A stretch of DNA of 64,000 nt from Pancytospora philotis (lineage: Eukaryota > Microsporidia). A model generated the notes under the pieces. The model was not told where the DNA came from, did no database searches, and worked only from the letters and a program-made list of their open reading frames with translations. The DNA lies in assembly GCA_023647555.1 (NCBI GenBank), contig JALRLY010000258.1, positions 1 through 64,000 of the forward strand, written 5' to 3'. Positions 1 to 64,000 of this stretch are shown one piece after another. Both the position numbers and the translations under genes were made by a program. The stretch's first letter is position 1. Each line of letters begins with the position of its first letter.

Positions 1-20
1 GTCTAGACGCGAGCGATTTA

Positions 21-713
21 TTAGATTGTTAAGTACAGGTTCGCGACGGCCATGAGGTAGTACACGATCTCTCTAGGCGAGATTTTGGACTCGCCGGCGG
101 GCCTCTCGTAGAATGTGATCGGGTGCTCGGCGATGGCGAACCCGAGACTCTCTGCCCGAGCAATGATCTCCATTTGGAAGCCGAAGCGCTTGCACTTCAC
201 AGCCGGAATCAGCTTCCTGAGGACCTCGGTCTTGTAGAGCCGGAAGCTCCCGGTCAGATCGCAGGTGTTGAGTCCGAGGACGTAGCGCGAGAGCGTGTTG
301 GCGCCGCAGGACACCATCCTTCTGCCAAACGACCAGTTGCACACCTGCCCGTTCTTGGTGTACCGCGTGCCCGACACGATGTCGTAGCCCTTCCTGATCG
401 TCTCGTACATCCCCACGATGGCGAAGGGGTCGTGCTGCAGGTCGGAGTCCAGGATCACAGTGTACGGATGGCTGCAGTGCGCGAGCCCGGCCACGTACGC
501 AGAGCCCAGCCCCATCTTTCCCGGCCTGTCGACGACCACGATGTTCTTATTGCGCATGCGCCTGACGATGGCGGACGTCCCGTCGGGGCTGTTGTCGTCG
601 ACGACTATGATCTTGTAGTCCTTGCCGAGCTTCCTGAAGACGGCGACGAGCATGTTGATCATTGTGGTGATCGAGCCGGCCTCGTTGTAGGTCGGGAGTA
701 CCACATTGAACAT
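21..713 (-). CDS. DPM1: Dolichol-phosphate mannosyltransferase catalytic subunit
   Basis: Family GT2 enzyme that transfers mannose from GDP-mannose to dolichyl phosphate at the ER, feeding GPI anchors, O-mannosylation and N-glycans. The 230-aa product has the nucleotide-sugar motif VVDDNSPDGT (about residues 37-46) and the metal-binding DSDLQHDP (about 89-96), both typical of DPM1. There is no C-terminal membrane helix, so it resembles the soluble animal/fission-yeast form that depends on partner subunits rather than the anchored budding-yeast form. I chose the ATG at 713 because it directly follows GACGCCC and an AATTTT run; the frame opens three codons earlier only through a TTG. The stop runs into TAATAAA. 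Confidence 0.93.
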   Translation of the reverse strand: MFNVVLPTYNEAGSITTMINMLVAVFRKLGKDYKIIVVDDNSPDGTSAIVRRMRNKNIVVVDRPGKMGLGSAYVAGLAHCSHPYTVILDSDLQHDPFAIVGMYETIRKGYDIVSGTRYTKNGQVCNWSFGRRMVSCGANTLSRYVLGLNTCDLTGSFRLYKTEVLRKLIPAVKCKRFGFQMEIIARAESLGFAIAEHPITFYERPAGESKISPREIVYYLMAVANLYLTI

Positions 714-1392
714 GGGCGTCAAAATTGGCGCAAACGAATGATGTAATGAAAATCGTAGCTGTCACACTCGATTGCATGGCTGCACCGAGCAGAAGAGGCG
801 GTGGGGTGGGCTACCTCGCGACAGAATGAACGAGCCGGGTAGTAGACTTGGCATGTGAGATGCACTGACCGAAATACACGGCGTCTACGGACACTTCGCC
901 CAGTGGTTTTAGTATTGCCACCATGTCGATCAGTTGTGTTTGCACCGCAAGCTCTGAATGGCCCTCACAGACAGAATGCGCCCAGCGGTTGCATGCTTTG
1001 TTCGCGGCAAGGTAAAATAGCATCATTCCGTGGGAGAGCTCCAGAATATCGGCGAAGGAGGCAGGACGCACGCACCACCGTGCTTATGCGCGCACCATCA
1101 TTGAGTCGGCATGGGACAGTAAAATGAGCGCAGAGAAGCCCAGCATCCGGCTTTGAAACGTGCTACCATCGAGACTTTAAATAATGGAGCAGCCAATAGC
1201 CGCAATATTCGCGCATGTATCTATAGCTGTGAACATAACCTCGAAACTACCGCAGACGACCTGCAGTAAGGTCTAAAGAACACGCAACCGCATTCCACTC
1301 CAGCTGCCTGCAGCTGCAGGGCGCAACATTAATAACAGCCACGTCAGCAGCACGGCAACAAATGCTAATAACAGAAGCCGGGGAGCGCCCTA
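714..1392. other. Gene-poor interval
   Basis: No convincing gene. A minus-strand frame (811-1071) could encode about 73 residues from an ATG pair near 1026, but it lacks the AAATTT/CCC start signal seen at neighbouring genes and resembles nothing I know. The end near 1380-1392 carries the GCGCCCTA signal in front of the next small gene. Confidence 0.5.
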
Positions 1393-1692
1393 ATGTTTCT
1401 AATACCCCGCTGGTTGGCATGCACAGGCGGCGCGAGCACGGAGAATGATGCGCAGAACGAGGTAGAAATGCAGACGGTGGAAAGCGCTGGATCCAACGGC
1501 GGTGCACATAAGAACCGCAGTGAGATGCAGCGCAGTGCGGCCGGGCGCGCCACGGCCGTACGCAGCACCAGCGGCACGGCCGCCTCGCTGTCGCGCATCA
1601 CGGCAGAGGAGATACGTGCAGCAGAGGGCAGGGCTGCGGAGCTTCTCGCGACCATTTACAAGAGCGGCACAGACTCGTCCAGGCCGATGTAA
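1393..1692 (+). CDS. Small hypothetical protein
   Basis: A 99-aa product of unknown function. It is rich in Ala, Ser, Arg and Glu, with a probable amphipathic helix near the C-terminus (ITAEEIRAAEGRAAELLATI). No signal peptide or membrane helix is visible. Support for it being real is contextual: the ATG follows GCGCCCTA, almost the same start context as eL29 in this window, and the stop overlaps TAAATAAATAG, the end signal used by many genes here. Its short length and low-complexity composition leave open that it is a chance frame. Confidence 0.5.
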   Translation: MFLIPRWLACTGGASTENDAQNEVEMQTVESAGSNGGAHKNRSEMQRSAAGRATAVRSTSGTAASLSRITAEEIRAAEGRAAELLATIYKSGTDSSRPM

Positions 1693-2068
1693 ATAAATAG
1701 ATTATAGATCGAACAGGATGCGTCTGAACATATCTATAGCTGGGGGTGCGCAGTATTCTGAACTGCTAAGGGCCGGCCGGTGGGCGGGCATGCGAGCTGG
1801 GCACTTGGGTAGCTCCCCAATCGCCGTCCCTCTATTCGCAGCCGTGCGGCGGAAAGTTCTTTTAGCAGTTGCAAGCTAGAATGCGAATACCAAACTATGC
1901 AAGGTTTGGACCGCCCGATGATATGCGCTGTCAATACTATGCGGCATACGGCTCTGCAGAATGACTATCTTGCTCCAGTTTGGGCCCACGGCGCCTACCC
2001 CACGTATCTGGCGCATCCATCTGGCGCATCCCACCCGCATGACCGTTTATGCGGCGACAAACGTCGGC
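1693..2068. other. Interval without a supported gene
   Basis: Only short or non-ATG frames are present. The topoisomerase frame is open upstream from 1961 but lacks an ATG before 2087, so I treat this stretch as leader and promoter sequence. Confidence 0.5.
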
Positions 2069-2086
2069 AAAATTTGGAGGCCCTGC
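2069..2086 (+). promoter_or_regulatory. AAATTT/CCC start signal of topoisomerase III
   Basis: AAAATTT followed by GGAGGCCC ends three bases before the ATG at 2087. The pairing of an AAATTT-like and a CCC-like element just upstream of start codons is a described microsporidian transcription signal. Here it decides the start. Confidence 0.7.
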
Positions 2087-4351
2087 ATGAAAATCCTCAA
2101 CGTGGCCGAGAAGCCCTCTGTCGCGAAGTCCATCAGCCGGGTGCTGAGCACGCAGTGCAGGACGAGCCGGGGGCGGCACAAGTACTGCACGAACACGCAC
2201 TTCGAGCTTGTGCGCGGCGGCGAGCGGAGCGAGATGGTCTTCACGAGCGTGCTGGGCCACCTCTACGAGCACGACTTTGAGGGCCCGAGCGGCTGGAGCG
2301 AGACGGATCCCTACGCGCTCTTCGGGATGCCGATCAGGCGCCGGCTCGGGAAGGACATGGAGCAGGTCGCGGAGAACATCAGGGCGCTCGCGCGCGGCTG
2401 TGCGCAGGTGATCATATGGACGGACTGCGACCGCGAGGGCGAGAACATCGCGATGCAGATCAAGAGCCTGCTCGGCGGCGTTGCGGCGCGGCGCGCGCGC
2501 TTCTCGGGCATCTCGCATGCGGAGATCGAGCGTGCGCTGGCAGGCCTGGTGGAGATCAACGAGGCCGAGGCGGCGGCTGTCGATGCGCGGATCGAGCTGG
2601 ACCTGCGCATCGGCGCTGCGTTCACGCGGTTCCAGACGCTGGCGTACGGCAGCGCGGGCGCGGCCGAGCGGAAGGTCCTGAGCTTCGGGCCCTGCCAGAT
2701 TCCCACGCTGAACTTCGTGGTGCAGCGGCATCTGCAGATCGCCGCGTTTGTGCCCGAGGGCTTCTACGGGCTGGAGAACCGGGTGGCTGCCGGCGGCGTG
2801 CTGAACGTGTTTAAGTGGAGCCGCGACCGCCTGTACGACCGGAACTGCGTGCTGCACTTTCACCGGCTGCTGAGCGGCGGCACGGCGGCCATCAGCGACA
2901 AGCGGGTGGAGAGCAAGGAGAAGTGGCGGCCGCTGCCGCTGCGGACGGTGGAGTTCCAGAAGGCGTGCTCGTCATACTACAAGATGCCCGGACACGTGCT
3001 GATGGGCCTGGCCGAGAAGCTGTACAACAACGGCTACATCAGCTACCCCAGGACCGAGACCGACTCGTTCTCCAGGGACTTCGACTTCAAGACGATCGTG
3101 GGGAAGCTCGCCAGGGACAGCGCAGTTGGGGAGTACGCCGCGGCGCTCCGGATGACCGCGCCGCGGCGCGGGAAGAACGACGACCAGGCGCACTCGCCGA
3201 TCTACCCGCTGAAGGACGGGGCCGGCCTCGCGGGTGACGAGCGGAAGGTGTACGAGTTTGTTGCGCGGCGCTTTCTTGCCTGCATCAGCGCGAATGCCAA
3301 GGGTGTCGAGACGGAGTACACGATGGCGGTCGCGTACCGGAACGGCGGTGCCGCGCCGCGCAGCGAGGAGTTCTGGTGCCGCGGGCTGCAGATTATCGAG
3401 CGGAACTACCTGGATGTGTACATATACGACAAATGGGAGGCGACCGTTGTGAGCGACTTTGCTGTCGGCGACGTGCTTGCCAACGGCATTGAGGTGACCG
3501 CCGGGAGCACCACGGCGCCCGAGTATCTGACCGAGAGCGATCTGATCAGCCTGATGGACAAGCACGGGATCGGGACCGACGCCACCATCCACGAGCACAT
3601 CCAGAAGATCCAGACCCGCGACTATGCGCGGAAGGAGCGGCTGCGCTTTGTGCCCACCCAGCTGGGCGTGAGTCTGATCAAGGCGTATGTCGAGCTGGAT
3701 TTGAACGTGAACGAGCCCACGCTGCGGAAGAACCTCGAGGCGAATCTCGGGCTGGTGTGTGCGGGCCGGAAGGACAAGCAGCAGCTCGTGGCGGAGGAGA
3801 TCGCGCTGTACCGGCGGATATACAAGAAGATGGAGGGCGGGGCCGAGCTGCTAAAGCGGATCCTGCGCGAGGCCGGCGACGGGCGCGCGCCGGGCGGCAG
3901 CCGAGGCGGCGGTGTATCTGCGTCTGGGCCAGCGGCCAGGCCGAGCGGCAAAAAGCCAGGCGCGGCGAGCTCTCTTGCTGCGCCCAAGCCTGCGCCGCCG
4001 GAAGGCAAGGAGAACGCGCCTGCAGCGACCGGCGTTCGCTGCAACTGCGGGCAGGAGGCCAAGGCGTTCGAGACCAAGAAGAAGACGAACAGCGGCCGGC
4101 AGTTCTACTGCTGCGCGTATTTCCCCAAGCAGTGCGATTTTTTCCAGTGGGGAGACAGCGCGGCGCCGAGCGAGCCTGTGAAGCGCAAGGACAGCAGGGC
4201 CGACGCGTGCCACGACCTCAAATGCGACTGCGGATACGATCCGGCGAAGAAGACGGCGCACACAGAGGGGAACAACGGCCGCGAGTTCTACTGCTGCAAC
4301 AAGAACTACAAGCGCTGCAAGTTCTTCAAATGGATAGATGAGCTGCAGTAG
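2087..4351 (+). CDS. TOP3: DNA topoisomerase III (type IA)
   Basis: Type IA topoisomerase that relaxes negative supercoils and, with a RecQ helicase, resolves recombination intermediates in the nucleus. The 754-aa product has a Toprim domain starting with AEKPSVAK (residues 7-14) and the metal site WTDCDREGEN (about 111-120). The catalytic tyrosine lies in SYPRTETDS (Tyr320). The C-terminal tail after about residue 590 is Gly/Ala/Pro-rich and ends in two GRF-type zinc fingers (from about 652 and 709), each with paired cysteines and an FYCC core. The start was chosen by the AAATTT/CCC signal and by homology, since MKILNVAEKPS is the expected N-terminus. Confidence 0.96.
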   Translation: MKILNVAEKPSVAKSISRVLSTQCRTSRGRHKYCTNTHFELVRGGERSEMVFTSVLGHLYEHDFEGPSGWSETDPYALFGMPIRRRLGKDMEQVAENIRALARGCAQVIIWTDCDREGENIAMQIKSLLGGVAARRARFSGISHAEIERALAGLVEINEAEAAAVDARIELDLRIGAAFTRFQTLAYGSAGAAERKVLSFGPCQIPTLNFVVQRHLQIAAFVPEGFYGLENRVAAGGVLNVFKWSRDRLYDRNCVLHFHRLLSGGTAAISDKRVESKEKWRPLPLRTVEFQKACSSYYKMPGHVLMGLAEKLYNNGYISYPRTETDSFSRDFDFKTIVGKLARDSAVGEYAAALRMTAPRRGKNDDQAHSPIYPLKDGAGLAGDERKVYEFVARRFLACISANAKGVETEYTMAVAYRNGGAAPRSEEFWCRGLQIIERNYLDVYIYDKWEATVVSDFAVGDVLANGIEVTAGSTTAPEYLTESDLISLMDKHGIGTDATIHEHIQKIQTRDYARKERLRFVPTQLGVSLIKAYVELDLNVNEPTLRKNLEANLGLVCAGRKDKQQLVAEEIALYRRIYKKMEGGAELLKRILREAGDGRAPGGSRGGGVSASGPAARPSGKKPGAASSLAAPKPAPPEGKENAPAATGVRCNCGQEAKAFETKKKTNSGRQFYCCAYFPKQCDFFQWGDSAAPSEPVKRKDSRADACHDLKCDCGYDPAKKTAHTEGNNGREFYCCNKNYKRCKFFKWIDELQ

Positions 4352-4579
4352 GATGCATTTGCTGTGGGTAGGCACTTCTTACAGCCCTGATCACCTCTCT
4401 TGATGGGCTGGAAGTGGAAGCGCTGCCAGTACCTTCTGCTACCGCTGGGGTGGCATTGGTCCTCCCTGTGCACCGTACCCGCTTGGCCGCGCCTGCTGCG
4501 CTCCCTTTTTCTAAAGGAGATGAGGGCAGGATGCTGATTGGCGCAGGCGCGGATTAAAGAAGGAGCACAGGAGAGCCCA

Positions 4580-5002
4580 ATGCCGGAGGGACCGAGCAAA
4601 GAGGCGGTGGTAGCCGTGGAGAAGCCCAAGCCCTCGCATACGAAGGACGGGGAGCCCAGGCCCGCGAGCAGCAGGCAGACCAAGATCCAGCTGCCCAAGT
4701 TCCAGTACAAAACAGTAAAGGCGCTGCACGACCCCATCAAGGATCTGCCGGTCATAGAGGAGTCGACGGTGCAGTTCTACGACTTTGACAGCTACGCAGA
4801 GGACTCGAAGGCCGGGGGGTTGGCGCCGTTCATCATTTATCTGGACACCACGAAGGTGGAGGAGGCCACCGCCAAGGAGAGGACCCAGTACTACAAGGAC
4901 ATGAGAAACATTGCGCTTAAGATCCTGCTGGTGCTTGCATGCATCTTGGTGGGCGGCTACATCATCTACGCATCGTACTTGTTCCTTACCAAAAGTAAAT
5001 AA
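4580..5002 (+). CDS. Predicted tail-anchored membrane protein, unknown
   Basis: A 140-aa product with a charged, proline-rich N-terminal half and one hydrophobic helix at the extreme C-terminus (about residues 112-135) followed by TKSK. This is the layout of a tail-anchored protein facing the cytosol. It could be a divergent SNARE or another ER/vesicle factor, but no SNARE motif is evident to me. The ATG follows GAGAGCCCA, fitting the local start signal; an upstream TTG is ignored. The stop sits in AAATAAAT. Confidence 0.7.
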   Translation: MPEGPSKEAVVAVEKPKPSHTKDGEPRPASSRQTKIQLPKFQYKTVKALHDPIKDLPVIEESTVQFYDFDSYAEDSKAGGLAPFIIYLDTTKVEEATAKERTQYYKDMRNIALKILLVLACILVGGYIIYASYLFLTKSK

Positions 5003-5280
5003 ATCATTGCAAACCGTTGATTGATTGTGTATTGTGTCTTAGGCGTAGCTAGCAAAGCACGGCAGGTGGAAGACTGATGTGCTTGGCAAGGGCACGAGTT
5101 GAAAGCAAGCAAGTATTTGTATATGGTAGTGCATGCAAGCACGATTGAATATGCTGCCTAGTAGTTTTGGCTACATACACACACTGTGAACGCTTCACAC
5201 TATCACCGGCAAAGCCACTATTGAGCACACGAGTTGCATAGAATATAGAAAAGGTAAATTTAATTATGTAAGAGCAATAT

Positions 5281-6444
5281 TTAGGTGGCACCCACATTTA
5301 CAACATCAGGAAATCCAAGATATGATACTACTAACTTTTCTATCATATCATCAATACTAATCTCCTTTATATAATTAGGTGCACTACTGCAAAGCTTACT
5401 CTGTTTCAACTCTTCTAGATGCTGCAAGTACGCGTCTTCGAACAGTCCAGTTATTTCTACGATTCTTGCATCGACGTCTTCAAACTCGTAAATTTTTCTG
5501 AGAAAAAGACCGTAGTTACTGATATACCTCATCAAACTAGTACAAGCATCTTGAAATGCGACATCATCTAAACCCAAATATTCAAATCCAAGTTCAAAAA
5601 AGCGTTCAGGTAGGATCTCTTGTCGGTGCATTCGCACATCAGCTTGTTCTAAGGAATTTCTAAGATGTGTAAAAGCCGCAGTAACGAAAGCAGATAGGTA
5701 TTCTCTGCACTCTGGCCCGGGAAGACCCGCACTCGGGATGGTGACGGCATTTGATTCACTGAAAGATGTATGTAACTCGGAGGACATTCCGGTGGTCCTC
5801 TCAAGCTCTGTAGTTATTAATTTCTGGACTTCTTCGATAATGCGCTTTACATCAGGATCGCTTACGGCTCCTCCTTCAGCCATAATAGCTTGAATCTGTT
5901 CCAACATGGGAAGGTAGTTGGGTGCTTGTCTGAGCATCGCCTCCTGCGCAACGATAACTTTGCTGATAAAATTATCATGAAGCTTGAGCACATTAACAAC
6001 GCGATCATGTGATTCTTTCATATTGTCAGAGGCCAGAAATACCGACTGAAAACTCCTGCCCAGGCTCGCGCAGAATTTCTGTGCCGCATCGCGGTTGATA
6101 GGATTCTCCGCAGAGTCATGGCCTCTATTAATTGCATGTCTGGAGTACTCCTGCAGTACAGACTTTAGCTCCTTAGCACAAGTTTTCCTCCATTTATCGA
6201 TCCGGGGCTCGTCATAGCTATTGCCGTCCTGAATACCTTTCGCCACTTCATCTAGAGCCTGCTCTACTTCCTCTGTAATGCTTTTGCATCCTAACGCGAC
6301 GCGCACCCAGAATGGCACCTGAGGTCTTGGCTGCTGGACAGGATTAACGCAGATCAACGCATCCTCATCTGCAGGCTCCCGGCGGGGGTTCTTACACTCT
6401 ACAGCGCGGGGAATGAGACTGATTATCATCAATAGCCGGCGCAT
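5281..6444 (-). CDS. Secreted lineage-specific protein, tandem family member A
   Basis: A 387-aa product starting with a short signal peptide (MRRLLMIISLIPRAVEC). The rest is mostly helical with no domain I recognise. It is clearly paralogous to the protein at 7408-8598: the two share the N-terminus, an FWVxxALxCK segment, a KLITTEL-type helix and the motif SELHxxFSESNAV over their full length. The start is the ATG at 6444, which aligns with the paralog start and lies downstream of AAATTTTT and GCCC. The open frame reaches 6525 only through a GTG. Role unknown; a secreted or surface protein acting in the host is plausible. Confidence 0.8.
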   Translation of the reverse strand: MRRLLMIISLIPRAVECKNPRREPADEDALICVNPVQQPRPQVPFWVRVALGCKSITEEVEQALDEVAKGIQDGNSYDEPRIDKWRKTCAKELKSVLQEYSRHAINRGHDSAENPINRDAAQKFCASLGRSFQSVFLASDNMKESHDRVVNVLKLHDNFISKVIVAQEAMLRQAPNYLPMLEQIQAIMAEGGAVSDPDVKRIIEEVQKLITTELERTTGMSSELHTSFSESNAVTIPSAGLPGPECREYLSAFVTAAFTHLRNSLEQADVRMHRQEILPERFFELGFEYLGLDDVAFQDACTSLMRYISNYGLFLRKIYEFEDVDARIVEITGLFEDAYLQHLEELKQSKLCSSAPNYIKEISIDDMIEKLVVSYLGFPDVVNVGAT

Positions 6445-6525
6445 GGAATAAGGGCTAACGAGCCAGGCAAAAATTTGCTCAAAATTTTCCAACGAATTGC
6501 ACGTCAGCAGCCAAGTTTTAATCAC

Positions 6526-7114
6526 GAATCGTGACTACACGATAGAAGTTATCCGATTACCAGCAGTAGCATCGGTATTAAGGATCAGTGTATTACTATA
6601 AAGGTAAATTTAATGGAGGCATAAACTATCTACTTTTACAGCTTTCCCAATGGTATATCGATTAAGATGAACCAATATGCGAGGCCGATCGCGCAAACCT
6701 CTTATCTCGTTCAGGCTGTCCGTTTGGTCTCCGCCCGTACAATGCCATCTTAAAGCGAGTTCCTTGAGTGTTCTGCCCGAGTCCGCGTACATTTCAATTT
6801 GACGGGCCCTTCATTTCTCCAGGTAGGCCGTATCAATCTTGACGCCGTGTTTAGCATACTGAGCAAGCGTATCCAGCCCAGTCCGCTCGTCCTAATGTTC
6901 GCTTGCTCAGTCTTTCACATCTAGACTGCATGCCTGATCTGCAAACGACCCTCCGGCAGGCGTTCTAACAGGTCTGATGAACTCATTAGGTATGCGTTCC
7001 ATTTATAACTCTGCATGCTCAAACAAACAGTTTATCTTAAGATTTTCAGAAGCGCACCGCATGACTCTCGAGGCCTTACTGCGCGCGGCATCTTTTCAAA
7101 TATGACTAGCAAAA
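6526..7114. other. Intergenic stretch between tandem paralogs
   Basis: No gene is supported. A 60-codon minus-strand frame (6610-6792, ATG start) ends in TAAATTTACC. Similar AAAGGTAAATTTA or AAAGTAAATTTA strings lie near the 3' ends of both flanking paralogs (about 5251 and 7378). The frame may therefore be the tail of a decayed gene, but its peptide does not match the family. Confidence 0.4.
6858..6911. repeat. 12-bp perfect inverted repeat with 30-bp spacer
   Basis: ACTGAGCAAGCG at 6858-6869 is the exact reverse complement of CGCTTGCTCAGT at 6900-6911. It lies in the geneless stretch between two paralogs. It could form a hairpin or be a remnant of a small mobile element. Confidence 0.6.
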
Positions 7115-7275
7115 TGCGAAGCAAGTGCTTCGCATACGCAAGTGCTTCGCATACGCAAGTGCTTCGCATACGCAAGTGCTTCGCATACGCAAGTGCTTCG
7201 CATACGCAAGTGCTTCGCATACGCAAGTGCTTCGCATAAGCAAGTGCTTCGCATAAGCAAGTGCTCCGCATGTGC
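7115..7275. repeat. Tandem array of a 17-bp unit, nine copies
   Basis: Unit AAGTGCTTCGCATACGC repeats head to tail from 7123 to 7275. Six copies are identical, two end in ATAAGC and the last is degenerate. The left edge (7115-7134) also forms a perfect hairpin, TGCGAAGC and GCTTCGCA around AAGT. Because 17 is not a multiple of three, all frames stay open on both strands with a 17-residue periodic peptide; I see no evidence that any is translated. Confidence 0.95.
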
Positions 7276-7407
7276 AGTTAGCGGTCACAGGGTCTTTTAT
7301 TGTAAGATTCCCACCATCACACAGAGATGGAACGGCCAATAGCTGGACCATAGGCTCTCCCGTCTGCCAGTATAGGAAAAAGTAAATTTATTCGAATAGG
7401 AACGATG

Positions 7408-8598
7408 TTAGAAGTCAATTTCCGTAACTCTGGACTCAAAAATATGAAGGAAGGACTCCAATGTCTGCTCTATTACTTCATTAGTATCCTTAGCATTAAG
7501 CTGCAGTGTACAATCAGTTAAATCGCCGCAGAGCCCGACCAGCTCCAGTTTCTGTAAGTCCTTCAGGCGCGGTACGTACTTCTCTTCGAATCGCCTGGTT
7601 ATCTCTTCGATTCCCTCATCAAAGTCCTCAAACATAACGGCCTTCTCGAGGAAATACTTGTATTGGTAGATGCAGTTTAGCAACACAATATAAACATCGT
7701 CCAATGCGGTCTGGTCAAGGCCTATATAGTCGGGCTCGAGTTTGAAAAAACGGCCAGGCAAGGCTTTACGGCTGCGCATACGCAACGCAACCTCTTTTTG
7801 AGAGTTCCAAACATGCGCCAGGGCCGCGGAAACAAAGGCAGTTAGAGACCCTTCGCCTTCTAGCTTGGGCAGACCCGAACGCGGAAAGTAGACAGCATTC
7901 GACTCGCTGAAAGGTATATGCAGCTCAGAAGCTGACCCAGTGATCTTTTCAAACTCTGTAGTTATTAATTCTTGTATCTCCCCGATAATCTTCGTTACCG
8001 CAGGGTCACTGAAGGGTACATTTTGGAGCATGGCGGCCTTGATTTGATCAAGCATAGGAAGGAATTTGGATGCCTGTCCACCTATCGCCTCCTGCGCAGC
8101 AATAACTTTGCCGGCAAATCTGTCGTAGAGACGGAGTAGAATTACAATGCGTTTATAGGATCTTTTCATGCTGCGAGGGGCTAGAAGCGCTGCCTGCTTG
8201 CTCTTATCAAGGCCTTTGCGGAATTTCCGCGCTGCGTCACTGTATATGCGATTTTCAGCACGGTCAGGGCCTCCGTTAATCACGTGTTCGCAGTACCCCT
8301 GGAGCATGGACTTCAGTTCCCTATGGCAGGCTATTTTCCACTGGTTGTTCCTGGCCTTAACAGACCCACTTCCCTCCAGGACACCCTCCGCCAGATCATC
8401 TCGAAGGCGCTCCAATTCCTCTGCAATGGGCTTGCATTCAAGCGCAGCGTACATCCAGAATGGCGCCCGCGGCATTCCTTGCCGAGCACGATTCACGTTT
8501 ATTTCCTCGCGCTCATCCCCACCTGCAGGTCTACGGCGGAAGTTTTCGCACCGCACGACCTGGGGAATAAAGCCGATGATCGCCAGCAGACGGCGCAT
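7408..8598 (-). CDS. Secreted lineage-specific protein, tandem family member B
   Basis: A 396-aa paralog of the protein at 5281-6444, same strand and same layout: a signal peptide (MRRLLAIIGFIPQVVRC), then an alpha-helical body of unknown function. The motif SELHIPFSESNAV and the segment FWMYAALECK match family member A. The ATG at 8598 follows AAATTTTT and a GCCC string, as in the paralog. Coding GC is visibly higher than in member A, so the copies have diverged in composition as well as sequence. No catalytic motif or transmembrane segment beyond the signal peptide is apparent. Confidence 0.82.
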   Translation of the reverse strand: MRRLLAIIGFIPQVVRCENFRRRPAGGDEREEINVNRARQGMPRAPFWMYAALECKPIAEELERLRDDLAEGVLEGSGSVKARNNQWKIACHRELKSMLQGYCEHVINGGPDRAENRIYSDAARKFRKGLDKSKQAALLAPRSMKRSYKRIVILLRLYDRFAGKVIAAQEAIGGQASKFLPMLDQIKAAMLQNVPFSDPAVTKIIGEIQELITTEFEKITGSASELHIPFSESNAVYFPRSGLPKLEGEGSLTAFVSAALAHVWNSQKEVALRMRSRKALPGRFFKLEPDYIGLDQTALDDVYIVLLNCIYQYKYFLEKAVMFEDFDEGIEEITRRFEEKYVPRLKDLQKLELVGLCGDLTDCTLQLNAKDTNEVIEQTLESFLHIFESRVTEIDF

Positions 8599-8843
8599 CA
8601 GGGCGAGGCCAACGAGATAAAAATTTGCTCTAGTTTTCCTGCGAATTACGCGCCGATTTTTAATCACGGGATGCAGACGCACTGCACTAGTTGTTCAGAT
8701 ATCTAGAGGAGTTCTGCGGTTAAATATCGGGGCATTGCCACTACTTGTGCCATAGGTCTCATGACGGCAGTGTCTGCTAGAGTACCATTGCCGTAGCAAG
8801 CGTGGCGCAGCGACCGCCCATAAGCGCTTCCCGCCAAAGCCCC

Positions 8844-9272
8844 ATGCAGAAGCTGGAGCGGAAACTCTACGAGAAGTACGGGCCCGGGATCATCCCGAAG
8901 AGCGACATGCGGGGCGTGATGGACGAGGCGGTGGCGCTGCGGATCATCGACCGGCGGGAGGCGCAGACGCCCGACGCGGTGGATGTCGCCGGGCTGCTCG
9001 AGCATCTGTCCATGCTGCGGCGCGGCTTCCTGGAGAAGGAGCTGGACGCGCTCGAGGAGCAGGAGAGCTGCGGGGCGTACAGCGGCGCGGGGTCGTGCGA
9101 GAGGCGCAGCGATCCGCAGCTGATGGACAGGGCGCTGAAGGCCTACTTCGAGTACATGAAGATGCAGGAGGTCACGGAGAGGCGCGCCCAGGGAAGGCCG
9201 TGGCGCAGACTGCTGATCGGCCTGCTGGTTGCGCTTGTCTGCTACGCTCTCTATACGCCTAAGCCGTACTGA
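8844..9272 (+). CDS. Predicted tail-anchored membrane protein, unknown
   Basis: A 142-aa product. The N-terminal 120 residues are charged and helical (MQKLERKLYEKYG onward), with a Cys-containing linker near the middle. The C-terminus is a single hydrophobic helix (about 122-138) followed by TPKPY, so it should insert post-translationally as a tail-anchored protein. The layout would suit a SNARE or an ER adaptor, but no diagnostic heptad layer is evident. The start follows AAAGCCCC; a GTG further upstream in frame is ignored. High GC resembles the conserved genes rather than the secreted ones. Confidence 0.7.
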   Translation: MQKLERKLYEKYGPGIIPKSDMRGVMDEAVALRIIDRREAQTPDAVDVAGLLEHLSMLRRGFLEKELDALEEQESCGAYSGAGSCERRSDPQLMDRALKAYFEYMKMQEVTERRAQGRPWRRLLIGLLVALVCYALYTPKPY

Positions 9273-9589
9273 GGGGATTCACAATAAACTGTTATGCATG
9301 CGCTGCTTTCGATCGATCGATCGCTACATTCATTTATTTCTGTATCTATTGTTTTAAAATGAACATACAGAGTAAAGGTAGGCACTACGCTCACCCGCAT
9401 AGGCATGCTCTTTAGAAACAAGCCGTTTTCCGGTCCTTCTTTTAATCATATTGCGCCAGTTAGATCCGCTAATTGGCTGATGCAACTCTATGCTGAGCAC
9501 ACAGCGTGGTGAACGTGCGTGCATTACACTGTTGTGCTTCACATTTCTCAGCCGGCCCGTTATCGCGCTTGAAAAGTTTTGACCCAGCA
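9273..9589. other. Interval without a supported gene
   Basis: Contains short ATCG repeats (CGATCGATCGATCG near 9310-9323) and an AT-rich stretch. The end carries AAGTTTTGACCC, the start signal of the next gene. Confidence 0.5.
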
Positions 9590-10462
9590 ATGTACATCCT
9601 CAACAACTGCGAGGAGGATGTCACGTTCAGAGTCACGAAGAAGAACGGCATCGCGTCACTGCATGCCGAGGACGCGCCTGTCACCTACGCCTCCACCGAG
9701 GCGCGGCATCCCGTCCAGTATTTCTGCGTTCCTGCCGCGCCCGCGGGCGGGCCCGTTTCCATCCGGCCGCAGGAGATGGTCAGCGCGAAGTTCTTCAGCG
9801 TGGAGCTCGTGCTCGAGCGCGCAGCGGCCCCGGCCGAGCAGGAGGCCACGTACGACGCGCTGATCAACTCGTTCGGCGACAAGAACAGCAAGAAGCGGAT
9901 GAAGAAGCGCGAGGCCGGCGAGGCGTCGCGCGCGCGGGCCGTGCAGTTCAACATCGGGAACCAGCTGCTGCCGGACTTCAACCGCGACGCGAGCGACGTG
10001 CGGGACGTGTACCGCCTCGAGCTGCTGTTCGGCGATGCGGTGCTCGAGGGCCTGGAGCATGCGGACGTCGAGCCCGACGACATGTGCTACGCGGCCAGGG
10101 TGAACCGGCCCGACGGTGACGGCCGCGTCCTCATGGTGGCGGTCGACTGCCTCTACAAGATTCTGGAGCTCAAGAGCCCCAAGCCGGAGAACATCCCGGG
10201 CTGCTACCGCTTCTTCTACGACGAGATCAAGCACGAGATGACGCGCGGGCGGATGTCCTCGCTGCAGCGCGACAAGCTGACGGTGAAGCTCTACATCGTG
10301 CTCCTAATGATCAACAACTACTCGCTGCAGTACGCGCAGCTGCCCAAGTTCGACGCGCCGCGCAGCAAGGTGGTCGGGATGCTGAAGGCGATCGGCTGCA
10401 CGGTGAAGCCGTCGGGGCTTGTCACGCTGGCCAATTTCCCGCAGGAGACTGTCGCTGCGTAG
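9590..10462 (+). CDS. RPA49: RNA polymerase I subunit A49 homolog
   Basis: Subunit of RNA polymerase I that, with A34.5, aids initiation and elongation of rRNA transcription. The 290-aa product shows the A49 linker signature ALINSFGDKNSKKRMKKR (compare ALGEAFGTKKAKKA in yeast). Its C-terminal part aligns with the tandem winged-helix region (YIVLLMINNYSLQ, then SKVVGMLKAIGCTV). It is about 125 residues shorter than yeast A49, as expected for a microsporidian. The ATG follows AAGTTTTGACCCAGCA. Identification rests on these motifs; a formal profile search was not possible. Confidence 0.75.
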   Translation: MYILNNCEEDVTFRVTKKNGIASLHAEDAPVTYASTEARHPVQYFCVPAAPAGGPVSIRPQEMVSAKFFSVELVLERAAAPAEQEATYDALINSFGDKNSKKRMKKREAGEASRARAVQFNIGNQLLPDFNRDASDVRDVYRLELLFGDAVLEGLEHADVEPDDMCYAARVNRPDGDGRVLMVAVDCLYKILELKSPKPENIPGCYRFFYDEIKHEMTRGRMSSLQRDKLTVKLYIVLLMINNYSLQYAQLPKFDAPRSKVVGMLKAIGCTVKPSGLVTLANFPQETVAA

Positions 10463-11139
10463 ACGCAGCTTCTCGTGCCAGTTTTCCTGCGCGCGATAGC
10501 TGCCGACAGCTGGTACGAATAGTAATTAAAGACTCTTGATTTCTGATAAGTTTAGTTAGCTGCTATTCTGTAAGTTTAAACACTGCTTGCTTCAGTGCTA
10601 TGATGTTGCGGGTTTTAGGCAGTCCAAGTTGGTGTTGCATGCGCGCAATCGCGCGATTCCCTGCGCTCCTCTGCACCCATACGGAATTACTAGCAGTACT
10701 TCCTATAAAGTCGTATAAGCAACTGCACAGCTCTCAAGAGTCGCAATGCAAAGCTTAATAGGCCAGTTTACCACTGCGCACTGTGCTGAGCAGAGTTAAG
10801 TACCGCATACACAGCCGGTCTATCAAACAGCAATACCCAAGTTAGTTATGCAGTATTGCAAGATCAGGCATTATAATTTTAATATACGTAAATTCAATAT
10901 AGTGTACGCTTCAGCAGGCGACAGTTGCTCGAATGAAAGCCAAGTCATACAGGAAGATCTGCGATAGTACGACATAGTTGTTGGTGCTTATCAGCATGCA
11001 AAGTAGCGTCTGCCGGGCGGCGAGACGCCCCAACAAGCCCTCCCAGCTTAGACAGAGCCGCTCGGTGATTTGTGTAAATCGGACTGGGATTGACAGAATC
11101 TGCTCATAAAGCAATAAAAAGAAACGCGCGAGCATAGAC
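10463..11139. other. Gene-poor interval, including duplicated upstream region
   Basis: No gene is supported. The right-hand part (from about 10990) resembles sequence upstream of the second small secreted gene (about 11700-11853), so the duplication includes the promoter. A minus-strand 93-codon frame (10911-11192) overlaps the next gene start and is not preserved as a matching product in the second copy. Confidence 0.5.
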
Positions 11140-11511
11140 ATGCTTTGTGATGCATATTTGAGGATGGTGTTCGTGTTGGCTGGAGTGGCCATGGCTATGG
11201 GACAGGCAGCGTCCGAGATGCGTGACGGTTACCCGGATGAGGTTAAGCGGGACAGAGAGCTCGCAGCGTACGAGAGAAGGATGGCTGCGGAGCTCCCCGG
11301 CGATGCAAACAGGATGGCGCGGCTGCACAAGAAGTACGAATATATGGAGTACCAACAGGAGAGAGACACCTACAAGGGGTCGCGATCGGCCGGGTACGTG
11401 AAGGAGTTGCATGCGGTTGCGGAAAAGCGGCTGAGAGAGGAAATTGAGGCGGAGGAACGGAAGAAGCAGCAGTGGAAAGAGCAGTGGAAGCAGAATCCAA
11501 AGCGGAATTAA
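11140..11511 (+). CDS. Small secreted charged protein, copy 1
   Basis: A 123-aa product with a signal peptide (hydrophobic core VFVLAGVAMAMG, cleavage probably near residue 22-24) and a highly charged helical remainder ending in a Lys/Glu/Gln/Trp-rich tail (QQWKEQWKQ). It is paralogous to 11854-12249: both have eight codons before an internal Met-Val-Phe-Val-Leu-Ala, a central Asn-Arg-Met-x-Arg-Leu motif and a QWxExW tail. I keep the upstream ATG at 11140 because the spacing matches copy 2; the internal ATG at 11164 is an alternative. An ATAAAAAG box lies about 25 bp upstream. Function unknown; probably exported. Confidence 0.75.
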   Translation: MLCDAYLRMVFVLAGVAMAMGQAASEMRDGYPDEVKRDRELAAYERRMAAELPGDANRMARLHKKYEYMEYQQERDTYKGSRSAGYVKELHAVAEKRLREEIEAEERKKQQWKEQWKQNPKRN

Positions 11512-11853
11512 ATCATCTGGCCGGACCGTATTTTTTATGTTCAAGCGCATAGGGATTAGCTACTGCTTGTTTTTGAGTACAGGTGTTTGTGTGTTCTTCA
11601 AATGCAGTGCTTGTACGCGCAAAGCTGCCCGTCTAACGCGGAGACTGTGTGGGCACCGCGCGCAGATTGCCGTGCTGTTGCAGTACAAACAATGTCTCTC
11701 CCACCGCACTGAAAGTGGTACCCAGCTGGCCGAAATGCGCTCCAGCAAGTTGCGCCGGCCCGGTGGAGCTGCTCGGAGGCCGTTCTACGCTCCATCAAAA
11801 CTGATAGATCTGTTGTGAAGCAATACAAAAAATTGCACGGGCGCCACACCCAT
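11512..11853. other. Spacer between duplicated secreted genes
   Basis: Its right half resembles the region upstream of copy 1, for example AAGCAATACAAAAA here against AAGCAATAAAAAG there. No separate gene is supported. Confidence 0.5.
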
Positions 11854-12249
11854 ATGTTTCGCGGGACGCACTTGAAGATGGTGTTTGTATTGGCAGCGAC
11901 GGTCACGGCTGTGTTACAGTGTGTAGATGAAATGTGGAATGGGTGCGAGCGCGAAAAAATTATAATGAAGGAGGTCGAGGATTATAGGAACTTTCTGGGC
12001 GGTGAATACCAAGGCCCTAAAAATAGAATGACGCGACTTAACATGCTGTTCGAGTATGAGATAAAGCTGCGGACGGAAGCCTATGGTGAGAAGTCTTCGA
12101 CGGTGGAAATGACGAAACAGCAATGGGCGAATGCTAAAAAGACGCTGGAGAATGATATAGAGAAGAAAAAGAAAAAGAATATGAATAAGAAGCGGCAGTG
12201 GGAAGAGAGGTGGAAGAATTCACAGAACGCAAATAAATCATCTGACTAG
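11854..12249 (+). CDS. Small secreted charged protein, copy 2
   Basis: A 131-aa tandem paralog of 11140-11511, offset by about 714 bp. It has an N-terminal hydrophobic signal (VFVLAATVTAVLQ) followed by a charged helix and a Lys-rich C-terminus (EKKKKKNMNKKRQWEERW). AT content is higher than in copy 1, mainly through Lys and Asn codons, pointing to fast divergence. The ATG at 11854 gives the same eight-codon lead as copy 1; the frame opens further upstream only from a GTG. The stop is followed by the same CATCTG string as in copy 1, so the duplication includes the 3' end. Confidence 0.75.
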   Translation: MFRGTHLKMVFVLAATVTAVLQCVDEMWNGCEREKIIMKEVEDYRNFLGGEYQGPKNRMTRLNMLFEYEIKLRTEAYGEKSSTVEMTKQQWANAKKTLENDIEKKKKKNMNKKRQWEERWKNSQNANKSSD

Positions 12250-12825
12250 CCCGTGCTCATTTAATGTTAAACTGGGTGGCGAGTAGCTGTTCCAAGATGC
12301 TGCTGCGTTGCGATCGCTTTTCTTTTCGTATGGGCGCCTCTAGCAGGAGGAGTTTATGTTAATAGTGGTGGGCAAGCGCGCCATCTATAAGCCGATGCCG
12401 GTGTTCACTCTATTGATACGCATATGGAGACGATTCGCAGCGTGTCTGCTCAAAATCAGCGGCAAAAAGCGCAAGCTGCAGCTCATCTGGGAACCCCCGG
12501 TCTGTAGTGAAAGACCATATGCACGAGTAGTAAAGCAACACAGATGCTGCCAATAATGCACTCGTGCCATTAATTACAACTGGATCGCAATGTAATTTAT
12601 CACATTTTGCGCAGAGCTCATCGGCCTGATGACACGCAGGATTTATTAATTGAGCAGGGGGCGCTCAGTATAGATGCATGCCCTTGCGGAGCCCCGGTGT
12701 GCTGCCGCACGGGCCGCTGCGCGCCACGGCTACTCTCTGTGGCCCCGTGCGAAAATTACCATCCAATGCAAATTGCATGACGTAATTGACTTGCAGCACG
12801 TATTCTAAAAATATTCCGCCCACGC
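12250..12825. other. Interval without a supported gene
   Basis: A 66-codon ATG frame (12356-12556) exists on the plus strand but has no start signal and an unremarkable basic peptide. The right end holds TAAAAATATTCCGCCC in front of the next secreted gene. Confidence 0.45.
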
Positions 12826-13548
12826 ATGGCTGCTGTGGCACAGTTGATTCTGGCACTGGCACCGGTAGTGCGGGCAATGAGGCAGGCCGGGCCCAACATG
12901 CGCAAGGACCGAGCGGACGGCGCCGAGGTAGAAAAGTGGAGCGATAGATACAAGTACTTGCTGGCGTGCAAGTATCCGGGGATGGACGATGCTTCGGTGG
13001 TGAAGCGATATCACCTGCACTTCCACTTTGTGCAGGATGTGCTGGGAGAGCTAAAATTCAACGGTGGCCTTTTGAAAGCCAGAAGGGAGTCCTACGACCG
13101 GCGGTACCTGGAGGTTGAGCAGGCGATGAAGCAGCGCGGCAAGTGGCACGAGGTAGAAGGCACACCCGAGTTCGACTCTGCGCTAGACGCTGTTGTCGTG
13201 CGATGGCTGTCCAAGGAGCGGTGGATGGCTGCCAAAAAGGGCGAGGCCGAGGAGCGGTGCGACGCTGAGACGGAAGAGTGCTACGACTACCTGTGGCCCT
13301 CGGAGCTGGACAATTTGCAGAGCCAGGTTGCAGAATGGATGATTAAGAGTGTTCGGTGCGAATCGCCAGATGAGACAAAGGAATGGCTGGCGGCAGGAAG
13401 CAAGCTCAATCTACAGGCCTCTTACGACTGGTGGGAGGATCCGTACAATGGAGAGTCGAATCTTTGGAGAGTTAAGGACGATAGACGCTGGCGGGAGATT
13501 GTTCCTAAGGACGAGAGCAAGTCTGGGAGAAAAATAGTAAATAATTGA
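12826..13548 (+). CDS. Secreted tryptophan-rich protein, unknown
   Basis: A 240-aa product with a clear signal peptide (MAAVAQLILALAPVVRA). The mature part is charged and Trp/Tyr-rich, especially near the C-terminus (YDWWEDPYNGE, then NLWRVKDDRRW). No known domain or membrane helix is seen. It follows the duplicated small secreted pair on the same strand and may belong to the same host-exposed block, although I see no convincing similarity. The ATG follows AATATTCCGCCCACGC, the local start signal. The stop TGA is not overlapped by AATAAA, unlike many neighbours. Confidence 0.75.
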   Translation: MAAVAQLILALAPVVRAMRQAGPNMRKDRADGAEVEKWSDRYKYLLACKYPGMDDASVVKRYHLHFHFVQDVLGELKFNGGLLKARRESYDRRYLEVEQAMKQRGKWHEVEGTPEFDSALDAVVVRWLSKERWMAAKKGEAEERCDAETEECYDYLWPSELDNLQSQVAEWMIKSVRCESPDETKEWLAAGSKLNLQASYDWWEDPYNGESNLWRVKDDRRWREIVPKDESKSGRKIVNN

Positions 13549-13825
13549 TCGGTCTGGCCTGATTTATTCTAGTGTGTTTGTTCGCTGTGGCGGCTATCCC
13601 GTTTTATTCATGAAAGGCGCGACTTCTTGCTCTCGCATGCGCCAAAGACCACCTAATGCGGATACGTATTAATCCCGCCGGTTCGAGCAGCGGAGCTCAT
13701 ACGCACCGCTTAGCCCTGTGCTGATCCCACTAGCAGACCTGGCCCTGATGCAGATCTACCCGGGCCGAGTTTAAAACCACAGCCGCGATGCCGCTTCTGC
13801 AGATCACTCCACCGGCGGGTTTGCC
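13549..13825. other. Interval without a supported gene
   Basis: No gene recognised. A GGTTCGAGC string near 13679 resembles a tRNA B box but no cloverleaf can be drawn around it. Confidence 0.5.
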
Positions 13826-13855
13826 AAAATTTTTGGCCCAAAAAAATTTGCCCTA
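13826..13855 (+). promoter_or_regulatory. Doubled AAATTT/CCC start signal of eL29
   Basis: AAAATTTTTGGCCC (13826-13839) is followed at once by AAAAAAATTTGCCC (13840-13853), two bases before the ATG. This is a direct duplication of the microsporidian start-proximal signal in front of a highly expressed gene. Confidence 0.75.
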
Positions 13856-14023
13856 ATGGCCAAGCGCACGCACCACACGAACTGCAACCAGAGCCGCAAG
13901 AACCACAAGAACGGGATCAAGAAGCCCAAGCAGCACAAGCTTATCGACACGCCCGGAATCAACGACAAGCTCCTGAGGAACCTGCACTACTCGAAGCTCG
14001 GCAACGCGAGGGCCGCTGAATAA
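13856..14023 (+). CDS. RPL29: 60S ribosomal protein eL29
   Basis: A 55-aa basic protein of the large ribosomal subunit. The N-terminus MAKRTHHTNCNQSRKNHKNG and the following KKPKQHK match the conserved eL29 core (eukaryotic form MAKSKNHTNHNQ...), and the LLRNLHYSK segment matches the LRNMRFAK-like end of the family. The length equals that of short eL29 proteins in other eukaryotes, so it is complete. The ATG lies immediately after a doubled AAATTT/CCC signal. The stop TAA begins TAAATTG. No intron interrupts it. Confidence 0.95.
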   Translation: MAKRTHHTNCNQSRKNHKNGIKKPKQHKLIDTPGINDKLLRNLHYSKLGNARAAE

Positions 14024-14192
14024 ATTGATTCTTAGAGCTGTGTACTGTTTTACCGCGTGCCAGCTGCGCGCGCTGTTTCATGGGTGCGCACCGCGTCTTC
14101 GTTTGCTCGGTACGCGAGCTACCGTCTGCATATCGTGCCGCACTTTCCGGAGCGCTGCAAATTTTGTTAAGACCAGGCGGAGCCTTTCCCCC

Positions 14193-14579
14193 ATGCCGCT
14201 GATCGTCGAGTCGTACGGCAGCCCGTACACCAAGATCGCGGCGCTTCTGTTTCCCGGCGTGGCTTTCGAGTATCTGGATGGCCCTGTTTCCGAGCCGGAC
14301 GGCGCCGAGGTCTACTGCTTCGCCAGGGCCGAGCAGGACAACATCCGCGAGATCAAGTACTACTTCAACAGGATATACTCCGTCGAGGGCGGCAAGATCG
14401 TGTGCATGCACAAGAGCGCCAGGCAGCTGAAGTGCTACGACTGCGAGACGGGCAGGCCGATCCGCTTCGAGGTGGGCAAGGAGGGCGTCGAAGTCGTAGA
14501 CAAGACGGCCTTCCTTCCCTTTCTGCGCGCACAGGAGGGCGAGCTTGTGCTCTTCCCCGACGATTCCGACGAGGTATAG
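14193..14579 (+). CDS. Hypothetical protein with housekeeping-type signals
   Basis: A 128-aa acidic product (MPLIVESYGSPYTK onward), apparently a single globular domain of mixed strands and helices. It has a central CYDCETGRPIRFEV segment and an acidic tail ending DDSDEV. There is no signal peptide or membrane helix. High GC coding, the CCCCC directly before the ATG at 14193 and an AAATTTTG upstream class it with the conserved genes. I do not recognise the family; a small transcription or RNA-processing factor is possible but unproven. The longer frame from 14025 starts at a non-ATG codon. Confidence 0.75.
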   Translation: MPLIVESYGSPYTKIAALLFPGVAFEYLDGPVSEPDGAEVYCFARAEQDNIREIKYYFNRIYSVEGGKIVCMHKSARQLKCYDCETGRPIRFEVGKEGVEVVDKTAFLPFLRAQEGELVLFPDDSDEV

Positions 14580-14836
14580 AATAGGCATTGATATTGTAGA
14601 TCCGTGGCCGCACGGCAGGCTATTTCAAATACAGCCAGTGCGCTGCAGAAGCTGTTCGTCTAGCCTTGCTGCTTGCAGGCCCCCAGCAATTAAATATTTC
14701 GGTGTTGTGCAGCCATGCGTCTTTCTGCCACTGCTGCTGGCTCTATCTTGATTTCCAGTCATTGCTGGTGCATTAGCCGAATGCTATTTTAGGCTTCGTT
14801 TGTACAGCGCTTCCAGATTTTTCTGCGGCATCTTCT

Positions 14837-16000
14837 ATGGCGGCTGCCTGGCCCCGCATGGGAGCAAGCGCCCTACAGCAGTTCCAGGTCGTCGAGAAGG
14901 TAATGGAGCTGGAGGAGTCCATTAGCAGACTTCAGACTGCGAATGAGAAGGCGCGTGGCATTTCTCCAGGCGAGCGCCCCGTGCTCCGCGGCTTTGCAAG
15001 GAAGTTCGTGATCACGAAGCTGAAGAAGCGTCTGAACTGCTGCTATGCCGTCCTCGCGCGGATGTACGAGCCCCGCGGCTTCGTGTCCGAGCAGTACGCG
15101 CCCGACAGGCAGGGCCTAGCCGAGAACTGCGCCAGCACGCACGTGTGGATGAAGGCTGATCTGGAGGCGTATTATACTGCGAAGAGTTTAGATTTTGAGC
15201 GGACGTACGGCAACAGCCTGGCAGAGGGCCTAGCATTTGTTGCGGCGGCGCATAGCGGAGTAAAGAATAGTCCTGCTGGTACCAAAGCCGTGAAACAACA
15301 GCAATGCGCGGCGCAGGATAAAAGCGTGACAGCCCAGCTCGCGGCGGAGGTGCACAGGTACAAGTTTCTGAAGTACTACATTTATTACCATCGGATCAAG
15401 AAGCAGGGCAGGCGAGAGGATAAAGTGCGCAAGCCAGCCAAGCGCGCGGACAGACCAGGCAGTACGCCGGTGCTCTGCCTGGCCTGCGAGTGTGTCGTAG
15501 CCAAGAAGATGGCGGGCTTTCACGCGCAATCGAAAAGACATGTGCGAAGGCAGAAAGACTGCCCCGCGAGCAAAGCCTTCCACGAACTGCCGCTCCTCCA
15601 GCGGGTTTCTGTCCAGGCCGCGCTAAGAAGGTATTCAAGAAAAGCCCGAGCTGCGCTGCAGGCCATCAGGAGCGCGGAGGGAGAGCTATCAACAGACAGC
15701 CCAGCGGCAGAAACGCATGATGGTAGTGCAGCGTACCAGTGCGAGATTTGCCGGGCCGATTGCAACGACGTTAGAGCTTATTTGCAGCACTTCAGCGAAA
15801 GCAGGCACCGAGAGGCGCTTGCGGGCTTCGGCATAGAGCAGCCCGGCCGGTACAGGGGCATATGCACAGAAAGCGCGCTACTGCTTGCGATAGGGCAGCA
15901 GGAGCGCACGGCACTAAGTTGGGAAGAATGCGAGGATGACGACGGCAATGTCTACGATATAAGAACGTACGAAGATCTTGTGCAGAACGGGCTGCTCTGA
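14837..16000 (+). CDS. PRP9: Splicing factor SF3a subunit 3 (SF3a60/Prp9)
   Basis: Component of the U2 snRNP SF3a complex needed for prespliceosome assembly. The 387-aa product has two C2H2 fingers of the U1/matrin type: CLACECVVAKKMAGFHAQSKRH (about 214-235) and CEICRADCNDVRAYLQHFSESRH (about 300-322). It ends with the family's C-terminal signature, an acidic stretch then DGNVYDIRTYEDLVQNGLL (human DSSGNVVNKKTYEDLKRQGLL). The HFSESRHREALAGFGI segment matches the HFxEWRHxxGMRCLGI element. It is about 110-140 residues shorter than yeast and human forms. The ATG at 14837 follows GATTTTTC; a second in-frame ATG seven codons later follows CCCCGC and is an alternative start. Confidence 0.88.
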   Translation: MAAAWPRMGASALQQFQVVEKVMELEESISRLQTANEKARGISPGERPVLRGFARKFVITKLKKRLNCCYAVLARMYEPRGFVSEQYAPDRQGLAENCASTHVWMKADLEAYYTAKSLDFERTYGNSLAEGLAFVAAAHSGVKNSPAGTKAVKQQQCAAQDKSVTAQLAAEVHRYKFLKYYIYYHRIKKQGRREDKVRKPAKRADRPGSTPVLCLACECVVAKKMAGFHAQSKRHVRRQKDCPASKAFHELPLLQRVSVQAALRRYSRKARAALQAIRSAEGELSTDSPAAETHDGSAAYQCEICRADCNDVRAYLQHFSESRHREALAGFGIEQPGRYRGICTESALLLAIGQQERTALSWEECEDDDGNVYDIRTYEDLVQNGLL

Positions 16001-16315
16001 TCATAACAGTTCTGGGCCATGTACCAAGGAATTACTTATTAGCTGCCGTGTCAGCGTTTCATTGGAAGCAATTAATGGTTGAGAATATTCAGCGGGCAGC
16101 AAGGTGTTGCTGAACGTAGTAACTACCTAGAAAAGATGATGCACAGCTTAAATCATTTTCTCACCCATCTTGCACGTATGCAAAGCTCTTCACCTGCGGC
16201 CTAGGAGCAGCAGCACAGCGCACACTACAACTTCATCAGAGATTACCACAAACAGCAGCACCGCGACCGGTATCAGCCGCAGACCAGTCGCGCGGCGGGC
16301 GACGTTGCTTTTATA
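16001..16315. other. Interval without a supported gene
   Basis: No coding frame of note and no RNA gene that I can recognise. The right end carries the eS27 promoter. Confidence 0.5.
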
Positions 16316-16343
16316 AAATTTTTACGAAAATTTTTAGCCCATA
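16316..16343 (+). promoter_or_regulatory. Doubled AAATTT signal with CCC before eS27
   Basis: AAAATTTTTACG is followed by AAAATTTTTAGCCC, ending three bases before the ATG at 16344, with TATAAAATT overlapping the first copy. The layout parallels the doubled signal before eL29. Confidence 0.7.
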
Positions 16344-16592
16344 ATGGTCAGCAACATTGCTCCGATTTCCGCCGCGCCGTTCGTGCACAAGAAGAAGAGA
16401 GAGTTCAGACACGCCAACGGCTACATGATGCAGATTGTGTGCAACGACTGCAACCTCGCGCGCGTCGCCTACTCCCACAGCCAGACCAACATCAAGTGCG
16501 AGGGCTGCTCCACGCTCCTGATGACCTCCACCGGCGGCCACGCCGAGATCGTCGGCCAGACCAAGTTCAAGCGCGCCGAGGATGTCTATTAA
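16344..16592 (+). CDS. RPS27: 40S ribosomal protein eS27
   Basis: An 82-aa zinc-ribbon protein of the small ribosomal subunit. The signature is complete: CNDC (about 38-41) and CEGC (about 55-58) as the four zinc-binding cysteines, with VAYSHSQTNIKC and MTSTGGHAEI between and after, as in eukaryotic S27. The length matches the family. The ATG follows AAATTTTTAGCCCATA, and the stop is embedded in TAAATAAATGG. It is convergent with the CCT8 gene on the other strand, about 255 bp away. Confidence 0.97.
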   Translation: MVSNIAPISAAPFVHKKKREFRHANGYMMQIVCNDCNLARVAYSHSQTNIKCEGCSTLLMTSTGGHAEIVGQTKFKRAEDVY

Positions 16593-16847
16593 ATAAATGG
16601 CAGTTTTAGCAACGTGGCTAAGGTTCTGAGCGGTGCTTTGCGCATTATGAAATATATTAAGGCGCGTGAAGGTTACTGCGTACTATTTTTATACTAGTTC
16701 TGTAGAGTTACACATTGTCTTCTTTGCAGCCTAATCTCTAGCCTGCTCCCGCAGTTCTATAGTTCTGCTAGCTTATTCCCATGCCAATCGGACAAACAAC
16801 ACGTACTGCTGCGTCTTTGGGGCTTGGAACACCGTGCCATAAGTAAT

Positions 16848-18230
16848 TTAATGATCCTCGTCCCAGTGCCCGTTGTGCTGCGGCGGCTTGATGTCCAGCG
16901 CGTCGCGCTTGGCGACCAGGTAGTCGTCGACCTCGAGCAGCAGCCCGAGGAATTCGAAGGCATAGCCGAGGCACCGGGCCTTGTCCGCCTCGAACATCTT
17001 GCCCTCGTCCTTGCCCGCCAGCGCCTTGCAGATGCGCTCCCGGATCGCGTCATCGTTGCCGATCATCTTGATCATACGCGTATGGAAAGAGGCGTCGGCG
17101 AGCCGCGAGTCTGACGGGTCCTGCATCGCCCGGGTCTTCAGCGACTCAAGCAGTCCGAAGATGACCCGCTCCTTCTCCTCGAGCAGCTCCCTCACGGAGT
17201 TCTTAAGCACCAGCGTGCTCACGTTCGCGCTGCCCACGATCCTGGTGAAGTCGAAGCCCGCGTCTCTGAACGCGCTGATTTCAGCAACGCGCCCCTTCTG
17301 GGTGACAGGCACGAGCCCGTTGCTGATCCCGCCGCCGACGGCGTCGCAGATGCGCTTCAGATCGAACTTGCTGAACACCTTCAGCACCAGGATGTTGCGC
17401 CTGTTCAGCAGCTCCAGGAAGAGGCTGTCGATCTTCCCGCACACGACCATGGCGTTCACGTTGAAGCGGTCCACCAGCTCTTTGATGCCAGCGACCTCGT
17501 CCTTGCTGAAGTTGATCAGCTCCTTGTGGTCGCGCAGCAGCACGGTGCCCTTCAGCTCCGTCCGGTTGATGTCCAGCGGGCAGTTGAAGATGCCGACGGT
17601 CGTGTCCACGAGGCGCTGCACGCTCCCCTCCGGCTTTCGGTTGATGATCATGCCGTCCAGGCGGTAGGAGTCCTCAAAGCAGCCGGCCGGCACCTTGCAG
17701 AGCCGGATCTTCTCGGGGTCGCAGCTCCCGGTGGCCGCCATGCACTCTATGAGGAGCGCAGACAGGTGGTCGTCCTTCAGCGTGGCGCGGATGAGCTCCC
17801 TGACCGCGGGTGACACGCCCTCCTCCTGGTCCCCGTCGATCTCCGCCTGCTCCGCCTTCTTGAGCAGCGCCAGGTCCCTGAACGTATCGCTGATCTTCTT
17901 CGGCTTGATCCCGTTCTCGAGCAGGAAGTGCACCTCCGCGATCAGGCTCTTGACCGTGCTGATGAAGTACTCGGTGCCGCCCACGCACGGCTCGGCCTTG
18001 GCAAGGTACTCGCCGAGGATCTTCACGATCGGGTGCTTGTAGCTGACGCTCTCGTAGATCTCGGCGGCCGAGGAGGTGAGCAGGACCTTGTCCAGCCGGT
18101 TGAGAATGAGCTTGTGGCCGTTGTAGATGCTGAGCAGCGTGTCCAGCCGGTACAGCAGGCCGGTAAACTTGGCCTTGTCGTGGACGGTGCCGTTCAGGAG
18201 GCCTGTAATCTGGGTCCTGCCGAAATCCAT
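16848..18230 (-). CDS. CCT8: Chaperonin CCT subunit theta
   Basis: Subunit of the cytosolic TRiC/CCT folding chamber for actin and tubulin. The 460-aa product is assigned to theta from the apical-domain run VGIFNCPLDINRTELKGTVLL and the following ELINFSKDE, which match CCT8 rather than other subunits, and from VFSKFDLKRICDAVGG. It is about 90 residues shorter than animal CCT8. Nucleotide-site motifs are degraded: the GDGT motif reads VGGTE, the NDGATI-type motif reads SSAAEI, and the GPxG turn reads YNGH. ATP hydrolysis by this subunit is therefore doubtful. The start at 18230 follows AAATTTTTACCC exactly. Confidence 0.85.
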   Translation of the reverse strand: MDFGRTQITGLLNGTVHDKAKFTGLLYRLDTLLSIYNGHKLILNRLDKVLLTSSAAEIYESVSYKHPIVKILGEYLAKAEPCVGGTEYFISTVKSLIAEVHFLLENGIKPKKISDTFRDLALLKKAEQAEIDGDQEEGVSPAVRELIRATLKDDHLSALLIECMAATGSCDPEKIRLCKVPAGCFEDSYRLDGMIINRKPEGSVQRLVDTTVGIFNCPLDINRTELKGTVLLRDHKELINFSKDEVAGIKELVDRFNVNAMVVCGKIDSLFLELLNRRNILVLKVFSKFDLKRICDAVGGGISNGLVPVTQKGRVAEISAFRDAGFDFTRIVGSANVSTLVLKNSVRELLEEKERVIFGLLESLKTRAMQDPSDSRLADASFHTRMIKMIGNDDAIRERICKALAGKDEGKMFEADKARCLGYAFEFLGLLLEVDDYLVAKRDALDIKPPQHNGHWDEDH

Positions 18231-18245
18231 GGGTAAAAATTTGCC
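18231..18245 (-). promoter_or_regulatory. AAATTT/CCC start signal of CCT8
   Basis: On the minus strand GGCAAATTTTTACCC abuts the ATG directly, so the mRNA leader is probably very short. Confidence 0.7.
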
Positions 18246-18759
18246 GCTGCTTGAGGCGGTTGTGTCCGGGGAGGCTGCTCTGCGTGTTAGTATTGGTGCG
18301 TATTTGCGTGTAGAATTCTGAATAGCGAGAATATTCGCGGCAGCCTTTATCGCTGCAGCTCTGAGCGGAGAACTCTATAGAAGTTGAATATCAGCCAGTT
18401 CAGGAGAGTGCAAATTCAAACTCTTTTGTAATGTAAAGATAACTACAGAACATCTAATTTATTGCAGCGAGCACGTTAGATGAGTAGCAGATCTGTCTTT
18501 TTTCACAGCAACCATGATTTAAACGCCACATACCCAATACAGTAGTTGTTTAATATAACACGCCTTGTACTGGCTTCAAAGCATAGCTGTGCGACCAATC
18601 AGTTGCATCTGTGGGTTCGACACTACCTTACGCTGTGCGAGTCCCAGCGCTATGGAACGTAACTGCCGCTAGACAGCAGCGGATGATTTATGTCACCCAA
18701 GTCGTAAAAACAATCAGCGTTCAAGCCATCCCAACCCGCTGAAGATGTAGCAGCAGGCA
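18246..18759. other. Gene-poor interval
   Basis: About 510 bp with no coding frame I would support. A GGGTTCGACACTACC string near 18613 superficially resembles a T arm, but stems do not pair. Confidence 0.5.
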
Positions 18760-19002
18760 TTATCTCCTTCTGCTGTCGTCATCCTGCCGATAGTATTCCT
18801 CGCGCATCGTGTCGTTGCTGTGGCTGTCGTGGTGCGTGTCGCCGCAGGACCACCCCGAATTGCGCTCGTTGGACTCCTTGACATACAGCTCAGCGCGCTC
18901 CTCATCCCTTCTCTCTTTTTCGCTCTTCTCCTCGGAGTCGTTGTACCTCGACGCGCGGCAGAGTTGCAGCACAACAAGCGAAAAGCACCAGAGGCTCAGC
19001 AT
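18760..19002 (-). CDS. Small secreted charged peptide
   Basis: An 80-aa product with a signal peptide (MLSLWCFSLVVLQLCRA, cleavage near residue 17-18). The mature part is extremely hydrophilic, made of Glu, Arg, Asp, Ser and His, with one Cys (WSCGD) and a terminal DDDSRRR. It is probably intrinsically disordered. It resembles the secreted pair at 11140-12249 in plan but not in sequence. The ATG at 19002 opens the signal peptide, and a TATAAAAG box lies about 20 bp upstream. The longer frame to 19053 begins at a GTG. Confidence 0.6.
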   Translation of the reverse strand: MLSLWCFSLVVLQLCRASRYNDSEEKSEKERRDEERAELYVKESNERNSGWSCGDTHHDSHSNDTMREEYYRQDDDSRRR

Positions 19003-19020
19003 ACGCAGCACACCACCGAC

Positions 19021-19030
19021 TCTTTTATAG
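19021..19030 (-). promoter_or_regulatory. TATA-like box of small secreted gene
   Basis: CTATAAAAGA on the minus strand, about 19-28 bp upstream of the ATG at 19002. Secreted-protein genes in this window tend to have such boxes instead of, or along with, AAATTT/CCC. Confidence 0.5.
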
Positions 19031-19295
19031 TTTAAAAATGATGTAGATTGCACTAATCAGACATGATTTAGAGGCGTCACTAATCAGCAGTAGATTGTTG
19101 ATTAGGGCGCGGAGCCGAGTAAGAAAGGAGATAGCGGGACTAGACTTTACAAAAGGCGAGGAAATACCATCATGTGTGAGCACAGCTGCACCGCGGCTCA
19201 ACGCTGGCTTAAACTGTTACCGAAGCAATAAATAATTTACTACAATCTTTCGCACCGCCACTCGCATTACCATGGCCTCAGCATTGCACGTCGTA

Positions 19296-19613
19296 TCACA
19301 TGTCGTTCTCGTACTCGTTGCACACAAGGATCTTCCTCTGCTCCTTGATCTCTTCGTTGGTAATGAGGAGGAACTTCACACGCGAGTACGCCCGGCGATC
19401 GCGCTTCAGAAAGTACATCAGATCCTCGGTCTTCGTCTTGCCCTTGATCCGCGCCATGGCGTGGGTGTTGGTGAGGAGGATGTGCAGATAGTCGATGAGG
19501 TAGTTGTGCAGCGTCTCCGTCGTGTCGGCGCGCGGTGTGTTGACGTCCCCGAAGCTGTAGAGCATCATCCTGACCTCCTTGAGGAACGAGATCTTCTTGG
19601 AGTCCCCGCGCAT
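19296..19613 (-). CDS. TAF13: TFIID subunit TAF13 (histone fold)
   Basis: Histone-fold subunit of TFIID that pairs with TAF11 in RNA polymerase II initiation. The 105-aa product aligns with TAF13 along its length: EVRMMLYSFGD (family ELRCMMYGFGD), then a helix ending LLTNTHAMAR, then EDLMYFLKRDRRAYSRVKFLLITNEE (family EDIVFLIRKDPRKFARVKDLLTMNEE). The start at 19613 follows AAATTCTGCCC directly. The frame stays open upstream to a GTG at 19811, just after the trehalose synthase stop, and would add a hydrophobic signal-like peptide. An internal ATG at 19754 could give a 152-aa form. Confidence 0.9.
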   Translation of the reverse strand: MRGDSKKISFLKEVRMMLYSFGDVNTPRADTTETLHNYLIDYLHILLTNTHAMARIKGKTKTEDLMYFLKRDRRAYSRVKFLLITNEEIKEQRKILVCNEYENDM

Positions 19614-19821
19614 GGGCAGAATTTTCATCCGCCGATTCTGTTTGTGGCGGTGGATGGCTGTTGGAGGAGGATTATTCGTTGGCGTACGAAGCTTTTGCAC
19701 TGCAAAACTGCTACTTAGGATTGTTGTAGCAGACACTGAAGTATTTTGGTCCATACCGTAGACGCTTCTACTTAGCAGTACAAGTAACAAAACAACAGCA
19801 ATAAAATTCACGGTTTATTCA

Positions 19822-21225
19822 TCAGGAGAGGCTCTCGCGCCACTTAGTGTACACACAGTCGAGGTTGTCCTCCGCCCACTTGACGGAGGTGAAGATGTCG
19901 ATGTTGTTCTTGTTGCGCAGGTGCCGCTCCTGCCGCTCCTCCCTGGAGAGCGCGAGCGCCTTCTCGAGCGCCTCGGCGATCTCCTCGGTGTTGTTCGGGT
20001 TGTGCGCGATGCTCCCCTGCAGCGTCGCCTGCGCGCCGGCGAACTTGCTGAGCACCACGACGCCGTTGTTCTCGTCCTGCACCGAGGTGTACTCGAGCGC
20101 CACGAGGTTCATCCCGTCCATGATCGACGTGATCAGCATGATGTCGCTCACCGCGTACAGCGCCACGAGCTCGCTCATGCTCACGCTGTTGAAGAGCAGG
20201 TGGATCGAGGTGTTCGTAATCGTGCCCGTCCCGCCGTTGATCTGGCTCACGAGCTCGCTGATCCGCGACACGTAGGACGAGTACTCGGTGACCGTGAGCC
20301 GGCTCGGGATGCCGATCTGCAGCATCACGACCTTGTCCTCGATGCCCGGGTTGCGCTCGAGCAGCCGCTTGAAGCCCTTCATCTTGTGCGGGAGGCCCTT
20401 GATGTAGTCCGTGCGGTCGAGCCCGAGGATGATGCGCTTGCCGCGGAACTGCTTGCGCAGCTCGGAGATGCGGTTCTGCGTCTCGGGCTCGCGCAGGATC
20501 CGCCGGAACATCTCGGGGTCGATGCCGATCGGGATCGCCTTGAACTGCGGCTGCACCGCGCCGCCGCGCACCGCGCACGCCCCGCCCGGCGCCTCCAGCC
20601 CGCGGATCGCCTCGCGGAAGTTCAGCGCGTAGACCGGCGAGTGGAACGCAATGACGTCGCAGTTGCACACGCTGCTCAGGATGTCGCCGCGGTAGAGCAG
20701 CTGCTCGAGGTTCGACGGATCGGGGAACGTGGTGTGGAAGAAGAACATGAGCTTGATGTTCTTGAGGCGCGAGCGCAGAATGCCGGGCACGAGCATGAGG
20801 TGGTAGTCGTGGATCCACACGATGTCGCCCTCCTCGGCGTGCTCGAGGATGCGCTCGGCGAAGCGCATGTTGGCCTCCTTGTACGCCGCGTACTCGTCGA
20901 ACGTGAAACACACGTCGTCGGGGAAGGAGTGGAGCGAGGGCCAGAGGATCGCGTTGCAGAAGCCGTCGTAGTAGCGGTCGTTCAGCTCCGTGGAGAGGAA
21001 GACCGGGATGCACTTGAACTTCTCGTAGCTGTCCTTGTCGATCGTCTTGCGCTCCTGCGCCGTCAGGTCGAGCCCGCCGATGCTCCCGATCCAGAGGAAG
21101 TCCAGGTGCTTGGAGAGGCTCTCGATGCCGGTGACGAGGCCGCCCGCGGACTTTTTGTACTCGAAGCCGTCGCCCTTCTTGGTGACTACCAGCGGCAGCC
21201 GGTTGCTCGCCACGATCAGTTTCAT
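19822..21225 (-). CDS. TPS1: Alpha,alpha-trehalose-phosphate synthase (UDP-forming)
   Basis: Makes trehalose-6-phosphate from UDP-glucose and glucose-6-phosphate in the cytosol. Trehalose is the main sugar store of microsporidian spores and is linked to osmotic germination. The 467-aa GT20 enzyme shows SNRLPL at the N-terminus, SAGGLVTGI and WIGSIGG in the N-terminal Rossmann domain, HDYHLMLVP and FFHTTFPDP in the middle, and DGMNLVALEY in the C-terminal domain. It lacks a phosphatase domain, like yeast Tps1 (495 aa). The ATG is the expected family start. The gene lies upstream of TAF13 on the same strand, with a mariner insertion behind its 5' side. Confidence 0.97.
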   Translation of the reverse strand: MKLIVASNRLPLVVTKKGDGFEYKKSAGGLVTGIESLSKHLDFLWIGSIGGLDLTAQERKTIDKDSYEKFKCIPVFLSTELNDRYYDGFCNAILWPSLHSFPDDVCFTFDEYAAYKEANMRFAERILEHAEEGDIVWIHDYHLMLVPGILRSRLKNIKLMFFFHTTFPDPSNLEQLLYRGDILSSVCNCDVIAFHSPVYALNFREAIRGLEAPGGACAVRGGAVQPQFKAIPIGIDPEMFRRILREPETQNRISELRKQFRGKRIILGLDRTDYIKGLPHKMKGFKRLLERNPGIEDKVVMLQIGIPSRLTVTEYSSYVSRISELVSQINGGTGTITNTSIHLLFNSVSMSELVALYAVSDIMLITSIMDGMNLVALEYTSVQDENNGVVVLSKFAGAQATLQGSIAHNPNNTEEIAEALEKALALSREERQERHLRNKNNIDIFTSVKWAEDNLDCVYTKWRESLS

Positions 21226-21386
21226 GTCCGCGGCGCCGTGATGGAATAAATCTGTGCGAGCGACCAGTCACAGCGCGCGATATCGCGGATGATTGATCGA
21301 AATTTGTAGCAGATAGAAATCGGATTGGAAGGCACAGCCGAAAAGCTACCGTAGCACAGGCCTACCAAAGCCAATGATATAACATA

Positions 21387-21530
21387 CAGTGCCCCACAAA
21401 AGTGGTCCATTTTGATAAATTTTTTAAGATCAAGTTTTCAGAAAGTATGGCAGGCCAGTGTTTCTGCATTGGTATTTATATTATTGATTAAACCCTATAG
21501 CCACTAGTAGCTTCTACTGCCATGTGCTAT
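21387..21530 (+). repeat. Left terminal inverted repeat of mariner element
   Basis: About 144 bp, starting CAGTGCCCCACAAAAGTGG. It pairs with 22687-22830 with scattered mismatches, for example AAGATC against AAAATC and GTTTCTGCATTGG against GTTTTTGTATTGG. Confidence 0.9.
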
Positions 21531-21567
21531 CTAACCGTTTTAAAATAAAATATTTTTCTTCCAAAAT

Positions 21568-22584
21568 TTAGTAAGGTATCTCGCCTCCTTTTTCCTTAAT
21601 AACGAGTTTCATACGGCCTGGCATACTATCATATAGATGCTGTATTAAAGTATCAGGAATACTATACCATTCGTGCCGAATGAGAGCCTTCAATTCTTGC
21701 TTGTCTCGGGGCTTTTTACCTGACCTAGCAATTCTATCTTTAAGATAAGCCCAGACATTCTCTATAGGATTGAGGTCGGGGGAGTAACTCGGCCATTGGA
21801 GAACTCTTATACCCGCCCCCTCCATATACTTCCGGGCTAACGCTGACTTATGCTTGGGGTCATTATCCTGTTGCAGAATAATATTTTTAACTTTCAAGTG
21901 ATTTTTTTTGAGTGTCTTGGTAAGCCCGGACTTGAGGACTTCAACGAATAGTTTACCATCCATAGTCGTCTCTATGAATACAAGTTCCCCGACGCCGCGC
22001 GACGTGATGGCGCCCCATACCATCACTGATCCACCACCATGGCTTACCGTTTTCCTAAAATGGAAGTCTCGCGTGGGCGCGCCAGGCTCGCGCCATACGG
22101 TTCTTGGACCGTCGTGCCCAAAGAGATTAAACTTACTTTCGTCGGTAAACACGACGTCACGCCAAGTGTCCTTTGGCCTCGGCAGCGGGTTGCGTGCAAA
22201 TTCAAGTCGGTCAAGCCGGTGATTCGGCAAGAGGCGCGGCTTAAGGGGCCGCACACGACTCTCCAAACCTCCTGAGTGCAACACCCGTCGAATGGTCTCG
22301 TCGGACATTGCGACACCCGTGCGTTCGTAGGTCGTTTCAACGAGGTCGCTCGTCGAGGGCACACGTGGAGTCTTGGCAGCACGGACGATAACCCTGGCTA
22401 TCCTTGGGGTAACAACAGAAGGCCTACCCTGTGACGGGCTACCGCCCTCTCGCGCTATGCCTACCGTTATACGTTGGACTGCCGACTTGGATACGCCCAT
22501 CTCGCGAGCGATTTTACGCTGCGACATCCCACCAGCGTATAACCGTTTGATTTCATTCTTAATGGATTCAGGTATTGATGCCAT
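21568..22584 (-). CDS. Mariner-type transposase (DD34E)
   Basis: Cut-and-paste transposase of the IS630-Tc1-mariner superfamily, 338 aa. The N-terminus carries a helix-turn-helix (GGMSQRKIAREMGVSKSAVQ, about 18-37). A second DNA-binding segment follows, then the RNase H-like catalytic core: Asp148 in FTDESKF, VMVWGAI (187-193), Asp240 in QQDNDPKH and Glu275 in SPDLNPIENVW. Exactly 34 residues separate the last two, so it is DD34E like Tc1. The ATG follows TAGCCC. No stop or frameshift is present, so it may be functional. Probably acquired horizontally, perhaps from a host or host-associated genome (inference). Confidence 0.95.
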   Translation of the reverse strand: MASIPESIKNEIKRLYAGGMSQRKIAREMGVSKSAVQRITVGIAREGGSPSQGRPSVVTPRIARVIVRAAKTPRVPSTSDLVETTYERTGVAMSDETIRRVLHSGGLESRVRPLKPRLLPNHRLDRLEFARNPLPRPKDTWRDVVFTDESKFNLFGHDGPRTVWREPGAPTRDFHFRKTVSHGGGSVMVWGAITSRGVGELVFIETTMDGKLFVEVLKSGLTKTLKKNHLKVKNIILQQDNDPKHKSALARKYMEGAGIRVLQWPSYSPDLNPIENVWAYLKDRIARSGKKPRDKQELKALIRHEWYSIPDTLIQHLYDSMPGRMKLVIKEKGGEIPY

Positions 22585-22686
22585 GGGCTAGCTGTGTGAT
22601 GATTTTTTGGAGGTTTTTGACCTATATTCGGTACCTGACAAAAATCTGTATAATCTGTAAAATTCTAGGACTCCGAATAAAAGCTT

Positions 22687-22830
22687 ATAGTGCATGGCAA
22701 AAGAAGCTACTAGTGGTTATAGAGTTCAATCAATAATATAAATACCAATACAAAAACACTGGCCTGCCATGCTATCCGAAAACTTGATTTTAAAAAATTT
22801 ATCAAAATGGACCACTTTTGTGGGGCACTG
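22687..22830 (-). repeat. Right terminal inverted repeat of mariner element
   Basis: Reverse complement of 21387-21530 with a small number of substitutions, both about 144 bp, ending CCACAAAAGTGG-type sequence and the terminal CACTG next to the TA duplication. Confidence 0.9.
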
Positions 22831-22938
22831 TAGTTGCGTGAATGAATTTACTTTCGTAGCATAGCCCTGGTAACAGCGACAGTCCCAGTATTCAGGGACG
22901 GTTCTCAAAATTCTTTCACGCGGGTTGCATCGCTGCCA

Positions 22939-25900
22939 CTAGAGCCGCTGCACTTCCGTCTGAAGGCTGTTCTGCAAGAAGTACTCACACTCTGCTATTT
23001 TTTGACTGCAAATGTACAAATTCGTTCTCAGGCCAGCGCTCAGCCTTATTTGTGCAGCATAGAGCTGCTCCACCTTACTTATGAAGTTATTCAAATCCAT
23101 GAGCTGCAACTTCATTTTCAGCTGCTCTTCATAGCGGCCTCTCAGGAATTCGTAATTATTTTCGCAATGATGCAGCAGGGCACCGGCTGACTCCCTGCAG
23201 ATATCGAGTACAAACACCGGATGCTGCTCGTCCGGCACGCTTTTGAGCATGTCGTAGATCCTAGCATAGTCAGATTCCGAGGACGCGAACAGCGCGTACA
23301 GCCCGAGTAGCAGCTTGAACTGTGACGGCGCGGGACCGTTAGGGAATATACTAGCGATCAGGTCTTTAGACAACGGCGGCATATCATGCGATACAGAGAA
23401 GTAGCGCCTAATACGCTCATCATAAAATACCGCAAACTCGAAATCACTCCCACTGGTGCACACCCAGTAAGCCTCGCTGTAGAACTGTCTCTTGACCACC
23501 ATACAAAACCAAAAGGCTCTTTTTACCCAGTGATCTACTGTAGCACCAACACCATCCGGCATGATGATGGACCGCACGAGCTCGGTGCCCTCAGTGTGCC
23601 TGCAGGTCATAAGCATCTCGACGGCGCAGCTCCCAGGGTGGCCATACACATAAAAGTTCTCCAAAAGAGCAACGATGGGCGATATGCCTGTTTGCTTGGA
23701 CCAATAGTTCCCAGGGCTCCAGGTAGGTCCGAGGGTCGCAAGCTCCTTGAGATAATGTGATGCAATGTTAGGGACCCGGTAGTTTGAATAGCGCCAAATG
23801 TCATTCTGCAAAGAGGTTCTTCGCTCCACGTCAGTAACTTGGCGATATAGCGACGGATGAATGCGGATGTTGGGGAAAAGCACTGCACGCTCGTTAGCGC
23901 AGTTGGAGAGAACCGCACGAAAGAAAGGCTCCCTTGTGGCAAAATCGCTGAGCGGCAAACTGCCCAGAATATTTGCTATGAGAAGTACAAGCGGGTTGCT
24001 GGCGACAGGAGCCTGGCCTGTAGCGCTGAAATGCTCATTCTGCAAACCAGTAGAGGGAACGTCCGCACTGTTCTGCGGAAGAGAGTTATCAGGCCGCTCA
24101 TTCGTCCCTTTGCTGCTTCTTCCTTGTTTGAGCAGCTCCGTGAACGCAGGGAACAGCTGGTCAATTGCTACCAGCAGATCAATATGCGAATGCATCGGTG
24201 TATGGGCCAACCAGTCGGCAAGCGCGGTGTAGAGCGCCGTTGGGTCGCGCGCGGCCTCGATTTCGGCGGTACACGCACTTGGTAGCAAGGCTCTGTCGGC
24301 GATGCTGAGGAACCTCTTCGCACAATCACGGATAAGACCTAATAGGAGAGGGCCGCCATCATCTCTAGCCTCTTTGCCGTGGTCCTCAAAGAACTTACGC
24401 TCCTCTTCGCTGAGAGTGTTTTTGTGGGCTCTGTGGATGAAGCTGACGTGGAAAAGCTGGAAGATAAGCCTAACTTCATTGCAAGGCACTCCATCTACCA
24501 TTGGTGGGAATGATAGCACCAGCGTCCCGCAGATGCAATCTCTTTTCTCTCCGTCGATGCACACACCACGGATTTCAGACTTCACGGGGCTGATCGAAAT
24601 CATACGAATTACATCGCTAAACGACCCAGCAATTCTAGGGAAATATGTTTCGTCGCGTGGAGCAGCCAGGCTGTTCGCCACAGCACCCTCCAGATCTCTT
24701 TTCATCGTCTCCGGGAGCCCTAAGATTTTGGCTAGCACAAACAGGAAGTTACCCATGCACGCTGAGAGCTCTACAGGCACGCCATGCTCACTTGGCTTGC
24801 AGTACCTAATTAGATTGCGGCCCTCCGCATCTCCAGCTGGATGAAGCGTAAGGCCCTGGACGACGCGCGCCCATTCCTGGTGTATCTCTGCCCCGCCGTT
24901 ATCCTCTGGCCCAGTGCAGATTCTAGTAAAGAAATCCACGAACCGCTCTGTCGGGCTGCACCCTTTAGAGCCCAAATGCTCAGTGCTGTAGCTACAAGTC
25001 TCCGGGTCGTACAGCATACAGCACAGGAAGTTATACAGCGCAATCTCTACGCAGTCGCTATAGCTGATTTCTATGCAAATGCTGCCGGTTACTTCGTCGT
25101 AGCAGTGCACGATTTGGTTCATCAGCGGCGTGTTCGAGCTGCTGAACGGAAACTGGCCAAGGCAGAGAATTTTATCGATCCTCTTCAGCACGCCGTATTT
25201 TTTTGAGAAGCTCCCTAACAGCTCGCTGTCAGTCGTGAAGAAGCGGGCATACGCGGCATCCAGCTCGGGGCCAGAGTAGATCTCTGCGAGCAGTGCATCG
25301 ACGCAGTTGAACACCTCGCCGATGAACGCACCATTTTCCGCATACTCGCAGATGTATGCCTGTATGAGGAAGCTCGGTGCGTCGGTGTAGTGCAGACCGA
25401 GCTTCGCCACGTCGGTGGCGCCGTGGCCGACGAAAAAATCGACGACTGCCCGCACCTCTTTGGCGTACTGCGGCCTCTTGCAGTTCACATCCCGTGTTTT
25501 CAGATTCAGCTCGAGTAGGGTGCATTTCCCACAGGTCAGCGCGACGCTGGAGGGATTCTGCTGCTGCCGGCCCTTGCTACCCGCCGACACTTCCTTGTAT
25601 CTGGCCTCGATCCCCTCGCCGCCGGCTAGCAGAAGCAGTGCCGCAAAGAAACGGGCGCGCTCGCTGTCCGTGAGCTGCACGCGCGTGTACTTGTAGAAGG
25701 ATGCATGGTGGTTTGTGCTTACAGTCACCGTCCCATTTGCTATTCTGAACAGGATCTTCAGCGTATCATAGTAGGCGTGCAAGTAATCCATCTCTTCTGA
25801 ACTGGTAAAGTCGCATATCTCGTCGTTCGCCGGATTTCTGCCGTATTCGTATGTCCTGTTAAATTCGTGAATAAGGGCACCGGATGGCCCGGTCTCAAAG

Positions 25901-26139
25901 TCATACAGCGTGTAGTATGTGCGTATCGGTGCGGAATACTTACGCTTCTTCGCCATTGCATCGTTGTTGACCAGAGCATGCCCGCACAGGATGTTAAGCG
26001 GGCCCGCGGGATTGACAAACACCTTGCCACCGCCGGCCCTCTCGCGCTCGCCCTCGACCATACTAATGGCCTCCTGCAATCTGACTCGGGCCCATGCACT
26101 AGAACCCGCTAGCGACAGAACCGTTGGCAAAAATAGCAT
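22939..26139 (-). CDS. Large secreted protein, unknown (1066 aa)
   Basis: A 1066-aa product starting with a signal peptide (MLFLPTVLSLAGSSAWA). The body is a long, largely helical protein without internal membrane helices that I would trust. Cysteines are scattered through it, including a cluster near residues 360-385 (FLCCMLYDPETCSY), and there is a short low-complexity, Ser/Asn-rich linker in the second half. No known domain is recognised. The frame extends 14 codons upstream only from a GTG; the ATG at 26139 opens the signal peptide and has ACTATAAATACG about 25 bp upstream. It is the largest lineage-specific gene after the 1091-aa protein at 55708 and is presumably exported or wall-associated. 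Confidence 0.8.
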   Translation of the reverse strand: MLFLPTVLSLAGSSAWARVRLQEAISMVEGERERAGGGKVFVNPAGPLNILCGHALVNNDAMAKKRKYSAPIRTYYTLYDFETGPSGALIHEFNRTYEYGRNPANDEICDFTSSEEMDYLHAYYDTLKILFRIANGTVTVSTNHHASFYKYTRVQLTDSERARFFAALLLLAGGEGIEARYKEVSAGSKGRQQQNPSSVALTCGKCTLLELNLKTRDVNCKRPQYAKEVRAVVDFFVGHGATDVAKLGLHYTDAPSFLIQAYICEYAENGAFIGEVFNCVDALLAEIYSGPELDAAYARFFTTDSELLGSFSKKYGVLKRIDKILCLGQFPFSSSNTPLMNQIVHCYDEVTGSICIEISYSDCVEIALYNFLCCMLYDPETCSYSTEHLGSKGCSPTERFVDFFTRICTGPEDNGGAEIHQEWARVVQGLTLHPAGDAEGRNLIRYCKPSEHGVPVELSACMGNFLFVLAKILGLPETMKRDLEGAVANSLAAPRDETYFPRIAGSFSDVIRMISISPVKSEIRGVCIDGEKRDCICGTLVLSFPPMVDGVPCNEVRLIFQLFHVSFIHRAHKNTLSEEERKFFEDHGKEARDDGGPLLLGLIRDCAKRFLSIADRALLPSACTAEIEAARDPTALYTALADWLAHTPMHSHIDLLVAIDQLFPAFTELLKQGRSSKGTNERPDNSLPQNSADVPSTGLQNEHFSATGQAPVASNPLVLLIANILGSLPLSDFATREPFFRAVLSNCANERAVLFPNIRIHPSLYRQVTDVERRTSLQNDIWRYSNYRVPNIASHYLKELATLGPTWSPGNYWSKQTGISPIVALLENFYVYGHPGSCAVEMLMTCRHTEGTELVRSIIMPDGVGATVDHWVKRAFWFCMVVKRQFYSEAYWVCTSGSDFEFAVFYDERIRRYFSVSHDMPPLSKDLIASIFPNGPAPSQFKLLLGLYALFASSESDYARIYDMLKSVPDEQHPVFVLDICRESAGALLHHCENNYEFLRGRYEEQLKMKLQLMDLNNFISKVEQLYAAQIRLSAGLRTNLYICSQKIAECEYFLQNSLQTEVQRL

Positions 26140-26548
26140 AAGGACCGTCGAAATGTTCGTATTTATAGTTTTAAAAATCACTGGCGAATGTTAGTGATAT
26201 ATTTGACGAATAATATAGCATAGCGAATATGGCAATTCAGAACAGCCATAAATACCTAGTGATTGATTGCTGTGACTGAGTATTATTGAGCACACCGGGT
26301 GATCAGCAATATGTTGGCGTACACCAAGTATTATTGGCCAATGATATCAATATATCATAATTAGATGCAATAAAAGCCCAGCCATTTGAATGGTATGGTA
26401 TCTTATGCCTATCACAGGCACTTGGCCTATAATTATTGACAAGCGTTGATGGCTGGCACCAATCAACAGAATCGCCATAGAAATACTCAAGAATCTTCCT
26501 CTATAAAAAATAGCGCAGGCAACATGAATAAACTACCATTTCCCAAGA
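26140..26548. other. AT-rich interval without a gene
   Basis: Very AT-rich, with TATTATTG motifs recurring near 26280 and 26330. No coding frame is supported. Confidence 0.5.
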
Positions 26549-27370
26549 CTATTTACTTCTATTCGGCGGTTCCTCGGCACCGCATCCGCCGAGGATGTCG
26601 TCACAGAACACCGGACTTTCAAAGCAAACGCCACTTTGTCTGAGAAGCCCCGTGAGCATCGGAAAGTCGCTGGTGCCGGGCATACCCTCAGTCGGCTGCA
26701 GTTCAATAAACTCCGAGCTACCAGCGATTTCATAGGCTGCAGAAGGTTCGGTGAAATGGCGATGCAGCTCAATTTCTGGCACCGGAGGGCTCCTCGACGA
26801 GGCCTGTTCCTGAGCAGTATGCGGGGTATTTAGTTGTGCGGTGCTTGCACTAGTCTGCACAATAACGGTCTTTCTCTTGCGCCGTGGCTTGTCCGTGCGG
26901 TACCGCTCGTAGGAAGCCGCCCTGTGCTGGGGTTGCTGCACGTTTACCGCGCGCACATAGAAGAAGAGCTCAGAGCCCATGGGCTCTATGCGGAAGAAGC
27001 ACAGCAGGTTGGTCGGCCGCACAGCGTATTCCTTGATGAACCCAAAGAAGTCGCGCCGCTGCGGATCATTGGTACGCATCGCGTGGACGGAATCACTGAT
27101 AACAAACTTGAATTCGTACACCGCGTCGTGCGAATGGGACTCGCCGCTGGGCCAACCGCGTTCGGGTGCGCTGATAGGCCGCAGAGGGGCGCTCATATTC
27201 TGTCCAACTGGGGTTGCCAGCAAGCTGCGCGTGATAGGATAGTCCACGCGGTGTAGCGGGCGGTCCACAGGTGAGTTGTCTTCGGTGCGTGCTACCCCAT
27301 CCAGTTTATATTGGTCTTCTATACGTGCGCCTAGACAGCCGCCCATCGCCAAAACGGCCCCGAATATCAT
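26549..27370 (-). CDS. Secreted protein with nuclear-localisation-like cluster
   Basis: A 273-aa product beginning with a short signal peptide (MIFGAVLAMGGCLGA). The middle contains a compact strand-rich region (VYEFKFVISDS ... LLCFFRIEP ... ELFFYVRAV, about 84-141), followed by a basic cluster KPRRKRK (161-167) and a disordered Pro/Ser/Glu-rich C-terminus. A signal peptide combined with a classical NLS-like cluster suggests export to the host nucleus, but this is inference. The ATG at 27370 has GCCCC upstream; another in-frame ATG at 27442 would bury the hydrophobic segment. Family unknown. Confidence 0.65.
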   Translation of the reverse strand: MIFGAVLAMGGCLGARIEDQYKLDGVARTEDNSPVDRPLHRVDYPITRSLLATPVGQNMSAPLRPISAPERGWPSGESHSHDAVYEFKFVISDSVHAMRTNDPQRRDFFGFIKEYAVRPTNLLCFFRIEPMGSELFFYVRAVNVQQPQHRAASYERYRTDKPRRKRKTVIVQTSASTAQLNTPHTAQEQASSRSPPVPEIELHRHFTEPSAAYEIAGSSEFIELQPTEGMPGTSDFPMLTGLLRQSGVCFESPVFCDDILGGCGAEEPPNRSK

Positions 27371-27691
27371 CAGATGGGGCGTTATTTCATATAAAAAATA
27401 AACAGCGGCGCTCACGAAAGACACTGCGTCATGCGCTGTCATGGATGCTGACGAAAATATCTGGCGCTGTAAACAGGAATTGAACCGCTTCGCAGAACTG
27501 AACTTTGCTGCGCAATGCAGCATATAGACAAAGATCAAGCGCATTGCTATGACGTGGCTCGAAGCGCGTGCCGATTAACAAACAATGCCGCTCAAAGAGC
27601 TACCAAATCCAATAGTCTCTGTAGAGTGCACAATTCAGCTGCAAAATGCCGTCGCGCGACTAGAAAATGAAAATTTTGTCGCGGTCCAGGG
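27371..27691. other. Divergent promoter region
   Basis: Lies between the minus-strand secreted gene and the plus-strand SRP54 gene. AAAATTTTG at 27670-27678 and CCAGGG just before 27692 form the SRP54 start signal, with GGG in place of CCC. Confidence 0.5.
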
Positions 27692-29050
27692 ATGATCGCA
27701 GACTTGGGGAAGTCCATAGGCGGCACGCTGCAGGGCCTGTTCAGCCGCCCTGTGAACGACGCGGCGGTCGATGACGCCATCAAGAGCATCTGCATGACGC
27801 TCATCCGACACAACGTGAATCCGCTCTACGTCGCGAAGCTGCGGGACGACGTCAAGGCGCGCGTTGCGCAGATGCCCGCGCAGTCGAACGCGAACAAGGC
27901 GCGGATGGTGCAGAAGGCGGTCTTTGGGGCGCTGGTGGAGCTGCTGAGCCCCGGGACCAAGCCGTACGCCGTCCAGCGCGGGCGGTGCAACGTCGTTGCG
28001 TTTGTGGGGCTGCAGGGCTGCGGCAAGACGACGTCGATCTGCAAGTACGCGCTGCACTACAAGAAGAAGGGCGTGAAGGTCGGGATCGTGTGCGCTGATA
28101 CGTTCCGTGCCGGCGCATTCGCGCAGGTGCGCCAGAACGCCACCAAGATCGGAGTGCCGTACTTCGGCTCGGGCGAGGCGGATCCCGTCGAGGTCGCGCG
28201 GCAGGGCGTTGCGCGCTTCCGCAAGGCCGACTTTGAGCTGATCCTCGTGGATACCAGCGGCCGGCATGTCCAGGAGGGTGCGCTGTTCGAGGAGATGCGC
28301 GGGCTCGTGGCGGCCGTGCGCCCGGACAACATCGTGTTCGTCATGGATGCGGGTATCGGCCAGTCGGCCGAGGACCAGGCGCGCGGCTTCCGCGATGCTG
28401 TGGCGGTCGGCGGCATCATCCTCACGAAGCTGGATGGCGCAGAGAAGGCCGGCGGTGCGCTGAGCTCCGTCGCGGCGACCCGCTGCCCGATCGAGTTTGT
28501 GGGTGTCGGCGAGGCGATGGAGGATCTGGAGGAGTTCAACGCCAAGCGCTACGTATCGAAGCTGCTGGGCATGGGCGACATCGAGGGCCTGATGGAGGCG
28601 ATAGGCACGCTGGACATCGACCAGGAGGAGCTGGCGGAGAAGATGACGACCGGCAAGTTCAAGCTCGCGGATTTCAAGAAGATCTGCAAGCAGTTTCTTG
28701 GGCTCGGCCCGGTGTCCAAAATGCTGGGGATGATGCCCGGCATGCAGAACCTGCCAATCCCCGACGAGTCGAAGTTCAAGCGGATCTGCTACATCTTCGA
28801 CTCCTTCAGCAAGTCTGAGCTGGGCTCCAACGGCGAAATCTTCGCGCGGCAGCCGAGCCGGATAACACGCGTGGCGCGCGGCAGCGGCTGCTCCGAGGAC
28901 GAGGTGAAGGGCATGATTCTGAACTTCAAGCAGATGAACAATGTGATGAAGACTGTCCTCAATAACCCGATGCTGAGCAACATGATGAGCGGAATGTCCG
29001 AGAGCATGGGAGGCGGATCGTTCGACAACTACATGGAGGACCTCAACTAA
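27692..29050 (+). CDS. SRP54: Signal recognition particle 54-kDa subunit
   Basis: GTPase of the signal recognition particle that binds signal sequences and targets ribosomes to the ER. The 452-aa product has an N domain, a G domain with the P-loop GLQGCGKTTS (about 106-115), DTFRAGAF, DTSGRH and TKLDGAEKAGG, and a Met-rich M domain (MLGMMPGMQN; MNNVMKTVLNNPMLSNMMSG) that binds signal peptides and SRP RNA. It is about 50-90 residues shorter than most eukaryotic SRP54 proteins. The start follows AAAATTTTG plus CCAGGG. The abundance of predicted secreted proteins nearby fits an active co-translational export route. Confidence 0.97.
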   Translation: MIADLGKSIGGTLQGLFSRPVNDAAVDDAIKSICMTLIRHNVNPLYVAKLRDDVKARVAQMPAQSNANKARMVQKAVFGALVELLSPGTKPYAVQRGRCNVVAFVGLQGCGKTTSICKYALHYKKKGVKVGIVCADTFRAGAFAQVRQNATKIGVPYFGSGEADPVEVARQGVARFRKADFELILVDTSGRHVQEGALFEEMRGLVAAVRPDNIVFVMDAGIGQSAEDQARGFRDAVAVGGIILTKLDGAEKAGGALSSVAATRCPIEFVGVGEAMEDLEEFNAKRYVSKLLGMGDIEGLMEAIGTLDIDQEELAEKMTTGKFKLADFKKICKQFLGLGPVSKMLGMMPGMQNLPIPDESKFKRICYIFDSFSKSELGSNGEIFARQPSRITRVARGSGCSEDEVKGMILNFKQMNNVMKTVLNNPMLSNMMSGMSESMGGGSFDNYMEDLN

Positions 29051-29252
29051 TCGCGGTGAGTATTATTGCTGTTATTGGTGGATGGGTTAAAATGCACGGC
29101 CTGCTGATACATTGCCTTCTACAATAAATTACTTACATTGCACTGCTATTTTTACAGTACCATTCTGATGATCTGATAAATCTGCTTTATTTTAAAGAGC
29201 TTTTCGCCTACAACAATTTCGATGCGAATGCGTATTTACTTCTTCTTTGCCA

Positions 29253-29783
29253 TCAGTTCGCGTTTACTATCTTGCAGCAGCGTGCGAGGAACTCGATCCC
29301 CTCCTCCCCCAGGCAGATGAGCTCGGCGATGCTCTCGCGGATCCTCTCCATGTAGAGCAGGTTGGACTTCTTCCGCATGACGAGCTGGTGGATGCACATG
29401 CGCGTGTCCTCGTCCTGCGCCCCGTGGAAATCGTCGATCAGCTTCTCGATCCGGAGGTGCTCGCGCCGGATGATTTCCAGCAGGCAGAAGGACTGCGTGC
29501 GCAGCTGCTTGCACTGCAGCGGCGCGAGGAACTTCGCGCGGAGACCAGGCGTATCGAAGGAAAAGCACACGGTGTCGGCCTGCTTGGTGAGGTACGCATC
29601 CTTATCGGGGTTGGGCGTGTACGTCCTGTGGTTCGTGGAGCACTCGACCTTGCGGATGAACTCAGAGAGGATGTTCGCCTTGTCCACCCCGCTGATGCTG
29701 TAGTTAGCCGCCGGCTCTGCAGCGCGCCACATGCGCTTTCTCTTCTCCGGCTGCTGCGACGCAGCAAAGTTTTGCTCTGCCAT
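29253..29783 (-). CDS. Hypothetical protein, possibly nuclear
   Basis: A 176-aa product with an N-terminal basic patch (PEKRKRMWR, about 13-21). A mixed middle region is followed by a long C-terminal helical region (LLEIIRREHLRIEKLIDDF, MRKKSNLLYMERIRESIAEL). There is no signal peptide or membrane segment. GC-rich coding and the start context AAAAATCACCGCCCG put it with conserved genes. I do not recognise the family; a transcription or chromatin subunit would fit the basic patch and helices. The frame upstream of 29783 is open but adds only AT-rich leader sequence. Confidence 0.7.
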   Translation of the reverse strand: MAEQNFAASQQPEKRKRMWRAAEPAANYSISGVDKANILSEFIRKVECSTNHRTYTPNPDKDAYLTKQADTVCFSFDTPGLRAKFLAPLQCKQLRTQSFCLLEIIRREHLRIEKLIDDFHGAQDEDTRMCIHQLVMRKKSNLLYMERIRESIAELICLGEEGIEFLARCCKIVNAN

Positions 29784-30038
29784 CGGGCGGTGATTTTTGC
29801 TGCGATAAGTAGACATCCGGGGATGCCATGTATCGTGAATCGGTGATTGTAGTAAAGCATAAAGCATGGCACTGTATCAGCATGCCACTAAGCAAGTAAA
29901 CTGCGGTCCGTAAACGGCACTGCGGAAATGCAATAAAAGATAGGCGCTTCCAGCAGCATCCATATTCACAACATGGGGATATCATAACCAGCTACAATAA
30001 AAATGCGGGCTATACCATTTTTTAAGAAGTATTTAATC

Positions 30039-32054
30039 TTAAACGATCGTTTCTGCACCATGCTGGGGCACTCGTCTAGGCGACGGCGGCCCCTGCTTCG
30101 TGCGGCGTATCGCGCACTGGACCAGATTAGCCAATACTTTACGCCGCTTGACTTGCGCTTCAAAAACTTCGTCACGAGCTTGTCCCTTGTAGTCGGCGCC
30201 CGCTAGATTATTGATCATACTTGGCGCCATATGTTTCCTAGCGACAATATGGTCAAACTCTTTCAGACCCACCCAGTCAGTCTCATCAAGGGGATACTTA
30301 TACAAGGAAAGAGACAGCAACTCGTTGATTGATTTTGCATTGAAGCATAATGGCTGTAACTCTCCTGCATGAACAAGTTCCAGATCCTGCGGGTGCTTCA
30401 CGTTCGCTGCAGCAAGCGCACTCATTACACCCTGGCCGGTGGCGGAAAGGCGAGAATCTAATAGCATACCATACTGCTCAGCATAACGCTTGGCTCCCTC
30501 GAAAAACTTGTCGAAATCATCCGGTAGAATACTATCGATGGGGTTGAAAAAGTCGGTATTCAGATATTTACGATGGTATAGCAGCGAGTTGTAAAGCGCT
30601 ATTAATCTCGTAATGGATAAAGCCCGCCTGGGGCTCTTCGCAAATGCATCATCGGACGACAGCAGTCTCACTATCACATCCCTGCTGAGGTCAGGATTCA
30701 TTTCGTTCAAAAAGATGAAAACATTCGAGCATCCGTCTTCTGCGAAAGTCTCCGCCAGGTTGATAGTAGCTTTCATATCCGTAAGTGCAAGGAAATTGTT
30801 AAAGCTGAAATCATCCGTCGCTAGTGCTTTGGAACCAGCAGAAAAGAATTCATCGAACTTGGGGAATTTCTCGTTGGCTCCCTCTCTAAACTCCTTGCAT
30901 ATCGCGCGGAAATCGTGCTCCTCATCCGAGGCATACGTCCGATCGAACACTGCCAAGAAATCGCACAGCGCATCGCACGCCACTTTGTGAGAAGGGAGTG
31001 CGGGCGCTGCAGCGGTCGGTATGACCTCCCAGTCCTTCAACTCATCGGCGTGTTCCGGCTCGTCTGGACGCACCGGATCTGAACGATTTGGCTCCTCAGG
31101 ATGCAGCAGCTTTGCTACACGCTTCACGCGCGCCTGCCACTCCTGTTCCTCCTGCTGCGTCATTTGCCTATGATGCTCCAGGTTCTCCCAGTGCTTCTGC
31201 AGATCTTCCTGACGCTTCAGATTCTCCTGGTACTCCTGTTCCAGTTCCTCGCGATGCTTCTGCTCCTCCTGGCGCTTCAGATCCTCCTGGTGCGTCTGTC
31301 CCTCGCGGCGCGTCTGCTCCTCGCGGCGCATCTGTTTCTCGCGATGCTGCTTCAGATTCTCCTGGTACTCCCGTTCCAGTTCTTCGCGATGCTTCTGTTC
31401 CTGCTCCTCGCGGCGCGTCTGCTCCTCGCGTTGCTGCTTCAACTTCTCCTGATGTTCCCGGTGCATCTGCTCGTCGCGATGCCCCTTCACATTCGCCTGG
31501 TGCTCCCGGTGCATCTGCTCCTCGCGATGCTTCCGCGCGAACGCCTCGAGCTGCAATCTCACCTTCTCCTGATGTTCCCGGTGCTCCTGCTCCTGTTCCG
31601 CGCGATGCTTCCGCTCCTGCTCCTCGCGTTGCTTCCGCTCGAACGCCTCGAGCTGCTCTCGCCCATACGCCTCGAGCTGCAGCCTCACCTTCTCCTGGTG
31701 CTCCCGCTGCAGACGATCGTGTTCCTCCGAATGCTCCTGAAGCGGCGACCTCAGCGGCTCTACCGGCGATTTCTGCGGCTGCTCATGCGGCGGCCGCTGC
31801 ACCGGGTTTACCGGCTGCTGAGACGGAGCCTCATAGGAGGCGCTCGGCACCACGTCGAGCTCTCTCTTGCTCGCCGAGGTTGGCGTGGAGCTGCTCGCGG
31901 CCGGCGTGTCAGCGGGTGCTGCCTCAGCCGGCGCAGCGGGCGTCTCCGGTGCGTCCGCGTAGTAGCGGTTGTAGCCCCAGTAGCAGCCGGCGGAGATGCC
32001 ACCCAGCGCCAGAACACTAACGATTCCAATGGTGTATGTCTTCATCGTAGCCAT
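30039..32054 (-). CDS. Membrane-anchored protein with long Gln/Glu/Arg-rich repeat
   Basis: A 671-aa product of unknown function in four parts. An N-terminal hydrophobic segment (about 6-25, IGIVSVLALGGISAGCYWG) acts as anchor or signal. A Pro/Ala-rich linker follows (about 34-105). Then comes a charged Q/E/R/H repeat of roughly 225 residues with units such as HREEQ, REHQEK and REELEQEYQENLK, which should form a long coiled coil or single helix. A C-terminal globular helical domain follows (about 350-640) with a basic tail. The start at 32054 is an ATG three codons before a second Met. The repeat DNA leaves two long antisense frames open; these are artefacts. Confidence 0.8.
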   Translation of the reverse strand: MATMKTYTIGIVSVLALGGISAGCYWGYNRYYADAPETPAAPAEAAPADTPAASSSTPTSASKRELDVVPSASYEAPSQQPVNPVQRPPHEQPQKSPVEPLRSPLQEHSEEHDRLQREHQEKVRLQLEAYGREQLEAFERKQREEQERKHRAEQEQEHREHQEKVRLQLEAFARKHREEQMHREHQANVKGHRDEQMHREHQEKLKQQREEQTRREEQEQKHREELEREYQENLKQHREKQMRREEQTRREGQTHQEDLKRQEEQKHREELEQEYQENLKRQEDLQKHWENLEHHRQMTQQEEQEWQARVKRVAKLLHPEEPNRSDPVRPDEPEHADELKDWEVIPTAAAPALPSHKVACDALCDFLAVFDRTYASDEEHDFRAICKEFREGANEKFPKFDEFFSAGSKALATDDFSFNNFLALTDMKATINLAETFAEDGCSNVFIFLNEMNPDLSRDVIVRLLSSDDAFAKSPRRALSITRLIALYNSLLYHRKYLNTDFFNPIDSILPDDFDKFFEGAKRYAEQYGMLLDSRLSATGQGVMSALAAANVKHPQDLELVHAGELQPLCFNAKSINELLSLSLYKYPLDETDWVGLKEFDHIVARKHMAPSMINNLAGADYKGQARDEVFEAQVKRRKVLANLVQCAIRRTKQGPPSPRRVPQHGAETIV
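31090..31745. repeat. Degenerate short-period coding repeat
   Basis: Within the 30039-32054 gene, 12-40-bp variants of strings such as TCCTCGCGATGCTTC and TTCTCCTGGTACTCC recur. They encode Glu/Gln/Arg/His-rich helix. Variation between units is mostly in multiples of three bases. Confidence 0.75.
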
Positions 32055-32500
32055 GGATGCAAAGTTTTCCCATTTTTTATGTTCCGTTGCCCCCTTTTTA
32101 ATAAAAAGGGGTAAGCACGAATCAAATTGCACGAGAGCGCGCTGCAAATCGCGAATAGCAGCATGGCATGGGCTACCATAAAGGGGAATAGCGCGGCGCA
32201 GTCGCTCAACATCAATACGGGCAGAATTTATAAAAGTGTAGTGCTTAGCTGATCTGTGTAGTGTCTCACCCATCGGACTGCGGCAGTAGCTAAGAAGCGG
32301 TGTGGATTCTTGAATGCAGGTGGCACTATCACAGTGTAACGCTATGAATATAAAGGTAAAGGTAAAGTATTACTGTATGTGCACCCGCAGGTGAGCTTTA
32401 AAATGCTATAATGCAGAATAAATAGTATTACAAACCGCTCCTACCACTTAGCGCACTCAAAGACACATCTTAGTATCCCAACAAATAAATTCCTGAAGAT
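32055..32500. other. Interval without a supported gene
   Basis: Contains short tandem AAAGGT units (TATAAAGGTAAAGGTAAAG near 32348-32366) and AT-rich sequence. No coding frame is supported. Confidence 0.5.
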
Positions 32501-35500
32501 TTATTGTTTGATCTGTGCCTTGTTCTTCCGTAAAACCACCATGCACGAGCGCATGCCCTCGATGATCTTCTGACTGTCCTCCACAGCGCGCTCCGCCTGC
32601 GCAAGCCTAAGCTCGAGAAGGCTCTTCTGGTTGTTGAGCTTTACGATTTCACAAGCGCTCGTGTTCACCTCAGAGGCAGCCACGGTAGATTGATCACCAG
32701 CCTTGCAGCGCACGCACTTCTCGGCAACGACCTGCTTCCACTCATTGGCCTTGAGCGATTCCTTATCTACGATGAATGAGCTCACAAGCTTCTCAGGCAC
32801 CGCGCTGGCAAAGGCGGGTGATAAAACGCACGCCTCCTCTGCGCCCTTCAGCGCCTCCCTGACACGGCCCAGCTCCTCGTTCTCAACGCGCAGCTGCAAT
32901 ACATCGCTCTCTGCCTGGCTCAGTTTAGTGCTGAGCTCCTCGTTCTCGGCGCCCATAGCCGATAGCTTGGCGGCATAGCTCTGCTTGGCGGCACGCAGCG
33001 CCTCGTCGAAGCCCTTTCTGCATTTATCGGCTATTTTCTCGCGAGCGGCTCTGATCGCTTCATCGCACTCCCGGGACTTGGCCTCCATGGCCTCTCTGGC
33101 AATAAGATAGTCCTGCCTGGCAGCAGCAATGGTGCTCTCCCGCTCATTGTAGGCCTCTTCGAGACTGACAATGTGGTTACGCAGCTCCTGGACGGTCGTA
33201 TCAGCAACCTTCTTACCCACTCTGAGGGCCTCGGCCTGCGCAGTAAGCCCAGCATAGTCTGCACTGAGCCGCTCGTTGGCGGATAGCAGCACAGAAAGCT
33301 CCTCCTTGAGCCTCTTCTGCTCACCGATCTCTAGTCTGGCAGCAGCGAGCTCAGAAGCCGACTCATCCAGCATTTTAGCGTAAAACTCGTCCTTCTGTGC
33401 AAGCACATTGAAAAACTCAACCTGGAAAGTTTCAGCAACGGTCTGCACGCACTGCTGAGCAGCGGAAAGATCCTTGCGCAGCGCAGCAATGCTCTGCAGC
33501 GATTTGGCCTGGTCCGCCTCTGCAGCGAAGTCCCGCTTAAGCATCTCGTTCTCTGTCTCAGCCAATCGCAAATCGTTCTGCACCTTTAGATTGGCATTCT
33601 CCAGCTCGATTACCCGCAAATCCATCAATTTACGCTGCTTGCGCTCCTCATCGAGAAGCTGCGCCATCCGTTCAAAGCCAAGGTCCTCGGAGCTGTCAGA
33701 GGCTGTCTGCGCATCGGCCAGCTCCTTCTTGAGCCGCTGGTTCTCGGCCTCGAGCCGCCGCATGTCCGCCTGCATCGCTGCCTTCGCCGCTTTAAACTCG
33801 CTCTCGGTGCTGAACATCTCATCGAGTTTGCTCTGCATCAGCCGAATATTCTCCTTGTACAAAGAGTCGCGCTCCTCGGCAAGCTTGGCAGACATTCCCT
33901 TCTCGTGCTCGAGCTTAGCGCGCAAAGAACTCACAGTCTTGGCCATCTTGGAGCTCTCGCTCTGCAGACCAGCGGACTCAGCCGAGGCCTCCGCAGGCAC
34001 TGCTGCCTCCTTGACAACGGCCACCTCTTTGATGCTCTTCAGCGACTGGATAGAAGCTTCAAGCCCGCTGTTCCGTATCGTCTGGTACTTAAGCTCCTGT
34101 GCAAGGCTCTTCAGCGATTCTTCCTTATCGCTCACGGCGCACTCGAGCTGATCAACCTTTGCAGTGAGCTGGTCATTCTCCAGCTGCAAATCAGAGTTCT
34201 CATCCTTAAGCTTGGCAATCATTCCGGCACTGGCAGCACTGGTGGTCTGCAAAGTCTCGATGCTCTGGCTCAGCTCAAATCCGATGCGCTCTATGTCGGT
34301 CTCTAGGCGTGTCTGATTGGTAGATAAAATACCATTCTCCCTTACAAGCACGTCTCTCTCGCGCTTAAGACCTTCTGCAGCTTTTTCAAGCTCGATACGT
34401 GCACGCTCAGCCTCGGCAAGCTTTTCTTTCAGATCCGCCAGCTCGTTCTCCTTGCAACACAGCACATTGCCAAGATCCTGCTTAACCATAAAGGCAAGCT
34501 CCTCCTCCCTCTTCGCCAGTGAAGACTCAGCGGTCTGGATACGAATCTGGGCCTGGGCCAATTCCTCCTCGCAAGATCCACACTTAGACTCTAGATTGGA
34601 CAGATTCTCACGGAGCGTATGGAGCTCGAGCGAAAGACGGTCATGCTCGTCTCTAAGCACAGGAATTTTGCTGTTCTCGCCACGCAGCGACTCAAGAAGC
34701 GCCTCCTTATCGCCGATCTCGCCGCACCGCCGGGCAATCTCATCGCGCAGCTCCTCGATCTGCAGCTGCAGGCCCTCAAGCACCTTGTCCTTGGCACGCA
34801 GCGCCTCCTCGGCATCCTCTGCGCGCCTTCTGCCAGCATCGAGCTGGCTCTGAAGGGCCTTGATGCTGTTCTCCGACTTCTTAACATCGAGCAGCGGCTG
34901 CACCTTAAGGAAAAGCGACCACCACTTCCAGCGCAGCAGCTGCAGAGACTGCCGTGCGTTGCGCTGGATAAGCAGCACGGCCCGCTTCCGGTCCTCCTCT
35001 ATGGTCTCGCGCCTCTTGGCCATCATCTCGCGCAGATGCATCTGTATGGTGTGGGCCAGGTGGCGGATCTTGTGCTCGCGCAGCTCCTCCAGATCGGCCA
35101 TCACGCCCTGGCGGAAGAACACCAGTGTCTTTCCAATCTTATAGCTGTTTTTATTCAGCTTAAAGCGGCTCACAAGCTCTCTGGTCAGATCGATGGGCAG
35201 CTGCTGCGTATCATCAGAATCGTTGAGCATAAAGTTGTAGCGGGCATTGAAGCTGCTGAAGGAAAGCCGCGTGGGATAGCCCAGCCGAGAGATCCTGATG
35301 CCTTCCAGCACACCATTGCAGCGCAGCTGGTCGAGGACAAGCCCGCGATTGAAAGACTCAGGGCTTTTATGCAGATTGGGCAGAATGCAGCGCACAAAAT
35401 GCGGCTGGGTGGTCTTGAGCGTTTCCATGAGCCATTTGAGGCCCTCGCGATGGCTCTGCGCAACGGTCTTGAACGATCCGCGCTTCACGATGCTGTTGGC

Positions 35501-37270
35501 CTGTCTGCTGCAGTAGGTATCGCTGAGCAGGCCCTCCGCCTCCGAATCCTTGTTCTTCCTGAGCCATCCGCTCACCTCGTACTCCACACGGCCGGCGTAG
35601 TGCTTTATGGCAAACGCATCGCGGAAGGGCACGGCCTCGACATGCGGGACGTGATTGAGCTTGTCGAGCAGCGTTTTATCCGTGGCGCGCGGCATCACAC
35701 ACTCCTCATCGAGGTACGAGAATATTCCGATAGGATTGTACGACTCGATGGTATTGATCGTAGGCTGCAGATCCAGCCCGAAGTCAATAAAGTCCCATTC
35801 GATCGCCTCTGCTCTGTAGATCTCCTGCTCAAGAACGAACATGTGGTGGTTGAAAAACTGCTGGAGCTTCTCGTTCGTGTAGTTTATGCACAGCTGCTCA
35901 AAGGAATTCTCCTTGAAAATTTCAAAGCCAGCGATATCGAGAATGCCAATGTAGTTGTCGCACGGCGCATCGAGCTTGCGGTTGATAACACCGACGAGAT
36001 CGTCGAAGAGCGACTCGTAGAGCGTCTTCATCAGTCCGTCCAGCACCGCGCGCGCCTGCTCGGCCGTGCGGTAGCTCATGAGCCGCTCAGTGCCGGCGCG
36101 CAGCACCTGCGAAAGGAGCCCGGCCTTGAGCCGCTCGTAATCAGCGCTGAGCAGCTTGCACGCCCAGTCGAGCGGATCGTACGCGTCCTGGCCGGTGCGC
36201 ACAGGCGCATAAACAGCCCGGTCATCCGCCTCGGTAAAAACCACATTGGAAAGGTGCAGCACAGCAGCAACGGTCCGGAAGTAGTCCTCGCTCGTGCGCC
36301 CAGCACCGCCCTCAGAAAGACCAAGCTCGCTGAAGGCCCGGCAGAGCACCTCGAACTCCCGCGCGTCATCTACCCCGTCGATCTGGTGCTGCTTGCCGCG
36401 CAGGCAGCCGTAGCTCTCGGGCTCCCGCACCAGCCCAAAGCGCGCGAGCATATCATCGCGGCAGCCAGCCAGCAAGTAGTAGAAAACATGGAAGTTGCGC
36501 TCAGCAGGCGATGCGCTGGACACACGGCTCTTCTCCAGCAGGTACTTCTCGATCTTGGCACCGCAGATGCATCCGCCGCGGAATTTCACCTGTATAAACT
36601 TGCCAAACCGCGAACTGTTGTCATTCTTCACAGTCTTCGCATTGCCGAAGGCCTCGAGCACCGGATTGGTGCAGCCGAGCACCTCCTCGAGCGCAACATG
36701 CGTGTTGCGCACCGCAGGCCGCACATCCTCGCCATTGCTGGCATGCTGGATCTTGCTCACGTACGACAGAAACTCGATCACCTTTTTCGTGTTCTCGGTC
36801 TTCCCGGCACCGCTCTCCCCGGTGATCAGAATGGACTGGTTCGCGCGGTTCGTCAGCATCGCCCGGTACGCCTCGTTCGCAATCCCGTAGATATGCGGCG
36901 CACCCTCGCGGTTCTTCTCGCGCATCACCCGCAGCTTCACCTCGTCACCGTACATGTTCATGCTGCGGTACGGATTCAGCGCCAGCAGGAACAGCCCGGA
37001 GTACGTGTACATCCGCGCGTCCTCGTACCGCATCTCCAGGTTGTGCAACACAGAGGGCTCGTTCAGATGGCTCAGCATGCTCAGATTCTCCACCCGGTCG
37101 AACTTGCTCGGGTTCATCCGGAACACCTCGGCCGCGCGGAAGCTCTCCAGCGCGCTGCTCTGCACGCGCACGGTGTCCCCGTCCTCCTCGACGACGTACC
37201 CCGCCTTGTAGGTCTCGCTCGCGCTGGGCACCCACACCCATTTCTTCTGCTTCGCGTCGGACTCTGACAT
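32501..37270 (-). CDS. Myosin II heavy chain
   Basis: Two-headed conventional myosin, 1589 aa. The motor domain (about 60-760) has the P-loop GESGAGKT (151-158), switch I NDNSSRFGKF (about 216-225) and switch II DIAGFEIF. The SH3-like N-terminal subdomain starts KKWVWVPSASETYKAGYV. A single IQ-like segment follows (AVLLIQRNARQSLQLLRWKWW), then the FLKVQPLL junction. The remaining roughly 770 residues form coiled coil rich in Glu, Lys, Leu and Ser, the dimerising rod. It should act in cytokinesis and cell shape in the proliferative stage. The ATG at 37270 follows AAATTTACGGGC. A long antisense frame (34619-37267) is a shadow. Confidence 0.96.
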   Translation of the reverse strand: MSESDAKQKKWVWVPSASETYKAGYVVEEDGDTVRVQSSALESFRAAEVFRMNPSKFDRVENLSMLSHLNEPSVLHNLEMRYEDARMYTYSGLFLLALNPYRSMNMYGDEVKLRVMREKNREGAPHIYGIANEAYRAMLTNRANQSILITGESGAGKTENTKKVIEFLSYVSKIQHASNGEDVRPAVRNTHVALEEVLGCTNPVLEAFGNAKTVKNDNSSRFGKFIQVKFRGGCICGAKIEKYLLEKSRVSSASPAERNFHVFYYLLAGCRDDMLARFGLVREPESYGCLRGKQHQIDGVDDAREFEVLCRAFSELGLSEGGAGRTSEDYFRTVAAVLHLSNVVFTEADDRAVYAPVRTGQDAYDPLDWACKLLSADYERLKAGLLSQVLRAGTERLMSYRTAEQARAVLDGLMKTLYESLFDDLVGVINRKLDAPCDNYIGILDIAGFEIFKENSFEQLCINYTNEKLQQFFNHHMFVLEQEIYRAEAIEWDFIDFGLDLQPTINTIESYNPIGIFSYLDEECVMPRATDKTLLDKLNHVPHVEAVPFRDAFAIKHYAGRVEYEVSGWLRKNKDSEAEGLLSDTYCSRQANSIVKRGSFKTVAQSHREGLKWLMETLKTTQPHFVRCILPNLHKSPESFNRGLVLDQLRCNGVLEGIRISRLGYPTRLSFSSFNARYNFMLNDSDDTQQLPIDLTRELVSRFKLNKNSYKIGKTLVFFRQGVMADLEELREHKIRHLAHTIQMHLREMMAKRRETIEEDRKRAVLLIQRNARQSLQLLRWKWWSLFLKVQPLLDVKKSENSIKALQSQLDAGRRRAEDAEEALRAKDKVLEGLQLQIEELRDEIARRCGEIGDKEALLESLRGENSKIPVLRDEHDRLSLELHTLRENLSNLESKCGSCEEELAQAQIRIQTAESSLAKREEELAFMVKQDLGNVLCCKENELADLKEKLAEAERARIELEKAAEGLKRERDVLVRENGILSTNQTRLETDIERIGFELSQSIETLQTTSAASAGMIAKLKDENSDLQLENDQLTAKVDQLECAVSDKEESLKSLAQELKYQTIRNSGLEASIQSLKSIKEVAVVKEAAVPAEASAESAGLQSESSKMAKTVSSLRAKLEHEKGMSAKLAEERDSLYKENIRLMQSKLDEMFSTESEFKAAKAAMQADMRRLEAENQRLKKELADAQTASDSSEDLGFERMAQLLDEERKQRKLMDLRVIELENANLKVQNDLRLAETENEMLKRDFAAEADQAKSLQSIAALRKDLSAAQQCVQTVAETFQVEFFNVLAQKDEFYAKMLDESASELAAARLEIGEQKRLKEELSVLLSANERLSADYAGLTAQAEALRVGKKVADTTVQELRNHIVSLEEAYNERESTIAAARQDYLIAREAMEAKSRECDEAIRAAREKIADKCRKGFDEALRAAKQSYAAKLSAMGAENEELSTKLSQAESDVLQLRVENEELGRVREALKGAEEACVLSPAFASAVPEKLVSSFIVDKESLKANEWKQVVAEKCVRCKAGDQSTVAASEVNTSACEIVKLNNQKSLLELRLAQAERAVEDSQKIIEGMRSCMVVLRKNKAQIKQ

Positions 37271-37598
37271 GGTGTTTACTGCCCGTAAATTTTTATGGAA
37301 CCGCCTGTTCGTCAGGGAAACAAACAATTAGGCGTGGAAAATGGCGGCAGCAGAGGGCAAGGTGCAGAACCTGGTAAAATAAGACTAGGGTGGGGACTTA
37401 ATCATACTTACTACTATAAGGTATGTATTAGGCCGTAGCTTCTTTTGATCAGATTTAGATTAGTGTAAACTGTAATAGTACTTGTTACGCTTTGCTGAAT
37501 GAATATTATAAACCCGCAGAGCACCGTTTAATATGAAACTGTAACGAAGGCATAAATACGATTTAAAGACAATGCACATCGACTATTTATTGTACGCT
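37271..37598. other. AT-rich interval without a gene
   Basis: Separates the 5' side of the myosin gene from the 3' end of a secreted-protein gene, both on the minus strand. No coding frame or RNA gene is recognised. Confidence 0.5.
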
Positions 37599-38168
37599 TC
37601 AGACAGAGTGCCGTCTCCGCGCGCTGGGCCTGTTGGGAGCCTGAGGTGCTACGACCTGGGGCGCTGCATCTGTGTAGCGCACAAATATAAAATGCTTATT
37701 GAGCAGATGCGCGGCCCCGGACAGAAAGATGCTGATGGTGCCGGCATCGTTATCGTACGTGACATCCTTGTCGGTAAACAGCGCGCTAGCCGTGGCATAG
37801 AAAGAGATGTAAGGCGCAATCTTGGTCAGTCTGTTTGTCTTTCGCGCTTTGAGCTGGATGGTCAGCATGCCCTGCGCCTTCCGTGGGACCGTGGACACGC
37901 CGGGGGCAGCAGAGATGCCGAGCATGGTCTGCTGCTCGCCGCCCTCCTTGTACTCGTGAAAAGCGAGGGCACTGGGGACGCTCATGAACGCGCCGTCCAC
38001 CCGGCGCCTCAGGGAGATGCTGAAATCGCTGAGGATGGCGTTCGATGTGCTGCGCGGCACCGGGCGCAGACAGGCTGCTATGGCGGACACTTCTGCCGCA
38101 TGGAAGCCCGCAGCATAGCACGCGCTACCGCACAGTGCGCATGCCCAGGGAAGAACCTGCCCAAGCAT
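37599..38168 (-). CDS. Secreted protein, unknown (189 aa)
   Basis: A 189-aa product with a signal-peptide-like N-terminus (MLGQVLPWACALCGSACYAAG). The mature part appears strand-rich, with segments such as QGMLTIQLKARK, IAPYISFYATASALF and GTISIFLSGAAHL, and has a basic Pro-containing tail ending RRRHSV. It may be a compact beta-domain protein. No family is recognised. The ATG at 38168 follows AAAAATTATTAACC; the longer frame starts at TTG. It is divergent from the 38504 gene, sharing the region between them. Confidence 0.65.
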   Translation of the reverse strand: MLGQVLPWACALCGSACYAAGFHAAEVSAIAACLRPVPRSTSNAILSDFSISLRRRVDGAFMSVPSALAFHEYKEGGEQQTMLGISAAPGVSTVPRKAQGMLTIQLKARKTNRLTKIAPYISFYATASALFTDKDVTYDNDAGTISIFLSGAAHLLNKHFIFVRYTDAAPQVVAPQAPNRPSARRRHSV

Positions 38169-38503
38169 TTCCTGGTTAATAATTTTTAATCCAGAATTCA
38201 GCAATGCCTCCAAAAATTTCGTAAGGACAAAAATTTATCGGTGCGCGGTGGTGTGTATGAATCCGTAGAAATGTTTGTTTGCGGCTGTATGCTTAGGTTG
38301 TGGCTTGAATACGCAGCTGGGTGATGGCTTTATGGAAACTGCTATGTTGGGACATACGCAGATATCATGCACACCCGTGAGCTTCTATTCCGTGGCGTGT
38401 TGCAGTTGGAAATTGTTTTGGTTAGCTATATGCTACGGACGATCCTTCTGTCAGTGCATAAACGCTACCACAAAAGCATTCACGCAGTCGTCATTACGCC
38501 GCT
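38169..38503. other. Divergent intergenic region
   Basis: Holds two AAATTT runs (about 38213 and 38235). No coding frame is supported. Confidence 0.45.
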
Positions 38504-39052
38504 ATGCTGCTGGGCTGGAGGCTGTTCTACTACCGCAAGAGAATACGAAGCCAGGCAGACTACCGGTCGGCATGCAACAGCAGCATATTCCCGTACGGCC
38601 AGACGATCTTCAAGAGCGCGGAGACCGACGCGCTGACGATCTACACGAACGCATCGAAGCAGCTCGAGATGTTCCTCGTCGAGGGCGCGGCGGAGGTGAG
38701 GCTGTCGGTCTGGGAAGTCGAGTCGACCAAGACGCTGCTCCTCGAGCGTTTCGCGCTCAGTGATATCAGCGCGGCTGGAATAAGCGAGCTGCGGGCAGTG
38801 AAGTTCACTTTTCGCTGCATCACATTAAAGGATGGGATTGGTGAGCGGGAATTCACAGTGTGTCTATACAGAGAGGCCGACGCTGCGGCGCTGCTGCAGA
38901 ACGTTTCACTCGACGGAGAAGCAGCAGCAATCGTGGCACAACTGAACGAACTGACAGGCGGTGTCGATAGCAGCTGCGTGGCCGAGTGCGATGTGCATAG
39001 TCTCGAGGAGCTGACCATCAAAATCCGGAGGCTGAGCAGCAATGAAAAATAA
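38504..39052 (+). CDS. Hypothetical protein
   Basis: A 182-aa product (MLLGWRLFYYRKR onward) with a central strand-rich region (EVRLSVWEVESTKTLLLERFAL ... KFTFRCITL ... EFTVCLYREAD, about 65-125) that could be a PH-like or Ran-binding-type fold, followed by helices. There is no clear signal peptide. The ATG context (TTACGCCGCT) lacks the usual AAATTT/CCC signal, so the start is uncertain. The stop sits in GAAAAATAAAC. Composition resembles conserved genes. Family not recognised. Confidence 0.6.
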   Translation: MLLGWRLFYYRKRIRSQADYRSACNSSIFPYGQTIFKSAETDALTIYTNASKQLEMFLVEGAAEVRLSVWEVESTKTLLLERFALSDISAAGISELRAVKFTFRCITLKDGIGEREFTVCLYREADAAALLQNVSLDGEAAAIVAQLNELTGGVDSSCVAECDVHSLEELTIKIRRLSSNEK

Positions 39053-39337
39053 ACTTACTTAGGTAGGCATGCTATTAAGCTACAGATATTAGCAGATGGA
39101 TTACATATTGGATTGCAAATATTTTATTTAACGCCTTGCAAATGCAAATAAATCTGCAAGCCATTTAAATAAGAACACTAGTATTTTGCTCAAAACGCTT
39201 AGTAATAACACAGATCGGTATAAGCACCCAGCAGGGCATTTTAACTACGTCACAAAAGGCCTAGTCAAAACTGGACCGCACGCATCCTGCCCCAGTGCCC
39301 CGCACCGTAAAATTTTTGTGGCCAACTGCCCAACAGA

Positions 39338-41158
39338 ATGGCTTTGCGAGCAGATACCAGCATCAAAGCCCACGTGTTCAGAGAGTTCTGCTATGCTCCT
39401 TCTCCGATCACATCCATCACCTCCAACGGCGCCACCATCGCTGTATTCAGGCGCAGCATGGTCCTCGAGCTCGTCGACTCGCACACGCTCAAGCCGTTCG
39501 TGCGCCACGCCCTCGGATTCGCCGTGACGAGCAGCGGCTTCCTCGATACGAACACCGTCGTGTGCTGCACGGCCTGCAACAAGATCCTGCTGCTCGACAC
39601 GGCCACGCTCGAGGTCGCGGTCCACGACGTGCAGGCGCTGCACATCGGCGTGGTCTACGCGGACGCCGCGTTTGCCGAGCGGATCTTCCACTTTGTGAAC
39701 ACGCGGAACGAGCTGTGCCTGTTCAAGGACGGGATGGTGCAGCAGCTGCTGCGCGAGAGCGGCCCCGTCAGCGCGATGCTGGCCTGCAAGGGCGGCGTGC
39801 TGCTCGGCACCGCCGACGGCTGGGTGCGGATGTACGACCAGGGCAAGCGCGTGGGGGAGGTGGAGGTGTCCGGGAAGGTCAACCAGCTCTGCCACTTCAA
39901 GAACAACTGGTTCCTAGCCGTGATGGAGACCGGCGCAGCGGCGCTGTTCGACACCGAGACCGCGGTCGTCTTCGATACGGTGCCCGTGCGCAAGAACCCG
40001 CTCTACGCCGCCTGCATCATCGGCGACGTCGCGCACATGTCCGGGCAGGACTCGCGGATCATCGCGTACAAAATCAGCAACGCGCGCTTCTCCAAAATTA
40101 CGCAGTCGGATTTCCACGTGTCCGACGTGCTGAGCATCGCGGCGGACAACGGCCGAGCGCTCACGGGCGGCGAGGACTCGGTGCTCGTGGCCAACGCGCT
40201 GGACAATGGCAGGTACACGGCCAAGCGTGTGTACGACGATGCCGCGCAGTTCGGCCGGTCGCAGAGCCTGTTCTACGCAACCTCTGGCCGCTCCATTAAC
40301 TTCTACAAGCTCGAGGGCATCGAGCAGAGCACCGACAGCGTTGCGAAGAGCCCGAGCGAGTACGCCGGGCGCATGACGTTCAGAATCACCCCTGACATCC
40401 TGGAGAAGGTCAACCAGCCGCAGTCCGGCTTCCCCTTCTTCCTCAAGTTCAACACGACCGAGGCGCCGGTGGCCGTCGCGGTGAGCAGCGACGAGAAGTA
40501 CATCGCGTACTCGACCAGCAAGGAAACGCTGCTCTACGACTTCAGACGGGGCAACCGGCTATGCATAGAGAAGGTGCGCGCGTTCGGGCCCGCCCAGCAG
40601 CTCGTGTTCAGCGACAAGTACCTCGCGGTGGTCGAGCGCTCCAAAAAGGTCGTCGTGTTTTCGCTGGAGAGCTTCCGGATCATCCAGGAGGTGCCGTACC
40701 AGGACTTCAGAGAGAGGGTCGCGGTGGTCGGCGATCTCCTCGTGATGGCCGGCATGAAGCAGATCGTGAACATCAACAACGCCGAGCACATCGTGCGCAT
40801 CGGAACGGCGCACCCGATAGGCGAGGTCTGCCTCTGGGACGGCGCGGTCACCGTGCTGTCGTATCCGCCGGACAGGCACTCCAGCCTCGCCGAGCTCGAC
40901 ATCTCCTCGGGCAGCCTGGCGGAAATACCACTGAGCGACGACATCGTCGGGTGCATTTCGCACACCGACAAGAACACGCTGTTCTCCGATCGCTTCCTCT
41001 ACGTGCGCACCGACGAGCGGCTCAGGAAGTACGAGATCGGCGCAGTCGTGCACGCTGTCGTCAGGTGCGACGACTGTCTGATCATCTTCCAGACCGCCTG
41101 GAGCCATCTGAAGCAGAAGTTCAAGCCCGGCGTTTTCAAGCCCAAATTCAGTAATTAA
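39338..41158 (+). CDS. UTP4: WD40 protein, probable U3 snoRNP t-UTP subunit Utp4
   Basis: A 606-aa protein made of degenerate WD40 repeats forming two beta-propellers. I assign it tentatively to Utp4/cirhin from its overall length, the opening IKAHVFREFCYAPSPITSI (Utp4 VHRVRFFNYVPSGIRCV) and the C-terminal KPKFSN end resembling the family's RKKFGT tail. Utp4 belongs to the t-UTP complex coupling Pol I transcription to early 18S processing, matching the nearby DIS3, A49 and Nsr1-like genes. The ATG follows AAAATTTTTG and CTGCCC. Other WD40 ribosome-biogenesis factors cannot be excluded. Confidence 0.65.
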   Translation: MALRADTSIKAHVFREFCYAPSPITSITSNGATIAVFRRSMVLELVDSHTLKPFVRHALGFAVTSSGFLDTNTVVCCTACNKILLLDTATLEVAVHDVQALHIGVVYADAAFAERIFHFVNTRNELCLFKDGMVQQLLRESGPVSAMLACKGGVLLGTADGWVRMYDQGKRVGEVEVSGKVNQLCHFKNNWFLAVMETGAAALFDTETAVVFDTVPVRKNPLYAACIIGDVAHMSGQDSRIIAYKISNARFSKITQSDFHVSDVLSIAADNGRALTGGEDSVLVANALDNGRYTAKRVYDDAAQFGRSQSLFYATSGRSINFYKLEGIEQSTDSVAKSPSEYAGRMTFRITPDILEKVNQPQSGFPFFLKFNTTEAPVAVAVSSDEKYIAYSTSKETLLYDFRRGNRLCIEKVRAFGPAQQLVFSDKYLAVVERSKKVVVFSLESFRIIQEVPYQDFRERVAVVGDLLVMAGMKQIVNINNAEHIVRIGTAHPIGEVCLWDGAVTVLSYPPDRHSSLAELDISSGSLAEIPLSDDIVGCISHTDKNTLFSDRFLYVRTDERLRKYEIGAVVHAVVRCDDCLIIFQTAWSHLKQKFKPGVFKPKFSN

Positions 41159-41337
41159 ATTGCCTAGTGCACTAGCTAATTGGGTATTAAACTTCTGCTC
41201 TTTAAGCTATAGGGTTCGTATCAGAAGCGTTTAGCTTTAAACGAATTAAAATCGCCAGTAGCTGCCAAGCTGACACAAGCAGCACTGCGCCAATCGCCTG
41301 ACAGCAAAAGAATAAATCACAACAAACCCAGCGCAGC

Positions 41338-43662
41338 ATGGGCAGCGAAGAATACGATTCTGCTAGTGCGATAGAGAACATGGAAACCAAGCTAGCGGCT
41401 GAGAGTATCGGGATCTCCGGCATGGCCGACTGGATTGAGGACTTCAGGGATAAAAACGGAAGACAGAGCGGGATCGTTATCGTCACGAGCGGCGGCGACT
41501 CCTGCGGAATGAACGCGGCGATCCGCAGCGCTGCGCGCGTGGCAATACTCTGCGGCGCGAGAGTCTTCGGTAGCCACCGAGGCTACGACGGGCTGATCGA
41601 TGGCAATATTGAGGAAATAGGCTGGGACTGCGTTTCGAAGCAGAGCAGAACGGGCGGGACAATGCTGATGACTGCGAGGAGCCCGCGGTTCAGAACAAAA
41701 GATGGCAGGCGGAGCGCCGCGCACAGCCTGATACGTCGGGGCATAGGCGCCATGGTTGTCATCGGCGGCGACGGCAGCCTCCGCGGGGCTATGAAGCTGC
41801 AGCGAGAGTTCCCGGCGCACCGTGCTAGCTACTGTGAGGGAGCCGGCAGCAGTAGCGCAGCGGCCCCGGCCGTGCTCAGTGTAGTTGGGATCCCCGGCAC
41901 CATCGACAACGATGTGTACGGCTCCGAGACGAGCCTGGGCGCTGATTCCGCGTTGCAAAGGATACTGGGCGTGGCCAACCGCCTGTACTCCAACATGCGC
42001 TCCAGTCGGCGCGTTTTTGTACTGGAGACGATGGGGAACACGTGCGGCTGGCTCGCGACGGCCGCCGCCTTCGCGCTCGATGCCGACTATGTACTCGTGC
42101 CTGAGAAGCGATACGCGGGCAGCTGGCGCGAGGAGCTTGCGGAGACAGTTGGGCTATCCTGGGCGAACCACAAGGAGGACATCCTGGTGCTCCTCTGCGA
42201 GAATACGCGGGACGCGAGCGGGAAGAGGATTACGCTGCAGGACGTAGCGGGTGCACTATCCGCCTACCATGTGCGCACGCACAGGATCGGGCATGTGCAG
42301 CGCGGCGGCGCACCGAGTGCCCGCGACTCGGTTATCGGCACTCTCGCAGGCGTGTGTGCGATAAAGATCATACTGGAGCGCTCCGCTTCTACTGCAGGTG
42401 GACAGCCATGTGCCAAAATGATAGCAGTTTGCGGCGACGAGCTAAAAGCCGTGGACCTTGAGGCTTGCGTAGACGGTACGAGGCTGACGCGTAAAATGGT
42501 AAAGCGCGGCGGCGACGCCCTGGCACTGCGGCCCGAGCTATTTCGCAGCATGCTGTCCAACTTGGAAGGCCACAGGAAGAGGAAACTCGGAGATAGCAGC
42601 AGCGCTGCTGGTGACACAGAACGAGCGCGGGTAGGCATCGTGAACAGCGGTGACAGAACCGCAGGCATGAATGCGTGTCTGCACATGCTCGTCCAGGAGG
42701 GGCTCTGCAGCGGCTTGCAAATGCTTTACTTCAGCGGCGGACCCGCTGCTATGGACCAGATCAGCGAGGCCGCGCCCCACCAGTTCAGACGGGACAGCGG
42801 CGGCGGGGGAGTCGCAATAGGCACAAGCAAGAGCGCGGGTGTAGATGCCGCGCATATTGCGGAACAGATGCAGAAGCACAGGCTGGACTGGCTTGTAATG
42901 ATCGGGGATTGGGCTAACCTTGAACTGGCACGCCGCGTACAAAATGTAATCCTTGTCCCCACCGAGTCTCGCCGTATTCTACCGCTAAGGGCCTTTGGAC
43001 CGAATGAAATGTGCCTCGGCTTCGACTCCTCGCTGAACAGCGTCGTGAAGGCACTCACCATCTGCCGAGACAGCATCGAGCATCTCGAGAAGACTGCGCT
43101 GGTCGTGGAAGTAGCATCCTCCAAGCAATGCGTCATGGCAGCGCTGGCCAGCGGTGCATTCGCCACAATCTGTGATATCACAGGAAATGCAGGAGGGGAG
43201 GAAAAAGAGGAGGCGCTGGAGCGCCTTGTAAGGCGACTTAACGACCATTTCAGTGCTCCAAACAGCGCGCCCGCCATTATTCTGAGAAGCGCCGATGTGT
43301 GGGGCGACCTGGACACTTCTAGGCTCGCAAAGACCCTTGCGCAACGCAGCGGCCTCAGCGTTCAGTATTGCGTGCTCGGGCCGCTGGGTGACGGCTTTGT
43401 GCCGAGCCCAGTTGATCAAATGACGGCGGGGCTGGCCGCGTTTGAGGTGGTGAAGTCTATCCGTGAGGGGCGCGGGAGCGGGGCTGTAGGCCTGGTAGCC
43501 GGGATGGTCACTTTTGTCCATGCGGACGAGATGCGCCCTGAAGCACAAGGCGGCGAGAGCGGTCGCAAACTGGCTGAGATGCTGGAGATCTGCCAGATGC
43601 TAGAGAAAAGACCAGCGAATTCCCGAAGGGTTATTGAGAAGCGAAATGAAGTTGGCTGTTAA
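41338..43662 (+). CDS. PFK1: 6-phosphofructokinase, tandem two-domain form
   Basis: Glycolytic enzyme phosphorylating fructose-6-phosphate. The 774-aa product is the duplicated eukaryotic type. The N half carries TSGGDSCGMNAAIRS, the ATP-type GGDGSLRGA (Gly rather than the Asp of PPi-dependent enzymes), the catalytic GIPGTIDNDV and HVQRGGAPSARD. The C half repeats the fold (VGIVNSGDRTAGMNA, IGDWANLE) but has lost the catalytic motifs, so it is probably regulatory. One oddity in the N half: the MGRxCG motif, whose Arg contacts substrate in bacterial PFK, reads MGNTCG. The ATG at 41338 lies about 25 bp after an AATAAA run. Confidence 0.93.
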   Translation: MGSEEYDSASAIENMETKLAAESIGISGMADWIEDFRDKNGRQSGIVIVTSGGDSCGMNAAIRSAARVAILCGARVFGSHRGYDGLIDGNIEEIGWDCVSKQSRTGGTMLMTARSPRFRTKDGRRSAAHSLIRRGIGAMVVIGGDGSLRGAMKLQREFPAHRASYCEGAGSSSAAAPAVLSVVGIPGTIDNDVYGSETSLGADSALQRILGVANRLYSNMRSSRRVFVLETMGNTCGWLATAAAFALDADYVLVPEKRYAGSWREELAETVGLSWANHKEDILVLLCENTRDASGKRITLQDVAGALSAYHVRTHRIGHVQRGGAPSARDSVIGTLAGVCAIKIILERSASTAGGQPCAKMIAVCGDELKAVDLEACVDGTRLTRKMVKRGGDALALRPELFRSMLSNLEGHRKRKLGDSSSAAGDTERARVGIVNSGDRTAGMNACLHMLVQEGLCSGLQMLYFSGGPAAMDQISEAAPHQFRRDSGGGGVAIGTSKSAGVDAAHIAEQMQKHRLDWLVMIGDWANLELARRVQNVILVPTESRRILPLRAFGPNEMCLGFDSSLNSVVKALTICRDSIEHLEKTALVVEVASSKQCVMAALASGAFATICDITGNAGGEEKEEALERLVRRLNDHFSAPNSAPAIILRSADVWGDLDTSRLAKTLAQRSGLSVQYCVLGPLGDGFVPSPVDQMTAGLAAFEVVKSIREGRGSGAVGLVAGMVTFVHADEMRPEAQGGESGRKLAEMLEICQMLEKRPANSRRVIEKRNEVGC

Positions 43663-44050
43663 CGGACCGTTTCGTAGTACAAATTGCAATTTAAACTGTA
43701 AAAGACCTTTGATGCACCAGTGCACCGAAGCGACCAAGGCAGGATTTAAAAATAGCGCATTGTAAGCCTCGCAGGTAAAAGTAAAGGTATTCATCTCATC
43801 GGCAGAGTGTTATCATTTATTTTGTTTACTCCTACTCCATGGTATGCGTTGTCCGAGACTTGACCGCATCCGTTTAGCTTGCTGGTAACAGAATGCTGGA
43901 GCCGGCCCAATCCCTTTCTGTCACTTACAACACACAAATTACTCAAGCAATATTGTGCAGCAATATTTCACGAATGAGTGGCAGCATTAATTATCAGCGC
44001 CATCAAAGTTGCAAGAATCGATAAAAAGCGCAATAATCTGCTCCCTACGC
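43663..44050. other. Interval without a supported gene
   Basis: No coding frame or RNA gene is recognised. A GATAAAAAGCGC box at about 44020-44031 precedes the next gene. Confidence 0.5.
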
Positions 44051-45796
44051 ATGTTTTTGGTCCACTTGATTCAGTTGTACATAGCGGTTAGTGCAACTGC
44101 GTTGAAAAAGTGCAGCACCGCGCATAACAGCAGCGCCACCGAACCGATACAGTCCCTGGACAACCCATACTACATTCTGACCGGCAGAGATGGCTACGTG
44201 AACCTCGCATCGGCGGACGGCAGAGTGCCCCCACGCCCGCAGTGCCCTGATCTGCTGTCAAGCTTCAAGAAGGCAGACAAATACAGCTACAAAGTAGGCG
44301 CGGCAGAGGCTTCAGACAGCAAGCAAAAGCAGTGTGCACAAGCGAACAGCTATGCAAACATAACCAAATCGCTGAACAACTTGTACATGAAAATGAGCCC
44401 CGAGGATGAGCATGTACCTGTTATTGAAAGGAAACTGGACGACGCGTACGTAAAAATGAACTCGGATGGTTATATGACGCCAGTCTCAGAGAGAAAGGCA
44501 GAAGAGCATGTCTACCAGGAAATAGACTTGCCCGGTAGCGAAAATTTCTACGATAGAACATACGAGAATATAAAGCATGGCCACTCTACACTACGCGGGC
44601 GCAGCAGAACGAGACGCAATGCATATACTATGCGCAGCAGGAGTTTGATTGACGATGGCAGCATAGCACGAGAGCCCCCAGCTTATGGAGAAGCTGGGCC
44701 AACCACCCAAGTGGTAGCTGTCCCGCGCTACACCGCCTCGAAGACATTTTCGAGGCGGCCAATCACAGGCATAATCAAGAGCGCTGATATGCCCACGCTG
44801 AGCTACACCAAGCGCGTATACCGGCCTACAGAGTGCGGGATGTCTGCCCTACCACCGGGCGGTCGGGCTTTTTGGAGTAGAAAGGATGGCGTGCGGCCCA
44901 ATACAATGCACACAAGGCGTCCGCAGTGCATCAAACTAACGAGCTCGCTATACTTTTCCGTCGTTGCTACAGCTGTACTCGATGGGTACTACGTAAACTC
45001 ACGCAGCAAGGCCAAAGATCCCCGGCCAGCAAGCGCGTTCAATATCGGCAGCGACAAAAAGTTCCTGAAATGGATGGAGAAGGTGAAGCATAGAGTGAAA
45101 GTTCTGGCCGCAAAGAAAAAAAGCCTCCTCCCTCTATCCCACGACTCGGTCTCTGCAGTTGAAGAGCTGCTCGTGTTTTTTGAGAGAGGAGACTACATCA
45201 AGGAACTCAAGCAGCGCGTGGATAGGTGCTTCAGGAAAAGCGAGCGCCTGGAGATACCGGATGCGAAGTTCTACACGCTTTGTATTTTGCACTGCATCTT
45301 CCTGCTCGGTGCAGAGGACACAGAGCTGGTCACGCTGATTCTGCCATTGTATGCGTTTCTGAAAGCGAAAACCCGGTCGAGCACGGCGCCTGTCAATTTG
45401 TTCTACGATACGGCTATGGCCAGTCTGGTGTTCAATACGCTAATCACCCTCAGAACGCCGCCTGAAGTGAGATGCGATGCGGAACCACTGGAAGTCTATC
45501 TTCATGCAGGCGATATTCGCGCACTGGCGCGCTTGCAGACCAACAGACACAATGTGCCAATAGATGTACTATACATAAGCATTCTCGAGGAGCGCTTAAA
45601 GGCTAGGGTTTCTGAACTTGAGCACCGATCTTCCCAGAGCCAGCGCGCTTTGAAGCGCTATATTGATGCCCAAGAGCAGCGCCACTCTTCCGCAGCGATC
45701 CAGCAAGTATTTTCAATTTATGAGAAAACCCCGAGCACAGACACCAACATTGTAGATCTGACTGTCCATGTATTCTATGAAGAGATCTGGGCGTAA
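44051..45796 (+). CDS. Secreted protein with SH2-ligand-like tyrosine motifs
   Basis: A 581-aa product with a signal peptide (MFLVHLIQLYIAVSATA). Residues 38-195 form a hydrophilic, probably disordered region with tyrosines in contexts matching animal SH2 ligands: YVNL (49), YANI (101) and YENI (171) fit the Grb2-type YxN; YMKM (112) and YVKM (133) fit the PI3K-type YxxM; YYIL (40) and YQEI (155) fit YxxI/L. Around 49, 112 and 133 a repeated module is visible, Y-V/M-x-L/M-x-S-x-D/E followed by Pro. A PPRP string sits at 60-63 and a basic patch RGRSRTRR near 182-189. The C-terminal third is a helical domain. Family unknown; a host-cell effector is my inference. The ATG follows GCTCCCTACGC; the longer frame starts at TTG. 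Confidence 0.75.
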   Translation: MFLVHLIQLYIAVSATALKKCSTAHNSSATEPIQSLDNPYYILTGRDGYVNLASADGRVPPRPQCPDLLSSFKKADKYSYKVGAAEASDSKQKQCAQANSYANITKSLNNLYMKMSPEDEHVPVIERKLDDAYVKMNSDGYMTPVSERKAEEHVYQEIDLPGSENFYDRTYENIKHGHSTLRGRSRTRRNAYTMRSRSLIDDGSIAREPPAYGEAGPTTQVVAVPRYTASKTFSRRPITGIIKSADMPTLSYTKRVYRPTECGMSALPPGGRAFWSRKDGVRPNTMHTRRPQCIKLTSSLYFSVVATAVLDGYYVNSRSKAKDPRPASAFNIGSDKKFLKWMEKVKHRVKVLAAKKKSLLPLSHDSVSAVEELLVFFERGDYIKELKQRVDRCFRKSERLEIPDAKFYTLCILHCIFLLGAEDTELVTLILPLYAFLKAKTRSSTAPVNLFYDTAMASLVFNTLITLRTPPEVRCDAEPLEVYLHAGDIRALARLQTNRHNVPIDVLYISILEERLKARVSELEHRSSQSQRALKRYIDAQEQRHSSAAIQQVFSIYEKTPSTDTNIVDLTVHVFYEEIWA

Positions 45797-46731
45797 TTGG
45801 AATTAAATACCAGCCATAATAATTTTTGTTTGATTGCGCCGCTCAGCTTCTGGCATTGCATTTTGGCGGCCTCTTCAAACCTGCTTGATACCGGTTCCGG
45901 GCACACCTTGATCCGATACACGCGACCGATCATTTACCTTTGTGCCGCACAATTTTGCGCTCACAATGGTCATTGCTCAGTTTATCACTTTGCCCTGCAA
46001 TTTTTGTCTGAGCAATGCCGCCCTGAAATCCCGGGTATTTGTTTATAATGAAAATAGTGCTGATTTAATTGTTTGGATTATGCGGGGCCGTGACCGCCCG
46101 GCCGCGCCTACGTGATTGCCACGCACGTGCTTGCGCCTCGTGGCTGACGAAACTGTAAACAGAGCGTGGGTCGCGTTGAATCTTGCGAGCCGGCCCGCTC
46201 AGGGCATCTGCGCTGCGCGATTGGGCGGCGTTTGCACGTATAGCCCGTAAACTCTTGTGGCTATGGGCATGCGACAACCAAGAGTGTGCACCACAGCGCT
46301 GCTTAACTCAGTGTTGCGTCTCCAAACCTTTTTGTTCAAAATTGCCCAGACGACCGGTACCGCTGTGACGCGTGCCAACATGGAGCTGCCTCATAAGGCA
46401 CGAGCTTATCATTTTTTATTAATCGCTTTTCCCTAGAAATCGAAGCCATGCCATGCAAATTAACATGTCATGAATGACTAATAGATTTACAAAGATTTAT
46501 GTTTGAACTATTTCAATAAAGGCAAAACTGCCTTTGACGGGTGCTCAAGAGCTTTATCGCGCGGCATTCATGCGGACCATGGCCAGGCATGTCGTGCTCT
46601 GCATAAAATCTGAAGCCTGGCGGTTCTGATCAACTTTGTTATTGTATTGCCAAACAATCCTAAATAGTTAAAAATTAAAATATCACCTCTATTTTAATTA
46701 AAGCTATAAATAAATAGGCGCAACACCCTCG
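45797..46731. other. Largest geneless interval, with a GC-rich core
   Basis: About 935 bp without a gene I would support. The part at 46080-46290 is GC-rich, unlike other intergenic DNA here, yet no frame has a start signal. A 60-codon minus-strand ATG frame (46199-46381) is the best candidate and is weak. A structured non-coding RNA is possible but I could not match one. Confidence 0.45.
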
Positions 46732-47664
46732 ATGGCCAGCTACAGGAGCCTTAAGAGCAAGGATGCTGACTACCGGCTCCCAACGGAGTGCGGCGCCGCG
46801 CTGCCGAGCAGCGCGAGCCAGACCCTGGCGCCGAAGTGGAGCGGCGAGGACAGCCGCTATTGCATCAACAAGAAAGATTTCGAGGACGCCACGCTCTTCA
46901 AGAACTTCGTGATGCTGGTCAACTCGTCCGTGCAGACAGCAGAAAAGGCGGACGACGTCCTGGAGAAGCGGCTGTACAAGATGATGAGCCACCACGGCGA
47001 GCCGGAGGCGGACAAATGCTGCCGCCCAGGGGGCTCCCCATGCACCCACTCCCAGAACCCTGCGGACAAAAGACCCGCGGGCGAGTCCGACAGCACGCAG
47101 AATACGGGCATCCAGAGCACCGAGATTGAGAACGATAGCGGCAGGCCCGCAGAGCACGAACGGCATGCGGGCGCGGGCAAATACAACTGTAACTATAATG
47201 ACAGCCGGTTCGCCCAGAGGGCCTCACAGGCCGATGCCGCGCAGGGGCCCCTCAAGGACGGCGCCGATTTTATGCCGTACAAAAGGCGGGAAAACTGCGC
47301 CAACCAGCGCTCGTATTCGCTCGGCGAATTTCACAATGAGTACCAGGACGCGGGATCCTTTGCGGGAATCGCTGAGGGCATCACCTCCAAGGTCTACCCG
47401 CCCTCCACGCCGCTGGACTCCAGCTCGTTCTACTCCTTCGACCGGCAGAAGATGCTGCATGCTGACGCGACGCGGCAAAAGCTCAGGTTCAAGAGCTACG
47501 ACGAGTCCTTCGACAGTCTGCTGCGCATCAAGAAGAACGCGTACGAGACCACCGAGGACGGCGAGGGCTTCATCTGCGCGTACTGCGAGGCGCGCTACGT
47601 CTACAAGCGATGTCTGGTCAATCACCTGCTCAAGAGCCACAGGAAGATCATGAAGCTTATGTAG
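46732..47664 (+). CDS. C2H2 zinc-finger protein, unknown
   Basis: A 310-aa product, mostly hydrophilic and low in structure, with one C-terminal C2H2 finger: CAYCEARYVYKRCLVNHLLKSH (about 281-302). The finger is preceded by FDSLLRIKKNAYETTEDGEGF. The middle contains scattered cysteines (CCRPGGSPC). Single C-terminal fingers occur in nucleic-acid-binding and adaptor proteins; the target is unknown. The ATG follows GCAACACCCTCG with GCTATAAATAAATAGG upstream. High GC coding matches the conserved genes, and no signal peptide is present. Confidence 0.75.
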   Translation: MASYRSLKSKDADYRLPTECGAALPSSASQTLAPKWSGEDSRYCINKKDFEDATLFKNFVMLVNSSVQTAEKADDVLEKRLYKMMSHHGEPEADKCCRPGGSPCTHSQNPADKRPAGESDSTQNTGIQSTEIENDSGRPAEHERHAGAGKYNCNYNDSRFAQRASQADAAQGPLKDGADFMPYKRRENCANQRSYSLGEFHNEYQDAGSFAGIAEGITSKVYPPSTPLDSSSFYSFDRQKMLHADATRQKLRFKSYDESFDSLLRIKKNAYETTEDGEGFICAYCEARYVYKRCLVNHLLKSHRKIMKLM

Positions 47665-47947
47665 CTTTGTAGCCCATGTGCAAGCTGACGGTGTATGGCC
47701 TATCGGTCCACAGCTTGTGATGGGTGGGACACCGTAGAATTGTAAAAACTGAGTTGGAATAAATGTAGAGTTTTTCGAGTACTTCTAGTCTTAATATTAT
47801 CAGAGCAGTTGATCAGTGCATTATTCCGAACAAGTATTTAAATAAATTAAGTACTAGTTTAGGCGAAGCTCTGCGCTTGACACGCTTGGGCTTTTATTTA
47901 CACGTCATTAAATGTAAGTTTTATAAATTTTCGTGCATCTACCCCGA

Positions 47948-49297
47948 ATGCGGATTGCCGGTGGTTCTGCAAGTCACTTGACTGCGCTGTTGCTGGGTGC
48001 ATGCGGCGCGATGCCAGCAGACTCCTCTGAATGGGAGGACGATTCCGCTCTCAGGTCACTTTCATATGAAGGCACTTACATCTATCATCGAGTGGCCGAT
48101 GCGGATATGGGTACTCTAGATTCTCTGTATAGACTCTGCTTGGAAACAGGTCAAGAAGAGCTAACGGGATGCGAGCTGAGGAATTTGCCAAATTCTCGAG
48201 ACCCTGTCGATGACAAGCGCTTTCAGCAGCATACACTCATCCAGATGATTCTGTTTAGCACTGACAGCCCAGAAGAGTGTGTAAAAAAGCTGCTGCCGAA
48301 GCTATCGTATGGAGCACTAGAAATCCTGTATGAGAACCTGAGTGGCGCATCCTGGCCCGGCCTCATAAACTTGATGCATTGCCACGAGTATAAGGTCAGT
48401 CGACAAACGCAGGATAAAATAAGAGACAACATGCAGGCGCATCTGAAAGCCGTGCGTGCGCTGCTGTATAAGGAGACCAGTGAAATAGCAGCCACTCCTG
48501 TGCGGGCTTATCTCAAGCTGAATCAGCAGCCGCTAAAGCCGTACGACGTGCTCATGTTCCTACTTCGGAGAGACACCAAGCCCGGAATCAGTATTCTTCA
48601 AGAGTTGTCGGACGTTCTTGAATATGCATTCGATGGCGAGGGACTAGCCGAGCGAATTAAGAATTTTGTCATGCCACTGATGGACATGGTCGTGGTACTG
48701 CCAAATGCAAACACCCAGCATGTCATCCACTGCAAAGAGCTTTTGCTCAGGCGCCTTGTCAGACTTGATCAGCTGGCAATAGTTGAGGAATTTGAGTGGA
48801 GCGGTTTCCAGCAGGCTCCCATGCCGGATGTAGCAGCTATCACGCAAGTAGCGTTGGAAAATAATGCCAATCCGCTTGTTGCCGCCAATATCATGTTGGC
48901 ATGCTGCCCTAAAGATGATATCATCCTGCCAGACGCGACAATCGATGCTCTAAGCGTTTGCTTCAGGCCTAAAGCAGAAAGCCCTGCCGAGCCCAGTTGG
49001 CTTGACACTACCATTGCTGAGTCCAAGAGAAAGCTGATGAACAGGCTTCCCGCGGCACTCCTGTATATCATAGTGCGCGCTTGTAGCACGGCCTGTACTG
49101 ATGATTCCAGGAAAGCGCCCTGCTTGGCCGATTACATCAATATGCTGGAGAAGGCAAATTACACCAGTCTCTTAACATTGGCCTTAAAGAGGAATGCTTT
49201 TGAGCTGATTGATATGCTGGAGAAATACCGTCCGCTGCCTCAAACGGTGAGCGATGAGATCCTCGGGGTAACACTCGGGACTGATTGGTGGAACTGA
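47948..49297 (+). CDS. Secreted protein, dispersed family member 1
   Basis: A 449-aa product with a signal peptide (MRIAGGSASHLTALLLGACGAMPA). The body is helical. It shares scattered but ordered motifs with the protein at 61684-63096: LLPKLSYGALEILYENL against LLPAMSYGVMEHLYEEL, LAERIKNFVMPLMDMV against LDERIENYIIPLMQMI, and a CKELL/CKTLL helix later on. I take them as one unnamed secreted family. The ATG at 47948 follows TATAAATTTTCG and CTACCCCGA; the frame extends five codons to a GTG. No enzymatic motif is seen. Confidence 0.78.
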   Translation: MRIAGGSASHLTALLLGACGAMPADSSEWEDDSALRSLSYEGTYIYHRVADADMGTLDSLYRLCLETGQEELTGCELRNLPNSRDPVDDKRFQQHTLIQMILFSTDSPEECVKKLLPKLSYGALEILYENLSGASWPGLINLMHCHEYKVSRQTQDKIRDNMQAHLKAVRALLYKETSEIAATPVRAYLKLNQQPLKPYDVLMFLLRRDTKPGISILQELSDVLEYAFDGEGLAERIKNFVMPLMDMVVVLPNANTQHVIHCKELLLRRLVRLDQLAIVEEFEWSGFQQAPMPDVAAITQVALENNANPLVAANIMLACCPKDDIILPDATIDALSVCFRPKAESPAEPSWLDTTIAESKRKLMNRLPAALLYIIVRACSTACTDDSRKAPCLADYINMLEKANYTSLLTLALKRNAFELIDMLEKYRPLPQTVSDEILGVTLGTDWWN

Positions 49298-49670
49298 AAA
49301 ATAAACTTGATGAAGAATTACATTTTTCAGGCTTTTACTAAGGGCTTGTCAAATATTCATGCTCAAACGCTCTTATTATGTTCTCCTCTTAGCTTCACTC
49401 AATTAGACACTGTGCATGCACCGCTGGTCCTAATTTTCTGTGGCCATTCCACTATGAGCAATTACGTGAGGAGCAATCTTCGTAAAATATTTTAATAAAG
49501 CCATTCTCTATGTACTTTTAATTTTAACAGCCTGTTACTTTCCTAGTCACTTCGTTGAAGGACTCGTCAACGTACGCAGACAAGTAAGCTTCGATGAAAG
49601 CCTAAACGTATCTCGGCAATCCTCTATACTGGGAACGGTGGGTAGACCTCGTGATAGCATTGATTTCGCA
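49298..49670. other. AT-rich interval without a gene
   Basis: Convergent 3' ends flank it. An AATAAAG at about 49495 may be a polyadenylation signal. No coding frame is supported. Confidence 0.5.
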
Positions 49671-51029
49671 TTAGACTTGTTCTAATCCAGCGGCGATATG
49701 TAGCTTCGCCGCTCTTAGAAAATTATCATTTGTATGCGCGCCATCACTTTGCTCCAGTTTACGCCTATAGTAGACCCTCGTTGTTTCATTCACATCTTTG
49801 AGCATGAAAAATACCAGTCCACGGCTTTCTACATCCTTCGCGGCCCTAGTGATTTTGATAAGCGTTTTGTATTTCATTATTTTCATGACCTTATGCATGA
49901 ATTCATCCCTGGTTGCTACGTACTCATGATCGGTGTACAGCTCTACGAATACGGTGGTGAGCCAGGAAGGCGATATACTATTGAAGCACTCCGAATCGCA
50001 GTTCCATATCGAATCCACGGTATGAAATTCAGATGTTGGCGGCAAATAGTTGGTAAAGAAGCTGGAGAGCGCAGCTCCTGGCCTATCGTATGTGCCCTCT
50101 ATGTATTTGATGAATTTTAACATGAAGGGGGCGTTTGCATCACCGCGACCGTTGGTTTGTAAGTTCGCCATGACCTGCTTTGCAAACCCGACCCGGCCGT
50201 ATCGTTTCAAACAGAAATCGAAATATTCCTGCTCGCACGTAGAAATGGCGAGGTCAAATATTTGGTATTTCAACTCATACTGCTCATTCTGATTGAAAAC
50301 GCGAAACCGCAACGCGGTCGACAGTGCGTCCTGGATCATAGGCACCAAACTGTGTCTCTTGGCGTAGTCGCTGGTCCATATGCGGATGAGTTCTGAGGAT
50401 AGATTGGTTAGGAGTCTATTGCAGAAGCTCTTCAGCTGGTATATGTATAGTATCAGATCAACACTGTCAATTCTTGCGCTGTTGATTTCTACAAATTGCG
50501 TCAGGCCAAGCGAACGTGCATACGACATCTCTTTTTGCAGGTAGCTTTGGACTACATCCAAATAAGAATCATCGTCAAAGGCAGCTCCATCGAACGCGTG
50601 GTAAGGTCTGCAATCTTGTAGCTCCCCAAGCACCGATTCTAGAAATAGTTCATTTTTCGCGTTGAAAAGCTTGTTAAGCAGACACAGGCCTCTAAACCCG
50701 GTTTCTCTAGCCAGCTGCTCGATGCCCAGCGGGTTCTAGCAGTTTCTGTTGAGCACCGCCAGCCCGATGCACCGTTTCCTGTGCCCAGTACGGGTGGAGG
50801 CAAGTATTTCGCTGATTGCTGCTGGCGGTATTTCTGGTGTGTGGTGGCTTATGCAGCATTCGCAGAGTGAGTCTAGCACATTCTCCTCAAGAGTATTGGG
50901 CGCAGTTTTACATGGATCACCGAATCTAGAATAATCTGCGCTCTTGATGTTACGTTTCATCCCCGCAGCCTGAGCAGTAACACAGCAACTAAAGGCATGG
51001 AGCGAACCTGAAAGAAATCCAGCCAGCAT
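49671..51029 (-). pseudogene. Secreted-protein gene split by an in-frame TAG
   Basis: A signal peptide (MLAGFLSGSLHAFSCCVTA, ATG at 51029) opens a frame of 97 codons ending at a TAG (50736-50738). The same frame then continues without any stop for 354 codons to 49671. The joined span (452 codons plus stop) matches the size of the secreted proteins at 47948 and 61684, although I could not see clear similarity to them. The start context is textbook (AAATTTTTAGAAGGCCC), so the promoter looks intact. It may be a recent nonsense mutation, a null allele, a sequencing error or stop read-through. The downstream part is helical with no known domain. Confidence 0.75.
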
Positions 51030-51052
51030 GCGTGGGCCTTCTAAAAATTTTT
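51030..51052 (-). promoter_or_regulatory. AAATTT/CCC signal of the split secreted gene
   Basis: On the minus strand, AAAAAATTTTTAGAAGGCCC ends four bases before the ATG at 51029. The downstream frame carries a nonsense codon yet the promoter is preserved. Confidence 0.65.
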
Positions 51053-51396
51053 TGCGCCAATGTTTACCTATCAACAGCTGTGTACATGCTGGTTTTGCTA
51101 AGCAGTATACGTAGAAATGCTATCGACTTTGCCATGAAAGTTGGAGCGCACAGGACAGGCGTCTAAATGTAGGGCCATGCAGAATCTGAATAGAGTATCA
51201 ATAAATGTAGGATTTCATCATATCATTCTTAGATGCTTAAGTGTATGATACTAGTTAGTTGAGTTTGTACAAAAGTGAGCACAAACCTAAAAATGAATAT
51301 CTAAAGTTAAATACTTTAAAATATACCATTCAAGCAAACATCCGCACAGTATAGAAAGTTAGAGCGAATTCCCAATAAATAATTTAACTCTGCCAG
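51053..51396. other. AT-rich interval without a gene
   Basis: No coding frame or recognisable RNA gene between the DIS3 3' end and the split secreted gene. Confidence 0.5.
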
Positions 51397-53823
51397 CTAG
51401 TCTATGATATCCAGGTTCATCTTCCAGGTCGTGCAGTACTCCGTGAGATTCTTGCGCAGCTGCACGGTGATCTTGTCGAACGTCTTGTAGTCCCGATCGG
51501 TGGCAATGTACTCCTCGATGCCGTACGCCCGGATGAAAATGACATACCCAGCGTCTCTCTTGCACACGATGCTGGCCTCCATCGGCGTCTCGTCGAGGGC
51601 CGTGTAGAGGTAAAGGGCGGTAACCATGCGGGACGCGTATTGCGCATTCCGGTGCCTGAAATTCATAGTGGAACAGGCCCTGCTGGTCACCGAGGCGGAG
51701 AGCCCGTCGAGGGCGCTCTCGTCATGGTTGATGATATAGGCGAGAATCCGGTGGACTACGACGTCCGGGTAGCGCCGGATAGGCGACGTGAAGTGCGTGT
51801 AGATGTCGGTGGCCAGGCCGTAGTGGTAGAAGTCTGACGCCTCGCCGCTCGCGAAGTAGACCGCCTGCTGCATCGACTTGGTGATGATGCGCTTCATAAT
51901 GATGCGGTTCTGCGGGTCCACGCGCGCGAGCGACTCGTTGATCGTCTTAGACGAGGAGCAGTCGATCCCGTCGAGATCGATCGCGGAGGGCAGCGGGTGC
52001 TTCCTCAGCAGCGAGTACTCGGGGTTGTAGCGGTACATGTACTGCGCGACCGAGATGTTAGCGAGCAGCATGAACTCCTCGACGAGGTAGTGCGTGGGGA
52101 TGGAGTCCTTCACGCACACCTTCTTCTCTGCGTTGACGTACACCTCCTGGGCATTCAGCTCGAGCGCGCCCTTGTCGAAGCGGTCGCGCCGCAGCTTATC
52201 GGCGATCTTCATGAGCATGACGATGCTGTCCGCGCATGCAGCGGGCACGGCGTTGGGCAGCCCCTGCAGCACGGCGTACGCCTGCTCATAGGACAGCGAG
52301 GCCCGGGAACGAATCACAGAGCGCATGATTTTGGTCTCCACGATCTGGAAGTTCCGGTCGAGCGTCCAGATGCAGGAGAAGGCGGCCCTGTCCTCGTTCT
52401 GGCGCAGCGAGCAGAGGTCGGCCGAAAGGAACGCCGGGAGCATGTCGATGCGGCGGTCGGGGAAGTACACGGTCGTCGAGCGGTGCCGCGCCTCCCTGTC
52501 TAGGATGGAGTCGGGCTTCACGTAGAGGGAGACATCGGCGATGTGCACGCCGACCTCAATCAGATCGCCGGCCTCGACGCAGTGCAGCGCATCGTCGATG
52601 TCCGTGCAGCCGATCGGATCGATGGAGCAGACATCGAGGTGCCGCAGGTCGGTGCGTCTGCCCGCCTCCATCTCCCGGTAGGCAGCGCCCACGGAGAACT
52701 CGTCGCTGTCGAACCCGAGGCCGCCGGGGGTCCTCTCAGCCGGGTCGGCGCTTGTCTTGCTCTTCTTTGCCGACGGGCACGCCGCGTCCTCCACCGCGCA
52801 GCTCTCTCCAAAGAACGGCTCCTGGCCGATCTCTGCCCGCCGTCTGTTGAGCGTGCTGGTCCAGCTGTCGCCGTAGTAGTCGATGCTGTAGTGCCGGGCG
52901 ATGGCCGCCACCTCGCTCTCGATATCGCCCGTCCGGCCGAGCATCTTGAAGACCACCGCGGCGGGGAGCGGGCTCGTGGCGGGCCAGTCCACGAAGTAGG
53001 CCGATACCTTCAGCCCGACGCACTCTTCGGAGAAGCCGGCGCTGGCTATAAAATCGGGCAGCCTGCGGTCGACCGGCCTGATGTAGCTGCAGGTGTCCTC
53101 CACGCGGTACAGCGTGCCGACGATGGTGCGCATCTTGCGCTTGTAGATGCCCACGATCGCATCGCCCTCGACGTAGACCTCGTCGCCGTGCAGAGCGCGG
53201 TTCAGCTGCGCACCGCTCACGCGGATGCGCGAGTTCGTCGACAGAACTTCGCCCACCGTGCTGTCCACGCTGGACATGATGAGCGACCCGCGCACAAGTG
53301 TGCCGGCGCGGTGCAGATACTCGAGGTTCTCGTGGTACTCAGCGAAGTGGGGCGCGCCGCTCCGCAGCTGCTCCCGGATGGCCACGGAATGCAGAATATC
53401 AGCGGCCTCGGGGAACGGGCGCAGACACTCAGCGAGGTTGTCCGCTCCTACCACTTCGAACGCTCCGGAGGGGTACCTCGCGCGGGCGTAGCTCAGCACG
53501 GCATCCAGGCCCTTATTGGCCGTCTCGGTGCACGCCTGGTCGTCGAAAAACGTGTACTTGCAGCCGGAGCGGTCCAGATTCTTGCGCGTGTCCTCCGGCA
53601 GGCCGTCCAGCACCGATGCGCAGACGATGAAGTGGTAGACATCGGTCAGGAATAGGGCCCTGTAGTCGCGCACGATGTCGCTGTCGGCGATGAGGACGGT
53701 TTTGTCGAAGCTGAAGCTGCTCGGGAGCACGGCAAGCCCGGAGTGCGTGTACTGCTCGCGTACCGACTTGGTGAGCTGCATTTTGCTGGTCAGCCGGTGC
53801 TTCTCGCGGACTTGGAGATACAT
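51397..53823 (-). CDS. DIS3: Exosome ribonuclease DIS3/Rrp44
   Basis: Catalytic 3'-5' exonuclease of the RNA exosome. The 808-aa product has an N-terminal PIN-like region, cold-shock OB domains, the RNB catalytic domain and a C-terminal S1-like end. The RNB metal site is intact: DPIGCTDIDDALH from Asp402, with all four acidic residues. In the PIN domain the first Asp is kept (LIADSD), but the Glu of the yeast LDEV motif reads LDGL and the DRNDRAI motif is not conserved. The CR3 cysteines before it are absent. Endonuclease activity is therefore doubtful. The ATG at 53823 follows AAAATTTTGGCG. About 190 residues shorter than yeast Dis3. Confidence 0.95.
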   Translation of the reverse strand: MYLQVREKHRLTSKMQLTKSVREQYTHSGLAVLPSSFSFDKTVLIADSDIVRDYRALFLTDVYHFIVCASVLDGLPEDTRKNLDRSGCKYTFFDDQACTETANKGLDAVLSYARARYPSGAFEVVGADNLAECLRPFPEAADILHSVAIREQLRSGAPHFAEYHENLEYLHRAGTLVRGSLIMSSVDSTVGEVLSTNSRIRVSGAQLNRALHGDEVYVEGDAIVGIYKRKMRTIVGTLYRVEDTCSYIRPVDRRLPDFIASAGFSEECVGLKVSAYFVDWPATSPLPAAVVFKMLGRTGDIESEVAAIARHYSIDYYGDSWTSTLNRRRAEIGQEPFFGESCAVEDAACPSAKKSKTSADPAERTPGGLGFDSDEFSVGAAYREMEAGRRTDLRHLDVCSIDPIGCTDIDDALHCVEAGDLIEVGVHIADVSLYVKPDSILDREARHRSTTVYFPDRRIDMLPAFLSADLCSLRQNEDRAAFSCIWTLDRNFQIVETKIMRSVIRSRASLSYEQAYAVLQGLPNAVPAACADSIVMLMKIADKLRRDRFDKGALELNAQEVYVNAEKKVCVKDSIPTHYLVEEFMLLANISVAQYMYRYNPEYSLLRKHPLPSAIDLDGIDCSSSKTINESLARVDPQNRIIMKRIITKSMQQAVYFASGEASDFYHYGLATDIYTHFTSPIRRYPDVVVHRILAYIINHDESALDGLSASVTSRACSTMNFRHRNAQYASRMVTALYLYTALDETPMEASIVCKRDAGYVIFIRAYGIEEYIATDRDYKTFDKITVQLRKNLTEYCTTWKMNLDIID

Positions 53824-54033
53824 AGACGCCAAAATTTTGCTGGTTTTGTGGAGCGTGTCGGCTGCAATGGATTGCAGATAGAGATTGTGGTTGAAGCGGT
53901 GCCATTTGTGGGATTGTATGCTGGTTCTAACATAACAAAGTCATTGAATGAAGAGCAGTAACGCATGTCTACACTGTGCAATCTGAAATGAAATTTTACT
54001 TTATTAAAACTGCTCTGCTTTGTTGCACAGCAT

Positions 54034-54618
54034 TCACAGCTCTTCAATTACAACCTTATCGCCGCCAGGAAAAAATCCGTGCTCAACCACGCCTGTCAGA
54101 TTCACACAATTGTCCAGAAAGTCGCGGTTGTACTCGACGTCGATGATGAGATTGCCCAGGTCCGTCAGAAAGGGCGTTTTGCTGTGGACGGTCCGCAGCT
54201 TGTACCTGATCCCGCGCTTCTTCAGCTCTTTTCTGACGTAGCCGTAGCTGGACTTGATGATCTCCACGGGCACAAGCCGGCCCTCGAAGCTGCGCACCCG
54301 CTTGCTCTTCTGGACGAGGATGACGGACAGGTCGGCCATGCTCATGAACAGCTTCTCGTTCGTCAGCGCGCCGCCGCCGCCCTTGATGAGGCAGCCGCGC
54401 GGCGAGTAGTAGTCGGCGCTGTCGAAGTAGACGTCCAGATGCTGGCACGAGACGCACGATACCATCGGGAGGCCGGTGAGGAATATCTCCGTCTGTATGC
54501 TGGTGGCGGCGTAGCTGTTGTTCGGCTCGAGGTACTTGGAGAACTCCTTCATCGTCGCGCCGGTTCCGACGCCGATGATCCCGCCGTCACAAGCATACTT
54601 GGCGTATATCTGGTCCAT
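54034..54618 (-). CDS. RPIA: Ribose-5-phosphate isomerase A
   Basis: Interconverts ribose-5-phosphate and ribulose-5-phosphate in the non-oxidative pentose phosphate pathway, supplying ribose for nucleotides. The 194-aa enzyme shows GVGTGATMKEF at the N-terminus (family GxGTGST), FDSAD (family DGAD, both acidic residues kept), LIKGGGGALTNEK with the catalytic Lys and Glu, and VVEHGFFPG near the end. It is some 25-60 residues shorter than most homologs. The start at 54618 follows GCTGCCCA; an upstream TTG extension is ignored. It lies between DIS3 and CBP20, all on the minus strand. Confidence 0.93.
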   Translation of the reverse strand: MDQIYAKYACDGGIIGVGTGATMKEFSKYLEPNNSYAATSIQTEIFLTGLPMVSCVSCQHLDVYFDSADYYSPRGCLIKGGGGALTNEKLFMSMADLSVILVQKSKRVRSFEGRLVPVEIIKSSYGYVRKELKKRGIRYKLRTVHSKTPFLTDLGNLIIDVEYNRDFLDNCVNLTGVVEHGFFPGGDKVVIEEL

Positions 54619-54835
54619 TGGGCAGCGGGTGGCGGCCGCGCCATCTTCGCAGCGCAATTTGGGCCAATAGAACGCGCCTCCTTTATCGGCTGATATGAAC
54701 GGCGCCTATCAGAGATCAGTAGAACACGGAGGTTGTTAAAATATAACTGCTAGAGTGCGGCTGCACGTACGATGTCTATCGTCACTGGCACCGTCGCTCC
54801 AGCCAAAACAGCCACGCAGCGCCATGGGTAAATAT

Positions 54836-55285
54836 TTAATGCTCGCCGTTGAGCGCATCTCTCTCGCGCATGCGCTTCCTGGAGTTGTCGGCGCGGACCT
54901 TCCCGCCGAAGACGCCGCGGCCGTACTGCCGGCCCTCCGCGAACCCCATGTCCTTGTCGACGGCGAGCGCGCGGCCGTCGAGCTCGAGCCCGCGGTAGAA
55001 GGCGAGGGCGGTGGCGGCGTCCTCCCTCCGGTAGTACTCGATGAAGGCGAACTCGCAGGGCGTCTTGGTGCTGCTGTTGACGCCCATGATGACGCGGCGC
55101 ACCTCCCCGCAGATCCCGAACAGATGCCAGAGCCGCTCCTCGCGGATCTGCTCCGAGATGTTCGTGATGTAGAGGGTGCTCGAGTCCTCGAGCAGCTGCA
55201 GATACTCCTCCTCCGTCCCCTTGAAGCTCTTCTCTCTGTACACCCGCCGGCCGCACTCGGGCAGCAAGTACCTCTCGAGACCCAT
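54836..55285 (-). CDS. CBC2: Nuclear cap-binding protein subunit 2 (CBP20)
   Basis: RRM protein that binds the m7G cap of nuclear RNA with CBP80. The 149-aa product matches CBP20 closely: FKGTEEEY, then STLYITNI (RNP2), IIMG-like VIMGVNSSTKTPCEFAFIEYY (RNP1) and the C-terminal GFAEGRQYGRGVFGGKVR (family GFKEGRQYGRGRSGGQVR). The two cap-stacking tyrosines appear conserved (Tyr16 in VYREKSF and Tyr39 in TLYITN, equivalent to human Tyr20 and Tyr43). The ATG at 55285 follows AATTTGCAGCCC. The frame stays open for 65 codons further upstream by chance. Confidence 0.95.
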   Translation of the reverse strand: MGLERYLLPECGRRVYREKSFKGTEEEYLQLLEDSSTLYITNISEQIREERLWHLFGICGEVRRVIMGVNSSTKTPCEFAFIEYYRREDAATALAFYRGLELDGRALAVDKDMGFAEGRQYGRGVFGGKVRADNSRKRMRERDALNGEH

Positions 55286-55707
55286 GGGCTGCAAATTATC
55301 CGCACCGAAGATGCCGCTGCAATGCTGCGGTAGCGGCACCAATTCTAATAAATACACTTTGGTTAGTGTTAATCTAACAAACTGATGGCTGTTAAGTAAT
55401 GATGGTGGTTTAGGACGCTGGATGCTAACACTGCACAACGGCTTATTCTTAATATTTGGCAACGTTGCGCTACCCGCCATCTACACCCGCTGCAGAGCCA
55501 CGTGCGGCGCGTTTGATGGCAACGTCCAATCTCTGCTGACGTGCGGCACGCGATCAATGGCCGAGGCGGCACCACGGAAAGGGTGTTGCCGCGCAGAAGC
55601 GGTATTGGAGAACGGCAGCGTCCATCCACAGAGCAGAAAAGCCGCCTATCCGGCGGCAGCTGATATATAAACTGATTTGGGATTAAAAAAATTATTCTAG
55701 AACGGCC
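55286..55707. other. Divergent region with a doubtful short ORF
   Basis: A plus-strand ATG frame (55422-55670, 82 codons) starts with a mildly hydrophobic segment (LFLIFGNVALPAI) and has five cysteines, but has no start signal and ends at a TATATAA box that probably belongs to the 55708 promoter. I do not call it a gene. Confidence 0.4.
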
Positions 55708-58700
55708 ATGAAAAGTTGGAAAACAGTATTCTCACCAGGCATCTTGCTCTTGTGGGCCGACTGGGCGGGCGCCGGAGACGTGCCGAGTAGTGCAGGAGGC
55801 GGAGATATACGACTGGGCTCCCGCTCTCCCGTGCCAGATCCGGATACCCGCAGATTCGCCACCCTGCCCGGAACCAAACCGAGGAAGAGGAAAATACAGA
55901 ACGATGCCAATGTGCTAGAAGCAGTAGCGCCAAGCAGCCAGAGAGCCCTGAATGAGTGTTTAGATACGTGCCCTGGTGCCGATGCACCTGATCCCTCACC
56001 GGTACTCTTCAAAATACTGCAGCCGCAGCAGCGAGACAAAAAAATTGGTCGCCAAAAGTTTTCAGGTTCCAAGCAGCAGTACGAGCCTGCGCAGGCAAGA
56101 ACTCCCATGCATGAGCCCAAGTATACGCTTTTAATAAGAAAAACTAAGTCCTCGGCCGGCGAGAAGAGCGTAGCATCAGTGTCCGTCTCAGCTGAGAATG
56201 CCGGCAGAGGGCGCGAGTTTTCACTGAAGCAAGTGCGGAAAGAGCGGACATTGGCCTCTACCAAGATGATCCCCGTGGGCAGGGAGATGAATGAGGCTCA
56301 GATGATGGAGCTGTTGGCCCGCTTGGATCCAGAATTCTGCGAATGCTATTTTAAGATTTGCACGAAGGTCGCCGCACGATCCGGCGAATGTGCCCCCGCC
56401 GCGGCAGCCCCAAATTCTCAGATGTGCTTTGCCTTTGATGCTCTACCGGATGAGACCTGTCAGCAAAAGCATGCACGGCAGGCTTCCCTGTCGAGCGGGT
56501 ACAGCTCTGCGTCCAGCGGCTCTGGTGAAGAGCCAGGGGCTGCTGAGCGTGTTCCTTCTGGAGGTACTAGCGACTGCCCAGTCCTTCGAGAGATTGCGAA
56601 TCAGGCCGTTTCCGCTCGTCGGCAAGGGGATGCTGCCGCAGTTTCGCTAGCTGACAGTAGCAAGCCCCAGAGCCCTCTTCTTAAGCGCAGGAATGCAATG
56701 CGCCGCAAAGCTGTTGTGTTTGATGATTGCAGCTCTAGTTCACACGCGCTCCCCGCCGACTGCTCCAGCATCGGATGCCGCCACAGTAGTGGCGCATCTA
56801 GTAATAGAAGCAGCCATGCTGCGCCTTCCACTGCATCGAAGACCAAAAAGCCAGGCTTCTTGTCGGGAATCATAAAACGGTTCAGCGCGCCAACCATTTC
56901 CACGGCAAAGACGCACGAAAAAGGCGAGCCTGTGCGCTTCAGACAGCACCAGACACTGTCGCTGGCCAGCAGAGACAAGAAAGGCTATCTCAAAGAGGTA
57001 CAAGACGAGTGCGCAGAGCCTAAGTCTGCTGAAAGCCTTTCGCTGGCCAGCGAGGACAGCTGTTTCTCGTGCTGTACTAAAATAAGGGATCGCAGCTTTG
57101 GCCGGCGCAGATGGTCGCGCGAGAGCATTGCCGAGCCGCATGTCGGCAGAGCGCTGGCCGCTACGATCCGTGACCACAGCAAAATCAGCAGGGTAAACCG
57201 CTGTGTACAGTGCAAGAAGAGCATGTGGGATGCGCTCAGAGACTGCTTCGCGGTCTTTACAAAGCAGACACTGGAGAGGCACGACGAAGCCATGGAGCTG
57301 ACGCTTCTGCAGATCATGAAGAGCATGTCCGCGGCCGTGTTTGACGAGCTGGTGAAGGTCTGTGACTTCAACGCAACCGACCTGGTCGTGTTTGAGAGCT
57401 TTCTATCCGCAAATTGGATCACAACATTCAGCAAGCAGATTATCGCTCTCGTGGAGGAAATGCGGCTTAAGGGCAACAATGGTAGAATGAATCTGAGCAG
57501 ACTCTTTGAGGAGGTCTCCGCGCAGAAAAACTGCTCTGACACGCTTTTGCGGTACTTTGCCGCCGATTTTAGTCCGTCTTTCGCTGCTAAAACCGGTGAA
57601 ATCGAGTGCTACCGCTTCGCCAAGCACATTCTGCCCAAACGCTCGCAGCGCCAGCAGGTAGTCCCTCTCGTTGAAAAGGTGCTGAGCGCTTTGCTCAAGT
57701 CGTCCATGGCGGGCGACGTTCGCTTCAACCAGAAAAAGTGGGTCCTCCTTTTCGCCAGGCACGGCATGGGCCATGCCCTGCAGTCCATTCTTCTGAAGGG
57801 GCAGGAGAAGGTTGCCTTCGGGGCCTCGGGGCTCGAGGGCCTGGTTAAGAGAGCGCTCGGCGAAACTCGTGAATTCGGCATCTTCATGGAGTGCCTTTTC
57901 TCCTCCATAAGGATATCCGCGGAAGACGCCTGCTGCGCCCACCGGCTGTACTGCCTCATCAACGCCTTCAAAATGGTCGTTCCCGGGCTGCTGTCGCCAG
58001 CCAAGTGTGTGTACCACAAGTCGGTCAACGAGGCGATCAGGGCCATCGGCATAGATGCTCTGGGGCCGGCGGAGATGACCAAGATCGCGCAAGTGTACGC
58101 CCAGTCGCCGCTCGAAGACAAAACTGTGCTGTTCAGGGCGTTCGGAAGGCAAGGCTTCCGCGGGGACAAGCATCGCTGGAGGGAGCTGGAGAGCGCTGTA
58201 GTCGGCACCAAAAACATCGAGTTCATTCTCAGCTACACCAGGGTGTGCCTTCCGCTCAGTGCCGGCGGCCTAGAGTCGGTAGCCTCTCTGGTGCTGTCTG
58301 GGGGCTCGGTCGCGGACGTCAGGCGCCTGACGCGCGACCTCATCGACCTCAATCTGCTAGGCAAGGACAACATCGTGGAATACTTCGAGAAGGTGCTGCT
58401 CGGCCATCCGCCCGAGCTTGCGCCCGAGCTGCTCGCGTACTGCCCGCCTGCGACCCTCATGAAGTGCGCGGGCGCCAACTCGGCCATCGGCGGGCTCTTT
58501 ACCCTGCTGCTTTCGCACGGACAGGCTGAGACGGCGGGGCATCTGGTCAACTACATTGATGATTTTTCCGTCCTCGACGGCCTGAGCAGACCAGCGCTGA
58601 AAAGGATAATGAGCGGGCACACGAAGCTGGAGCGTAACATCAACATGGTTCCGTGCGCCAACAGCAGAAGATGCCACGAGTACGCCTACAAGCTCTACTA

Positions 58701-58983
58701 TCGCTACGCCGGCGTCTTCGTCGAACTGCTCATTAGCGAAGGCGCCGCGGAGGACACGATTGCCAAAATTGTATGCGATGTGATAGAGCTCGAGCCGGAG
58801 GATTGTTGCGACAGCACCGCCATAATCAAGGATGTTGCAGGGTCCGTCGTTATGCATTGCAGTGACGCTGCTCTGTGCTGCAGGATCCTCGCAAAAAGAC
58901 CGGAAAAGCAAGTAAACGGGGCGGTTTGGGACAGATACGCCGTTTTTGAGATGGAAGTCGATAGCGCGCATGTCCATGTCTGA
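55708..58983 (+). CDS. Very large secreted protein with basic NLS-like cluster
   Basis: A 1091-aa product. The signal peptide is MKSWKTVFSPGILLLWADWAGA. The N-terminal half (to about 470) is disordered and rich in Ser, Ala, Lys and Arg, with a classical basic cluster KPRKRK (57-62) and a second basic patch KTKKPGFLSGIIKRF near 385-399. The C-terminal half is a large helical domain without recognised motif, containing pairs of cysteines (CVQCKKSMW; CFSCC). Codon GC rises along the gene. ATATATAAAC lies about 40 bp upstream of the ATG. Export with possible host-nuclear targeting is inferred only from signal peptide plus basic clusters. Confidence 0.78.
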   Translation: MKSWKTVFSPGILLLWADWAGAGDVPSSAGGGDIRLGSRSPVPDPDTRRFATLPGTKPRKRKIQNDANVLEAVAPSSQRALNECLDTCPGADAPDPSPVLFKILQPQQRDKKIGRQKFSGSKQQYEPAQARTPMHEPKYTLLIRKTKSSAGEKSVASVSVSAENAGRGREFSLKQVRKERTLASTKMIPVGREMNEAQMMELLARLDPEFCECYFKICTKVAARSGECAPAAAAPNSQMCFAFDALPDETCQQKHARQASLSSGYSSASSGSGEEPGAAERVPSGGTSDCPVLREIANQAVSARRQGDAAAVSLADSSKPQSPLLKRRNAMRRKAVVFDDCSSSSHALPADCSSIGCRHSSGASSNRSSHAAPSTASKTKKPGFLSGIIKRFSAPTISTAKTHEKGEPVRFRQHQTLSLASRDKKGYLKEVQDECAEPKSAESLSLASEDSCFSCCTKIRDRSFGRRRWSRESIAEPHVGRALAATIRDHSKISRVNRCVQCKKSMWDALRDCFAVFTKQTLERHDEAMELTLLQIMKSMSAAVFDELVKVCDFNATDLVVFESFLSANWITTFSKQIIALVEEMRLKGNNGRMNLSRLFEEVSAQKNCSDTLLRYFAADFSPSFAAKTGEIECYRFAKHILPKRSQRQQVVPLVEKVLSALLKSSMAGDVRFNQKKWVLLFARHGMGHALQSILLKGQEKVAFGASGLEGLVKRALGETREFGIFMECLFSSIRISAEDACCAHRLYCLINAFKMVVPGLLSPAKCVYHKSVNEAIRAIGIDALGPAEMTKIAQVYAQSPLEDKTVLFRAFGRQGFRGDKHRWRELESAVVGTKNIEFILSYTRVCLPLSAGGLESVASLVLSGGSVADVRRLTRDLIDLNLLGKDNIVEYFEKVLLGHPPELAPELLAYCPPATLMKCAGANSAIGGLFTLLLSHGQAETAGHLVNYIDDFSVLDGLSRPALKRIMSGHTKLERNINMVPCANSRRCHEYAYKLYYRYAGVFVELLISEGAAEDTIAKIVCDVIELEPEDCCDSTAIIKDVAGSVVMHCSDAALCCRILAKRPEKQVNGAVWDRYAVFEMEVDSAHVHV

Positions 58984-59139
58984 AAGCAGCGCACACGAAC
59001 ACAGCAACCACCAATAAATTTTAATCAAAAATAGTTTTACGGCAGTTCTCCACCAGACAATGCTGAAATATCGGTGATAGCTTATGCCGCACTACCCAAC
59101 AGAGCACACATACAGTTCGTTTAACCCATTTAATACTGT

Positions 59140-59454
59140 TTATTCAGACTTTCTCAGGAGCTTCTCCTCCTCGGTCAGGAACGCGGTGATGACCTTGTTC
59201 GCGACGCACTTGCCGCAGTGGGTGGAGCCGTACGGGCGCGCGACGCGCCTCTGGGAGAGGGTGAGCCGGGAGAAGGCGGCGGGCCTGAGGGCCGCGATGC
59301 TGGGCAGGAGCCTGTTGCAGCCGTGGCATCTGTGCTTCTTGGCCTTCTTGGCAACACGCAAGTCCTTGATCTTGCCGGACTCGGTGACGACTCTGACGCG
59401 CTGGTTGCCGGCGTTCTTGTAGGTGGCACCGTGGTGGATCACAACTGGCTGCAT
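59140..59454 (-). CDS. RPL34: 60S ribosomal protein eL34
   Basis: A 104-aa protein of the large ribosomal subunit. It shows the eL34 zinc-ribbon cysteines in two pairs (CHGC about 43-46 and CGKC about 80-83), the basic central helix, and the conserved RVARPYGSTHCGKCV segment. It is slightly shorter than animal eL34. The ATG at 59454 follows two AAATTT runs and GACCCAC, the microsporidian start signal. The stop lies in CTGAATAAAC. No intron interrupts it. Confidence 0.95.
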   Translation of the reverse strand: MQPVVIHHGATYKNAGNQRVRVVTESGKIKDLRVAKKAKKHRCHGCNRLLPSIAALRPAAFSRLTLSQRRVARPYGSTHCGKCVANKVITAFLTEEEKLLRKSE

Positions 59455-59621
59455 GTGGGTCGGCACAGCCTACAAATTTTTCAGCCAAAAATTTTCGCGG
59501 TGGAGCGCAGAACGTTGCACGGCTAGTAAATGTAACAGTGCGATGCCATGGGTGGCGGATGCGCTGTCTATAAACTGCAAACAGATGCTGTCTAGCTACC
59601 TGCGTTTTTCAAACGACTTCA

Positions 59622-60011
59622 TTAGACCCTCATGCTCCCGACCTTGAGCAGATCTACGGATGCGCTGCTCACCTTTACCGACTTCATTTTTGCTTCTACG
59701 ATGCTGCACAACTCCGTGTTCTCGATGACGCAGACCATCCGCGCGTGCTTCACGGTCTGCTGGATGCTGAGCAGCTCCGCGGCAGGCAGCTTGACCAGCG
59801 CGATCTTGAAGTAGAGGCAGAACAGAATGAGGCTGGGCACCTCGACCGCCTGCGCATCGAAGATGAACACGTATCTGACTTTCTGCTCGCACTTCATCAG
59901 CTGGTTGTACGTGACCAGCGCCCGGTGCCTGGGGATGAGGCTGGCGAGGCCCAGGTGCTCGCTGGCCTCGTCCAGCCGGAACAGCTCGCTCGTGAAAACT
60001 TTGTTCCCCAT
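59622..60011 (-). CDS. Putative RNase P/MRP protein, Pop3/Rpp38-like (L7Ae fold)
   Basis: A 129-aa product. The central VRYVFIFDAQAVEVPSLILFCLYFKIALVKLPAAELLSI looks like the strand-helix-strand core of an L7Ae-type RNA-binding domain, as found in Pop3/Rpp38 of RNase P and MRP. The closing ARMVCVIE is the strand expected next. Assignment is by pattern only. No signal peptide or membrane segment is present. The ATG at 60011 follows AATTTGCGCC. The frame is open far upstream (to 60713) on the strand opposite the Nsr1-like gene, which I treat as chance. Confidence 0.5.
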   Translation of the reverse strand: MGNKVFTSELFRLDEASEHLGLASLIPRHRALVTYNQLMKCEQKVRYVFIFDAQAVEVPSLILFCLYFKIALVKLPAAELLSIQQTVKHARMVCVIENTELCSIVEAKMKSVKVSSASVDLLKVGSMRV

Positions 60012-60348
60012 CGACGGTGGCGCGCCGGCGCAAATTACTGCTTCGGGCCGCCCAGGCGCGGCGGCCGGGAGCGTTAGATTCCGGCGCCGAGCAAATATGC
60101 TTGCCGCGTAAAACAGCGAGAGCAAGCAGGGCGCACGAGGCGGAATGCGGCCAATATGAAAGCACAGTTTATTTTTTGTCAGAGCCACGTAAGTCTGCTG
60201 CCATAGGCTCAGTAGAGTTTCAGTTTTCATTGAAAGGCCGCCGCGGCTTTGTTTTATGGCAGCCAAGCATATGCCGCAGCTCTCAGTGCCCGGGCTGCAG
60301 CTGCTTGGCCCTCGACCGTTTCGGTTACACGCGCAGTTGCTTTCCAGT
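60012..60348. other. Divergent interval
   Basis: Lies between the Pop3-like gene and the Nsr1-like gene. No gene is supported. Confidence 0.45.
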
Positions 60349-60387
60349 AAAATTTTCAAATATTTATAAAAATTTGCGGCAGCCCCA
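60349..60387 (+). promoter_or_regulatory. Doubled AAATTT signal with CCCC before Nsr1-like gene
   Basis: AAAATTTTC is followed by ATATTTATAAAAATTTGCGGCAGCCCC, with the CCCC two bases before the ATG at 60388. A third example of repeated AAATTT before a gene expected to be strongly expressed. Confidence 0.7.
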
Positions 60388-61419
60388 ATGGCCAGAAAGC
60401 CAGTTGCCAGCACGAACAAGAAAGTCGCCAAGAAGGACGAGAGCGAGTCCGAGACCGAGTCCTCCGCCAGCGCGGTTGCGAGCGAGTCGTCCGTAGCCGA
60501 GTCTTCCTCGACCATCGCGAACAGCGAGGCGGTCGAGGCCGCCGGCGGCATGATCGAGGAGGTCGACGTCAGCAGCACCGAGAGCGAGGAGGGCAGCGCC
60601 GCGGAGAAGGCCGTGGGCGACGCCGAGTCCAGCAGCGTCTCCGAGGAGACCCAGAGCGGCAGCGCGGACGAGGCCGGGCTCGACGAGGAGACGATGCGCA
60701 CAATTTTCATCAAGGAGCTCGACTACGACACCACCGAGAGCGAGATCAGACAGGAGATGGAGAAGATCGGGCCCATCGGCCGCGTGCACGTGCCCATGAC
60801 GCACGACACGCGCAGAAACAAGGGCTTTGCCTACGTCGAGTTCCTGAAGCTGGCCGACGCCAAGAAGGCGCTCAAGCTGAACGGCACCACGCTGCTCGGC
60901 CGCACGGTGGTCGTCGACCAGGCGAGGCCGAAGACCAACTTCTGCCTCTACACCGTGTTCTGCAAGAACCTCAGCTTCGACACCACGAAGCCCGAGCTGC
61001 TCGAGCACTTCAACAAGTTCGGCGGCAAGGTGCACAACCTGTCGCTGCCACTCGACACCGAGAACGAGGGCCGCAACCGCGGCTTCTGCTTCGTCGAGTA
61101 CACGAACGAGGAGCTCGCGAACAAGGTCGCCAACGAGAAGCACATCATAAACAACAGGAAGCTGTACTGCAATATGGGCAACAAGAACGAGGACCGCAAC
61201 AACCAGCGCAGGAACGACCGTCTCTACGGCCGCAGGGACGGCGGCGATGACCGCCGCGGCGGAAACGACTACAGACGCGGCGGCGACGATCGCAGGGGCG
61301 GTAACGACTACAGACGCGGCGGCGACGACAACCGCAGGGGCGGCGAGTTCCGCAGGTCCGACAACTACGGCGGCAGGTCCAACAACGGTAACAGAAAGGT
61401 CTTCAACGATGATGAATAA
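60388..61419 (+). CDS. NSR1: Nucleolin/Nsr1-like RNA-binding protein
   Basis: Nucleolar protein with two RRMs and a Gly/Arg-rich tail, 343 aa, as in yeast Nsr1 and nucleolin, which act in pre-rRNA processing. The N-terminus is an acidic Ser/Glu region (about 18-100). RRM1 has TIFIKEL and KGFAYVEF, RRM2 has TVFCKNL and RGFCFVEY. The C-terminus (about 275-335) is built of RRGGNDYRRGGDD-type repeats, an RGG-like tail. The start follows AAAAATTTGCGGCAGCCCCA. Strong codon GC bias leaves a 355-codon antisense frame open; it is a shadow. Confidence 0.88.
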   Translation: MARKPVASTNKKVAKKDESESETESSASAVASESSVAESSSTIANSEAVEAAGGMIEEVDVSSTESEEGSAAEKAVGDAESSSVSEETQSGSADEAGLDEETMRTIFIKELDYDTTESEIRQEMEKIGPIGRVHVPMTHDTRRNKGFAYVEFLKLADAKKALKLNGTTLLGRTVVVDQARPKTNFCLYTVFCKNLSFDTTKPELLEHFNKFGGKVHNLSLPLDTENEGRNRGFCFVEYTNEELANKVANEKHIINNRKLYCNMGNKNEDRNNQRRNDRLYGRRDGGDDRRGGNDYRRGGDDRRGGNDYRRGGDDNRRGGEFRRSDNYGGRSNNGNRKVFNDDE

Positions 61420-61683
61420 ATAATTTATCAATTTGTGTGTTTTCGGCTCTCAGTCTGCAGTCTCATTTGATGAGCCGTCCGCTGATTTGTGTATTTTCCG
61501 TGGCAGTCAAATGCACATTTTGTAAGCTTGGATCACACTTTGGTGCCTAAGCTATGCGTTTGGTGGCCTACTGCTGCGTATTATGCATTTATCCCCGCAC
61601 GTTGAATATATTGAGAAACGGACAGAAAAATTTTGCAGTGGACCAAAAATTAAAAACGGGAAAAAGCAATTTCTGTTGCCCAT

Positions 61684-63096
61684 ATGATGAATGTCAAACT
61701 AATCGCGCACGCGGCTTGTATGCTGATTCTGTGTAGATTTGTCTGCGCTACTAAGCGAAAACGCGTTGGAGCAGCGAAAGTATGCGCGGATGCAGATCCG
61801 GAGCCCGCTACGAATGACGAGGAAAGCACATGCAATATATCGCATCGAGTGACTATAGATCTCTTCAACCATCTGCATGAGAAATGCTTGGAGCGGGACG
61901 AAAAACGGACCGATGAACCCAAGCTCGCCGCTGCGGAAAACGGGCTGAAAGTTCGTTCCTTCCGACAGCAAAAGATGCATTTTGCTTCGATGCTTGTGCT
62001 CAGCAGCAAAGACCCCCTAGCGCAATTCGAGGATCTGCTGCCAGCGATGTCGTACGGCGTCATGGAGCATCTCTATGAAGAGCTTACCTCGACCACATAT
62101 ACCGCCAAACTTGTGCGGTTTATGCGCACGCAATACGTACTACCCAAAGCCACAATATGTACTATCCGTGCGAATGCAAGAAAATACAGCGGGAAGTTAG
62201 CGGAGCGCCTGCTCAGGGAGATAAGACCGCCTTTTGACACGAACGCGGCGGACACCCTGAGAAAGAAAGCTGCGGTGAACGGGCCGGTAGACGCTCTTAT
62301 GCTCGTGGACTGGCATGTGCGCCAGGAAGAGAGCTATCGCAAGCAGCTGGCGGAGGGCACGAAAACTGCCGTGAGCGGCCTAATGGAGACTCTTATGGCT
62401 ATGGAGAGCACTATCAACGAGAAAATAGTCACTTATCGTATGCACTTAGCCGGGATCCTGTGCTCCTTATTGACATGCGAGGATTTAATGGCGGGCAGCT
62501 TGGATGAGAGGATCGAGAACTATATCATCCCACTGATGCAGATGATATTTGGGCATTTTAAGGAAAAGAAAGAGAATATTACTATTAAGGATTGCAAAAC
62601 ATTGCTAGTTATATGCGCGAGCAATATTACAGATGATGCGGTTTTCAAGATGTTTAGCTGGCCTATGTTTAGACAGCATCCCACGCCGTGCGCCGCCGAG
62701 TTTGTGCGGCCGGTCCCGGCTATAAAGGAGTCTAATCCCTATTTCATGGTTCATTTTTTCTATCACTGCTTTGGAATCACTGCGCGGCGTAACGCCTTGC
62801 CCCATGATGCGCTGGATCTCCTCATTGGCTACCTCAGAAGAGACGTCGCGCGCCCCGATGGGCCGGCAAGACTTGAGCAGGTTCTTGAGGCCCGTGCGAC
62901 ATTTTCAAAGCTGCACTATGAAACACGCTTCGCGATAATCGAGCTGTATTATGAGAGCATTGCCGGGTCCAAAGAAAGAAATGACTTTCTGGTAGGCTAT
63001 TTCCGTTCACTTTCTTCTCAGGAGCGCACGCCAATACTGGAAGTGGCGCGCTTCAAGAATATATCACTAGAGAAGTACATAAGTGAAATAGTTTGA
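61684..63096 (+). CDS. Secreted protein, dispersed family member 2
   Basis: A 470-aa product with a signal peptide (MMNVKLIAHAACMLILCRFVCA). The mature helical body shares ordered motifs with the 47948-49297 protein: LLPAMSYGVMEHLYEEL, LDERIENYIIPLMQMIF, a DCKTLL helix, and then FKMFSWPMFRQ where the other has VEEFEWSGFQQ. I take the two as one lineage-specific family, about 12 kb apart and now highly diverged. The ATG follows TTGCCCAT with AAATTAAAAACGGG upstream. No catalytic motif is recognised. Confidence 0.78.
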   Translation: MMNVKLIAHAACMLILCRFVCATKRKRVGAAKVCADADPEPATNDEESTCNISHRVTIDLFNHLHEKCLERDEKRTDEPKLAAAENGLKVRSFRQQKMHFASMLVLSSKDPLAQFEDLLPAMSYGVMEHLYEELTSTTYTAKLVRFMRTQYVLPKATICTIRANARKYSGKLAERLLREIRPPFDTNAADTLRKKAAVNGPVDALMLVDWHVRQEESYRKQLAEGTKTAVSGLMETLMAMESTINEKIVTYRMHLAGILCSLLTCEDLMAGSLDERIENYIIPLMQMIFGHFKEKKENITIKDCKTLLVICASNITDDAVFKMFSWPMFRQHPTPCAAEFVRPVPAIKESNPYFMVHFFYHCFGITARRNALPHDALDLLIGYLRRDVARPDGPARLEQVLEARATFSKLHYETRFAIIELYYESIAGSKERNDFLVGYFRSLSSQERTPILEVARFKNISLEKYISEIV

Positions 63097-63415
63097 CTAT
63101 ACTGCAGATATTCTCATTCTCAAACAAAATGCTGGGAGGTGGCTCGCTGATATTATTGAATCAGTGGACCCATGGACGCTTATGAGAATCCTAGATGAGC
63201 GGCATTCTGTCGAATAAATGCTGGTTCACGACTTACAAACTTTTGGGGATATTTCAGCTTTTCTTCTCAGCCGCTATTTATTGTTATTGCATAGTCCGGG
63301 GCTAACTTGGCGTAGCTCGTTTAGTTTGTGTATATGCGCGGGCACTGCCCACGACTCTATGTCCGGACATCGCGGCCAGCAGCGCTTTTAATTTTTGGCG
63401 GGAGCGCACCCATCC
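63097..63415. other. Interval without a supported gene
   Basis: No coding frame supported. The right end carries TTTTAATTTTTGGCGGG and GCACCC before the next start. Confidence 0.5.
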
Positions 63416-63691
63416 ATGTTAGGCGACGCCAGCCAGCAAATTTTAGAGAAGTACAAGCGGGGCATCGACGACATCATAAGCCGGTACAAGAGCGTGGACG
63501 ACAGCATCGACAGCATCATCACGATCAACGAGAGCGGGATCCAGGAAACGGCATTTATTGAGCAGATCAGCTTTATCAAAAACCAAGTTCAGAAGCCCCC
63601 GCAGCCGGCGCAGGGCATTTCGCTGGATGACATACACCGGCGCCTCTTTGCCAGCTGCTGCTTCGATGATATCGTGCGCTTTCTGTCGTAG
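63416..63691 (+). CDS. Small coiled-coil protein, unknown
   Basis: A 91-aa product that is helical and charged (KYKRGIDDIISRYKSVDDSIDSI), ending in a short C-terminal segment SLDDIHRRLFASCCFDDIVRF. No signal peptide or membrane helix is present. The size and layout would suit a small subunit of Mediator, a tethering complex or a kinetochore complex, but no assignment is made. The ATG at 63416 follows GCACCCATCC with AATTTTTGGCGGG upstream, a housekeeping-type start. Confidence 0.65.
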   Translation: MLGDASQQILEKYKRGIDDIISRYKSVDDSIDSIITINESGIQETAFIEQISFIKNQVQKPPQPAQGISLDDIHRRLFASCCFDDIVRFLS

Positions 63692-64000
63692 CAGGCCGGT
63701 GCTGCTCTGTCCATAGTATACCAGGTCGTCACGGCGCCGAGCTGGATGATGCGAGAAAATTCCCATGCACAAGCCGGGCATTACACCGCCGGTGCTTCAA
63801 AGCGCCCCACCTGAATTAAAACCTTTATGTCATCTTTATTCGCAGTTTTAATAGAGCGCCATCATGCGGCCTCGTCTTTCACTGATCGAGCGCTCCAGAT
63901 TTTCATAAGCTAGGATGAGTTTTCCAGGGGCAATGGCGGCGCTGCACACCAGCCACTATGCGTCGTGCATGCCACAGGATGGTGGATGGTAGCCACCTGT
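63692..64000. other. Window end without a supported gene
   Basis: A minus-strand AATAAAG-type signal (about 63835) could belong to a gene entering from the right, but all three minus-strand frames at the window edge close within about 95 bases. Confidence 0.45.

Follow-up and report, generated by a model that had tools for sequence, protein, structure and literature searches.

A probably secreted orphan protein of the microsporidian Pancytospora philotis with a tyrosine-rich arm and an internal 21-residue duplication

Main finding

The gene described here (positions 44051..45796, + strand) lies in a 64,000-nucleotide stretch of contig JALRLY010000258.1 of Pancytospora philotis, referred to below as the window, and we read its product as a lineage-specific, secreted and host-facing microsporidian protein, with a probability of roughly 0.55. 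Such a protein would enter the ER through an N-terminal signal peptide, leave the parasite in soluble form and expose a flexible N-terminal arm ahead of a C-terminal domain made of helices. Part of this arm arose through tandem duplication of a 21-residue module, Y-[MV]-K-M...P-V-x-E-R-K, and the module, and thus the arm, would bind some partner; it is through this arm that the protein most likely acts.

The gene, its genomic setting and its orphan status

The open reading frame proposed by the sequence-only reading is real and its coordinates were borne out: it encodes 581 aa in one open frame, with the first ATG at 44051 and the stop codon at 45794-45796, the frame being open for 601 codons and the start ATG lying about 20 codons 3' of an upstream stop. 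The codon score of this frame is -0.217, against -0.306 to -0.645 in the two shifted and three antisense frames. GC3 is 0.60, compared with 0.98 in the family-20 glycosyltransferase and 0.88 in the topoisomerase, and the codon score is also below that of such genes. Among the neighbours, a Pfam search identified a phosphofructokinase gene 5' of the gene, and the 3' neighbour is an orphan in which a zinc finger matched below threshold. The genome (3.68 Mb in 83 contigs) is microsporidian, since it contains a polar tube protein 2 (PTP2) match (E 3.4e-23), situated on another contig, and two matches to TLC nucleotide transporters; a microsporidian SSU rRNA model found no match in it.

As a background for comparison we used 181 mechanically defined ORFs of 100 aa or more, chosen greedily without overlap and including the one under study, from 264 kb composed of the window and 20 stretches of 10 kb (L005-L024). 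These stretches are not random, as they come from contigs with kinase matches and many lie over the matches themselves, and some spurious ORFs are to be expected in the set.

Among about 5.8 billion proteins, searched with the whole sequence, with residues 330-575 and with residues 25-225, no other protein than the query's own was retrieved, the candidates scored for the whole protein being the best 8000 by word sharing. No Pfam family matched at E <= 1 and no PDB sequence at E <= 10, while the only NCBIfam match was disregarded because its score is far under the cut-off of the model. In its own genome no paralog besides the protein itself was found (whole protein at E <= 1, residues 29-215 at E <= 10), and phmmer found no relatives among the 180 other ORFs of the background (best E 0.27-1.2, depending on the part used as query). 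Within the collections searched it is a single-copy, clade-specific orphan without known domain.

Several other groups of genes were observed in the sampled sequence. Two secreted-looking orphans of the window, 47948-49297 (+) and 61684-63096 (+), form a distant pair with 22.5% identity over 426 aa; kinship of residues 335-581 of our protein with this pair was considered and rejected (hhalign probability 0.15-0.2%). Two adjoining secreted-looking orphans at 5281-6444 (-) and 7408-8598 (-) are 46% identical and have no Pfam match. The large ORFs at 22939-26139 (-) of the window and L010:3464-6841 (+) belong to one family (25% identity over 813 aa), the former having a fairly hydrophobic start and no Pfam match at E <= 0.001, and a Tc1/mariner-like transposase with DDE_3 and HTH_Tnp_Tc3_2 domains is located at 21568-22584 (-). 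Local clusters of three related genes are found at L023:4484-5146, 5915-6520 and 6817-7431, where the starts are signal-peptide-like, and at L017:2480-3802, 4312-5733 and 6327-7733.

N-terminus and architecture

Residues 1-17 (44051..44101, +) probably constitute a signal peptide, with an A-x-A cleavage site (A15-T-A17) after A17. The 12-residue hydrophobicity at the N-terminus is 2.12, which ranks 17th among 140 ORFs of 200 aa or more; this alone is not decisive, because 23 of the 140 have an equally simple N-terminal hydrophobic stretch of 2.0 or more. The sequence-only reading had stated the signal peptide outright, and of that statement the hydrophobic N-terminus and the A-x-A site stand, but the grade is lowered to probable because a stricter crude rule did not call the protein. 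This and the breaks in the hydrophobic core at His5 and Gln8 weigh against the secreted, host-facing reading in general; together with the absence of a basic n-region and the 23 ORFs just mentioned, they are what favours an ordinary intracellular orphan whose N-terminus is hydrophobic by chance. We consider such a non-secreted protein quite improbable, in view of the hydrophobicity rank and the rightly placed A-x-A site, and also of GC3, which at 0.60 is close to the median of signal-peptide-like ORFs and not to that of the others. That comparison, made by the crude rule on ORFs of 200 aa or more in the window and L005-L024, gave median GC3 values of 0.63 (n=23) and 0.80 (n=117, our protein being counted here), respectively (Mann-Whitney P 2.5e-4), and third codon positions may differ between secreted orphans and housekeeping genes.

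No 19-residue segment of transmembrane strength is present anywhere in the protein. Spore-wall, polar-tube and surface components occur among secreted microsporidian proteins, and both the probable signal peptide and the orphan status would be compatible with a structural protein of this type, secreted yet retained by the parasite, with tyrosines used for packing or cross-linking. We regard this as distinctly unlikely: with nine Cys in 581 residues the protein is not Cys-rich, it has no Pfam match, and the PTP2 match of this genome is a different locus.

The tyrosine-rich arm, residues 38-195 (44162..44635, +), contains 13 tyrosines and has a slightly negative FoldIndex of -0.087, followed by -0.023 in residues 196-300 and positive values in the stretches tested from residue 300 on. 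The C-terminal region, residues 335-581 (45053..45793, +), has a positive FoldIndex and is predicted, with very low confidence, to be mostly helical. In a single-sequence AlphaFold2 model the part before residue 298 is mainly coil, apart from a helix at 90-112 and short strands, and the part after it mainly helical, a picture that can be taken as a hint only because mean pLDDT is 34.9. Against the flexibility proposed for the arm stand its FoldIndex, which is only slightly below zero, and the helix 90-112 that the low-confidence model places inside it.

The 21-residue repeat

Residues 104-131 (44360..44443, +), with YMKM(SP) at 112, and residues 125-152 (44423..44506, +), with YVKM at 133 and YMTP at 141, are two overlapping copies of a module with a period of 21 residues, each carrying PVxERK. 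Their alignment at offset 21 scores 52, while the maximum in 500 shuffles was 51, and at the DNA level 72% identity is retained over 32 nt at a spacing of 63. The two YxxM sites therefore represent one event, since both stem from the same duplication. Ten residues (I, L, Y, K, M, P, V, E, R and K) are identical between the copies, among them the tyrosine and its +3 Met; PVxERK, 11-16 residues downstream, is equally conserved, and each of the five PV-ERK codons carries a silent difference. By NG86-type counts pS is 0.79 and pN 0.42, an estimate from a small sample, as the repeat consists of two overlapping copies and 28 codons. This excess of synonymous over nonsynonymous divergence indicates that the module is probably old and held at the protein level, and because the protein level was kept while synonymous sites diverged, the module probably binds something.

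A third copy at tyrosine 49 had also been proposed. The module is real for 112 and 133 but less clear at 49: there the best ungapped score is 24 against a shuffle median of 25, while in the register of 63 (3 x 21) the summed fit of residues 49-66 to both copies gives P 0.001 in shuffles of the segment, a value that is not fully independent because the register came from the sequence-only reading and from the offset scan. YVNL at 49 (44195..44206, +) is thus a possible diverged third copy.

Tyrosine motifs and their density

Tyrosines 40, 41, 49, 101, 112, 133, 155 and 171 are present at the positions and in the contexts given earlier, where they had been taken as repeated SH2-ligand motifs. 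The corresponding rival reading is that of a phosphotyrosine-mimic scaffold, i.e. an exported arm phosphorylated by host tyrosine kinases and recruiting host SH2 and PTB adaptors, which we find rather unlikely. Its putative sites would be the Grb2-type tyrosines 49 and 171, the PI3K-type tyrosine 133, perhaps also 112, and the PTB-type LDNPYY, and it would conceivably work like the tail of an insulin receptor substrate or like polyoma middle T. The class definitions for PTB, PPxY, ITAM, Src-type and LIR motifs are the ones we take to be standard. By them LDNPYY, residues 36-41 (44156..44173, +), has the PTB ligand form [hydrophobic]xNPxY, and YMxMSP occurs at 112; each is found in none of the 180 other ORFs, which favours the scaffold, as does the retention of both the tyrosine and its +3 Met in the two repeat copies, while the equally conserved PVxERK is left unexplained by it. 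YMTP at 141 is a further tyrosine motif, and PPAY, residues 209-212 (44675..44686, +), is of the WW-domain type PPxY, found in five of the 180 other ORFs. An ITAM-like pair, YANI-x7-YMKM, had been noticed; its spacing holds, although a strict ITAM does not admit Met at +3. The strict expression is matched instead by ExxYQEI-x12-YENI, residues 152-174 (44504..44572, +), with tyrosines 155 and 171, as it is in four of the 180 other ORFs. EPIYA does not occur in residues 38-195 and EPxY does not occur in the whole protein, whose only relatives of it are NPxY at 38 and PPxY at 209.

Motif density in residues 38-195 exceeds that of shuffles of equal composition, in accordance with what had been proposed. 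YxN[LIVMF] occurs three times against 0.15 expected (P 0.00025) and YxN or YxxM five times against 1.2 (P 0.0025), while YxxM by itself, with two occurrences against 0.41, reaches only P 0.052; residues 216-581 show no motif excess over shuffles. In the best 158-residue window the protein has five YxN[hydrophobic] and YxxM motifs, the highest number in the 181 ORFs and a point for the scaffold, eight ORFs having two and the others none or one. Per shuffled ORF the probability of at least five is 5.5e-5 and of at least four 9.0e-4, which scaled to about 2,500 ORFs, a number extrapolated from the 181-ORF sample, corresponds to 0.14 and 2.3 expected per genome. The density is therefore not significant genome-wide, because with the duplication counted once about two such ORFs per genome are expected by chance, which speaks against the scaffold. 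The weak resemblance to docking motifs could be explained by chance together with a small internal duplication.

With a broader set of motif classes, chosen partly post hoc, 8 of the 13 tyrosines of the region fit, while 237 of 2161 do so in the background (P 1.6e-5, or 9e-5 with the duplicate merged), again in favour of the scaffold. Counted over all 30 tyrosines of the protein, 10 fit (P 0.00095), and the protein then comes second to L022:6060-6704, the one other ORF whose class count is comparable, with seven fitting tyrosines in a run of 13 and 7 among its total of 16 (P 0.00089). The latter was dropped as a second case, being a low-complexity Pro/Tyr/Asn protein, but that such an ORF comes first counts against the scaffold. 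The acidic context points both ways: Asp or Glu stands at -1 to -4 of five out of seven hand-picked tyrosines (49, 101, 112, 133, 141, 155 and 171), with 881 of 2161 in the background, whereas acidic residues at -1 or -2 of the tyrosines of the region number 4 against 3.3 in shuffles (P 0.42).

The same series of Yxx[hydrophobic] motifs could in principle engage host AP-2 mu or Atg8 in sorting or autophagy and not SH2 domains, a reading that we hold to be highly improbable. Yxx[LIVMF] is indeed enriched (seven occurrences, where shuffling predicts 2.4; P 0.003), but these patterns are very permissive: seven YxN or Yxx[hydrophobic] motifs in a 158-residue window are found in three of the 181 ORFs, the one studied here included, six are reached by 11, and LIR-like motifs (3 against 1.2, P 0.11) are not significantly enriched.

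Published SH2 specificities and phosphorylation

The part of PMC3514216 used here, its Table 3, gives array-derived specificities for 42 SH2 domains. For the unweighted count 38 rows were taken, SHB, SHD, SHE and SHF being omitted because they have the same expression as PTPN11_N; for the weighted count 34, with GRAP, RASA1_N, SH2B and YES also omitted as each is identical to a kept row. Read against these specificities, the earlier assignment of the YxN sites to the Grb2 consensus is upheld for YVNL at 49 and YENI at 171 but not for YANI at 101 (44351..44362, +), which has the YxN context and lies outside the published form Y[V/E]N. The assignment of the YxxM sites to PI3K is weakened, since YMKM and YVKM are both outside the published C-SH2 form and YMKM is outside the N-SH2 form too, to the detriment of the scaffold.

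The evidence for an enrichment in SH2 ligands is mixed, and by these specificities the region hardly rises over background. The region has 3.15 matches per tyrosine and the background 1.97 (38 rows; P 0.044, or 0.076 with the duplicate merged), and at least eight other ORFs score above it, including the secreted-looking orphan 47948-49297. When matches are weighted for rarity (34 rows), P is 0.12 and the region is outscored by at least six ORFs, which include the RNB exonuclease (51397-53823) and the topoisomerase (1961-4351). Such little or no excess is a further point against the scaffold. Only the Grb2 form stands out among the SH2 classes: three of the 30 tyrosines (49, 171 and 314) have it, compared with 14 of 2161 in the background, with P 0.001, uncorrected for the many ORFs and domains compared. 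This favours the scaffold, although Tyr 314 is outside the arm and a single other ORF (1033 aa) equals the count of three.

The genome contains at least 23 kinase matches to the PF07714 profile, and the catalytic loop is D-x-K-x-x-N, the Ser/Thr form, in 22 of these and degenerate in one. Tyrosine kinases have a loop of the form HRDLAARN or HRDLRAAN, and none of the 23 has a loop of this type, although some may be dual-specificity kinases. Phosphorylation of the arm would thus mainly need the host, as the scaffold presupposes. A classical tyrosine phosphatase of 272 aa without obvious signal peptide is encoded at L036:1288-2106 (+). The profile of the SH2 family PF00017 found no match in the genome, but its control was likewise silent; an SH2_2 match, presumably of the Spt6 type, is present. 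That no ortholog was found in the collections searched also weighs against the scaffold. More specifically, that a microsporidian arm would imitate the tail of an animal docking protein, gathering Grb2-, PI3K- and PTB-type adaptors and turning the host's signalling for growth and nutrients in the parasite's favour, seems to us unlikely.

Comparison with known systems

In searches of the open full-text literature, no title or abstract opening described a microsporidian effector acting through SH2 domains or phosphotyrosine. If the scaffold were true, CagA and polyoma middle T would have a eukaryotic counterpart in this protein, built up through duplication of a 21-residue YxKM module, and it would offer a testable route by which the parasite steers host PI3K and Ras signalling. 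If it is wrong, the protein adds to the list of lineage-specific secreted proteins, and it warns that the density of YxN and YxxM motifs makes a weak filter.

The bacterial EPIYA effectors CagA, Tarp, Tir, Bep, AnkA and LspA are, as the consulted part of PMC3593179 presents them, mutually unrelated proteins with tyrosine motifs in a duplicating and diverging region. Our protein shares with them, so far as that part goes, a tyrosine-motif region grown by segment duplication and divergence, but has no EPIYA motif, and their secretion is bacterial. Polyomavirus middle T, a viral protein, recruits Src kinases after binding PP2A, according to the consulted part of PMC7819848. If the P. philotis protein were phosphorylated, the two would have in common NPxY and PI3K-type sites in one protein without kinase domain, though anchoring of the PP2A/Src type as outlined there is not seen here. 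Insulin receptor substrates, in the portion of PMC10526421 consulted, combine YxxM sites for PI3K and YxN sites for Grb2 with PH and PTB domains; YxxM and YxN sites are shared with their tails, while PH and PTB domains are absent here, where no Pfam family matches at E <= 1.

The host-exposed proteins of Nematocida were identified through proximity labelling of infected worms, many of them being members of large families, and the molecular function of predicted host-exposed microsporidian proteins is mostly not known, as stated in the consulted part of PMC5423893. Our protein differs from that description in being single-copy, and the absence of large-family paralogs, unlike in many host-exposed proteins, argues against host exposure. 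What it has in common with the Nematocida proteins, as that part characterizes them, is a probable signal peptide, restriction to its clade and a sequence without known domain.
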